A stretch of 64,000 nt of DNA, taken from positions 1 through 64,000 of the forward strand of contig BGZK01002096.1 in the NCBI GenBank assembly GCA_005406025.1, written 5' to 3'. Each line of letters begins with the position of its first letter. The stretch's first letter is position 1. The notes under the pieces were generated by a model. That model worked only from the letters and a program-made list of their open reading frames with translations. It ran no database searches and had not been told where the DNA came from. This stretch comes from Eumeta japonica. Its lineage: Eukaryota > Arthropoda > Insecta > Lepidoptera > Psychidae. Of this stretch, positions 1 through 64,000 are shown piece after piece. The position numbers and the translations under genes were made by a program.

Positions 1-3000
1 AGTGTTTAGTAGAAGTGCATACCGTTTTGATCATAACTTGGCTAATTTTAAGATATCGACCTAATTCTTTTGCGTTTTGATAGATAATTTTGAACTTTTT
101 TGAGCTACCTCTCAGATAGATGGGACAAAAAGTATTTTCCACTAAAATAATGACCATGGGCTATAATAACTGCGCGAAAATGGCCGAAAAAGTATGTTTT
201 ATTTTGCAAAACGATACACAAATTGAAGCTATTGAAATTATCTACAAAACACAAAGAAATCATCTCGATATCTAAAAATTAAAAAGTTATGAACAAAACG
301 GTATCTAGTTATGCTGCTGCTTTCTCAACCAGTGTTTAGTAGAAGTGCATACCGTTTTGATCATAACTTGGTAATTTTCAAGATATCGACCTAATTCTTT
401 GCGTTTGATAGATAATTTTGTTAACTTTAATTTGAGCTACCTCTCGAATGATGGGACAAAAGTATTTTTCCACTAAAATGACCATGGGCTATAGCCTTTG
501 CTTTTTGAAAAAATGGCCGAAAAAGTATGTTTTATTTTTGCAAAAACGATACACCAAATTAAAGCTATTTAATTATCTACAAAACACAAAGAAATCATCT
601 CGATATCTAAAAATTAAAAAGTTATGAACAAAACGGTATCTAGTTATGCTGCTTTTTCCCAACCAGTGTTTAGTAGAAGTGCATACCGTTTTGATCATAA
701 CTTGGCCACAAGATATCGACCTAATTCTTTGCGTTTGATAGATAATTTTTTAGCTTTAATTTGAGCTACCTCTCAATAGATGGGACAAAAAAGTATTTTC
801 CACTAAAATGACCATGGGCATAGCCTTTGCTTTTTGCGAAAAAATGGCCGAAAAAAGTATGTTTTTATTTTGCAAAACGATACAAATTAAAGCTATTGAA
901 ATTATCTACAAAACACAAAGAAATCATCTCGATATCTAAAAATTAAAAAAGTTATGAACAAAACGGTATCTAGTTATGCTGCTGCCAACCAGTGTTTAGT
1001 AGAAGTGCATACCGTTTTGATCATAACTTGTAATTCAGATATCGACCTATTCTTTGCGTTTGATAGATAATTAACTTAATTTGAACTACCTTTCGAATAG
1101 ATGGGACAAAAAAGTATTTTTCCACTAAAATGACCATGGGCTATAGCCTTTGCTTTTTGCAAAAAATGGCCGAAAAGTATGTTTTTATTTTTGCAAAACG
1201 ATACACCAAATTAAAACTATTGAAATTATCTACAAAACACAAAGAAATCATCGATATCTAAAAATTAAAAGTTATGAACAAAACGGTATCTAGTTATGCT
1301 GCTACTTTTTCCCAACCAGTGTTTAGTAGAAGTGCATACCGTTTTGATCATAACTTGGTTAATTTTAAGATATCGACCTAATTCTTTTGCGTTTGATAGA
1401 TAATTTTCTGAACTTTAATTTGAGCTACCTCTCAGATAGATGGGACAAAAGTATTTTCCACTAAAATGACCATGGGCTATAGCCTTTGCTTTTGCGAAAA
1501 ATGGCCGAAAAAGTATGTTTTATTTTGCAAAAGAAAGATACACCAAATTAAAGCTATTGAAATTATCTACAAAACACAAAGAAATCATCTCGATATCTAA
1601 AAAATTAAAAAGTTATGAACAAAACGGTATCTAGTTATGCTGCTACTCCCAACCAGTGTTTGGTAGAGTGCATACCGTTTTGATCATAAGCAACTGAATT
1701 CAAGATATCGACCTAATTCTTGCGTTTGATAAGATAATTTTGCTAACTTTAATTTAGCTACCTCTCGAATAGATGGGACAAAAAAAAGTATTTTTCCACT
1801 AAAAATGACCATGGGCTATAGTAGCCTTTGCTTTTTGCGAAAAAATGGCCAAAAAAGTGTTTGTTTTATTTTTGCAAAACCGATACACCAAATTAAAGCT
1901 ATTTAAATTACCTACAAAACACAAAAGAAATCATCTTGATATCTCAAAAATTAAAAAAGTTATGAACAAAACGGTATCTAGTTATGCTGCTACTTTCCCA
2001 ACCAGTGTTTAGTAGAGTGCATACCGTTTTGATCATAACTTGCTAATTTTAAAGATATCGACCTAATTCTTTGCGTTTGATAGATAATTTTGTTAACTTT
2101 AATTTGAGCTACCTCTCTCTGAATGATAGGACAAAAAATTTTCCACTAAAATGACCATGGGCTATAGCCTTTGCTTTTGCGAAAAATGGCCGAAAAAGTA
2201 TGTTTTTATTTTTTGCAAAACGATACACCAAATTAAAGCTATTGAAATTATCTACAAAACACAAAGAAATCATCTCGATATCTAAAAAATTAAAGTTATG
2301 AACAAAACGGTATCTAGTTATGCTGCTACTTTCCCAACCAGTGTTTAGTAGAAGTGCATACCGTTTTGATCATAACAGCTAATTCAAAGATATCGACCTA
2401 ATTCTTTTGCGTTTGATAGATAATTTTGTGAACTTTAATTTAAGCTACCTTTCGAATAGATGGGACAAAAAGTATTTTCCTTCAAAATGACCATGGGCTA
2501 TAGCCTTTGCTTTTTACGAAAAATGGCCGAAAAAGTATGTTTTTATTTTTGCAAAAACGATACACCAAATTAAACTATTGAAATTATCTACAAAACACAA
2601 AGAAATCATCTCGATATCTAAAAATTAAAAAGTTATGAACAAAACGGTATCTAGTTATGCTGCTACTTTTTCCCAACCAGTGTTTAGTAAAGTGCATACC
2701 GTTTTGATCATAACTTGGTTAATTTTAAGATATCGATAATTCTTGCGTTTGATAGATAATTTTTTAACTTTAATTTGAGCTACCTTTCAGATAGATGGGA
2801 CAAAAAGTATTTTTCCACTAAAAATGACCATGGGCTATAGCCTTTGCTTTTGCGAAAAATGGCCGAAAAATTATGTTTTTATTTTGCAAAACGATACACA
2901 AATTAAAGCTATTGAAATTATCTACAAAACACAAAGAAATCATCTCGATATCTAAAATTAAAAAGTTATGAACAAAACGGTATCTGGTTATGCTGCTACT

Positions 3001-6000
3001 TTTTCCCAACCAGTGTTTAGTAGAAGTGCATACCGTTTTGATCATAACTTGGCTAATTTTCAAGATATCGACCTAATTCTTTTGCGTTTGATAGATAATT
3101 TTTTAGCTTTAATTTGACTACCTCTCGAATAGATGGGACAAAAAGTATTTTTCCACTAAAATGACCATGGGCTATAGCCTTTGCTTTTGCGAAAAAATGG
3201 CCGAAAAGTATGTTTTATTTTTGCAAAACGATACACAAATTAACTATTGAAATTATCTACAAAACACAAAAGAAATCATCGATATCTAAAAAATTAAAAA
3301 GTTATGAACAAAACGGTATCTAGTTATGCTGCTACTTTTCCCAACCAGTGTTTAGTAGAAGTGCATACCGTTTTGATCATAACTTTTAATTTTAAGATAT
3401 CGACCTAATTCTTTGCGTTTGATAGATAATTTTCTGAACTTTAATAATTTCAGCTACCTCTCGAATAGATGGGACAAAAAAGTATTTTCCACTAAAAATG
3501 ACCATGGGCTATAGCCTTTGCTTTTTGCGAAAAATGGCCGAAAAAGTATGTTTTTATTTTTGCAAAACGATACACCAAATTAAAGCTATTGAAATTATCT
3601 ACAAAACACAAAAGAAATCATCTCGATATCTAAAAATTAAAAAGTTATGAACAAAACGGTATCTAGTTATGCTGCTACTTTTTCCCAACCAGTGTTTAGT
3701 AGAAGTGCATACCGTTTTGATCATAACTTGCTAATTTTTAAGATATCGACCTAATTCTTTTTGCGTTTGATAGATAATTTTGCAGCTTTAATTTGAGCTA
3801 CCTCTCGAATAGATAGGACAAAAAAAGTATTTTTCCACTAAAAATGACCATGGGCTATAGCCTTTGCTTTTTGCGAAAAAATGGCCGAAAAAGTATGTTT
3901 TTATTTTTGCAAAACGATACACCAAATTAAAGCTATTGAAATTATCTACAAAACACAAAAGAAATCATCTCGATATCTAAAAATTAAAAAGTTATGAACA
4001 AAACGGTATCTAGTTATGCTGCTACTTTTTCCCAACCAGTGTTTAGTAGAAGTGCATACCGTTTTGATCATAACTTGGCTAATTTTTAAGATATCGACCT
4101 AATTCTTTTTGCGTTTGATAGATAATTTTGTTAGCTTTAATTTGTTTACCTCTCGAATAGATGGGACAAAAAGTATTTTTCCACTAAAATGACCATGGGC
4201 TATAGCCTTTGCTTTGCGAAAAATGGCCGAAAGTTTTTATTTTTGCAAAACGATACACAAATTAAAGCTATTGAAATTATCTACAAAACACAAAGAAATC
4301 ATCTCGATATCTAAAAAATTAAAAAGTTATGAACAAAACGGTATCTAGTTATGCTGCTACACCAACCAGTGTTTAGTAGAAGTGCATACCGTTTTGATCA
4401 TAACTTGGTTAATTTTAAGATATCGACCTAATTCTTTTGCGTTTGATAGATAATTTTGTAACTTTAATTTGAACTACCTCTCGATAGATGGGACAAAAAA
4501 GTATTTTTCCACTAAAATGACCATGGGCTATAGCCTTTGCTTTTGCGAAAAATGGCCGAAAAGTATGTTTTATTTTGCAAAACGATACACCAAATTAAGC
4601 TATTGAAATTATCTACAAAACACAAAGAAATCATCTCGATATCTAAAAATTAAAAAGTTATGAACAAAACGGTATCTAGTTATGCTGCTACTTTTTCCCA
4701 ACCAGTGTTTAGTAGAAGTGCATACCGTTTTGATCATAACTTGGTTAATTTTAAGATATCGACCTAATTCTTTTGCGTTTGATAGATAATTTTGTTAACT
4801 TTAATTTGAGCTACCTCTCGAATAGATGGGACAAAAAAGTATTTTTCCACTAAAATGACCATGGGCTATAGCCTTTGCTTTTGCGAAAAATGGCCGAAAA
4901 GTTATGTTTTGCAAAACGATACACAAATTAAAGCTATTGAAATTATCTACAAAACACAAAGAAATCATCTCGATATCTAAAAATTAAAAGTTATGAACAA
5001 AACGGTATCTAGTTATGCTGCTACTTTTCCCAACCAGTGTTTAGTAGAAGTGCACCGTTTTGATCATAACTTGGTTAATTTTTAAGATATCGACCTAATT
5101 CTTTTGCGTTTGATAGATAATTTTTTAACTTTAATTTGAGCTACCTCTCGAATAGATAGGACAAAAAAAGTATTTTTCACTAAAATGACCATGGGCTATA
5201 GCCTTTGCTTTTGCGAAAAATGGCCGAAAAGTATGTTTTTATTTTGCAAAAGCGATACACCAAATTAAAGCTATTAAATTATCTACAAAACACAAAAGAA
5301 ATCATCTCGATATCTAAAAATTAAAAAGTTATGAACAAAACGGTATCTAGTTATGCTGCTACTTTTCCCAACCAGTGTTTAGTAGAAGTGCATACCGTTT
5401 TGATCATAACTGGTTAATTTTAAGATATCGACCTAATTCTTTTGCGTTTGATAGATAATTTTGTAACTTTAATTTGAGCTACCTCTCGAATAGATGGGAC
5501 AAAAAAGTATTTTTCCACTAAAATGACCATGGGCTATAGCCTTTGCTTTTTGCGAAAAATGGCCGAAAAAGTATGTTTTATTTTTGCAAAAACATACAAA
5601 ATTAAGCTATTAAATTATCTACAAAACACAAAAGAAATCATCTCGATATCTAAAAATTAAAAGTTATGAACAAAACGGTATCTAGTTATGCTGCTACTTT
5701 TCCCAACCAGTGTTTAGTAGAAGTGCATACCGTTTTGATCATAACTTTGTTAATTTTTAAGATATCGACCTAATTCTTTTGCGTTTGATAGATAATTTTG
5801 TTAACTTTAATTTGAGCTACCTCTCGAATAGATGGGACAAAAAGTATTTTTCCACTAAAATGACCATGGGCTATAGCCTTTGCTTTTGCGAAAAATGGCC
5901 GAAAAAGTATGTTTTTTTTTGCAAAAACGATACACCAAATTAAAGCTATTGAAATTATCTACAAAACACAAAGAAATCATCTCGATATCTAAAAATTAAA

Positions 6001-9000
6001 AGTTATGAACAAAACGGTATCTAGTTATGCTGCTACTTTTTCCAACCAGTGTTTAGTAGAAGTGCATACCGTTTTGATCATAACTTTAATTTTAAGATAT
6101 CGACCTAATTCTTTTGCGTTTGATAGATAATTTTTTAACTTTAATTTGAGCTACCTCGAATAGATAGGACAAAAAAGTATTTTTCACTAAAATGACCATG
6201 GGCTATAGCCTTTGCTTTTGCGAAAAATGGCCGAAAAGTATGTTTTTATTTTGCAAAAGCGATACACCAAATTAAAGCTATTGAAATTATCTACAAAACA
6301 CAAAGAAATCATCTCGATATCTAAAAATTAAAAAGTTATGAACAAAACGGTATCTAGTTATGCTGCTACTTTTTCCCAACCAGTGTTTAGTAGAAGTGCA
6401 TACCGTTTTGATCATAACTTGGTTAATTTTCAAGATATCGACCTAATTCTTTTTGCGTTTGATAGATAATTTTGTTAACTTTAATTTGAGCTACCTCTCG
6501 AATAGATCGGACAAAAAAAGTATTTTTCCACTAAAAATGACCATGGGCTATAGCCTTTGCTTTTTGCGAAAAATGGCCGAAAAAGTATGTTTTTATTTTT
6601 GCAAAAGCGATACACCAAATTAAAGCTATTAAATTATCTACAAAACACAAAAGAAATCATCTCGATATCTAAAAATTAAAAGTTATGAACAAAACGGTAT
6701 CTAGTTATGCTGCTACTTTTTCCAACCAGTGTTTAGTAGAAGTGCATACCGTTTTGATCATAACTTGGTTAATTTTAAGATATCGACCTAATTCTTTTTG
6801 CGTTTGATAGATAATTTTGCTAACTTTAATTTGAGCTACCTCTCGAATAGATAGGACAAAAAAAGTATTTTTCACTAAAATGACCATGGGCCTTTGCTTT
6901 TTGCGAAAAAATGGCCGAAAAAGTATGTTTTATTTTTGCAAAAGCGATACACCAAATTAAAGCTATTGAAATTATCTACAAAACACAAAAGAAATCATCT
7001 CGATATCTAAAAATTTAAAAAAGTTATGAACAAAACGGTATCTAGTTATGCTGCTACTTTTTCCCAACCAGTGTTTAGTAGAAGTGCATACCGTTTTGAT
7101 CATAACTTGTTAAGTTTTTAAGATATCGACCTAATTCTTTTGCGTTTGATAGATAATTTTAACTTTAATTTGAGCTACCTCTCGAATAGATAGGACAAAA
7201 AAAGTATTTTTCCACTAAAAATGACCATGGGCTATAGCCTTTGCTTTTTGCGAAAAATGGCCGAAAAGTATGTTTTATTTTTGCAAAAGCGATACACCAA
7301 ATTAAAGCTATTGAAATTATCTACAAAACACAAAAGAAATCATCTCGATATCTAAAAATTTAAAAAAGTTATGAACAAAACGGTATCTAGTTATGCTGCT
7401 ACTTTTTCCCAACCAGTGTTTAGTAGAAGTGCATACCGTTTTGATCATAACTTGGTTAATTTTAAGATATCGACCTAATTCTTTTTGCGTTTGATAGATA
7501 ATTTTGTTAACTTTAATTTGAGCTACCTCTCGAATAGATAGGACAAAAAAAGTATTTTTCCACTAAAAATGACCATGGGCTATAGCCTTTGCTTTTTGCG
7601 AAAAATGGCCGAAAAAGTATGTTTTATTTTGCAAAAGCGATACACCAAATTAAAGCTATTGAAATTATCTACAAAACACAAAGAAATCATCTCGATATCT
7701 AAAAATTAAAAAGTTATGAACAAAACGGTATCTAGTTATGCTGCTACTTTTCCCAACCAGTGTTTAGTAGAAGTGCATACCGTTTTGATCATAACTTGGT
7801 TAATTTTAAGATATCGACCTAATTCTTTTGCGTTTGATAGATAATTTTGTTAACTTTAATTTGAGCTACCTCTCGAATAGATGGGACAAAAAAGTATTTT
7901 TCCACTAAAATGACCATGGGCTATAGCCTTTGCTTTTGCGAAAAATGGCCGAAAAAGTATGTTTTATTTTTGCAAAACGATACACCAAATTAAAGCTATT
8001 GAAATTATCTACAAAACACAAAGAAATCATCTCGATATCTAAAAATTAAAAGTTATGAACAAAACGGTATCTAGTTATGCTGCTACTTTTTCCCAACCAG
8101 TGTTTAGTAGAAGTGCATACCGTTTTGATCATAACTTGGTTAAGATATCGACCTAATTTTTTGCGTTTGATAGATAATTTTGACTTTAATTTGAGCTACC
8201 TCTCGAATAGATGGGACAAAAAGTATTTTTCCACTAAAATGACCATGGGCTATAGCCTTTGCTTTTGCGAAAAATGGCCGAAAAAGTATGTTTTATTTTT
8301 GCAAAAGCGATACACCAAATTAAAGCTATTGAAATTATCTACAAAACACAAAGAAATCATCTCGATATCTAAAAATTAAAAGTTATGAACAAAACGGTAT
8401 CTAGTTATGCTGCTACTTTTTCCCAACCAGTGTTTAGTAGAAGTGCATACCGTTTTGATCATAACTTGGTTAATTTTAAGATATCGACCTAATTCTTTTG
8501 CGTTTGATAGATAATTTTGTTAACTTTAATTTGAGCTACCTCTCGAATAGATGGGACAAAAAGTATTTTCCACTAAAATGACCATGGGCTATAGCCTTTG
8601 CTTTTGCGAAAAATGGCCGAAAAAGTATGTTTTATTTTTGCAAAAGCGATACACCAAATTAAAGCTATTGAAATTATCTACAAAACACAAAGAAATCATC
8701 TCGATATCTAAAAATTAAAAAGTTATGAACAAAACGGTATCTAGTTATGCTGCTACTTTTCCCAACCAGTGTTTAGTAGAAGTGCATACCGTTTTGATCA
8801 TAACTTGGTTAATTTTAAGATATCGACCTAATTCTTTTGCGTTTGATAGATAATTTTGTAACTTTAATTTGAGCTACCTCTCGAATAGATGGGACAAAAA
8901 GTATTTTTCCACTAAAATGACCATGGGCTATAGCCTTTGCTTTTGCGAAAAATGGCCGAAAAAGTATGTTTTTATTTTTGCAAAAGCGATACACCAAATT

Positions 9001-9737
9001 AAAGCTATTGAAATTATCTACAAAACACAAAAGAAATCATCTCGATATCTAAAAAATTAAAAAAGTTATGAACAAAACGGTATCTAGTTATGCTGCTACT
9101 TTTTCCCAACCAGTGTTTAGTAGAAGTGCATACCGTTTTGATCATAACTTGGTTAATTTTAAGATATCGACCTAATTCTTTTTGCGTTTGATAGATAATT
9201 TTGAACTTTAATTTGAGCTACCTCTCGAATAGATAGGACAAAAAAGTATTTTTCCACTAAAATGACCATGGGCTATAGCTTTTGCGAAAAATGGCCGAAA
9301 AAGTATGTTTTATTTTTGCAAAAGCGATACACCAAATTAAAGCTATTGAAATTATCTACAAAACACAAAGAAATCATCTCGATATCTAAAAATTAAAAAG
9401 TTATGAACAAAACGGTATCTAGTTATGCTGCTACTTTTCCCAACCAGTGTTTAGTAGAAGTGCATACCGTTTTGATCATAACTTGGTTAATTTTAAGATA
9501 TCGACCTAATTCTTTTGCGTTTGATAGATAATTTTGTTAACTTTAATTTGAGCTACCTCTCGAATAGATGGGACAAAAAAGTATTTTTCCACTAAAATGA
9601 CCATGGGCTATAGCCTTTGCTTTTGCGAAAAATGGCCGAAAAAGTATGTTTTATTTTTGCAAAGCGATACACCAAATTAAAGCTATTGAAATTATCTACA
9701 AAACACAAAAAATCATCTCGATATCTAAAAATTAAAA
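1..9737. repeat. Array zone 1: heterogeneous units
   Basis: Units mix gatgggac (majority) with gataggac at about 2.1, 3.8, 5.15, 6.16, 6.85, 7.19, 7.53 and 9.23 kb, plus one gatcggac near 6.5 kb. Most gatagg units here also carry longer A/T runs. Small indels are frequent in the first 3 kb. No unique sequence is present. Confidence 0.85.
1612..1958. repeat. Displaced right-end-type unit in zone 1
   Basis: From about 1841 this unit carries a set of variants otherwise seen at 53-60 kb: ggccaaaaaagtg in place of ggccgaaaaagta, aaaaccgata, ctatttaaattacctac, and atctcaaaaattaaa. The best match I can see is 57361-57475, which has all four. Its neighbours on both sides are ordinary zone 1 units. 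Confidence 0.75.
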
Positions 9738-10004
9738 GTTATGAACAAAACGGTATCTAGTTATGCTGCTACTTTTTTTAAACCAGTGTTTAGTAGAAGT
9801 GCATACCGTTTTGAGATAACTTTTTTTAAGATTCGACCTAATTTTTTGCTTTGATATTTTTCTAACTTTAGCATCTCTTATTTTTCCACTAAAATGACCA
9901 TGGGCTATAGCCTTTGAAAATGGCCGAAAAATTATGTTTTATTTTGCAAAAATACAAAATTAAATATTTTATCTAAAATCAAAAAGAATATCTAAAAATT
10001 AAAA
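9738..10004. repeat. Eroded unit, 267 bp
   Basis: After an intact core, many short deletions occur: gagataac for gatcataac, agattcgacc for agatatcgacc, loss of most of gcgtttgatagat, gagctacc and gatgggac, then caaaaatacaaaattaaat and tatctaaaatc. The flanking units are normal. Either this is a really decayed copy or a low-quality consensus patch. Confidence 0.8.
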
Positions 10005-13000
10005 GTTATGAACAAAACGGTATCTAGTTATGCTGCTACTTTTCCCAACCAGTGTTTAGTAGAAGTGCATACCGTTTTGATCATAACTTGGTTAATTTTA
10101 AGATATCGACCTAATTCTTTTGCGTTTGATAGATAATTTTGTTAACTTTAATTTGAGCTACCTCTCGAATAGATGGGACAAAAAGTATTTTCCACTAAAA
10201 TGACCATGGGCTATAGCCTTTGCTTTTGCGAAAAATGGCCGAAAAAGTATGTTTTATTTTTGCAAAAGCGATACACCAAATTAAAGCTATTGAAATTATC
10301 TACAAAACACAAAGAAATCATCTCGATATCTAAAAATTAAAAAGTTATGAACAAAACGGTATCTAGTTATGCTGCTACTTTTCCCAACCAGTGTTTAGTA
10401 GAAGTGCATACCGTTTTGATCATAACTTGGTTAATTTTAAGATATCGACCTAATTCTTTTGCGTTTGATAGATAATTTTGTTAACTTTAATTTGAGCTAC
10501 CTCGAATAGATGGGACAAAAAGTATTTTTCCACTAAAAATGACCATGGGCTATAGCCTTTGCTTTTTGCGAAAAACTGGCCGAAAAAGTATGTTTTTATT
10601 TTTGCAAAAGCGATACACCAAATTAAAGCTATTAAAATTATCTACAAAACACAAAAGAAATCATCTCGATATCTAAAAATAAAAAAGTTATGAACAAAAC
10701 GGTATCTAGTTATGCTGCTACTTTTTCCCAACCAGTGTTTAGTAGAAGTGCATACCGTTTTGATCATAACTTGGTTAATTTTCAAGATATCGACCTAATT
10801 CTTTTTGCGTTTGATAGATAATTTTGTTAACTTTAATTTGAGCTACCTCTCGAATAGATAGGACAAAAAAAGTATTTTTCCACTAAAAATGACCATGGGC
10901 TATAGCCTTTGCTTTTGCGAAAAATGGCCGAAAAAGTATGTTTTATTTTTGCAAAACGATACACCAAATTAAAGCTATTGAAATTATCTACAAAACACAA
11001 AGAAATCATCTCGATATCTAAAAATTAAAAAGTTATGAACAAAACGGTATCTAGTTATGCTGCTACTTTTCCCAACCAGTGTTTAGTAGAAGTGCATACC
11101 GTTTTGATCATAACTTGGTTAATTTTAAGATATCGACCTAATTCTTTTGCGTTTGATAGATAATTTTGTTAACTTTAATTTGAGCTACCTCTCGAATAGA
11201 TGGGACAAAAAGTATTTTTCCACTAAAATGACCATGGGCTATAGCCTTTGCTTTTGCGAAAAATGGCCGAAAAAGTATGTTTTATTTTTGCAAAACGATA
11301 CACCAAATTAAAGCTATTGAAATTATCTACAAAACACAAAGAAATCATCTCGATATCTAAAAATTAAAAAGTTATGAACAAAACGGTATCTAGTTATGCT
11401 GCTACTTTTCCCAACCAGTGTTTAGTAGAAGTGCATACCGTTTTGATCATAACTTGGTTAATTTTAAGATATCGACCTAATTCTTTTGCGTTTGATAGAT
11501 AATTTTGTTAACTTTAATTTGAGCTACCTCGAATAGATGGGACAAAAAGTATTTTTCCTAAAATGACCATGGGCTATAGCCTTTGCTTTTGCGAAAAATG
11601 GCCGAAAAAGTATGTTTTATTTTTGCAAAACGATACACCAAATTAAAGCTATTGAAATTATCTACAAAACACAAAGAAATCATCTCGATATCTAAAAATT
11701 AAAAAGTTATGAACAAAACGGTATCTAGTTATGCTGCTACTTTTTCCCAACCAGTGTTTAGTAGAAGTGCATACCGTTTTGATCATAACTTGTTAATTTT
11801 AAGATATCGACCTAATTCTTTTGCGTTTGATAGATAATTTTGTTAACTTTAATTTGAGCTACCTCTCGAATAGATGGGACAAAAAGTATTTTTCCACTAT
11901 GGGCTATAGCCTTTGCTTTTGCGAAAAATGGCCGAAAAAGTATGTTTTATTTTTGCAAAACGATACACCAAATTAAAGCTATTGAAATTATCTACAAAAC
12001 ACAAAGAAATCATCTCGATATCTAAAAATTAAAAAGTTATGAACAAAACGGTATCTAGTTATGCTGCTACTTTTTCCCAACCAGTGTTTAGTAGAAGTGC
12101 ATACCGTTTTGATCATAACTTGGTTAATTTTAAGATATCGACCTAATTCTTTTGCGTTTGATAGATAATTTTGTTAACTTTAATTTGAGCTACCTCTCGA
12201 ATAGATGGGACAAAAAGTATTTTTCCACTAAAATGACCATGGGCTATAGCCTTTGCTTTTGCGAAAAATGGCCGAAAAAGTATGTTTTTATTTTTGCAAA
12301 AGCGATACACCAAATTAAAGCTATTGAAATTATCTACAAAACACAAAAGAAATCATCTCGATATCTAAAAATTAAAAAGTTATGAACAAAACGGTATCTA
12401 GTTATGCTGCTACTTTTTCCCAACCAGTGTTTAGTAGAAGTGCATACCGTTTTGATCATAACTTGGTTAATTTTAAGATATCGACCTAATTCTTTTGCGT
12501 TTGATAGATAATTTTGAACTTTAATTTGAGCTACCTCTCGAATAGATGGGACAAAAAAGTATTTTTCCACTAAAATGACCATGGGCTATAGCCTTTGCTT
12601 TTGCGAAAAATGGCCGAAAAAGTATGTTTTATTTTTGCAAAACGATACACCAAATTAAAGCTATTGAAATTATCTACAAAACACAAAGAAATCATCTCGA
12701 TATCTAAAAATTAAAAAGTTATGAACAAAACGGTATCTAGTTATGCTGCTACTTTTCCCAACCAGTGTTTAGTAGAAGTGCATACCGTTTTGATCATAAC
12801 TTGGTTAATTTTAAGATATCGACCTAATTCTTTTGCGTTTGATAGATAATTTTGTTAACTTTAATTTGAGCTACCTCTCGAAGATGGACAAAAAGTATTT
12901 TTCCACTAAAATGACCATGGGCTATAGCCTTTGCTTTTGCGAAAAATGGCCGAAAAAGTATGTTTTATTTTTGCAAAAGCGATACACCAAATTAAAGCTA

Positions 13001-13259
13001 TTGAAATTATCTACAAAACACAAAGAAATCATCTCGATATCTAAAAATTAAAAAGTTATGAACAAAACGGTATCTAGTTATGCTGCTACTTTTCCCAACC
13101 AGTGTTTAGTAGAAGTGCATACCGTTTTGATCATAACTTGGTTAATTTTAAGATATCGACCTAATTCTTTTGCGTTTGATAGATAATTTTGTTAACTTTA
13201 ATTTGAGCTACCTCTCGAATAGATGGGACAAAAAGTATTTTTCCACTAAAATGACCATG

Positions 13260-13269
13260 GGCTATAGCC
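13260..13269. repeat. Dyad 2 centre: perfect palindrome ggctatagcc
   Basis: The 10-bp perfect palindrome sits 171.5 bp before and, in the next copy, 168.5 bp after the dyad 1 centre, that is, half a period away. A tandem array of inverted half-units must have two symmetry centres per period, and this is the second. The context gaccatgggctatagcc is nearly invariant along the window; the overlapping ccatgg is also palindromic. Confidence 0.85.
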
Positions 13270-13436
13270 TTTGCTTTTGCGAAAAATGGCCGAAAAAGTA
13301 TGTTTTATTTTTGCAAAAGCGATACACCAAATTAAAGCTATTGAAATTATCTACAAAACACAAAGAAATCATCTCGATATCTAAAAATTAAAAAGTTATG
13401 AACAAAACGGTATCTAGTTATGCTGCTACTTTTCCC
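13265..13436 (+). repeat. Half-unit A (~172 bp) of the inverted pair
   Basis: This is the half of the unit between the two dyad centres (ggctatagcc and the hairpin spacer). Read on the plus strand it matches the minus-strand reading of 13437-13604. Matching pairs in order: caaattaaag (13328-13337) with ctttaatttg (13536-13545); aaattatcta (13344-13353) with tagataattt (13520-13529); tcgatatct (13374-13382) with agatatcga (13491-13499); gttatgaacaaaacggtat (13395-13413) with ataccgttttgatcataac (13459-13477). The first three pairs sum to 26873, so they share one symmetry centre without indels; the innermost pair is off by one base, in the A run. Confidence 0.9.
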
Positions 13437-13552
13437 AACCAGTGTTTAGTAGAAGTGCATACCGTTTTGATCATAACTTGGTTAATTTTAAGATATCGAC
13501 CTAATTCTTTTGCGTTTGATAGATAATTTTGTTAACTTTAATTTGAGCTACC
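13321..13552. repeat. Long inverted repeat (dyad 1), 93/94-nt arms, 45-nt spacer
   Basis: Left arm 13321-13413, right arm 13459-13552. Hand alignment of this copy gives about 73 matches in 94 columns, highest next to the spacer (18 of 19). Spacer 13414-13458 shows only slight further symmetry. Copies with longer A runs (for example the left arm ending just before 25520) align without the one-base gap. A single strand could fold into a hairpin of about 90 imperfect base pairs; duplex DNA could extrude a cruciform. One copy of this structure occurs in each intact unit. Confidence 0.9.
13395..13477. repeat. Most conserved core of the unit (~83 bp), inner hairpin
   Basis: This stretch comprises the two 19-nt inner arms and the 45-nt spacer with gttatgctgct and accagtgtttagtagaagtg. 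It is the least variable part of the unit. Even the eroded unit at 9738-10004 keeps most of it while the rest is full of deletions. Variation here is mainly in the length of the T run before ccaacc and in rare variants (aacaagtg, gtgattag, gtgtatacc). It has fewer long A/T runs than the rest, which could in part explain its stability. A protein-binding role is possible but unproven. Confidence 0.8.
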
Positions 13553-13604
13553 TCTCGAATAGATGGGACAAAAAGTATTTTTCCACTAAAATGACCATGG
13601 GCTA
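13437..13604 (-). repeat. Half-unit B (~168 bp), inverted copy of A
   Basis: Reverse complement relative of half-unit A (13265-13436). The inner ~94 positions align with about three quarters identity. Towards the ggctatagcc centre the match weakens and needs gaps: ccactaaaaatg and tatttttcc face tggccgaaaaagtat. The inverted pair occurs in essentially every intact unit, so the inversion predates amplification of the array. Confidence 0.85.
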
Positions 13605-15100
13605 TAGCCTTTGCTTTTGCGAAAAATGGCCGAAAAAGTATGTTTTATTTTTGCAAAAGCGATACACCAAATTAAAGCTATTGAAATTATCTACAAAACA
13701 CAAAGAAATCATCTCGATATCTAAAAATTAAAAAGTTATGAACAAAACGGTATCTAGTTATGCTGCTACTTTTCCCAACCAGTGTTTAGTAGAAGTGCAT
13801 ACCGTTTTGATCATAACTTGGTTAATTTTAAGATATCGACCTAATTCTTTTGCGTTTGATAGATAATTTTGTTAACTTTAATTTGAGCTACCTCTCGAAT
13901 AGATGGGACAAAAAGTATTTTTCCACTAAAATGACCATGGGCTATAGCCTTTGCTTTTGCGAAAAATGGCCGAAAAAGTATGTTTTTATTTTTGCAAAAC
14001 GATACACCAAATTAAAGCTATTGAAATTATCTACAAAACACAAAGAAATCATCTCGATATCTAAAAATTAAAAAGTTATGAACAAAACGGTATCTAGTTA
14101 TGCTGCTACTTTTCCCAACCAGTGTTTAGTAGAAGTGCATACCGTTTTGATCATAACTTGGTTAATTTTAAGATATCGACCTAATTCTTTTGCGTTTGAT
14201 AGATAATTTTCTTTAATTTGAGCTACCTCTCGAATAGATAGGACAAAAAAGTATTTTTCCACTAAAATGACCATGGGCTATAGCCTTTGCTTTTGCGAAA
14301 AATGGCCGAAAAAGTATGTTTTATTTTTGCAAAAGCGATACACCAAATTAAAGCTATTGAAATTATCTACAAAACACAAAGAAATCATCTCGATATCTAA
14401 AAATTAAAAAGTTATGAACAAAACGGTATCTAGTTATGCTGCTACTTTTCCCAACCAGTGTTTAGTAGAAGTGCATACCGTTTTGATCATAACTTGGTTA
14501 ATTTTAAGATATCGACCTAATTCTTTTGCGTTTGATAGATAATTTTGTTAACTTTAATTTGAGCTACCTCTCGAATAGATAGGACAAAAAGTATTTTTCC
14601 ACTAAAATGACCATGGGCTATAGCCTTTGCTTTTGCGAAAAATGGCCGAAAAAGTATGTTTTATTTTTGCAAAAGCGATACACCAAATTAAAGCTATTGA
14701 AATTATCTACAAAACACAAAGAAATCATCTCGATATCTAAAAATTAAAAAGTTATGAACAAAACGGTATCTAGTTATGCTGCTACTTTTCCCAACCAGTG
14801 TTTAGTAGAAGTGCATACCGTTTTGATCATAACTTGTTAATTTTAAGATATCGACCTAATTCTTTTGCGTTTGATAGATAATTTTGTTAACTTTAATTTG
14901 AGCTACCTCTCGAATAGATAGGACAAAAAGTATTTTTCCACTAAAATGACCATGGGCTATAGCCTTTGCTTTTGCGAAAAATGGCCGAAAAAGTATGTTT
15001 TATTTTGCAAAAGCGATACACCAAATTAAAGCTATTGAAATTATCTACAAAACACAAAGAAATCATCTCGATATCTAAAAATTAAAAAGTTATGAACAAA

Positions 15101-18100
15101 ACGGTATCTAGTTATGCTGCTACTTTTTCCAACCAGTGTTTAGTAGAAGTGCATACCGTTTTGATCATAACTTGGTTAATTTTTAAGATATCGACCTAAT
15201 TCTTTTTGCGTTTGATAGATAATTTTGTAACTTTAATTTGAGCTACCTCTCGAATAGATAGGACAAAAAAAGTATTTTTCCACTAAAAATGACCATGGGC
15301 TATAGCCTTTGCTTTTTGCGAAAAAATGGCCGAAAAAGTATGTTTTTATTTTTGCAAAAGCGATACACCAAATTAAAGCTATTGAAATTATCTACAAAAC
15401 ACAAAAGAAATCATCTCGATATCTAAAAAATTTAAAAAGTTATGAACAAAACGGTATCTAGTTATGCTGCTACTTTTCCCAACCAGTGTTTAGTAGAAGT
15501 GCATACCGTTTTGATCATAACTTGGATAATTCTTTTATAGATAATTTTGCTACCTTTCGAATAGATAGGACAAAAAAGTATTTTTCCACTAAAATGACCA
15601 TGGGCTATAGCCTTTGCTTTTGCGAAAAATGGCCGAAAAATATGTTTTATTTTTGCAAAACCGATACACCAAATTAAAGCTATTAAAATTATCTACAAAA
15701 CACAAAAGAAATCATCTCGATATCTAAAAAATTTAAAAAGTTATGAACAAAACGGTATCTAGTTATGCTGCTACTTTTTCCCAACCAGTGTTTAGTAGAA
15801 GTGCATACCGTTTTGATCATAACTTGGTTAATTTTAAGATATCGACCTAATTCTTTTTGCGTTTGATAGATAATTTTGTTAACTTTAATTTGAGCTACCT
15901 CTCGAATAGATAGGACAAAAAAAGTATTTTTCCACTAAAAATGACCATGGGCTATAGCCTTTGCTTTTTGCGAAAAATGGCCGAAAAAGTATGTTTTATT
16001 TTTGCAAAAGCGATACACCAAATTAAAGCTATTGAAATTATCTACAAAACACAAAAGAAATCATCTCGATATCTAAAAATTAAAAAGTTATGAACAAAAC
16101 GGTATCTAGTTATGCTGCTACTTTTTCCCAACCAGTGTTTAGTAGAAGTGCATACCGTTTTGATCATAACTTGGTAATTTTAAGATATCGACCTAATTCT
16201 TTTTGCGTTTGATAGATAATTTTGTTAACTTTAATTTGAGCTACCTCTTGAATAGATAGGACAAAAAGTATTTTTCCACTAAAAATGACCATGGGCTATA
16301 GCCTTTGCTTTTTGCGAAAAAATGGCCGAAAAATTATGTTTTATTTTTGCAAAAGCGATACACCAAATTAAAGCTATTGAAATTATCTACAAAACACAAA
16401 AAATCATCTCGATATCTAAAAAATTTAAAAAGTTATGAACAAAACGGTATCTAGTTATGCTGCTACTTTTCCCAACCAGTGTTTAGTAGAAGTGCATACC
16501 GTTTTGATCATAACTTGGTTAATTTTTAAGATATCGACCTAATTCTTTTTGCGTTTGATAGATAATTTTGTTAACTTTAATTTGAGCTACCTCTCGAATA
16601 GATAGGACAAAAAAAGTATTTTTCCACTAAAAATGACCATGGGCTATAGCCTTTGCTTTTTGCGAAAAAATGGCCGAAAAAGTATGTTTTATTTTTGCAA
16701 AACGATACACCAAATTAAAGCTATTGAAATTATCTACAAAACACAAAAGAAATCATCTCGATATCTAAAAATTAAAAGTTATGAACAAAACGGTATCTAG
16801 TTATGCTGCTACTTTTTCCCAACCAGTGTTTAGTAGAAGTGCATACCGTTTTGATCATAACTTAGTAATTTTAAGATATCGACCTAATTCTTTTTGCGTT
16901 TGATAGATAATTTTGTTAACTTTAATTTGAGCTACCTCTCGAATAGATAGGACAAAAAAGTATTTTTCCACTAAAAATGACCATGGGCTATAGCCTTTGC
17001 TTTTTGCGAAAAAATGGCCGAAAAAGTATGTTTTATTTTTGCAAAAGCGATACACCAAATTAAAGCTATTGAAATTATCTACAAAACACAAAGAAATCAT
17101 CTCGATATCTAAAAATTAAAAGTTATGAACAAAACGGTATCTAGTTATGCTGCTACTTTTTCCCAACCAGTGTTTAGTAGAAGTGCATACCGTTTTGATC
17201 ATAACTTGTTAATTTTAAGATATCGACCTAATTCTTTTTGCGTTTGATAGATAATTTTGTTAACTTTAATTTGAGCTACCTCTCGAATAGATAGGACAAA
17301 AAAAGTATTTTTCCACTAAAAATGACCATGGGCTATAGCCTTTGCTTTTTGCGAAAAAATGGCCGAAAAAGTATTTTTATTTTTGCAAAAGCGATACACC
17401 AAATTAAAGCTATTGAAATTATCTACAAAACACAAAAGAAATCATCTCGATATCTAAAAATTAAAAGTTATGAACAAAACGGTATCTAGTTATGCTGCTA
17501 CTTTTTCCCAACCAGTGTTTAGTAGAAGTGCATACCGTTTTGATCATAACTTGGTAATTTTAAGATATCGACCTAATTCTTTTTGCGTTTGATAGATAAT
17601 TTTGTTAACTTTAATTTGAGCTACCTCTCGAATAGATAGGACAAAAAGTATTTTTCCACTAAAAATGACCATGGGCTATAGCCTTTGCTTTTTGCGAAAA
17701 AATGGCCGAAAAAGTATGTTTTATTTTGCAAAAGCGATACACCAAATTAAAGCTATTGAAATTATCTACAAAACACAAAGAAATCATCTCGATATCTAAA
17801 AATTAAAAAGTTATGAACAAAACGGTATCTAGTTATGCTGCTACTTTTCCCAACCAGTGTTTAGTAGAAGTGCATACCGTTTTGATCATAACTTGGTAAT
17901 TTTAAGATATCGACCTAATTCTTTTGCGTTTGATAGATAATTTTGTTAACTTTAATTTGAGCTACCTCTCGAATAGATGGGACAAAAAAGTATTTTTCCA
18001 CTAAAATGACCATGGGCTATAGCCTTTGCTTTTGCGAAAAATGGCCGAAAAAGTATGTTTTATTTTTGCAAAAGCGATACACCAAATTAAAGCTATTGAA

Positions 18101-19350
18101 ATTATCTACAAAACACAAAGAAATCATCTCGATATCTAAAAATTAAAAAGTTATGAACAAAACGGTATCTAGTTATGCTGCTACTTTTTCCCAACCAGTG
18201 TTTAGTAGAAGTGCATACCGTTTTGATCATAACTTGGTAATTTTAAGATATCGACCTAATTCTTTTGCGTTTGATAGATAATTTTGTTAACTTTAATTTG
18301 AGCTACCTCGAATAGATAGGACAAAAAGTATTTTTCCACTAAAATGACCATGGGCTATAGCCTTTGCTTTTGCGAAAAATGGCCGAAAAAGTATGTTTTA
18401 TTTTGCAAAAGCGATACACCAAATTAAAGCTATTAAATTATCTACAAAACACAAAAGAAATCATCTCGATATCTAAAAATTAAAAAGTTATGAACAAAAC
18501 GGTATCTAGTTATGCTGCTACTTTTTCCCAACCAGTGTTTAGTAGAAGTGCATACCGTTTTGATCATAACTTGGTTAATTTTAAGATATCGACCTAATTC
18601 TTTTTGCGTTTGATAGATAATTTTGTTAACTTTAATTTGAGCTACCTCTGAATAGATAGGACAAAAAGTATTTTTCCACTAAAAATGACCATGGGCTATA
18701 GCCTTTGCTTTTTGCGAAAAAATGGCCGAAAAAGTATGTTTTTAATTTTGCAAAAGCGATACACCAAATTAAAGCTATTGAAATTATCTACAAAACACAA
18801 AAGAAATCATCTCGATATCTAAAAATTAAAAAGTTATGAACAAAACGGTATCTAGTTATGCTGCTACTTTTTCCCAACCAGTGTTTAGTAGAAGTGCATA
18901 CCGTTTTGATCATAACTTGGTTAATTTTTAAGATATCGACCTAATTCTTTTTGCGTTTGATAGATAATTTTGTAAACTTTAATTTGAGCTACCTTTCGAA
19001 TAGATAGGACAAAAAAAGTATTTTTCCACTAAAAATGACCATGGGCTATAGCCTTTGCTTTTTGCGAAAAAATGGCCGAAAAAGTATGTTTTTATTTTTG
19101 CAAAAGCGATACACCAAATTAAAGCTATTGAAATTATCTACAAAACACAAAAGAAATCATCTCGATATCTAAAAAATTAAAAAAGTTATGAACAAAACGG
19201 TATCTAGTTATGCTGCTACTTTTCCCAACCAGTGTTTAGTAGAAGTGCATACCGTTTTGATCATAACTTGGTTAATTTTTAAGATATCGACCTAATTCTT
19301 TTTGCGTTTGATAGATAATTTTGTTAACTTTAATTTGAGCTACCTCGAAT
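15101..19350. repeat. Array zone 3: gataggac units with long A/T runs
   Basis: Most units carry gataggacaaaaaaagta, ttctttttgcg, ctaaaaatgacc and gctttttgcgaaaaaatgg. Exceptions with short runs and one gatgggac occur near 17.9-18.4 kb. The shift from zone 2 affects several A/T runs at once. Confidence 0.75.
15439..15739. repeat. Unit with internal deletions in half-unit B (301 bp)
   Basis: After gatcataacttgg the sequence reads ataattcttttatagataattttgctacc, written here in pieces: ataattctttt, atagataatttt, gctacc. The gatatcga element, gcgtttg and the ctttaatttgag element are lost, so this copy cannot form the outer arms of dyad 1. The neighbouring units are intact. Confidence 0.75.
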
Positions 19351-19857
19351 AGATAGGACAAAAAGTATTTTCCACTAAAATGACCATGGGCTATAGCCTT
19401 TGCTTTTGCGAAAAATGGCCGAAAAAGTATGTTTTATTTTTGCAAAAGCGATACACCAAATTAAACTATTGAAATTATCTACAAAACACAAAGAAATCAT
19501 CTCGATATCTAAAAATTAAAAGTTATGAACAAAACGGTATCTAGTTATGCTGCTACTTTTTCCCAACCAGTGTTTAGTAGAAGTGCATACCGTTTTGATC
19601 ATAACTGTTAATTTTAAGATATCGACCTAATTCTTTTGCGTTTGATAGATAATTTTGTAACTTTAATTTGAGCTACTCGAATAGATGGGACAAAAAAGTA
19701 TTTTTCCACTAAAATGACCATGGGCTATAGCCTTTGCTTTTGCGAAAAATGGCCGAAAAGTATGTTTTATTTTGCAAAAGCGATACACCAAATTAAAGCT
19801 ATTGAAATTATCTACAAAACACAAAGAAATCATCTCGATATCTAAAAAATTAAAAAA

Positions 19858-20158
19858 GTTATGAACAAAACGGTATCTAGTTATGCTGCTACTTTTTCCC
19901 AACCAGTGTTTAGTAGAAGTGCATACCGTTTTGATCATAACTTGGTTAATTTTTAAGATATCGACCTAATTCTTTTTGCGTTTGATAGATAATTTTCTGA
20001 ACTTTAATTTGAGCTACCTCTCAAATAGATGGGGCTTTTTTTTGCGAAAAATGGCCGAAAAAGTATGTTTTTTTTTTTGCAAAGCGTACACCAAATTAAA
20101 GCTATTGAAATTATCTACAAAACACAAAGAAATCATCTCGATATCTAAAAAATTAAAA
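19858..20158. repeat. Unit deleted across dyad 2 (301 bp)
   Basis: At about 20030-20036 the text runs from aatagatgggg directly into cttttttttgcg. The normal stretch acaaaaagta through ccatgggctatagcctttg is missing (about 50 bp), so the ggctatagcc palindrome is lost. The remaining parts are ordinary. Confidence 0.8.
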
Positions 20159-20487
20159 GTTATGAACAAAACGGTATCTAGTTATGCTGCTACTTTCCCA
20201 ACCAGTGTTTAGTAGAAGTGCATACCGTTTTGATCATAACTTGGTTTTTTAAGATATCGACCTAATTCTTTGCGTTTGATAGATAATTTTGAACTTTAAT
20301 TTGAGCTACCTCTCGATAGATGGGACAAAAAGTATTTTTCCACTAAAATGACCATGGGCTATAGCCTTTGCTTTTGAAAAATGGCCGAAAAAGTATGTTT
20401 TTATTTTTGCAAAACGATACACCAAATTAAAGCTATTGAAATTATCTACAAAACACAAAGAAATCATCGATATCTAAAAATTAAAAA

Positions 20488-20778
20488 GTTATGAACAAAA
20501 CGGTATCTAGTTATGCTGCTACTTTTCCCAACCAGTGTTTAGTAGAAGTGCATACCGTTTTGATCATAACTTGGTAATTTTAAGATATCGACCTAATTCT
20601 TTGCGTTTGATAGATAATTTTCTAAACTTTAATTTGACTACCTCTAAAATAGATAGGGCTTTTTGCGAAAAAATGGCCGAAAAAGTATGTTTTATTTTTG
20701 CAAAATATACACCAAATTAAAGCTATTGAAATTATCTACAAACACAAAGAAATCATCTCGATATCTAAAAATTAAAAA
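20488..20778. repeat. Second unit deleted across dyad 2 (291 bp)
   Basis: At about 20655-20662 aatagataggg joins ctttttgcgaaaa, nearly the same junction as in the unit at 19858-20158, two units upstream. Shared breakpoints suggest one deletion copied to a nearby unit, or a recurrent event at the same microhomology (ggg next to the ctt run). Confidence 0.8.
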
Positions 20779-23700
20779 GTTATGAACAAAACGGTATCTA
20801 GTTATGCTGCTACTTTTCCCAACCAGTGTTTAGTAGAAGTGCATACCGTTTTGATCATAACTTGGTTAATTTTTAGATATCGACCTAATTCTTTTGCGTT
20901 TGATAGATAATTTTAAGCTTTAATTTGAGCTACCTCTCGATAGATGGGACAAAAAAGTATTTTTCCACTCAAAATGACCATGGGCTATAGCCTTTGCTTT
21001 TTGCGAAAAATGGCCGAAAAATTATGTTTTATTTTTGCAAAAGCGATACACCAAATTAAAGCTATTGAAATTATCTACAAAACAAAAGAAATCATCTCGA
21101 TATCTAAAATTAAAAGTTATGAACAAAACGGTATCTAGTTATGCTGCTACTTTTTCCCAACCAGTGTTTAGTAGAAGTGCATACCGTTTTGATCATAACT
21201 TGGTTAATTTTTAAGATATCGACCTAATTCTTTTTGCGTTTGATAGATAATTTTGTTAACTTTAATTTGAGCTACATAGATGGGACAAAAAAGTATTTTT
21301 CCACTAAAATGACCATGGGCTATAGCCTTTGCTTTTGCGAAAAATGGCCGAAAAAGTATGTTTTTATTTTGCAAAAGCGATACCCAAATTAAAGTATTGA
21401 AATTATCTACAAAACACAAAGAAATCATCTCGATATCTAAAAATTAAAAGTTATGAACAAAACGGTATCTAGTTATGCTGCTACTTTTCCCAACCAGTGT
21501 TTAGTAGAAGTGCATACCGTTTTGATCATAACTTGGTTAATTTTAAGATATCGACCTAATTCTTTTGCGTTTGATAGATAATTTTGTTAACTTTAATTTG
21601 AGCTACCTCTCGAATAGATGGGACAAAAAAGTATTTTTCCACTAAAATGACCATGGGCTATAGCCTTTGCTTTTGCGAAAAATGGCCGAAAAAGTATGTT
21701 TTATTTTGCAAAAGCGATACGCCAAATTAAAGCTATTAAAATTATCTACAAAACACAAAAGAAATCATCTCGATATCTAAAAATTAAAAAGTTATGAACA
21801 AAACGGTATCTAGTTATGCTGCTACTTTTCCCAACCAGTGTTTAGTAGAAGTGCATACCGTTTTGATCATAACTTGGTTAATTTTAAGATATCGACCTAA
21901 TTCTTTTGCGTTTGATAGATAATTTTTTAACTTTAATTTGAGCTACCTCTCGAATAGATGGGACAAAAGTATTTTCCACTAAAATGACCATGGGCTATAG
22001 CCTTTGCTTTTGCGAAAAATGGCCGAAAAATTATGTTTTATTTTTGCAAAACGATACACCAAATTAAAGCTATTGAAATTATCTACAAAACACAAAGAAA
22101 TCATCTCGATATCTAAAAATTAAAAAGTTATGAACAAAACGGTATCTAGTTATGCTGCTACTTTTTCCCAACCAGTGTTTAGTAGAAGTGCATACCGTTT
22201 TGATCATAACTTGGTAATTTTTAAGATATCGACCTAATTCTTTTGCGTTTGATAGATAATTTTTTAACTTTAATTTGAGCTACCTTTCGAATAGATAGGG
22301 ACAAAAAGTATTTTTCCACTAAAATGACCATGGGCTATAGCCTTTGCTTTTTTGAAAAATGGCCGAAAAAGTATGTTTTATTTTTGCAAAAGCGATACAC
22401 CAAATTAAATATTGAAATTATCTACAAAACACAAAGAAATCATCTCGATATCTAAAATTAAAAGTTATGAACAAAACGGTATCTAGTTATGCTGCTACTT
22501 TTCCCAACCAGTGTTTAGTAGAAGTGCATACCGTTTTGATCATAACTTGTTAATTTTAAGATATCGACCTAATTCTTTGCGTTTGATAGATAATTTTGAA
22601 CTTTAATTTGAGCTACCTCTCGAATAGATGGGACAAAAAAGTATTTTTCCACTAAAATGACCATGGGCTATAGCCTTTGCTTTTGCGAAAAATGGCCGAA
22701 AAAGTATGTTTTATTTTTGCAAAAACGATACACCAAATTAAAGCTATTGAAATTATCTACAAACACAAAGAAATCATCTCGATATCTAGAAAATTAAAAA
22801 AAGTTATGAACAAAACGGTATCTAGTTATGCTGCTACTTTTTCCCAACCAGTGTTTAGTAGAAGTGCATACCGTTTTGATCATAACTTCGTAATTTTAAG
22901 ATATCGACCTAATTCTTTTTGCGTTTGATAGATAATTTTGTTAACTTTAATTTGAACTACCTCTTGAATAGATAGGACAAAAAAATTATTTTTCCACTAA
23001 AAATGACCATGGGCTATAGCCTTTGCTTTTTGCGAAAAATGGCCGAAAAATTATGTTTCTATTTTGCAAAAACGATGCACCAAATTAAAGCTATTGAAAT
23101 TATCTACAAAACACAAAAGAAATCATCTCGATATCTAAAAAATTAAAAAAGTTATGAACAAAACGGTATCTAGTTATGCTGCTACTTTTTCCCAACCAGT
23201 GTTTAGTAGAAGTGCATACCGTTTTGATCATAACTTGGTAATTTTAAGATATCGACCTAATTCTTTTTGCGTTTGATAGATAATTTTGTTAACTTTAATT
23301 TGAGCTACCTCTCGAATAGATAGGACAAAAAAAGTATTTTTCCACTAAAAATGACCATGGGCTATAGCCTTTGCTTTTGCGAAAAATGGCCGAAAAATAT
23401 GTTTTTATTTTTGCAAAACGATACACAAATTAAACTATTAAAATTATCTACAAAACACAAAGAAATCATCTCGATATCTAAAAATTAAAAAGTTATGAAC
23501 AAAACGGTATCTAGTTATGCTGCTACTTTTCCCCAACAGTGTTTAGTAGAAGTGCATACCGTTTTGATCATAACTTGGTTAATTTTAAGATATCGACCTA
23601 ATTCTTTTGCGTTTGATAGATAATTTTGTTAACTTTAATTTGAGCTACCTCTCAGATAGATAGGACAAAAAGTATTTTCCACTAAAATGACCATGGGCTA

Positions 23701-26700
23701 TAGCCTTTGCTTTTGCGAAAAATGGCCGAAAAAGTATGTTTTTATTTTTGCAAAACATACACCAAATTAAAGCTATTGAAATTATCTACAAAACACAAAA
23801 GAAATCATCTCGATATCTAAAAATTAAAAGTTATGAACAAAACGGTATCTAGTTATGCTGCTACCCCAACCAGTGTTTAGTAGAAGTGCATACCGTTTTG
23901 ATCATAACTTGGTTAATTTTAAGATATCGACCTAATTCTTTTGCGTTTGATAGATAATTTTGTTAACTTTAATTTGAGCTACCTCTCAGATAGATGGGAC
24001 AAAAAGTATTTTTCCACTAAAATGACCATGGGCTATAGCCTTTGCTTTTGCGAAAAATGGCCGAAAAAGTATGTTTTTATTTTTGCAAAACGATACACCA
24101 AATTAAAGCTATTGAAATTATCTACAAAACACAAAGAAATCATCTCGATATCTAAAAATTAAAAGTTATGAACAAAACGGTATCTAGTTATGCTGCTACT
24201 TTTCCCAACCAGTGTTTAGTAGAAGTGCATACCGTTTTGATCATAACTTGGTTAATTTTAAGATATCGACCTAATTCTTTTGCGTTTGATAGATAATTTT
24301 TAACTTTAATTTGAGCTACCTCTCGAATGATGGGACAAAAAGTATTTTCCACTAAAATGACCATGGGCTATAGCCTTTGCTTTTTGAAAAAATGGCCGAA
24401 AATATGTGTTTTTATTTTTACAAAAACGATACACCAAATTCAAGCTATTGAAATTATCTACAAAACACAAAGAAATCATCTCGATATCTAAAAATTAAAA
24501 AGTTATGAACAAAACGGTATCTAGTTATGCTGCTACTTTCCCAACCAGTGTTTAGTAGAAGTGCATACCGTTTTGATCATAACTTGGTTGTTTTAAGATA
24601 TCGACCTAATTCTTTTGCGTTTGATAGATAATTTTTTAACTTTAATTTGAGCTACCTCTTGAATAGATAGGACAAAAAGTATTTTCCACTAAAATGACCA
24701 TGGGCTATAGCCTTTGCTTTTGCGAAAAATGGCCGAAAAAGTATGTTTTTATTTTTGCAAAACGATACACCAAATTAAAGCTATTGAAATTATCTACAAA
24801 ACACAAAGAAATCATCGATATCTAAAAAATTAAAAAGTTATGAACAAAACGGTATCTAGTTATGCTGCTACTTTCCCAACCAGTGTTTAGTAGAAGTTAC
24901 CGTTTTGATCATAACGGTTAATTTTAAGATATCGACCTAATTGCGTTTGATAGATAATTTTGTTAACTTTAATTTGAGCTACCTCTCAGATAGATAGGAC
25001 AAAGTATTTTTCCACTAAAATGACCATGGGCTATAGCCTTTGCTTTTGCGAAAAAGTATGTTTTATTTTTGCAAAAACGATACACCAAATTGAAGCTATT
25101 GAAATTATCTACAAAACACAAAAGAAATCATCTCGATATCTAAAAAATTAAAAAAGTTATGAACAAAACGGTATCTAGTTATGCTGCTACTTTTTCCCAA
25201 CCAGTGTTTAGTAGAAGTGCATACCGTTTTGATCATAACTTGGTAATTTTAAGATATCGACCTAATTCTTTTTGCGTTTGATAGATAATTTTGAACTTTA
25301 ATTTGAGCTACCTCTCGAATAGATAGGACAAAAAAAGTATTTTTCCACTAAAAATGACCATGGGCTATAGCCTTTGCTTTTTGCGAAAAAATGGCCGAAA
25401 AAGTATGTTTTTATTTTTGCAAAAACGATACACCAAATTAAAGCTATTGAAATTATCTACAAAACACAAAAGAAATCATCTCGATATCTAAAAAATTAAA
25501 AAAGTTATGAACAAAACGGTATCTAGTTATGCTGCTACTTTTTCCCAACCAGTGTTTAGTAGAAGTGCATACCGTTTTGATCATAACTTGGTTAATTTTA
25601 AGATATCGACCTAATTCTTTTTGCGTTTGATAGATAATTTTGAACTTTAATTTGAGCTACCTCTCGAATAGATGGGACAAAAAGTATTTTTTTTCCACTA
25701 AAATGACCATGGGCTATAGCCTTTGCTTTTTGCGAAAAAATGGCCGAAAAGTATGTTTTATTTTTGCAAAACGATACACAAATTAAAGCTATTGAAATTA
25801 TCTACAAAACACAAAAGAAATCATCTCGATATCTAAAAAATTAAAAGTTATGAACAAAACGGTATCTAGTTATGCTGCTTTTTCCCCACCAGTGTTTAGT
25901 AGAAGTGCATACCGTTTTGATCATAACGGTTAATTTTAAGATATCGACCTAATTCTTTTGCGTTTGATAGATAATTTTGTTAACTTTAATTTGAGCTACC
26001 TCTCGAATAGATGGGACAAAAGTATTTTCCACTAAAATGACCATGGGCTATAGCCTTTGCTGCGAAAAAATGGCCGAAAAAGTATGTTTTATTTTTGCAA
26101 AAACGATACACCAAATTAAAGCTATTGAAATTATCTACAAAACACAAAAGAAATCATCTCGATATCTAAAAAATTAAAAAAGTTATGAACAAAACGGTAT
26201 CTAGTTATGCTGCTACTTTTCCCAACCAGTGTTTAGTAGAAGTGCATACCGTTTTGATCATAACTTTGTTAATTTTAAGATATCGACCTAATTCTTTTGC
26301 GTTTGATAGATAATTTTGAACTTTAATTTGAGCTACCTCTCGAATAGATGGGACAAAAAGTATTTTCCACTAAAATGACCATGGGCTATAGCCTTTGCTT
26401 TTCGAAAAAATGGCCGAAAAAGTATGTTTTTATTTTTGCAAAAGCGTACACACAAATTAAAGCTATGAAATTATCTACAAAACACAAAATCATCTCGATA
26501 TAAAAATTAAAAAGTTATGAACAAAACGGTATCTAGTTATGCTGCTACTTTTCCAACCAGTGTTTAGTAGAAGTGCATACCGTTTTGATCATAACTTTTA
26601 ATTTTAAGATATCGACCTAATTCTTTTGCGTTTGATAGATAATTTTGTAACTTTAATTTGAGCTACCTCTCGAATGATGGGACAAAAAAGTATTTTCCAC

Positions 26701-27851
26701 TAAAATGACCATGGGCTATAGCCTTTGCTTTTTGCGAAAAATGGCCGAAAAAGTATGTTTTATTTTTGCAAAACGATACACCAAATTAAATATTGAAATT
26801 ATCTACAAAACACAAAGAAATCATCTCGATATCTAAAATTAAAAAGTTATGAACAAAACGGTATCTAGTTACTGCTACTTTTTCCCAACCAGTGTTTAGT
26901 AGAAGTGCATACCGTTTTGATCATAACTTGCTAATTTTTAAGATATCGACCTAATTCTTTTTGCGTTTGATAGATAATTTTGTTAACTTTAATTTGAGCT
27001 ACCTCTCGAATAGATAGGACAAAAAAAGTATTTTTCCACTAAAAATGACCATGGGCTATAGCCTTTGCTTTTTGCGAAAAAATGGCCGAAAAGTATGTTT
27101 TATTTTTGCAAAAGCGATACACCAAATTAAAGCTATTGAAATTATCTACAAAACACAAAAGAAATCATCTCGATATCTAAAAATTAAAAAGTTATGAACA
27201 AAACGGTATCTAGTTATGCTGCTACTTTTCCCAACCAGTGTTTAGTAGAAGTGCATACCGTTTTGATCATAACTTGGTTAATTTTTAAGATATCGACCTA
27301 ATTCTTTTGCGTTTGATAGATAATTTTGTTAACTTTAATTTGAGCTACCTCTCGAATAGATGGGACAAAAAGTATTTTTCCACTAAAATGACCATGGGCT
27401 ATAGCTTTGCTTTTTGCGAAATGGCCGAAAAGTATGTTTTTATTTTTGCAAAACGATACACAAATTAAAGCTATTAAATTATCTACAAAAACAAAGAAAT
27501 CATCTCGATATCTAAAAATTAAAAGTTATGAACAAAACGGTATCTAGTTATGCTGCTACTTTTAACCAGTGTTTAGTAGAAGTGCATACGTTTTGATCAT
27601 AACTTGGCTAATTTTTAAGATATCGACCTAATTCTTTTTGCGTTTGATAGATAATTTTTTAACTTTAATTTGAGCTACCTTGAATAGATGGGACAAAAAA
27701 GTATTTTCCACTAAAATGACCATGGGCTATAGCGCTTTGCGAAAATGGCCGAAAAGTATGTTTTTATTTTTGCAAAAGCGATACGCAAATTAAAGCTATT
27801 GAAATTATCTACAAAACACAAAGAAATCATCTCGATATCTAAAAAATTAAA

Positions 27852-28027
27852 GTTATGAACAAACGGTCTAATTAATGGGACCAAAAGAGTATTTTTCCAC
27901 ACTAAAAGTGATACTTAGACTTATATGGCCGAAAAAGTATGTTTTTGTTTTTGCAAGAAACTGCACCAAGGTTGATAATATTAAAAGTATCTAAAAACCT
28001 AAAATCCCATCGATATCTAAAATTAAA
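27852..28027. repeat. Truncated, diverged unit (176 bp) lacking the dyad core
   Basis: The left inner arm gttatgaacaaacggt is followed at once by ctaattaatgggacc, so the spacer, right arm and most of half-unit B are absent (about 145 bp relative to the reference). The rest is also altered: ccacactaaaagtgatac, gcaagaaactgcaccaagg. It then continues into a degraded core (gattataacaaagtatc). Confidence 0.8.
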
Positions 28028-28365
28028 GATTATAACAAAGTATCTAGTTATGCTGCTACTTTTCCCAACCAGTGTTTAGTAGAAGTGCATACCGTTTGAT
28101 CATAACAGCTGAAATTTTAAAGATATCGACCTAATTCTTTTACGTTTGATAGATAATTTCTAGACTTTAATTTAAGCTACCTCGAATAGATAGGACAAAA
28201 AGTATTTTTCCACTAAAATGACCATGGGCTAGCCTTTGCTTTTTTCGAAAAAATGGCCGAAAAAAGAGTATGTTTTATTTTTGCAAAAACGATACGCAAA
28301 TTAAAGCTATTGAAATTATCTACAAAACACAAAAGAAATCATCTCGATATCTAAAAAATTAAAAA

Positions 28366-28509
28366 GTTATGAATAAAACGCTCGAATAGATGGGACAAAA
28401 GTATTTTTTCCACTAAAATGACCATGAATATAGCCTTTGCTTTTACTTGAAAAATGTGAAAAATTATGTTTTGGAAGGAATTGGTGTATCAGTATCTAAA
28501 AAATTAAAA
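28366..28509. repeat. Truncated unit (144 bp), shortest in the window
   Basis: The left inner arm gttatgaataaaacg joins ctcgaatagatgggac at 28380/28381. A second loss affects half-unit A: attatgttttggaaggaatt is followed by ggtgtatcagtatctaaa. The short ggaaggaattggtgtatcag piece is not recognisable as reference sequence. Confidence 0.8.
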
Positions 28510-30839
28510 GTTATGAACAAAACGGTATCTAGTTATGCACCACAACCAGTGTTTAGTAGAAGTGCATACCGTTTTGATCATAACTTGGCTAATTTTTAAG
28601 ATATCGACCTAATTCTTTTGCGTTTGATAGATAATTTTGAACTTTAATTTGAGCTACCTCTCGAATGATGGGACAAAAAGTATTTTCCACTAAAATGACC
28701 ATGGGCTATAGCCTTTGCTTTTGCGAAAAATGGCCGGTGTTTTTATTTTTGCAAAAGCGATACACCAAATTAAAGCTATTGAAATTATCTACAAAACACA
28801 AAAGAAATCATCTCGATATCTAAAAAATTAAAAAAGTTATGAACAAAACGGTATCTAGTTATGCTGCTACTTTTTCCCAACCAGTGTTTAGTAGAAGTGC
28901 ATACCGTTTTGATCATAACTTAACTAATTTTAAGATATCGACCTAATTCTTTGCGTTTGATAGATAATTTTGTAACTAATTTGAGCTACCTCTCGAATAG
29001 ATAGGACAAAAAGTATTTTCCACTAAAATGACTGGGCTATAGCCTTTGCTTTTTGCGAAAAAATGGCCGAAAAAGTATGTTTTATTTTTACAAAACGATA
29101 CACCAAATTAAACTATTATTGAATTATCTACAAAACACAAAGAAATCATCTCGATATCTAAAAATTAAAAAGTTATGAACAAAACGGTATCTAGTTATGC
29201 TGCTACTTTTTCCCAACCAGTGTTTAGTAGAAGTGCATACCGTTTTGATCATAACTTGGTTAATTTTAAGATATCGACCTAATTCTTTTGCGTTTGATAG
29301 ATAATTTTTTAACTAATTTGAGCTACCTCTCGAATAGATGGGACAAAAAGTATTTCCACTAAAATGACCATGGGCTATAGCCTTTGCTTTTTGCGAAAAA
29401 TGGCCGAAAAAGTATGTTTTATTTTTTTGCAAAAACGATACACAAATTAAAGCTATTGAAATTATCTACAAAACACAAAGAATCTCGATATCTAAAAAAT
29501 TAAAAAGTTATGAACAAAACGGTATCTAGTTATGCTGCTACTTTTCCCAACCAGTGTTTAGTAGAAGTGCATACCGTTTTGATCATAACGGCTAATTTTA
29601 AGATATCGACCTAATTCTTTTTGCGTTTGATAGATAATTTTGTTAACTTTAATTTGAGCTACCTCTCAGATAGATGGGACAAAAAAAAGTATTTTCCTAA
29701 AATGACCATGGGCTATAGCCTTTTTGCGAAAAAATGGCCGAAAAAATTATGTTTTATTTTTGCAAAACGATACACCAAATTAAAGCTATTGAAATTATCT
29801 ACAAAACACAAAGAAATCATCTCGATATCTAAAATTAAAAGTTATGAACAAAACGGTATCTAGTTATGCTGCTACTTTTTCCCAACCAGTGTTTAGTAGA
29901 AGTGCATACCGTTTTGATCATAACTTTAATTTTTCAAGATATCGACCTAATCTTGCGTTTGATAGATAATTTTTTAACTAATTTGAGCTACCTCTCGAAT
30001 AGATAGGACAAAAAGTATTTTCACTAAAAATGACCATGGGCTATAGCCTTTGCTTTTGCGAAAAATGGCCGAAAAAGTATGTTTTATTTTGCAAAACGAT
30101 ACAAATTAAAGCTATTAAAATTATCTACAAAACACAAAAGAAATCATCGATATCTAAAATTAAAAAGTTATGAACAAAACGGTATCTAGTTATGCTGCTA
30201 CTTTTTTCCCAACCAGTGTTTAGTAGGTGCATACCGTTTTGATCATAACTTGGTTAATTTTCAAGATATCGACCTAATTCTTTTTGCGTTTGATAGATAA
30301 TTTTGTTAACTTTAATTTGAGCTACCTCTCGAATGATGGGACAAAAAAGTATTTTCCACTAAAATGACCATGGGCTATAGCCTTTGCTTTTGCGAAAAAA
30401 TGGCCGAAAAGTATGTTTTATTTTGCAAAATGATACACCAAATTAAAGCTATTGAAATTATCTACAAAACAAAGAAATCATCTCGATATCTAAAAATTAA
30501 AAGTTATGAACAAAACGGTATCTAGTTATGCTGCTACTTTTTCCCAACCAGTGTTTAGTAGAAGTGCATACCGTTTTGATCATAACTTGGCTAATTTTAA
30601 GATATCGACCTAATTCTTTGCGTTTGATAGATAATTTTGTAACTTTAATTTGAGCTACCTCTCGAATAGATGGGACAAAAAAGTATTTTCCACTAAAATG
30701 ACCATGGGCTATAGCCTGCTTTTGCGAAAAAATGGCCGAAAAAGTATGTTTTATTTTTGCAAAACGATACACCAAATTAAACTATTGAAATTATCTACAA
30801 AACACAAAGAAATCATCTCGATATCTAAAAATTAAAAAG

Positions 30840-31032
30840 GATTATGAACAAGCAAATGAATGAATGGGACGAAAAGTATTTTTCCATAAAATGACCATGG
30901 GCTATAGCCTTTGCTTTTACGGCAAAATGGCCGAAAAAGTATGTTTTATTTTTGCAAAAACGATACACCAAATTAAAGCTATTGAAATTATCTACAAAAC
31001 ACAAAAAATCATCTCGATATCTAAAAATTAAA
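30840..31032. repeat. Truncated unit (193 bp) lacking the dyad core
   Basis: Ggattatgaacaagcaaatg is followed by aatgaatgggacgaaaag, skipping the spacer, right arm and most of half-unit B. Half-unit A is complete afterwards. The right side of the junction falls in the same gaatagatgggac target as in the other truncated units. Confidence 0.8.
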
Positions 31033-31049
31033 GTTATGAACAAAACGGT

Positions 31050-34000
31050 ATCTAGTTATGCTACTTTTTCCCAACCAGTGTTTAGTAGAAGTGCATACCG
31101 TTTTGATCATAACTTGGTTAATTTTAAGATATCGACCTAATTCTTTTGCGTTTGATAGATAATTTTAACTTTAATTTGAGCTACCTCTCGAACAGATGGG
31201 ACAAAAAGTATTTTTCCACTAAAATGACCATGGGCTATAGCCTTTGCTTTTTGCGAAAAATGGCCGAAAATTATGTTTTATTTTGCAAAGCGATACACCA
31301 AATTAAAGTATTGAAATTATCTACAAAACACAAAAAAATCATCTCGATATCTAAAATTAAAAAAGTTATGAACAAAACGGTATCTAGTTATGCTGCTACT
31401 TTTTCCCAACCAGTGTTTAGTAGAAGTGCATACCGTTTTGATCATAACTTGGTTAATTTTCAAGATATCGACCTAATTCTTTTTGCGTTTGATAGATAAT
31501 TTTGTTAACTTTAATTTGAGCTACCTCTCAATAGATAGGACAAAAAAGTATTTTTCCACTAAAATGACCATGGGCTATAGCCTTTTTTTGAAAAATGGCC
31601 GAAAAATTATGTTTTATTTTTTGCAAAGCGATACACCAAATTAAAGCTATTAAATTATCTACAAAACACAAAAGAAATCATCTCGATATCTAAAAATTTA
31701 AAAAAGTTATGAACAAAACGGTATCTAGTTATGCTGCTACTTTTTCCCAACCAGTGTTTAGTAGAAGTGCATACCGTTTTGATCATAACTTGGTTAATTT
31801 TCAAGATATCGACCTAATTCTTTTTGCGTTTGATAGATAATTTTGTTAACTTTAATTTGAGCTACCTCTTGAATAGATAGGACAAAAAAGTATTTTTCCA
31901 CTAAAAATGACCATGGGCTATAGCCTTTGCTTTTTGCGAAAAATGGCCGAAAAATTATGTTTTATTTTTGCAAAAGCGATACACCAAATTAAAGCTATTA
32001 AATTATCTACAAAACACAAAAGAAATCATCTCGATATCTAAAAAATTAAAAAAGTTATGAACAAAACGGTATCTAGTTATGCTGCTACTTTTTCCCAACC
32101 AGTGTTTAGTAGAAGTGCATACCGTTTTGATCATAACTTGGTTAATTTTCAAGATATCGACCTAATTCTTTTTGCGTTTGATAGATAATTTTGTTAACTT
32201 TAATTTGAGCTACCTCTCAATAGATAGGACAAAAAAAGTATTTTTCCACTAAAATGACCATGGGCTATAGCCTTTGCTTTTGCGAAAAATGGCCGAAAAA
32301 GTATGTTTTATTTTTGCAAAAGCGATACACCAAATTAAAGCTATTAAATTATCTACAAAACACAAAGAAATCATCTCGATATCTAAAAATTAAAAAGTTA
32401 TGAACAAAACGGTATCTAGTTATGCTGCTACTTTTCCCAACCAGTGTTTAGTAGAAGTGCATACCGTTTTGATCATAACTTGGTTAATTTTAAGATATCG
32501 ACCTAATTCTTTTGCGTTTGATAGATAATTTTGTTAACTTTAATTTGAGCTACCTCTCGAATAGATAGGACAAAAAGTATTTTTCCACTAAAATGACCAT
32601 GGGCTATAGCCTTTGCTTTTGCGAAAAATGGCCGAAAAAGTATGTTTTATTTTTGCAAAACGATACACCAAATTAAAGCTATTGAAATTATCTACAAAAC
32701 ACAAAAAATCATCTCGATATCTAAAAATTAAAAGTTATGAACAAAACGGTATCTAGTTATGCTGCTACTTTTTCCCAACCAGTGTTTAGTAGAAGTGCAT
32801 ACCGTTTTGATCATAACTTGGTTAATTTTAAGATATCGACCTAATTCTTTTGCGTTTGATAGATAATTTTGTTAACTTTAATTTGAGCTACCTCTCGATA
32901 GATAGGACAAAAAGTATTTTTCCACTAAAATGACCATGGGCTATAGCCTTTGCTTTTGCGAAAAATGGCCGAAAAGTATGTTTTATTTTGCAAAAGCGAT
33001 ACACCAAATTAAAGCTATTGAAATTATCTACAAAACACAAAGAAATCATCTCGATATCTAAAAATTAAAAAGTTATGAACAAAACGGTATCTAGTTATGC
33101 TGCTACTTTTCCCAACCAGTGTTTAGTAGAAGTGCATACCGTTTTGATCATAACTTGGTAATTTTAAGATATCGACCTAATTCTTTTGCGTTTGATAGAT
33201 AATTTTGTTAACTTTAATTTGAGCTACCTCTCGAATAGATAGGACAAAAAGTATTTTTCCACTAAAATGACCATGGGCTATAGCCTTTGCTTTTGCGAAA
33301 AATGGCCGAAAAATTATGTTTTATTTTTGCAAAAGCGATACACCAAATTAAAGCTATTGAAATTATCTACAAAACACAAAGAAATCATCTCGATATCTAA
33401 AAAATTAAAAAAGTTATGAACAAAACGGTATCTAGTTATGCTGCTACTTTTTCCCAACCAGTGTTTAGTAGAAGTGCATACCGTTTTGATCATAACTTGG
33501 TAATTTTTAAGATATCGACCTAATTCTTTTTGCGTTTGATAGATAATTTTGTTAACTTTAATTTGAGCTACCTCTCGAATAGATAGGACAAAAAAAGTAT
33601 TTTTCCACTAAAAATGACCATGGGCTATAGCCTTTGCTTTTTGCGAAAAAATGGCCGAAAAAGTATGTTTTTATTTTTGCAAAAGCGATACACCAAATTA
33701 AAGCTATTGAAATTATCTACAAAACACAAAAGAAATCATCTCGATATCTAAAAAATTAAAAAAGTTATGAACAAAACGGTATCTAGTTATGCTGCTACTT
33801 TTTCCCAACCAGTGTTTAGTAGAAGTGCATACCGTTTTGATCATAACTTGGTAATTTTAAGATATCGACCTAATTCTTTTTGCGTTTGATAGATAATTTT
33901 GTTAGCTTTAATTTGAGCTACCTCGAATAGATAGGACAAAAAGTATTTTTCCACTAAAATGACCATGGGCTATAGCCTTTGCTTTTGCGAAAAATGGCCG

Positions 34001-37000
34001 AAAAAGTATGTTTTATTTTGCAAAACGATACACCAAATTAAAGCTATTGAAATTATCTACAAAACACAAAATCAATGGAAATCTAAAAAAGTTTTCAAGT
34101 TATGATCATAACTAATTCGCTGAATAGATAGGACAAAAAAAGTATTTTTCCACTAAAAATGACCATGGGCTATAGCCTTTGCTTTTGCGAAAAATGGCCG
34201 AAAAAGTATGTTTTATTTTTGCAAAACGATACACCAAATTAAAGCTATTGAAATTATCTACAAAACACAAAGAAATCATCTCGATATCTAAAATTAAAAG
34301 TTATGAACAAAACGGTATCTAGTTATGCTGCTACTTTTCCCAACCAGTGTTTAGTAGAAGTGCATACCGTTTTGATCATAACTTGGTAATTTTAAGATAT
34401 CGACCTAATTCTTTTGCGTTTGATAGATAATTTTGTTAACTTTAATTTGAGCTACCTCGAATAGATAGGACAAAAAGTATTTTTCCACTAAAATGACCAT
34501 GGGCTATAGCCTTTGCTTTTTGCGAAAAATGGCCGAAAAATATGTTTTTATTTTGCAAAACGATACACCAAATTAAAGCTATTGAAATTATCTACAAAAC
34601 ACAAAGAAATCATCTCGATATCTAAAAATTAAAAAGTTATGAACAAAACGGTATCTAGTTATGCTGCTACTTTTCCCAACCAGTGTTTAGTAGAAGTGCA
34701 TACCGTTTTGATCATAACTTGGTAATTTTAAGATATCGACCTAATTCTTTTGCGTTTGATAGATAATTTTGTTAGCTTTAATTTGAGCTACCTCTCGAAT
34801 AGATAGGACAAAAAGTATTTTTCCACTAAAATGACCATGGGCTATAGCCTTTGCTTTTGCGAAAAATGGCCGAAAAATATGTTTTATTTTGCAAAACGAT
34901 ACACCAAATTAAAGCTATTGAAATTATCTACAAAACACAAAGAAATCATCTCGATATCTAAAATTAAAAGTTATGAACAAAACGGTATCTAGTTATGCTG
35001 CTACTTTTCCCAACCAGTGTTTAGTAGAAGTGCATACCGTTTTGATCATAACTTGGTTAATTTTAAGATATCGACCTAATTCTTTTGCGTTTGATAGATA
35101 ATTTTGTTAACTTTAATTTGAGCTACCTCTCGATAGATAGGACAAAAAATTTTTCCACTAAAATGACCATGGGCTATAGCCTTTGCTTTTGCGAAAAATG
35201 GCCGAAAAGTATGTTTTATTTTGCAAAACGATACACCAAATTAAAGCTATTGAAATTATCTACAAAACACAAAGAAATCATCTCGATATCTAAAAATTAA
35301 AAGTTATGAACAAAACGGTATCTAGTTATGCTGCTACTTTTCCCAACCAGTGTTTAGTAGAAGTGCATACCGTTTTGATCATAACTTGTTAATTTTAAGA
35401 TATCGACCTAATTCTTTTGCGTTTGATAGATAATTTTGTTAGCTTTAATTTGAGCTACCTCTCGAATAGATAGGACAAAAAGTATTTTTCCACTAAAATG
35501 ACCATGGGCTATAGCCTTTGCTTTTGCGAAAAATGGCCGAAAAAGTATGTTTTATTTTTGCAAAACGATACACCAAATTAAAGCTATTGAAATTATCTAC
35601 AAAACACAAAAAATCATCTCGATATCTAAAAATTAAAAGTTATGAACAAAACGGTATCTAGTTATGCTGCTACTTTTTCCCAACCAGTGTTTAGTAGAAG
35701 TGCATACCGTTTTGATCATAACTTGGTAATTTTAAGATATCGACCTAATTCTTTTGCGTTTGATAGATAATTTTGTTAACTTTAATTTGAGCTACCTCTC
35801 GAATAGATAGGACAAAAAGTATTTTTCCACTAAAATGACCATGGGCTATAGCCTTTGCTTTTGCGAAAAATGGCCGAAAAGTATGTTTTATTTTTGCAAA
35901 ACGATACACCAAATTAAAGCTATTGAAATTATCTACAAAACACAAAGAAATCATCTCGATATCTAAAAATTAAAAAGTTATGAACAAAACGGTATCTAGT
36001 TATGCTGCTACTTTTTCCCAACCAGTGTTTAGTAGAAGTGCATACCGTTTTGATCATAACTTGGTTAATTTTAAGATATCGACCTAATTCTTTTGCGTTT
36101 GATAGATAATTTTGTTAACTTTAATTTGAGCTACCGATAGATAGGAAAAAAGTATTTTTCCACTAAAATGACCATGGGCTATAGCCTTTGCTTTTGCGAA
36201 AAATGGCCGAAAAAGTATGTTTTATTTTTGCAAAACGATACACCAAATTAAAGCTATTGAAATTATCTACAAAACACAAAGAAATCATCTCGATATCTAA
36301 AAATTAAAAAGTTATGAACAAAACGGTATCTAGTTATGCTGCTACTTTTCCCAACCAGTGTTTAGTAGAAGTGCATACCGTTTTGATCATAACTTGGTAA
36401 TTTTAAGATATCGACCTAATTCTTTTGCGTTTGATAGATAATTTTGTTAACTTTAATTTGAGCTACCTCTCGAATAGATAGGACAAAAAGTATTTTTCCA
36501 CTAAAATGACCATGGGCTATAGCCTTTGCTTTTGCGAAAAATGGCCGAAAAAGTATGTTTTATTTTTGCAAAACGATACACCAAATTAAAGCTATTGAAA
36601 TTATCTACAAAACACAAAGAAATCATCTCGATATCTAAAAATTAAAAGTTATGAACAAAACGGTATCTAGTTATGCTGCTACTTTCCCAACCAGTGTTTA
36701 GTAGAAGTGCATACCGTTTTGATCATAACTTGGTTAATTTTAAGATATCGACCTAATTCTTTTGCGTTTGATAGATAATTTTGTTAACTTTAATTTGAGC
36801 TACCTCTCGAATAGATAGGACAAAAAAGTATTTTTCCACTAAAATGACCATGGGCTATAGCCTTTGCTTTTGCGAAAAATGGCCGAAAAAGTATGTTTTA
36901 TTTTTGCAAAAGCGATACACCAAATTAAAGCTATTGAAATTATCTACAAAACACAAAGAAATCATCTCGATATCTAAAATTAAAAAGTTATGAACAAAAC

Positions 37001-37670
37001 GGTATCTAGTTATGCTGCTACTTTTCCCAACCAGTGTTTAGTAGAAGTGCATACCGTTTTGATCATAACTTGGTTAATTTTAAGATATCGACCTAATTCT
37101 TTTGCGTTTGATAGATAATTTTGTTACTTTAATTTGAGCTACCTCTCGAATAGATAGGACAAAAAGTATTTTTCCACTAAAATGACCATGGGCTATAGCC
37201 TTTGCTTTTGCGAAAAATGGCCGAAAAAGTATGTTTTATTTTTGCAAAACGATACACCAAATTAAAGCTATTGAAATTATCTACAAAACACAAAGAAATC
37301 ATCTCGATATCTAAAAATTAAAAAGTTATGAACAAAACGGTATCTAGTTATGCTGCTACTTTTTCCCAACCAGTGTTTAGTAGAAGTGCATACCGTTTTG
37401 ATCATAACTTGGTAATTTTAAGATATCGACCTAATTCTTTTGCGTTTGATAGATAATTTTGTTACTTTAATTTGAGCTACCTCTCAATAGATAGGACAAA
37501 AAGTATTTTTCCACTAAAATGACCATGGGCTATAGCCTTTGCTTTTGCGAAAAATGGCCGAAAAGTATGTTTTTATTTTGCAAAACGATACACCAAATTA
37601 AAGCTATTGAAATTATCTACAAAACACAAAGAAATCATCTCGATATCTAAAAATTAAAAAGTTATGAACA
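31050..37670. repeat. Array zone 5: uniform gataggac units
   Basis: From about 31.5 kb almost every unit to the end of the window has gataggac instead of gatgggac. In this zone A/T runs are long up to ~32.2 kb and near 33.4-33.9 kb, and short elsewhere. Some units from 33.9 kb have gttagc in place of gttaac. Confidence 0.8.
34099..34299. repeat. Truncated unit (201 bp) with fused hairpin arms
   Basis: At 34099-34112 the sequence is gttatgatcataac, a perfect palindrome made of the outer ends of the two 19-nt inner arms. The sequence between them (13 nt of each arm and the 45-nt spacer) is gone. It then continues taattcgctgaatagatagg, so most of half-unit B is missing as well. Upstream, at about 34070-34098, the unit is also disturbed (caatggaaatc, gttttcaa). 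Confidence 0.85.
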
Positions 37671-37672
37671 AA

Positions 37673-37769
37673 ACGATATCTAGTTATGCTGCTGCTTTTT
37701 CCCAACAAGTGTTTAGTAGAAGTGCATACCATTTTGATCATAACTTGGTCAATTTTTATGATATCGACC
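37673..37769. repeat. Variant core block, copy 1
   Basis: Linked substitutions: acgatatc for acggtatc, gctgctgc, caacaagtg for caaccagtg, ataccatttt for ataccgtttt, ttggtcaattttt, and tatgatatcg for aagatatcg. Linked changes of this kind identify a true subfamily rather than sequencing noise. Confidence 0.85.
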
Positions 37770-38011
37770 TAATTCTTTTTGCGTTTGATAGATAATTTTG
37801 CTAGCTTTAATTTGAGCTACCTCTCAATAGATAGGACAAAAAGTATTTTTCCACTAAAATGACCATGGGCTATAGCCTTTGCTTTTGCGAAAAATGGCCG
37901 AAAAAATGTTTTATTTTTGCAAAACGATACACCAAATTAAAGCTATTGAAATTATCTACAAAACACAAAGAAATCATCTCGATATCTAAAAATTAAAAAG
38001 TTATGAACAAA

Positions 38012-38108
38012 ACGATATCTAGTTATGCTGCTGCTTTTTCCCAACAAGTGTTTAGTAGAAGTGCATACCATTTTGATCATAACTTGGTCAATTTTTATGA
38101 TATCGACC
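38012..38108. repeat. Variant core block, copy 2
   Basis: Carries the same linked substitutions as 37673-37769, one unit later. It is followed by cccctaaaaatg (38192-38203) and by aagcaataca with attaaaggta (about 38271-38295), two further variants that recur at 39.6-39.9 kb. Confidence 0.85.
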
Positions 38109-39709
38109 TAATTCTTTTTGCGTTTGATAGATAATTTTGCTAGCTTTAATTTGAGCTACCTCTCACATAGATAGGACAAAAAAAGTATTTTTCCCCTAAA
38201 AATGACCATGGGCTATAGCCTTTGCTTTTTGCGAAAAAATGGCCGAAAAAGTATGTTTTTATTTTTGCAAAAGCAATACACCAAATTAAAGGTATTGAAA
38301 TTATCTACAAAACACAAAGAAATCATCTCGATATCTAAAATTAAAAAGTTATGAACAAAACGGTATCTAGTTATGCTGCTACTTTTCCCAACCAGTGTTT
38401 AGTAGAAGTGCATACCGTTTTGATCATAACTTGGTAATTTTAAGATATCGACCTAATTCTTTTGCGTTTGATAGATAATTTTGTTAGCTTTAATTTGAGC
38501 TACCTCTCAATAGATAGGACAAAAAGTATTTTTCCACTAAAATGACCATGGGCTATAGCCTTTGCTTTTGCGAAAAATGGCCGAAAAATATGTTTTATTT
38601 TTGCAAAACGATACACCAAATTAAAGCTATTGAAATTATCTACAAAACACAAAGAAATCATCTCGATATCTAAAAATTAAAAGTTATGAACAAAACGGTA
38701 TCTAGTTATGCTGCTACTTTTCCCAACCAGTGTTTAGTAGAAGTGCATACCGTTTTGATCATAACTTGTTAATTTTAAGATATCGACCTAATTCTTTTGC
38801 GTTTGATAGATAATTTTGTTAGCTTTAATTTGAGCTACCTCTCAATAGATAGGACAAAAAAGTATTTTTCCACTAAAATGACCATGGGCTATAGCCTTTG
38901 CTTTTGCGAAAAATGGCCGAAAAATATGTTTTATTTTTGCAAAACGATACACCAAATTAAAGCTATTGAAATTATCTACAAAACACAAAGAAATCATCTC
39001 GATATCTAAAAATTAAAAAGTTATGAACAAAACGGTATCTAGTTATGCTGCTACTTTTCCCAACCAGTGTTTAGTAGAAGTGCATACCGTTTTGATCATA
39101 ACTTGTTAATTTTAAGATATCGACCTAATTCTTTTGCGTTTGATAGATAATTTTGTTAGCTTTAATTTGAGCTACCTCTCAATAGATAGGACAAAAAAGT
39201 ATTTTTCCACTAAAATGACCATGGGCTATAGCCTTTGCTTTTGCGAAAAATGGCCGAAAAAGTATGTTTTATTTTGCAAAACGATACACCAAATTAAAGC
39301 TATTGAAATTATCTACAAAACACAAAGAAATCATCTCGATATCTAAAAATTAAAAGTTATGAACAAAACGGTATCTAGTTATGCTGCTACTTTTTCCCAA
39401 CCAGTGTTTAGTAGAAGTGCATACCGTTTTGATCATAACTTGTTAATTTTAAGATATCGACCTAATTCTTTTGCGTTTGATAGATAATTTTGTTAGCTTT
39501 AATTTGAGCTACCTCTCAATAGATAGGACAAAAAGTATTTTTCCACTAAAATGACCATGGGCTATAGCCTTTGCTTTTGCGAAAAATGGCCGAAAAGTAT
39601 GTTTTTATTTTTGCAAAAGCAATACACCAAATTAAAGGTATTGAAATTATCTACAAAACACAAAAGAAATCATCTCGATATCTAAAAAATTAAAAAAGTT
39701 ATGAACAAA

Positions 39710-39806
39710 ACGATATCTAGTTATGCTGCTGCTTTTTCCCAACAAGTGTTTAGTAGAAGTGCATACCATTTTGATCATAACTTGGTCAATTTTTATGATA
39801 TCGACC
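39710..39806. repeat. Variant core block, copy 3
   Basis: Same linked substitutions, five units after copy 2. Here aagcaataca/attaaaggta (39617-39640) lies before the block and cccctaaaaatg (about 39890-39901) after it, so the full variant unit is seen as overlapping parts in copies 2 and 3. Confidence 0.85.
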
Positions 39807-42800
39807 TAATTCTTTTTGCGTTTGATAGATAATTTTGCTAGCTTTAATTTGAGCTACCTCTCAATAGATAGGACAAAAAAAGTATTTTTCCCCTAAAAAT
39901 GACCATGGGCTATAGCCTTTGCTTTTGCGAAAAATGGCCGAAAAAATGTTTTTATTTTGCAAAACGATACACCAAATTAAAGCTATTGAAATTATCTACA
40001 AAACACAAAGAAATCATCTCGATATCTAAAAATTAAAAGTTATGAACAAAACGGTATCTAGTTATGCTGCTACTTTTTCCCAACCAGTGTTTAGTAGAAG
40101 TGCATACCGTTTTGATCATAACTTGGTTAATTTTAAGATATCGACCTAATTCTTTTGCGTTTGATAGATAATTTTGTTACTTTAATTTGAGCTACCTCTC
40201 GAATAGATAGGACAAAAAGTATTTTTCCACTAAAATGACCATGGGCTATAGCCTTTGCTTTTGCGAAAAATGGCCGAAAAAGTATGTTTTATTTTGCAAA
40301 ACGATACACCAAATTAAAGCTATTGAAATTATCTACAAAACACAAAGAAATCATCTCGATATCTAAAAAATTAAAAAAGTTATGAACAAAACGGTATCTA
40401 GTTATGCTGCTACTTTTTCCCAACCAGTGTTTAGTAGAAGTGCATACCGTTTTGATCATAACTTGGTTAATTTTAAGATATCGACCTAATTCTTTTTGCG
40501 TTTGATAGATAATTTTGCTAGCTTTAATTTGAGCTACCTCTCAATAGATAGGACAAAAAAGTATTTTTCCACTAAAATGACCATGGGCTATAGCCTTTGC
40601 TTTTTGCGAAAAATGGCCGAAAAAGTATGTTTTATTTTGCAAAACGATACACCAAATTAAAGCTATTGAAATTATCTACAAAACACAAAGAAATCATCTC
40701 GATATCTAAAAATTAAAAGTTATGAACAAAACGGTATCTAGTTATGCTGCTACTTTTCCCAACCAGTGTTTAGTAGAAGTGCATACCGTTTTGATCATAA
40801 CTTGGTAATTTTAAGATATCGACCTAATTCTTTTGCGTTTGATAGATAATTTTGTTACTTTAATTTGAGCTACCTCTCAATAGATAGGACAAAAAGTATT
40901 TTTCCACTAAAATGACCATGGGCTATAGCCTTTGCAAAAATGGCCGAAAAATATGTTTTATTTTTGCAAAAGCGATACACCAAATTAAAGCTATTGAAAT
41001 TATCTACAAAACACAAAGAAATCATCTCGATATCTAAAAATTAAAAGTTATGAACAAAACGGTATCTAGTTATGCTGCTACTTTTTCCCAACCAGTGTTT
41101 AGTAGAAGTGCATACCGTTTTGATCATAACTTGGTAATTTTAAGATATCGACCTAATTCTTTTGCGTTTGATAGATAATTTTGTTAGCTTTAATTTGAGC
41201 TACCTCTCGAATAGATAGGACAAAAAGTATTTTTCCACTAAAATGACCATGGGCTATAGCCTTTGCTTTTGCGAAAAATGGCCGAAAAAATGTTTTATTT
41301 TTGCAAAAGCGATACACCAAATTAAAGCTATTGAAATTATCTACAAAACACAAAGAAATCATCTCGATATCTAAAAATTAAAAAGTTATGAACAAAACGG
41401 TATCTAGTTATGCTGCTACTTTTCCCAACCAGTGTTTAGTAGAAGTGCATACCGTTTTGATCATAACTTGGTTAATTTTAAGATATCGACCTAATTCTTT
41501 TGCGTTTGATAGATAATTTTGTTAGCTTTAATTTGAGCTACCTCTCAATAGATAGGACAAAAAGTATTTTTCCACTAAAATGACCATGGGCTATAGCCTT
41601 TGCTTTTGCGAAAAATGGCCGAAAAAGTATGTTTTATTTTTGCAAAACGATACACCAAATTAAAGCTATTGAAATTATCTACAAAACACAAAGAAATCAT
41701 CTCGATATCTAAAAATTAAAAAGTTATGAACAAAACGGTATCTAGTTATGCTGCTACTTTTCCCAACCAGTGTTTAGTAGAAGTGCATACCGTTTTGATC
41801 ATAACTTGTTAATTTTAAGATATCGACCTAATTCTTTTTGCGTTTGATAGATAATTTTGTTAGCTTTAATTTGAGCTACCTCTCGAATAGATAGGACAAA
41901 AAAAGTATTTTTCCACTAAAAATGACCATGGGCTATAGCCTTTGCTTTTTGCGAAAAAATGGCCGAAAAAGTATGTTTTATTTTTGCAAAAGCGATACAC
42001 CAAATTAAAGCTATTAAAATTATCTACAAAACACAAAAGAAATCATCTCGATATCTAAAAATTAAAAAGTTATGAACAAAACGGTATCTAGTTATGCTGC
42101 TACTTTTTCCCAACCAGTGTTTAGTAGAAGTGCATACCGTTTTGATCATAACTTGTTAATTTTATATCGACCTAATTCTTTTGCGTTTGATAGATAATTT
42201 TGTTACTTTAATTTGAGCTACCTCTCGAATAGATAGGACAAAAAGTATTTTTCCACTAAAATGACCATGGGCTATAGCCTTTGCTTTTGCGAAAAATGGC
42301 CGAAAAGTATGTTTTTATTTTGCAAAACGATACACCAAATTAAAGCTATTGAAATTATCTACAAAACACAAAGAAATCATCTCGATATCTAAAAATTAAA
42401 AAGTTATGAACAAAACGGTATCTAGTTATGCTGCTACTTTTCCCAACCAGTGTTTAGTAGAAGTGCATACCGTTTTGATCATAACTTGGTTAATTTTAAG
42501 ATATCGACCTAATTCTTTTGCGTTTGATAGATAATTTTGTTACTTTAATTTGAGCTACCTTCGAATAGATAGGACAAAAAGTATTTTTCCACTAAAATGA
42601 CCATGGGCTATAGCCTTTGCTTTTGCGAAAAATGGCCGAAAAATTATGTTTTATTTTGCAAAAGCGATACGCCAAATTAAAGCTATTAAAATTATCTACA
42701 AAACACAAAAGAAATCATCTCGATATCTAAAAAATTAAAAAAGTTATGAACAAAACGGTATCTAGTTATGCTGCTACTTTTTCCCAACCAGTGTTTAGTA

Positions 42801-44352
42801 GAAGTGCATACCGTTTTGATCATAACTTGGTTAATTTTAAGATATCGACCTAATTCTTTTTGCGTTTGATAGATAATTTTGTTGACTTTAATTTGAGCTA
42901 CCTCTCGAATAGATAGGACAAAAAAAGTATTTTTCCACTAAAAATGACCATGGGCTATAGCCTTTGCTTTTTGCGAAAAATGGCCGAAAAAGTATGTTTT
43001 ATTTTTGCAAAAGCGATACACCAAATTAAAGCTATTGAAATTATCTACAAAACACAAAAGAAATCATCTCGATATCTAAAAAATTAAAAAAGTTATGAAC
43101 AAAACGGTATCTAGTTATGCTGCTACTTTTTCCAACCAGTGTTTAGTAGAAGTGCATACCGTTTTGATCATAACTTGAATTTTAAGATATCGACCTAATT
43201 CTTTTGCGTTTGATAGATAATTTTGTTAGCTTTAATTTGAGCTACCTTCGAATAGATAGGACAAAAAGTATTTTTCCACTAAAATGACCATGGGCTATAG
43301 CCTTTGCTTTTGCGAAAAATGGCCGAAAAGTATGTTTTATTTTGCAAAACGATACACCAAATTAAAGCTATTGAAATTATCTACAAAACACAAAGAAATC
43401 ATCTCGATATCTAAAAATTAAAAAGTTATGAACAAAACGGTATCTAGTTATGCTGCTACTTTTCCCAACCAGTGTTTAGTAGAAGTGCATACCGTTTTGA
43501 TCATAACTTGGTTAATTTTAAGATATCGACCTAATTCTTTTGCGTTTGATAGATAATTTTGTTAACTTTAATTTGAGCTACCTCTCGAATAGATAGGACA
43601 AAAAAGTATTTTTCCACTAAAATGACCATGGGCTATAGCCTTTGCTTTTGCGAAAAATGGCCGAAAAGTATGTTTTATTTTTGCAAAACGATACACCAAA
43701 TTAAAGCTATTGAAATTATCTACAAAACACAAAAGAAATCATCTCGATATCTAAAATTAAAAAGTTATGAACAAAACGGTATCTAGTTATGCTGCTACTT
43801 TTCCCAACCAGTGTTTAGTAGAAGTGCATACCGTTTTGATCATAACTTGTTAATTTTAAGATATCGACCTAATTCTTTTTGCGTTTGATAGATAATTTTG
43901 TTAACTTTAATTTGAGCTACCTCTCGAATAGATAGGACAAAAAAAGTATTTTTCCACTAAAAATGACCATGGGCTATAGCCTTTGCTTTTTGCGAAAAAA
44001 TGGCCGAAAAAGTATGTTTTATTTTTGCAAAAGCGATACACCAAATTAAAGCTATTGAAATTATCTACAAAACACAAAAGAAATCATCTCGATATCTAAA
44101 AATTAAAAAGTTATGAACAAAACGGTATCTAGTTATGCTGCTACTTTTTCCCAACCAGTGTTTAGTAGAAGTGCATACCGTTTTGATCATAACTTGTTAA
44201 TTTTAAGATATCGACCTAATTCTTTTGCGTTTGATAGATAATTTTGTTACTTTAATTTGAGCTACCTCTCGATAGATAGGACAAAAAGTATTTTTCCACT
44301 AAAATGACCATGGGCTATAGCCTTTGCTTTTGCGAAAAATGGCCGAAAAATT

Positions 44353-44650
44353 ATGTCTTTATTTTTGTCAAAACGAGGCACCGAATTAAAGTCAATGAAA
44401 TTATCTACACAACGCAAAAGAAATCATCTCGATATCTTAAAAATTAAGAAAGTTATGAACAAAACGGTATCTAGTTCTGCTGCTACTTTTTCCCAACCGG
44501 TGTTCAGTAGAAGTGCTTACCATTTTGGCCATAACTTGTTAAATTTTTAAGATATCGACCTGATTCTTTTTGCATTTGATAGATAATTTTGTCAGCTTTA
44601 ATTCAAGCTACCATTTGAATAGATAGGACAAAAAATATTTTTGCACTAAA
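44353..44650. repeat. Substitution-diverged unit
   Basis: About twenty substitutions relative to neighbours, including cgaggcaccgaatt, aagtcaatg, tacacaacgc, gttctgctgct, ccggtgttcag, gcttaccattttgg, cctgattc, gcatttg, gtcagc, aattcaagc and tttgcac. Unit length is normal. It is the most diverged full-length copy I see, sitting alone among homogenised units. Confidence 0.85.
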
Positions 44651-47600
44651 AATGACCATGGGCTATAGCCTTTGCTTTTTGCGAAAAATGGCCGAAAAGT
44701 ATGTTTTATTTTTGCAAAACGATACACCAAATTAAAGCTATTGAAATTATCTACAAAACACAAAGAAATCATCTCGATATCTAAAAATTAAAAAGTTATG
44801 AACAAAACGGTATCTAGTTATGCTGCTACTTTTCCCAACCAGTGTTTAGTAGAAGTGCATACCGTTTTGATCATAACTTGTTAATTTTAAGATATCGACC
44901 TAATTCTTTTGCGTTTGATAGATAATTTTGTTAACTTTAATTTGAGCTACCTCTCGAATAGATAGGACAAAAAGTATTTTTCCACTAAAATGACCATGGG
45001 CTATAGCCTTTGCTTTTTGAAAAATGGCCGAAAAGTATGTTTTATTTTTGCAAAACGATACACCAAATTAAAGCTATTAAATTATCTACAAAACACAAAG
45101 AAATCATCTCGATATCTAAAAATTAAAAGTTATGAACAAAACGGTATCTAGTTATGCTGCTACTTTTTCCCAACCAGTGTTTAGTAGAAGTGCATACCGT
45201 TTTGATCATAACTTGGTTAATTTTTAAGATATCGACCTAATTCTTTTTGCGTTTGATAGATAATTTTGTTAGCTTTAATTTGAGCTACCTCTCGATAGAT
45301 AGGACAAAAAAAGTATTTTTCCACTAAAAATGACCATGGGCTATAGCCTTTGCTTTTTGCGAAAAAATGGCCGAAAAAGTATGTTTTTATTTTTGCAAAA
45401 GCGATACACCAAATTAAAGCTATTGAAATTATCTACAAAACACAAAGAAATCATCTCGATATCTAAAATTAAAAAGTTATGAACAAAACGGTATCTAGTT
45501 ATGCTGCTACTTTTTCCAACCAGTGTTTAGTAGAAGTGCATACCGTTTTGATCATAACTTGGTTAATTTTAAGATATCGACCTAATTCTTTTTGCGTTTG
45601 ATAGATAATTTTGTTAGCTTTAATTTGAGCTACCTTGAATAGATAGGACAGAAAAAGTATTTTTCCACTAAAAATGACCATGGGCTATAGCCTTTGCTTT
45701 TTGCGAAAAAATGGCCGAAAAAGTATGTTTTTATTTTTGCAAAAGCGATACACCAAATTAAAGCTATTGAAATTATCTACAAAACACAAAGAAATCATCT
45801 CGATATCTAAAAAATTTAAAAAGTTATGAACAAAACGGTATCTAGTTATGCTGCTACTTTTCCCAACCAGTGTTTAGTAGAAGTGCATACCGTTTTGATC
45901 ATAACTTGTTAATTTTAAGATATCGACCTAATTCTTTTGCGTTTGATAGATAATTTTGTTACTTTAATTTGAGCTACCTCTCGAATAGATAGGACAAAAA
46001 AGTATTTTTCCACTAAAATGACCATGGGCTATAGCCTTTGCTTTTTGCGAAAAATGGCCGAAAAGTATGTTTTATTTTTGCAAAACGATACACCAAATTA
46101 AAGCTATTGAAATTATCTACAAAACACAAAGAAATCATCTCGATATCTAAAAATTAAAAAGTTATGAACAAAACGGTATCTAGTTATGCTGCTACTTTTC
46201 CCAACCAGTGTTTAGTAGAAGTGCATACCGTTTTGATCATAACTTGGTTAATTTTAAGATATCGACCTAATTCTTTTGCGTTTGATAGATAATTTTGTTA
46301 CTTTAATTTGAGCTACCTCTCGAATAGATAGGACAAAAAGTATTTTTCCACTAAAATGACCATGGGCTATAGCCTTTGCTTTTGCGAAAAATGGCCGAAA
46401 AAGTATGTTTTATTTTTGCAAAACGATACACCAAATTAAAGCTATTGAAATTATCTACAAAACACAAAAGAAATCATCTCGATATCTAAAAAATTAAAAA
46501 AGTTATGAACAAAACGGTATCTAGTTATGCTGCTACTTTTTCCCAACCAGTGTTTAGTAGAAGTGCATACCGTTTTGATCATAACTTGGTTAATTTTTAA
46601 GATATCGACCTAATTCTTTTTGCGTTTGATAGATAATTTTGTAACTTTAATTTGAGCTACCTCTCGAATAGATAGGACAAAAAAAGTATTTTTCCACTAA
46701 AAATGACCATGGGCTATAGCCTTTGCTTTTTGCGAAAAAATGGCCGAAAAAGTATGTTTTTATTTTTGCAAAACGATACACCAAATTAAAGCTATTGAAA
46801 TTATCTACAAAACACAAAAGAAATCATCTCGATATCTAAAAAATTAAAAAAGTTATGAACAAAACGGTATCTAGTTATGCTGCTTTTTCCCAACCAGTGT
46901 TTAGTAGAAGTGCATACCGTTTTGATCATAACTTGGTTAATTTTCAAGATATCGACCTAATTCTTTTGCGTTTGATAGATAATTTTGTTACTTTAATTTG
47001 AGCTACCTCTCGAATAGATAGGACAAAAAGTATTTTTCCACTAAAATGACCATGGGCTATAGCCTTTGCTTTTGCGAAAAATGGCCGAAAAAGTATGTTT
47101 TTATTTTGCAAAAGCGATACACCAAATTAAAGCTATTGAAATTATCTACAAAACACAAAGAAATCATCTCGATATCTAAAAATTAAAAGTTATGAACAAA
47201 ACGGTATCTAGTTATGCTGCTACTTTTCCCAACCAGTGTTTAGTAGAAGTGCATACCGTTTTGATCATAACTTGGTTAATTTTAAGATATCGACCTAATT
47301 CTTTTGCGTTTGATAGATAATTTTGTTAGCTTTAATTTGAGCTACCTCTTGAATAGATAGGACAAAAAGTATTTTTCCACTAAAAATGACCATGGGCTAT
47401 AGCCTTTGCTTTTGCGAAAAATGGCCGAAAAGTATGTTTTTATTTTTGCAAAAGCGATACACCAAATTAAAGCTATTGAAATTATCTACAAAACACAAAG
47501 AAATCATCTCGATATCTAAAAATTTAAAAAAGTTATGAACAAAACGGTATCTAGTTATGCTGCTACTTTTTCCCAACCAGTGTTTAGTAGAAGTGCATAC

Positions 47601-47917
47601 CGTTTTGATCATAACTTGGTTAATTTTAAGATATCGACCTAATTCTTTTTGCGTTTGATAGATAATTTTGTTAACTTTAATTTGAGCTACCTTTCGAATA
47701 GATAGGACAAAAAAAGTATTTTTCCACTAAAAATGACCATGGGCTATAGCCTTTGCTTTTGCGAAAAATGGCCGAAAAAGTATGTTTTATTTTGCAAAAG
47801 CGATACACCAAATTAAAGCTATTAAATTATCTACAAAACACAAAGAAATCATCTCGATATCTAAAAATTAAAAAGTTATGAACAAAACGGTATCTAGTTA
47901 TGCTGCTACTTTTTCCC

Positions 47918-47983
47918 AACAAGTGTTTAGTAGAAGTGCATACCATTTTGATCATAACTTGGTCAATTTTTATGATATCGACC
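47918..47983. repeat. Variant core block, copy 4 (partial)
   Basis: Has caacaagtg, ataccatttt, ttggtcaattttt and tatgatatcg, but the upstream part is normal (acggtatc, gctgctac). The switch from normal to variant within the spacer looks like a conversion or crossover boundary. Confidence 0.8.
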
Positions 47984-50275
47984 TAATTCTTTTTGCGTTT
48001 GATAGATAATTTTGCTAGCTTTAATTTGAGCTACCTCTCGATAGATAGGACAAAAAAAGTATTTTTCCACTAAAAATGACCATGGGCTATAGCCTTTGCT
48101 TTTTGCGAAAAATGGCCGAAAAAGTATGTTTTTATTTTTGCAAAAGCGATACACCAAATTAAAGCTATTGAAATTATCTACAAAACACAAAAGAAATCAT
48201 CTCGATATCTGGAAAAATAAAAAAGTTATGAACAAAACGGTATCTAGTTATGCTGCTACTTTTTCTCAACCAGTGATTAGTAGAAGTGCATACCGTTTTG
48301 ATCATAACTTGCTTAATTTTCAAGATATCGACCTAATTCTTTTTGCGTTTGATAGATAATTTTGTTAGCTTTAATATAAGCTACCTTTCAACTAGATAGG
48401 ACAAAAAAAGTATTTTTCCACTAAAATGACCATGGGCTATAGCCTTTGCTTTTTGGCAAAAAATGGCCGAAAAAATGTTTTATTTTTGCAAAACGATACA
48501 CCAAATTAAAGCTATTGAAATTATCTACAAAACACAAAGAAATCATCTCGATATCTAAAAATTAAAAAGTTATGAACAAAACGGTATCTAGTTATGCTGC
48601 TACTTTTCCCAACCAGTGTTTAGTAGAAGTGCATACCGTTTTGATCATAACTTGGTTAATTTTAAGATATCGACCTAATTCTTTTGCGTTTGATAGATAA
48701 TTTTGTTACTTTAATTTGAGCTACCTTTCGAATAGATAGGACAAAAAAGTATTTTTCCACTAAAATGACCATGGGCTATAGCCTTTGCTTTTGCGAAAAA
48801 TGGCCGAAAAGTATTTTTATTTTTGCAAAACGATACACCAAATTAAAGCTATTGAAATTATCTACAAAACACAAAGAAATCATCTCGATATCTAAAAATT
48901 AAAAAGTTATGAACAAAACGGTATCTAGTTATGCTGCTACTTTTCCCAACCAGTGTTTAGTAGAAGTGCATACCGTTTTGATCATAACTTGTTAATTTTA
49001 AGATATCGACCTAATTCTTTTGCGTTTGATAGATAATTTTGTTAACTTTAATTTGAGCTACCTTTCGAATAGATAGGACAAAAAGTATTTTTCCACTAAA
49101 ATGACCATGGGCTATAGCCTTTTGCGAAAAATGGCCGAAAAATATGTTTTATTTTTGCAAAACGATACACCAAATTAAAGCTATTGAAATTATCTACAAA
49201 ACACAAAAGAAATCATCTCGATATCTAAAAATAAAAAAGTTATGAACAAAACGGTATCTAGTTATGCTGCTACTTTTTCCCAACCAGTGATTAGTAGAAG
49301 TGCATACCGTTTTGATCATAACTTGGTTAATTTTCAAGATATCGACCTAATTCTTTTTGCGTTTGATAGATAATTTTGTTAGCTTTAATTTAAGCTACCT
49401 TTGAATAGATAGGACAAAAAAAGTATTTTTCCACTAAAAATGACCATGGGCTATAGCCTTTGCTTTTGCGAAAAATGGCCGAAAAAGTATGTTTTTATTT
49501 TTGCAAAAACGATACACCAAATTAAAGCTATTGAAATTATCTACAAAACACAAAAGAAATCATCTCGATATCTAAAAATTAAAAGTTATGAACAAAACGG
49601 TATCTAGTTATGCTGCTACTTTTTCCCAACCAGTGTTTAGTAGAAGTGCATACCGTTTTGATCATAACTTGGTTAATTTTAAGATATCGACCTAATTCTT
49701 TTTGCGTTTGATAGATAATTTTGTTAACTTTAATTTGAGCTACCTCTCAATAGATAGGACAAAAAAAGTATTTTTCCACTAAAAATGACCATGGGCTATA
49801 GCCTTTGCTTTTGCGAAAAATGGCCGAAAAGTATGTTTTATTTTTGCAAAACGATACACCAAATTAAAGCTATTAAAATTATCTACAAAACACAAAGAAA
49901 TCATCTCGATATCTAAAAATTAAAAAGTTATGAACAAAACGGTATCTAGTTATGCTGCTACTTTTTCCCAACCAGTGTTTAGTAGAAGTGCATACCGTTT
50001 TGATCATAACTTGGTTAATTTTTAAGATATCGACCTAATTCTTTTTGCGTTTGATAGATAATTTTGTTAGCTTTAATTTGAGCTACCTCTGAATAGATAG
50101 GACAAAAAAAGTATTTTTCCACTAAAAATGACCATGGGCTATAGCCTTTGCTTTTTGAAAAAATGGCCGAAAAAGTATGTTTTTATTTTTGCAAAAGCGA
50201 TACACCAAATTAAAGCTATTGAAATTATCTACAAAACACAAAAGAAATCATCTCGATATCTCAAAAATTAAAAAA

Positions 50276-50611
50276 GTTATGAACAAAACGGTATCTAGTT
50301 ATGCTGCTTTTTCCCAACCAGTGTTTAGTAGAAGTGCATACCGTTTTGATCATAACTTGGTTAATTTTAAGATATCGACCTAATTCTTTTGCGTTTGATA
50401 GATAATTTTGTTAACTTTAATTTGAGCTACCTCTCGAATAGATGGGACAAAAAGTATTTTTCCACTAAAATGACCATGGGCTATAGCCTTTGCTTTTGCG
50501 AAAAATGGCCGAAAAAGTATGTTTTTATTTTTGCAAAGCGATACACCAAATTAAAGCTATTAAATTATCTACAAAACACAAAAGAAATCATCTCGATATC
50601 TAAAATTAAAA
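50276..50611. repeat. Displaced left-type unit
   Basis: Within a region where all other units have gataggac, this one has gttaac, ctctcgaatagatgggac and short A/T runs, as in zones 1-2 more than 19 kb to the left. It is the only gatgggac unit I find to the right of about 31.2 kb. Confidence 0.75.
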
Positions 50612-51640
50612 GTTATGAACAAAACGGTATCTAGTTATGCTGCTACTTTTTCCCAACCAGTGTTTAGTAGAAGTGCATACCGTTTTGATCATAACTTGGT
50701 TAATTTTAAGATATCGACCTAATTCTTTTTGCGTTTGATAGATAATTTTGTTAGCTTTAATTTGAGCTACCTCTCGAATAGATAGGACAAAAAAAGTATT
50801 TTTCCACTAAAAATGACCATGGGCTATAGCCTTTGCTTTTTGCGAAAAAATGGCCGAAAAAGTATGTTTTTATTTTTGCAAAAGCGATACACCAAATTAA
50901 AGCTATTAAAATTATCTACAAAACACAAAAGAAATCATCTCGATATCTCAAAAATTAAAAAAGTTATGAACAAAACGGTATCTAGTTATGCTGCTACTTT
51001 TTCCCAACCAGTGTTTAGTAGAAGTGCATACCGTTTTGATCATAACTTGTTAATTTTAAGATATCGACCTAATTCTTTTTGCGTTTGATAGATAATTTTG
51101 TTACTTTAATTTGAGCTACCTCTCGAATAGATAGGACAAAAAAAGTATTTTTCCACTAAAAATGACCATGGGCTATAGCCTTTGCTTTTTGCGAAAAATG
51201 GCCGAAAAAGTATGTTTTATTTTTGCAAAACGATACACCAAATTAAAGCTATTGAAATTATCTACAAAACACAAAGAAATCATCTCGATATCTAAAAATT
51301 TAAAAAAGTTATGAACAAAACGGTATCTAGTTATGCTGCTACTTTTTCCCAACCAGTGTTTAGTAGAAGTGCATACCGTTTTGATCATAACTTGGTAATT
51401 TTAAGATATCGACCTAATTCTTTTTGCGTTTGATAGATAATTTTGTTAGCTTTAATTTGAGCTACCTTTCGAATAGATAGGACAAAAAAAGTATTTTTCC
51501 ACTAAAATGACCATGGGCTATAGCCTTTGCTTTTTGCGAAAAATGGCCGAAAAGTATGTTTTATTTTTGAAAAACGATACACCAAATTAAAGCTATTGAA
51601 ATTATCTACAAAACACAAAGAAATCATCTTGATATCTGCA

Positions 51641-54600
51641 AAATTAAAAAAGTTATGAACAAAACGGTATCTAGTTATGCTGCTACTTTTTCTCAACCAG
51701 TGGTTAGTAGAAGTGCATACCGTTTTGATCATAACTTGGTTAATTTTTAAGATATCGACCTAATTCTTTTTGCGTTTGATAGATAATTTTATTAACTTTA
51801 ATTTAAGCTACCTTTCGAATAGATAGGACGAAAAAAGTATTTTTACACTAAAAATGACCATGGGCTATAGCCTTTGCTTTTTGCGAAAAAATGGCCGAAA
51901 AAGTATGTTTTTCATTTTGCAAAAGCGATACACCAAATTAAAGCTATTTAAATTATCTACAAAACACAAAGAAATCATCTCGATATCTAAAATTAAAAAG
52001 TTATGAACAAAACGGTATCTAGTTATGCTGCTACATTTTCCCAACCAGTGTTTAGTAGAAGTGCATACCGTTTTGATCATAACTTGGTTAATTTTTAAGA
52101 TATCGACCTAATTCTTTTTGCGTTTGATAGATAATTTTGTTAGCTTTAATTTGAGCTACCTTTGAATAGATAGGACAAAAAAAGTATTTTTCCACTAAAA
52201 ATGACCATGGGCTATAGCCTTTGCTTTTTGCGAAAAATGGCCGAAAAATGTTTTTATTTTGCAAAGCGATACACCAAATTAAAGCTATTGAAATTATCTA
52301 CAAAACACAAAGAAATCATCTCGATATCTAAAATTAAAAGTTATGAACAAAACGGTATCTAGTTATGCTGCTACTTTTTCCCAACCAGTGTTTAGTAGAA
52401 GTGCATACCGTTTTGATCATAACTTGGTTAATTTTAAGATATCGACCTAATTCTTTTTGCATTTGATAGATAATTTTGTTAGCTTTAATTTAAGCTACCC
52501 TTTGAATAGATAGGGCAAAAAAAGTATTTTTCCACTAAAAATGACCATGGGCTATAGCCTTTGCTTTTTGCGAAAAATGGCCGAAAAAGTATGTTTTATT
52601 TTTGCAAAAGCGATACACCAAATTAAAGCTATTGAAATTATCTACAAAACACAAAGAAATCATCTCGATATCTAAAATTAAAAAGTTATGAACAAAACGG
52701 TATCTAGTTATGCTGCTACTTTTCCCAACCAGTGTTTAGTAGAAGTGCATACCGTTTTGATCATAACTTGTTAATTTTAAGATATCGACCTAATTCTTTT
52801 GCGTTTGATAGATAATTTTGTTAGCTTTAATTTGAGCTACCTTTGAATAGATAGGAAAAAAGTATTTTTCCACTAAAATGACCATGGGCTATAGCCTTTT
52901 TTTGCGAAAAATGGCCGAAAAAGTATGTTTTATTTTTAAAAGCGATACACCAAATTAAAGCTATTGAAATTATCTACAAAACACAAAGAAATCATCTCGA
53001 TATCTAAAAATTAAAAGTTATGAACAAAACGGTATCTAGTTATGCTGCTACTTTTTCCCAACCAGTGTTTAGTAGAAGTGCATACCGTTTTGATCATAAC
53101 TTGTTAATTTTAAGATATCGACCTAATTCTTTTGCGTTTGATAGATAATTTTGTTAACTTTAATTTGAGCTACCTTTGAATAGATAGGACAAAAAGTATT
53201 TTTCCACTAAAATGACCATGGGCTATAGCCTTTGCTTTTGCGAAAAATGGCCGAAAAGTATGTTTTATTTTTGCAAAAGATACACCAAATTAAAGCTATT
53301 TAAATTATCTACAAAACACAAAGAAATCATCTCGATATCTAAAAATTAAAAAGTTATGAACAAAACGGTATCTAGTTATGCTGCTACTTTTTCCCAACCA
53401 GTGTTTAGTAGAAGTGCATACCGTTTTGATCATAACTTGTTAATTTTAAGATATCGACCTAATTCTTTTGCGTTTGATAGATAATTTTGTTAACTTTAAT
53501 TTGAGCTACCTTTGAATAGATAGGACAAAAAGTATTTTTCCACTAAAATGACCATGGGCTATAGCCTTTGCTTTTGCGAAAAATGGCCAAAAAAGTGCTT
53601 TTTTATTTTGCAAAAGCGATACACCAAATTAAAGCTATTTAAATTATCTACAAAACACAAAAGAAATCATCTCGATATCTAAAAATTAAAAAGTTATGAA
53701 CAAAACGGTATCTAGTTATGCTGCTACTTTTTCCCAACCAGTGTTTAGTAGAAGTGCATACCGTTTTGATCATAACTTGTTAATTTTAAGATATCGACCT
53801 AATTCTTTTTGCGTTTGATAGATAATTTTGTTAACTTTAATTTGAGCTACCTTTTGAATAGATAGGACAAAAGTATTTTTCCACTAAAAATGACCATGGG
53901 CTATAGCCTTTGCTTTTTGCGAAAAAATGGCCGAAAAAGTATGTTTTTATTTTTGCAAAAGCGATACACCAAATTAAAGCTATTTAAATTATCTACAAAA
54001 CACAAAAGAAATCATCTCGATATCTAAAATTAAAAAGTTATGAACAAAACGGTATCTAGTTATGCTGCTACTTTTTCCCAACCAGTGTTTAGTAGAAGTG
54101 CATACCGTTTTGATCATAACTTCCACAGTATTTTTAAGATATCGACCTAATTCTTTTTGCGTTTGATAGATAATTTTGTTAACTTTAATTTGCGCTACCT
54201 TTGAATAGATAGGACAAAAAGTATTTTTCCACTAAAAATGACCATGGGCTATAGCCTTTGCTTTTGCGAAAAATGGCCGAAAAGTATGTTTTTATTTTGC
54301 AAAAGCGATACACCAAATTAAAGCTATTTAAATTATCTACAAAACACAAAGAAATCATCTCGATATCTAAAAATTAAAAAGTTATGAACAAAACGGTATC
54401 TAGTTATGCTGCTACTTTTTCCCAACCAGTGTTTAGTAGAAGTGCATACCGTTTTGATCATAACTTCCACAGTTTTTAAGATATCGACCTAATTCTTTTT
54501 GCGTTTGATAGATAATTTTGTTAACTTTAATTTGCGCTACCTCTTGAATAGATAGGAGACAAAAAGTATTTTTCCACTAAAAATGACCATGGGCTATAGC

Positions 54601-57600
54601 CTTTGCTTTTGCGAAAAAATGGCCGAAAAGTATGTTTTTATTTTTGCAAAAGCGATACACCAAATTAAAGCTATTTAAATTATCTACAAAACACAAAAGA
54701 AATCATCTCGATATCTAAAAATTAAAAAAGTTATGAACAAAACGGTATCTAGTTATGCTGCTACTTTTTCCCAACCAGTGTTTAGTAGAAGTGCATACCG
54801 TTTTGATCATAACTTCCACAGTTTTTAAGATATCGACCTAATTCTTTTTGCGTTTGATAGATAATTTTGTTAACTTTAATTTGAGCTACCTTTGAATAGA
54901 TAGGACAAAAAAGTATTTTTCCACTAAAAATGACCATGGGCTATAGCCTTTGCTTTTTGCGAAAAAATGGCCAAAAAGTGCATGTTTTATTTTTGCAAAA
55001 CCGATACACCAAATTAAAGGTATTTAAATTATCTACAAAACGCAAAAGAAATCATCTCGATATCTGAAATATTAAAAAAGTTATGAACAAAACGGTATCT
55101 AGTTTTGCTGCTACTTTTTCCCAACCAGTGTTTAGTAGAAGTGCATACCGTTTTGATCATAACTTGGTTAGTTTTCAAGATATCGACCTGATTCTTTTTG
55201 CGTTTGATAGATAATTTTGTTAGCTTTAATTTGAGCTACCTGCTTAACAGATAGGACAAAAAAAGATTTTTTAACCTAAAATTACCATGGGCTATAGCCT
55301 TTGCTTTTGCGAAAAATGGCCGAAAAGTATGTTTTATTTTTGCAAAAGCGATACACCAAATTAAAGCTATTTAAATTATCTACAAAACACAAAGAAATCA
55401 TCTCGATATCTGAAAATTAAAAAGTTATGAACAAAACGGTATCTAGTTATGCTGCTACTTTTCCCAACCAGTGTTTAGTAGAAGTGCATACCGTTTTGAT
55501 CATAACTTGAATTTTAAGATATCGACCTAATTCTTTTGCGTTTGATAGATAATTTTGTTAACTTTAATTTGAGCTACCTTTGAATAGATAGGACAAAAAA
55601 GTATTTTTCACTAAAATGACCATGGGCTATAGCCTTTGCTTTTGCGAAAAATGGCCGAAAAAGTATGTTTTATTTTTGCAAAAGCGATACACCAAATTAA
55701 AGCTATTTAAATTATCTACAAAACACAAAGAAATCATCTCGATATCTAGAAAATTAAAAAAGTTATGAACAAAACGGTATCTAGTTATGCTGCTTCTTTT
55801 TCCAACCAGTGTTTAGTAGAAGTGCATACCGTTTTGATCATAACTTCGACAGTTTTTAAGATATCGACCTAATTCTTTTTGCGTTTGATAGATAATTTTG
55901 TTAACTTTAATTTGAGCTACCTTTTGAATAGATAGGACAAAAAGTATTTTTCCACTAAAATGACCATGGGCTATAGCCTTTGCTTTTGCGAAAAATGGCC
56001 GAAAAAGTATGTTTTATTTTTAAAAGCGATACACCAAATTAAAGCTATTTAAATTATCTACAAAACACAAAGAAATCATCTCGATATCTGAAAATTAAAA
56101 AGTTATGAACAAAACGGTATCTAGTTATGCTGCTACTTTTCCCAACCAGTGTTTAGTAGAAGTGCATACCGTTTTGATCATAACTTGGTTAATTTTAAGA
56201 TATCGACCTAATTCTTTTGCGTTTGATAGATAATTTTGTTAACTTTAATTTGAGCTACCTTTCGAATAGATAGGAAAAAAGTATTTTTCCACTAAAATGA
56301 CCATGGGCTATAGCCTTTGCTTTTGCGAAAAATGGCCGAAAAGTATGTTTTATTTTGCAAAACCGATACACCAAATTAAAGCTATTTAAATTATCTACAA
56401 AACACAAAGAAATCATCTCGATATCTGAAAATTAAAAAGTTATGAACAAAACGGTATCTAGTTATGCTGCTACTTTTTCCCAACCAGTGTTTAGTAGAAG
56501 TGCATACCGTTTTGATCATAACTTTAATTTTAAGATATCGACCTAATTCTTTTTGCGTTTGATAGATAATTTTGTTAACTTTAATTTGAGCTACCTTTCG
56601 AATAGATAGGACAAAAAAAGTATTTTTCCACTAAAAATGACCATGGGCTATAGTCTTTGCTTTTTGCGAAAAAATGGCCAAAAAAGTATGTTTTATTTTG
56701 CAAAACCGATACACCAAATTAAAGCTATTTAAATTATCTACAAAACACAAAAGAAATCATCTCGATATCTGGAAAAATAAAAAAGTTATGAACAAAACGG
56801 TATCTAGTTATGCTGCTACTTTTTCTCAACCAGTGTTTAGTAGAAGTGCATACCGTTTTGATCATAACTTGGTTATTTTTCAAGATATCGACCTAATTCT
56901 TTTTGCGTTTGATAGATAATTTTGCTAGCTTTAATTTGAACTACCTTTCGAATAGATAGGACGAAAAAAGTATTTTTCCACTAAAATGACCATGGGCTAT
57001 AGCCTTTGCTTTTGCGAAAAATGGCCGAAAAAGTATGTTTTATTTTTGCAAAAGGATACACCAAATTAAAGCTATTTAAATTATCTACAAAACACAAAGA
57101 AATCATCTCGATATCTAAAAATAAAAAGTTATGAACAAAACGGTATCTAGTTATGCTGCTACTTTTTCCCAACCAGTGTTTAGTAGAAGTGCATACCGTT
57201 TTGATCATAACTTGTTTTTAAGATATCGACCTAATTCTTTTTGCGTTTGATAGATAATTTTGTTAACTTTAATTTGAGCTACCTTTCGAATAGATAGGAC
57301 AAAAAAAGTATTTTTCCACTAAAAATGACCATGGGCTATAGCCTTTGCTTTTTGCGAAAAAATGGCCAAAAAAGTGATGTTTTATTTTGCAAAACCGATA
57401 CACCAAATTAAAGCTATTTAAATTACCTACAAAACACAAAAGAAATCATCTCGATATCTCAAAAATTAAAAAAGTTATGAACAAAACGGTATCTAGTTAT
57501 GCTGCTACTTTTCCCAACCAGTGTTTAGTAGAAGTGCATACCGTTTTGATCATAACTTGGTTAATTTTAAGATATCGACCTAATTCTTTTGCGTTTGATA

Positions 57601-57950
57601 GATAATTTTGTTAACTTTAATTTGAGCTACCTTTCAATAGATAGGACAAAAAGTATTTTTCCACTAAAATGACCATGGGCTATAGCCTTTGCTTTTGCGA
57701 AAAATGGCCGAAAAGTATGTTTTTATTTTGCAAAAGCGATACACCAAATTAAAGCTATTTAAATTATCTACAAAACACAAAGAAATCATCTCGATATCGA
57801 AAATTAAAAGTTATGAACAAAACGGTATCTAGTTCTGCTGCTACTTTTCCCAACCAGTGTTTAGTAGAAGTGCATACCGTTTTGATCATAACTTGTTAAT
57901 TTTAAGATATCGACCTAATTCTTTTTGCGTTTGATAGATAATTTTGTTAA
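51641..57950. repeat. Array zone 7: tttaaatt subfamily
   Basis: Ctatttaaattatc replaces ctattgaaattatc at 51.95 kb and in every unit from 53.3 kb on. Acctttgaatag or acctttcgaatag replaces acctctcgaatag. Ggccaaaaa variants occur at about 53.59, 54.97, 56.68 and 57.36 kb, and tctcaaccagtg variants at 51.69 and 56.82 kb. Confidence 0.8.
54119..54821. repeat. Local group of three ttccacag units
   Basis: Three consecutive units have aacttccacag in place of aacttggttaat (starting near 54119, 54463 and 54812). The first two also share tttgcgctacc. A related aacttcgacag occurs at about 55843, three units further on. This is a private variant spread by local duplication. Confidence 0.85.
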
Positions 57951-60900
57951 CTTTAATTTGAATTACCTTTGAATAGATAGGACAAAAAAGTATTTTTCCA
58001 CTAAAAATGACCATGGGCTATAGCCTTTGCTTTTTGCGAAAAAATGGCCGAAAAAGTATGTTTTTATTTTTGCAAAAGCGATACACCAAATTAAAGCTAT
58101 TTAAATTATCTACAAAACACAAAGAAATCATCTCGATATCTGAAAATTAAAAAGTTATGAACAAAACGGTATCTAGTTATGCTGCTACTTTTTCCCAACC
58201 AGTGTTTAGTAGAAGTGCATACCGTTTTGATCATAACTTGTTAATTTTAAGATATCGACCTAATTCTTTTTGCGTTTGATAGATAATTTTGTTAACTTTA
58301 ATTTGAGCTACTTTCGAATAGATAGGACAAAAAAGTATTTTTCCACTAAAATGACCATGGGCTATAGCCTTTGCTTTTGCGAAAAATGGCCGAAAAGTAT
58401 GTTTTATTTTTGCAAAACGATACACCAAATTAAAGCTATTTAAATTATCTACAAAACACAAAGAAATCATCTCGATATCTAAAAAATTAAAAAAGTTATG
58501 AACAAAACGGTATCTAGTTATGCTGCTACATTTTCCCAACCAGTGTTTAGTAGAAGTGCATACCGTTTTGATCATAACTTGGTTAATTTTAAGATATCGA
58601 CCTAATTCTTTTTGCGTTTGATAGATAATTTTGTTAACTTTAATTTGAGCTACCTTTCGAATAGATAGGACAAAAAAAGTATTTTTCCACTAAAAATGAC
58701 CATGGGCTATAGCCTTTGCTTTTTGCGAAAAATGGCCGAAAAGTATGTTTTATTTTTGCAAAAGCGATACACCAAATTAAAGCTATTTAAATTATCTACA
58801 AAACACAAAAGAAATCATCTCGATATCTAAAAATTAAAAAGTTATGAACAAAACGGTATCTAGTTATGCTGCTACTTTTTCCCAACCAGTGTTTAGTAGA
58901 AGTGCATACCGTTTTGATCATAACTTGGTTAATTTTAAGATATCGACCTAATTCTTTTTGCGTTTGATAGATAATTTTGTTAACTTTAATTTGAGCTACC
59001 TTTCGAATAGATAGGACAAAAAAAGTATTTTTCACTAAAATGACCATGGGCTATAGCCTTTGCTTTTGCGAAAAATGGCCGAAAAAGTATGTTTTATTTT
59101 TGCAAAACGATACACCAAATTAAAGCTATTTAAATTATCTACAAAACGCAAAGAAATCATCTCGATATCTAAAAATTAAAAAGTTATGAACAAAACGGTA
59201 TCTAGTTATGCTGGTACTTTTTCTCAACCAGTGATTAGTAGAAGTCCATACCGTTTTGATCATAACTTGCTTATTTTTCAAGATATCGACCTAATTCTTT
59301 TTGCGTTTGATAGATAATTTTGTTAACTTTAATTTAAGCTACCTTTCAAATAGATAGGACAAAAAAAGTATTTTTCCACTAAAATGACCATGGGCTATAG
59401 CCTTTGCTTTTTGCGAAAAATGGCCAAAAAGTTTGTTTTATTTTTGCAAAGCGATACACCAAATTAAAGCTATTTAAATTACCTACAAAACACAAAGAAA
59501 TCATCTCGATATCTAAAAATTAAAAAGTTATGAACAAAACGGTATCTAGTTATGCTGCTACTTTTCCCAACCAGTGTTTAGTAGAAGTGCATACCGTTTT
59601 GATCATAACTTGTTAATTTTAAGATATCGACCTAATTCTTTTGCGTTTGATAGATAATTTTGTTAACTTTAATTTGAGCTACCTTTCGAATAGATAGGAC
59701 AAAAAAGTATTTTTCACTAAAATGACCATGGGCTATAGCCTTTGCTTTTGCGAAAAATGGCCGAAAAGTATGTTTTATTTTTGCAAAAGCGATACACCAA
59801 ATTAAAGCTTTTAAATTATCTACAAAACAAAAGAAATCATCTCGATATCTAAAAAATTAAAAAAGTTATGAACAAAACGGTATCTAGTTATGCTGCTACT
59901 TTTTCCCAACCAGTGTTTAGTAGAAGTGCATACCGTTTTGATCATAACTTGGTTAATTTTAAGATATCGACCTAATTCTTTTTGCGTTTGATAGATAATT
60001 TTGTTAACTTTAATTTGAATTACCTTTCGAATAGATAGGACAAAAAAAGTATTTTTCCACTAAAAATGACCATGGGCTATAGCCTTTGCTTTTGCGAAAA
60101 AATGGCCGAAAAGTATGTTTTATTTTGCAAAAGCGATACACCAAATTAAAGCTATTTAAATTATCTACAAAACACAAAAAAATCATCTCGATATCTAAAA
60201 ATTAAAAGTTATGAACAAAACGGTATCTAGTTATGCTGCTACTTTTCCCAACCAGTGTTTAGTAGAAGTGCATACCGTTTTGATCATAACTTGCTAATTT
60301 TAAGATATCGACCTAATTCTTTTTGCGTTTGATAGATAATTTTGTTAACTTTAATTTGAATTACCTTTCGAATAGATAGGAAAAAAAGTATTTTTCCACT
60401 AAAAATGACCATGGGCTATAGCCTTTGCTTTTTGCGAAAAAATGGCCGAAAAAGTATGTTTTTATTTTTGCAAAAGCGATACACCAAATTAAAGCTATTT
60501 AAATTATCTACAAAACACAAAGAAATCATCTCGATATCTGAAAAATTTAAAAAGTTATGAACAAAACGGTATCTAGTTATGCTGCTACTTTTTCCCAACC
60601 AGTGTTTAGTAGAAGTGCATACCGTTTTGATCATAACTTGTTAATTTTAAGATATCGACCTAATTCTTTTTGCGTTTGATAGATAATTTTGTTAACTTTA
60701 ATTTGAATTACCTTTCGAATAGATAGGAAAAAAAGTATTTTCCACTAAAATGACCATGGGCTATAGCCTTTGCTTTTTGCGAAAAAATGGTCGAAAATGT
60801 ATGTTTTATTTTTGCAAAAACGATACACCAAATTAAAGCTATTTAAATTATCTACAAACACAAAGAAATCATCTCGATATCTAAAAATTAAAAAGTTATG

Positions 60901-61633
60901 AACAAAACGGTATCTAGTTATGCTGCTACTTTTTCCCAACCAGTGTTTAGTAGAAGTGCATACCGTTTTGATCATAACTTGGTTAATTTTAAGATATCGA
61001 CCTAATTCTTTTTGCGTTTGATAGATAATTTTGTTAACTTTAATTTGAATTACCTTTCGAATAGATAGGACAAAAAAAGTATTTTTCCACTAAAAATGAC
61101 CATGGGCTATAGCCTTGCTTTTGCGAAATGGCCGAAAAGTATGTTTTATTTTTGCAAAAGATACACCAAATTAAAGCTATTTAAATTATCTACAAAACAC
61201 AAAAGAAATCATCTCGATATCTAAAAATTAAAAAGTTATGAACAAAACGGTATCTAGTTATGCTGCTACTTTTTCCCAACCAGTGTTTAGTAGAAGTGCA
61301 TACCGTTTTGATCATAACTTCGATATTTTTAAGATATCGACCTAATTCTTTTTGCGTTTGATAGATAATTTTGTTAACTTTAATTTGAATTACTTTGAAT
61401 AGATAGGAAAAAAAGTATTTTTCCACTAAAATGACCATGGGCTATAGCCTTTGCTTTTTGCGAAAAATGGCCGAAAATGTATGTTTTATTTTGCAAAAGA
61501 TACACCAAATTAAAGCTATTTAAATTATCTACAAAAAAAAAAAATCATCTCGATATCTAAAAATTAAAAAAGTTATGAACAAAACGGTATCTAGTTATGC
61601 TGCTACTTTTTCCCAACCAGTGTTTAGTAGAAG

Positions 61634-64000
61634 TGTATACCGTTTTGATCATAACTTGGCTAATTTTTAAGATATCGACCTAATTCTTTTTGCGTTTGAT
61701 AGATAATTTTGTTAACTTTAACTTGAATTACCTTTCGAATAGATAGGAAAGAAAAAGTATTTTTCACTAAAAATGACCATGGCTATAGCCTTTGCTTTTT
61801 GCGAAAAAATGGCCGAAAAAGTATGTTTTTATTTTTGCAAAGGATACACCAAATTAAAGCTATTTAAATTATCTACAAAACACAAAGAAATCATCTCGAT
61901 ATCTCAAAAATTAAAAAGTTATGAACAAAACGGTATCTAGTTATGCTGCTTTTTCAACCAGTTTTAGTAGAAGTGCATACCGTTTTGATCATAACTTCAA
62001 ATTTTCAGATATCGACCTAATGCGTTTGATAGATAATTTTGTTAACTTTAATTTGAATCACCTGATAGATAGGAAAAAAAGTATTTTCACTAAAATGACC
62101 ATGGGCTATAGCCTTGCTTTTCGATGCCTGTTTGGCATGATACACCAATTAAAGCTATTTAAATTATCTACAAAACACAAAAGAAATCATCTCGATATTT
62201 GAAAAATTAAAAAGTTATGAACAAAACGGTATCTAGTTATGCTGCTGCTTTTTCCCAACCAGTGTTTAGTAGAAGTGCATACCGTTTTGATCATAACTTC
62301 TTATTTTTAAGATATCGACCTAATTCTTTTTGCGTTTGATAGATAATTTTGTTAGCTTTAATTTGAATTACCTTTCGAATAGATAGGAAAGAAAAAGTAT
62401 TTTTCACTAAAAATGACCATGGGCTATAGCCTTGCTTTTGCGAAAAATGGCCGAAAATGTATGTTTTTATTTTTGCAAAAGCGATACACCAAATTAAAGC
62501 TATTTAAATTATCTACAAAACGCAAAAGAAATCATCTCGATATTTGAAAAATTAAAAAAGTTATGAACAAAACGGTATCTAGTTATGCTGCTGCTTTTTC
62601 CTAACCAGTGTTTAGTAGAAGTGTATACCGTTTTGATCATAACTTGGCTAATTTTTAAGATATCGACCTAATTCTTTTTGCGTTTGATAGATAATTTTGT
62701 TAACTTTAACTTGAATTACATTTCGAATAGATAGGAAAGAAAAAGTATTTTTTCACTAAAATGACCATGGGCTATAGCCTTTGCTTTTTGCGAAAAAATG
62801 GCCGAAAATGTATGTTTTTATTTTTGCAAAAGCGATACACCAATTTAAAGCTATTTAAATTATCTACAAAACGCAAAAGAAATCATCTCGATATTTGAAA
62901 AATTAAAAAAGTTATGAACAAAACGGTATCTAGTTATGCTGCTGCTTTTTCCTAACCAGTGTTTAGTAGAAGTGTATACCGTTTTGATCATAACTTGGCT
63001 AATTTTTAAGATATCGACCTAATTCTTTTTGCGTTTGATAGATAATTTTGTTAATTAATTTGAATTACCTTTCGAATAGATAGGAAAAAAAGTATTTTTC
63101 ACTAAAATGACCATGGGCTATAGCCTTTGCTTTTGCGAAAAAATGGCCGAAAATGTATGTTTTTTTATTTTGTAAAAGGATACACCAATTTAAAGCTATT
63201 TAATTATCTACAAAACACAAAGCGATATTTGAAAATTAAAAAAGTTATGAACAAAACGGTATCTAGTTATGCTGCTACTTTTCCCAACCAGTGTTTAGTA
63301 GAAGTGCATACCGTTTTGATCATAACTTGGTTAATTTTAAGATATCGACCTAATTCTTTTGCGTTTGATAGATAATTTTGTTAACTTTAATTTGAATTAC
63401 CTTTCGAATAGATAGGAAAAAAAGTATTTTTCACTAAAATGACCATGGGCTATAGCCTTTGCTTTTTGCGAAAAATGCCGAAAATGGTTTTTTTTTTGCA
63501 AAGGATAACAAATTAGTTATTTAATTATCTACAAAACACAAAGAAATCATCTGATATTTAAAATTAAAAGTTATGAACAAAACGGTATCTAGTTATGCTG
63601 CTACTTTTCCCAACCAGTGTTTAGTAGAAGTGCATACCGTTTTGATCATAACTTGGCTAATTTTTAAGATATCGACCTAATTCTTTTTGCGTTTGATAGA
63701 TAATTTTGTTAACTTTAACTTGAATTACATTTCGAATAGATAGGAAAGAAAAAGTATTTTTTCACTAAAATGACCATGGGCTATAGCCTTTGCTTTTTGC
63801 GAAAAAATGGCCGAAAATGTATGTTTTTATTTTTGCAAAAGCGATACACCAATTTAAAGCTATTTAAATTATCTACAAAACGCAAAAGAAATCATCTCGA
63901 TATTTGAAAAATTAAAAAAGTTATGAACAAAACGGTATCTAGTTATGCTGCTGCTTTTTCCTAACCAGTGTTTAGTAGAAGTGTATACCGTTTTGATCAT
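61634..64000. repeat. Incipient three-unit higher-order repeat (~1 kb)
   Basis: Bases 62641-62991 and 63650-64000 are identical over 351 bp at an offset of 1009 bp (three units), while the two units between differ. They share rare variants: tttaacttgaattacattt, aggaaagaaaaagta, caccaatttaaag, aaaacgcaaaag, gatatttgaaaaatt, ttcctaaccagtg and gtgtatacc. A third, less perfect relative lies about 988 bp to the left (tttaacttg at 61717, 62705 and 63714). Confidence 0.8.
62119..62142. repeat. Foreign-looking short insert/replacement in a unit
   Basis: Where tttgcgaaaaaatggccg through gcaaaagc is expected (about 50 bp), this unit has ttcgatgcctgtttggcatg and then resumes at atacaccaattaaag. The piece contains a small perfect hairpin, atgcc-tgttt-ggcat (62124-62138), not found elsewhere in the window. 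Its origin is unknown. Confidence 0.7.

What the first reader, a model, noticed from the sequence alone, without database searches (positions are those of the whole stretch)
13265..13604. The 340-bp unit is an inverted pair of ~170-bp half-units: the whole array is a chain of alternating palindromes
Seen directly: four element pairs mirror each other around 13436, with three pairs giving exactly the same coordinate sum (26873). A second dyad (ggctatagcc) sits half a period away, as geometry requires for tandem inverted dimers. By hand the inner arms match at about 73 of 94 columns. Independent support: open frames on opposite strands give related peptides (LIDNFVNFNL / FVDNFNSFNL; VMNKTV / VMIKTV; AYRFDHN / RYRFVHN). 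Most satellites are built from direct, not inverted, subunits. Such an array can form many cruciforms, and 170 bp is close to a nucleosome repeat.
Basis: seen in the sequence. Interest (0 to 1): 0.9.

Follow-up and report, generated by a model that had tools for sequence, protein, structure and literature searches.

The report
Satellite DNA with inverted-repeat units
The whole window is one long array of a roughly 340-base AT-rich satellite repeat, and each repeat carries two related 88-base segments facing in opposite directions; this arrangement is uncommon but already known from a few insect satellites.

Summary
It is far beyond chance: self-reverse-complement score of the consensus 151, maximum 54 in 1000 shuffles. 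Clear inverted similarity covers two ~88-bp arms (71 of 88 columns identical), about half of the unit. The rest is a ~43-bp loop and a ~122-bp spacer. The second dyad is a 10-bp palindrome; without its core the spacer halves look like shuffles (454 of 2000 reach the score). So this is best read as a composite monomer of two inverted subunits plus spacers, not a proven chain of inverted 170-bp half-units. Units average 96.8% identity to their consensus while the two arms match at ~80%, so the dimer is what is homogenised. Support for selected pairing is weak and mixed. The arms share a mirror-image conserved/variable profile. Published parallels exist (Tribolium brevicornis, T. madens TmSat2, Trichogramma brassicae). 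Verdict: new member of a known kind; species unidentified.

The parts
1..64000 (+). continuous head-to-tail array of the ~340-bp satellite unit, in one orientation
   Evidence: TRF periods 334-340 in the main rows; 63,806 of 64,000 bases covered by plus-strand matches to one unit; 166 plus and 0 minus anchors found
13265..13604 (+). one repeat unit (reference copy, 340 bp; the consensus of 170 units has 342 columns)
13328..13414 (+). arm A, ~87 bp
   Evidence: reverse-complement match to arm B, 71 of 88 consensus columns identical
13415..13457 (+). central spacer (loop) around the dyad centre 13436.5; no inverted similarity between its halves
   Evidence: 585 of 1000 shuffles reach the observed score
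13458..13545 (-). arm B, ~88 bp, inverted relative of arm A
   Evidence: the 218-nt A-loop-B segment folds as DNA at -47.1 kcal/mol, z -10
13546..13667 (+). outer spacer, ~122 bp, running into the next unit; halves not clearly related beyond the palindrome core
   Evidence: DNA fold z -2.1, 8 of 200 shuffles as good
13600..13609 (.). second dyad: 10-bp perfect palindrome inside the longest conserved run of the unit (31 bp, consensus 326 to 14)
   Evidence: sequence; conserved run
13273..13320 (.). small secondary inverted repeat inside the outer spacer (arms 13273-13286 and 13308-13320)
   Evidence: sequence; hairpin in the fold of the equivalent stretch one unit on
27736..28492 (+). disturbed stretch with two of four truncated units that lack the loop and arm B, and two of the four uncovered gaps of 10 bp or more
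   Evidence: BLAST pieces, uncovered 27868-27924 and 28473-28492, sequence read by eye
30712..30904 (+). truncated unit lacking the loop and arm B (unit positions ~142-292)
33973..34172 (+). truncated unit lacking most of the loop and arm B; a 16-bp palindrome is left at the junction

Best explanation
A eukaryotic AT-rich satellite DNA (about 30% GC) whose ~340-bp monomer is composite: two copies of an ~88-bp subunit in opposite orientation, separated by a ~43-bp loop and a ~122-bp spacer. An old inverted duplication joined the two arms. The whole 340-bp unit was later amplified head to tail and is homogenised as one unit by unequal exchange, conversion or rolling-circle reinsertion (inferred). 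The arms therefore evolve as two separate lineages. Its likely place is (peri)centromeric or other constitutive heterochromatin (inferred from class). Each arm most likely acts, if at all, as a module that binds a protein or positions chromatin and works in either orientation (inferred). A hairpin or cruciform is possible, but nothing here shows that it is selected.
For: Tandem array over the 64 kb. Inverted repeat far beyond shuffles. Similarity confined to the arms: global score 53 against 14 as the best of 1000 mononucleotide shuffles; loop like shuffles; outer spacer marginal with the palindrome core and like shuffles without it. 170 units average 96.8% identity to the consensus, while arms A and B match at ~80%: the dimer is the homogenised unit. 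Same-unit A/B identity 0.795, cross-unit 0.797: arms of one unit do not track each other. Positions identical in both arms vary less among units (0.90%) than positions where the arms differ (2.86%; Mann-Whitney p 0.005). Smoothed variability of arm A and mirrored arm B correlates at r 0.76 in register and 0.00 and -0.16 at shifts of -12 and +12.
Against: The shared variability profile could reflect sequence-driven mutability or alignment effects near A/T runs; its best shift tested is -4 (r 0.79), unsmoothed correlation is only 0.29 in register, and a few common variants weigh heavily in the means. Weak hints of pairing exist: double changes at paired columns were 11 against 5.0 expected (2 of 300 shuffles as many), of which 4 form Watson-Crick pairs (1.7 expected, 23 of 300); at mismatched pairs 16 of 35 distinct one-sided changes restore a pair (one third expected, p 0.09). 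Relatedness among units inflates such counts. The outer spacer score with the core was reached by only 22 of 1000 shuffles, so a much diverged 170-bp half-unit is not excluded. Species, chromosomal location, transcripts and binding are unknown.
Confidence: 0.75

Rival explanations
1. True inverted dimer of 170-bp monomers: the full half-units are homologous and the spacers have diverged past recognition, so the array alternates between two palindrome types. (This competes with the composite reading; the other two rivals concern function and origin and could hold beside it.)
For: Two dyads half a period apart; outer spacer halves including the 10-bp palindrome score above most shuffles (22 of 1000 reach it); whole half-units align at 117 of 181 columns, gaps included; the smoothed variability profile of the whole unit has its best mirror axis 4 to 7 columns from the dyad.
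Against: Without the palindrome core the outer halves are like shuffles (454 of 2000), as are the 30 bp next to the arms (520 of 2000), and this axis ranks 24th of 342 for 60-bp flanks; the loop halves too are like shuffles (585 of 1000).
Confidence: 0.2
2. Structure-selected satellite: hairpins or cruciforms of the inverted repeat are functional, for example in centromere specification, and selection maintains arm pairing.
For: The 218-nt segment folds well below shuffles (DNA z -10, RNA z -11). Slight excess of double changes and of pair-restoring changes. Published proposals for satellite dyads in Tribolium madens (PMC13081366, abstract and passages seen).
Against: A and B arms of one unit are no more complementary than arms of different units (0.795 versus 0.797); about 20% of arm columns are mismatched or gapped; the covariation hints are weak and inflated by relatedness. 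Any inverted duplication folds well.
Confidence: 0.12
3. The unit derives from a foldback or miniature inverted-repeat transposon whose copy was tandemised.
For: Long inverted arms around a short loop with an unrelated spacer; [quoted passage not shown]
Against: Dispersed copies and target duplications could not be looked for in the source genome. The viral, prokaryote, phage and plasmid collections gave nothing beyond 19-25-bp chance matches, which says little about a eukaryote.
Confidence: 0.15

Closest known systems
Tribolium brevicornis 1061-bp satellite (Mravinac et al. 2005; paper not held, described in a passage of PMC13081366)
   Same: long inversely oriented segments inside one monomer of a satellite
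   Different: segments ~470 bp there, ~88 bp here; sequence relation not testable here
TmSat2 of Tribolium madens (PMC13081366, abstract and passages seen)
   Same: subunits in opposite orientation form a palindrome-like monomer
   Different: ~300-bp inverted repeats in a 704-bp unit; arrays there also reverse orientation (macro-dyads), not seen in this 64-kb window
Trichogramma brassicae 385-bp satellite (Landais et al. 2000; paper not held, described in a passage of PMC13081366)
   Same: closest in dimensions: 80-bp inverted repeats in a 385-bp unit, against ~88-bp arms in ~340 bp
   Different: sequence not available here, so homology untested
Palorus subdepressus 72/144-bp satellite (passage in PMC8122249)
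   Same: inverted repeat inside the unit and two sequence classes alternating as a dimer
   Different: much shorter unit with 22-bp inverted-repeat units

Membership tests
Satellite DNA | long head-to-tail array of near-identical units | tested here: met
   TRF rows spanning nearly the whole window; 63,806 of 64,000 bases covered; 170 full units average 96.8% identity to the consensus
Satellite DNA | no coding content | tested here: inconclusive
   ORFs up to 73 aa recur with the unit; one protein search with the 73-aa ORF had 1 candidate and no hit at E 0.001; no expression data
Satellite DNA | heterochromatic or (peri)centromeric location | not testable with these tools
   no non-satellite flank in the window; own-genome search did not complete
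Satellites with long inversely oriented subunits | inverted related subunits of about 80 bp or more within each monomer | tested here: met
   two ~88-bp arms, 71 of 88 columns identical, 0 of 1000 shuffles as good
Satellites with long inversely oriented subunits | sequence homology to a described member | not testable with these tools
   no eukaryotic sequence collection is held
Tribolium-type macro-dyad arrays | reversal of array orientation | tested here: not met
   0 minus-strand anchors against 166 plus; none of 189 minus matches extends outside unit positions 50-295; only 64 kb seen
Dimer of direct ~170-bp monomers | direct similarity of the two halves | tested here: inconclusive
   best direct half/half score 27 over 18 rotations; 8 of 300 dinucleotide shuffles reach it, max 29, none of 60 mononucleotide shuffles. 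Marginal at best, and tiny beside the inverted score of 151
CENP-B-box satellites | 17-bp CENP-B box (consensus recalled) | tested here: not met
   best match 11 of 17; 83 of 200 shuffles do as well; core version 188 of 200
Foldback/MITE-derived satellite | dispersed single copies with target-site duplications | not testable with these tools

The most novel reading that the evidence does not exclude
The two arms are orientation-independent protein-binding or chromatin-positioning modules under shared selection. They have kept the same conserved and variable blocks in mirror image after diverging by ~20%, giving an array of modules with regularly alternating polarity that acts in heterochromatin or centromere chromatin.
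Probability: 0.12. Interest if true: 0.6.

Novelty: new member of a known kind. Interest (0 to 1): 0.27.

Why it matters
Long dyads within satellite repeats are described as 'not so common' (PMC13081366, passage), so another example helps ask whether inverted structure matters in heterochromatin. Comparing arm A with mirrored arm B gives a simple internal test: constraint on each arm predicts mirrored conservation without covariation, while selected cruciforms predict covariation. Here the data lean to the former. Otherwise this is an ordinary satellite array.

Tried and rejected
Rfam scan of 12900-14700: three weak hits to one microRNA family (a plant family by recall), at most 22.9 bits against a 245-bit cut-off; rejected as an effect of the hairpin shape. 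Prokaryotic, phage, plasmid and viral sources: no match to two units in phages and plasmids at distant sensitivity, nor to an exact 25-mer in viral and genome contigs. A 19-base pattern with one free position hit 7 genome and 3 viral contigs, but the best match of each of these 10 loci to the consensus is 19-25 bp: chance. Protein search with the 73-aa ORF: no hit at E 0.001. CENP-B box: chance level. Higher-order periodicity: identity between the 170 aligned units is flat at 0.95 for lags 1 to 24, so no sign of a higher-order repeat up to that size. Conversion between arms of one unit: not seen. AA/TT ~10-bp phasing: 10 of 300 shuffles as strong, too weak to use. Direct similarity of halves: marginal. 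Two original papers (T. brevicornis, Trichogramma) are not held; what is said of them comes from passages of PMC13081366. Passages of PMC4107277 were seen and added nothing specific. Searches for parallels in print were made; only open-licence papers are covered, and I did not establish whether this satellite itself is published.

Full report
What is there. The window is one satellite array. TRF reports periods of 334-340 bp in its main rows over practically all of it, with two local rows of 196 and 201 bp. Plus-strand matches to one unit cover 63,806 of 64,000 bases; the uncovered stretches of 10 bp or more are 57, 30, 20 and 13 bp long. GC is 28.7-31.1% in 2-kb steps. One orientation only was found: 166 plus and 0 minus anchors (a fuzzy anchor that misses some units), and none of the 189 minus BLAST pieces extends outside the palindrome region. 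170 of 195 plus BLAST pieces are full-length units; the other 25 were left out of the alignment. Their consensus has 342 columns, mean identity to it is 96.8%, mean substitution 1.5%. Identity between aligned units is 0.95 at every lag from 1 to 24, so there is no sign of a higher-order repeat.

The reported palindrome. The consensus scores 151 against its reverse complement; 1000 dinucleotide shuffles gave mean 26.2, sd 5.5, max 54. In direct orientation the halves score 27 at best over 18 rotations: 0 of 60 mononucleotide shuffles and 8 of 300 dinucleotide shuffles reach that, a marginal signal.

How far the mirror reaches. Arms A (consensus 64-150) and B (195-282) are identical at 71 of 88 alignment columns; global score 53 against a maximum of 14 in 1000 mononucleotide shuffles. 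The loop halves are at chance (585 of 1000 shuffles as good). The outer spacer halves reach a score met by 22 of 1000 shuffles with the 10-bp palindrome included, but by 454 of 2000 without it, and the 30 bp next to the arms by 520 of 2000. Among all 342 possible axes for 60-bp flanks this one ranks 24th. The whole half-units align at 117 of 181 columns, gaps included. The unit is thus arm A, loop, arm B inverted, spacer. Two full 170-bp inverted half-units are not shown, nor strictly excluded. The second dyad at 13600-13609 is a 10-bp palindrome within the longest conserved run of the unit (31 bp).

Evolution of the arms. In about 400 random draws A copies match each other at 0.965 and B copies at 0.952, while A and B match at 0.795 within a unit (170 units) and 0.797 between units. 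So the inverted duplication is old, the 340-bp unit is homogenised as a whole, and the arms of a unit do not track each other. Signs the other way are weak: double changes at paired columns, 11 seen against 5.0 expected (2 of 300 shuffles as many), of which 4 Watson-Crick against 1.7 (23 of 300); at mismatched pairs 16 of 35 distinct one-sided changes restore a pair (66 of 155 cells), where one third is expected (p 0.09 for 16 of 35). These controls ignore relatedness among units.

Mirror-symmetric variability. Among 87 arm pairs, positions identical between A and B (71 pairs) vary at 0.90% among units, positions that differ (16 pairs) at 2.86%, the rest of the unit at 1.71% (matched versus mismatched p 0.005; matched versus outside p 0.0001; mismatched versus outside p 0.68). 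Along the arms, smoothed variability of A correlates with mirrored B at 0.76 in register, 0.79 at shift -4, 0.49 at -8, 0.31 at +4, -0.10 at +8, 0.00 at -12 and -0.16 at +12; unsmoothed (Spearman) at 0.29 in register and 0.42 at -1. Over the whole unit the best mirror axes lie 4 to 7 columns from the dyad at smoothing windows of 5 to 21, where the dyad's own axis ranks 9th or 10th of 342; unsmoothed the best axis lies elsewhere and the dyad ranks 15th. Cells within two columns of a gap were left out. Either both arms carry the same constrained blocks, or the same sequence-driven mutability; these data do not separate the two.

Structure. The 218-nt A-loop-B segment folds at -47.1 kcal/mol as DNA (shuffles -15.5, z -10) and -74.1 as RNA (z -11); the outer spacer only at -15.5 (z -2.1, 8 of 200 shuffles as good). 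Any inverted duplication would do this, so it shows potential, not use.

Known parallels. PMC13081366 (abstract and passages seen) calls longer dyads within satellite repeats 'not so common' and lists Trichogramma brassicae (80-bp inverted repeats in 385 bp), Tribolium brevicornis (~470 bp in 1061 bp) and its own TmSat2 (~300 bp in 704 bp). PMC8122249 (passages) lists predicted dyad or cruciform structures in satellites of Diadromus, Eupelmus, Tribolium, Trichogramma and Chironomus, and a Palorus satellite of 72-bp repeats whose variants alternate as 144-bp dimers. So the arrangement is a known kind. Homology to any of these could not be tested, because no eukaryotic sequences are held and the own-genome search did not complete. 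That the host is an insect is my guess from the resemblance in design.

Verdict. Observation confirmed; interpretation partly supported; a new member of a known kind of satellite with modest interest. The most interesting residue is the mirrored conservation profile of the two arms.

Noticed in passing
27736-28492, 30712-30904, 33973-34172: Four truncated units within ~6.5 kb of the array lack nearly the same part: from the inner end of arm A (unit position ~141-148) to about the outer end of arm B or just past it (~283-297). Seen in the BLAST pieces and by eye; their junction sequences differ. Either recurrent hairpin-related deletion or one old event that decayed. The gap listing skipped segments over 520 bp, so it covers only one of the four.
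   Followed up: partly
34099-34119: The junction of the truncated unit holds a 16-bp perfect palindrome that looks like arm-A or inverted arm-B sequence fused to arm B, as a deletion across a hairpin centre would leave (read by eye).
   Followed up: partly
9611-10213: Two consecutive short units (297 and 306 bp) with many small deletions and T runs, unlike their neighbours; possible low-quality assembly.
   Followed up: no
whole array: Full units vary from 297 to 351 bp, partly through indels in homopolymers (gap rate 2.7% in runs of 4 or more against 1.4% elsewhere); slippage or long-read error.
   Followed up: partly
62001-64000: GC skew changes sign in the last 2 kb, the BLAST pieces there are 89-93% identical to the reference unit, and a 30-bp stretch at 62109-62138 does not match; no change of orientation.
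   Followed up: partly
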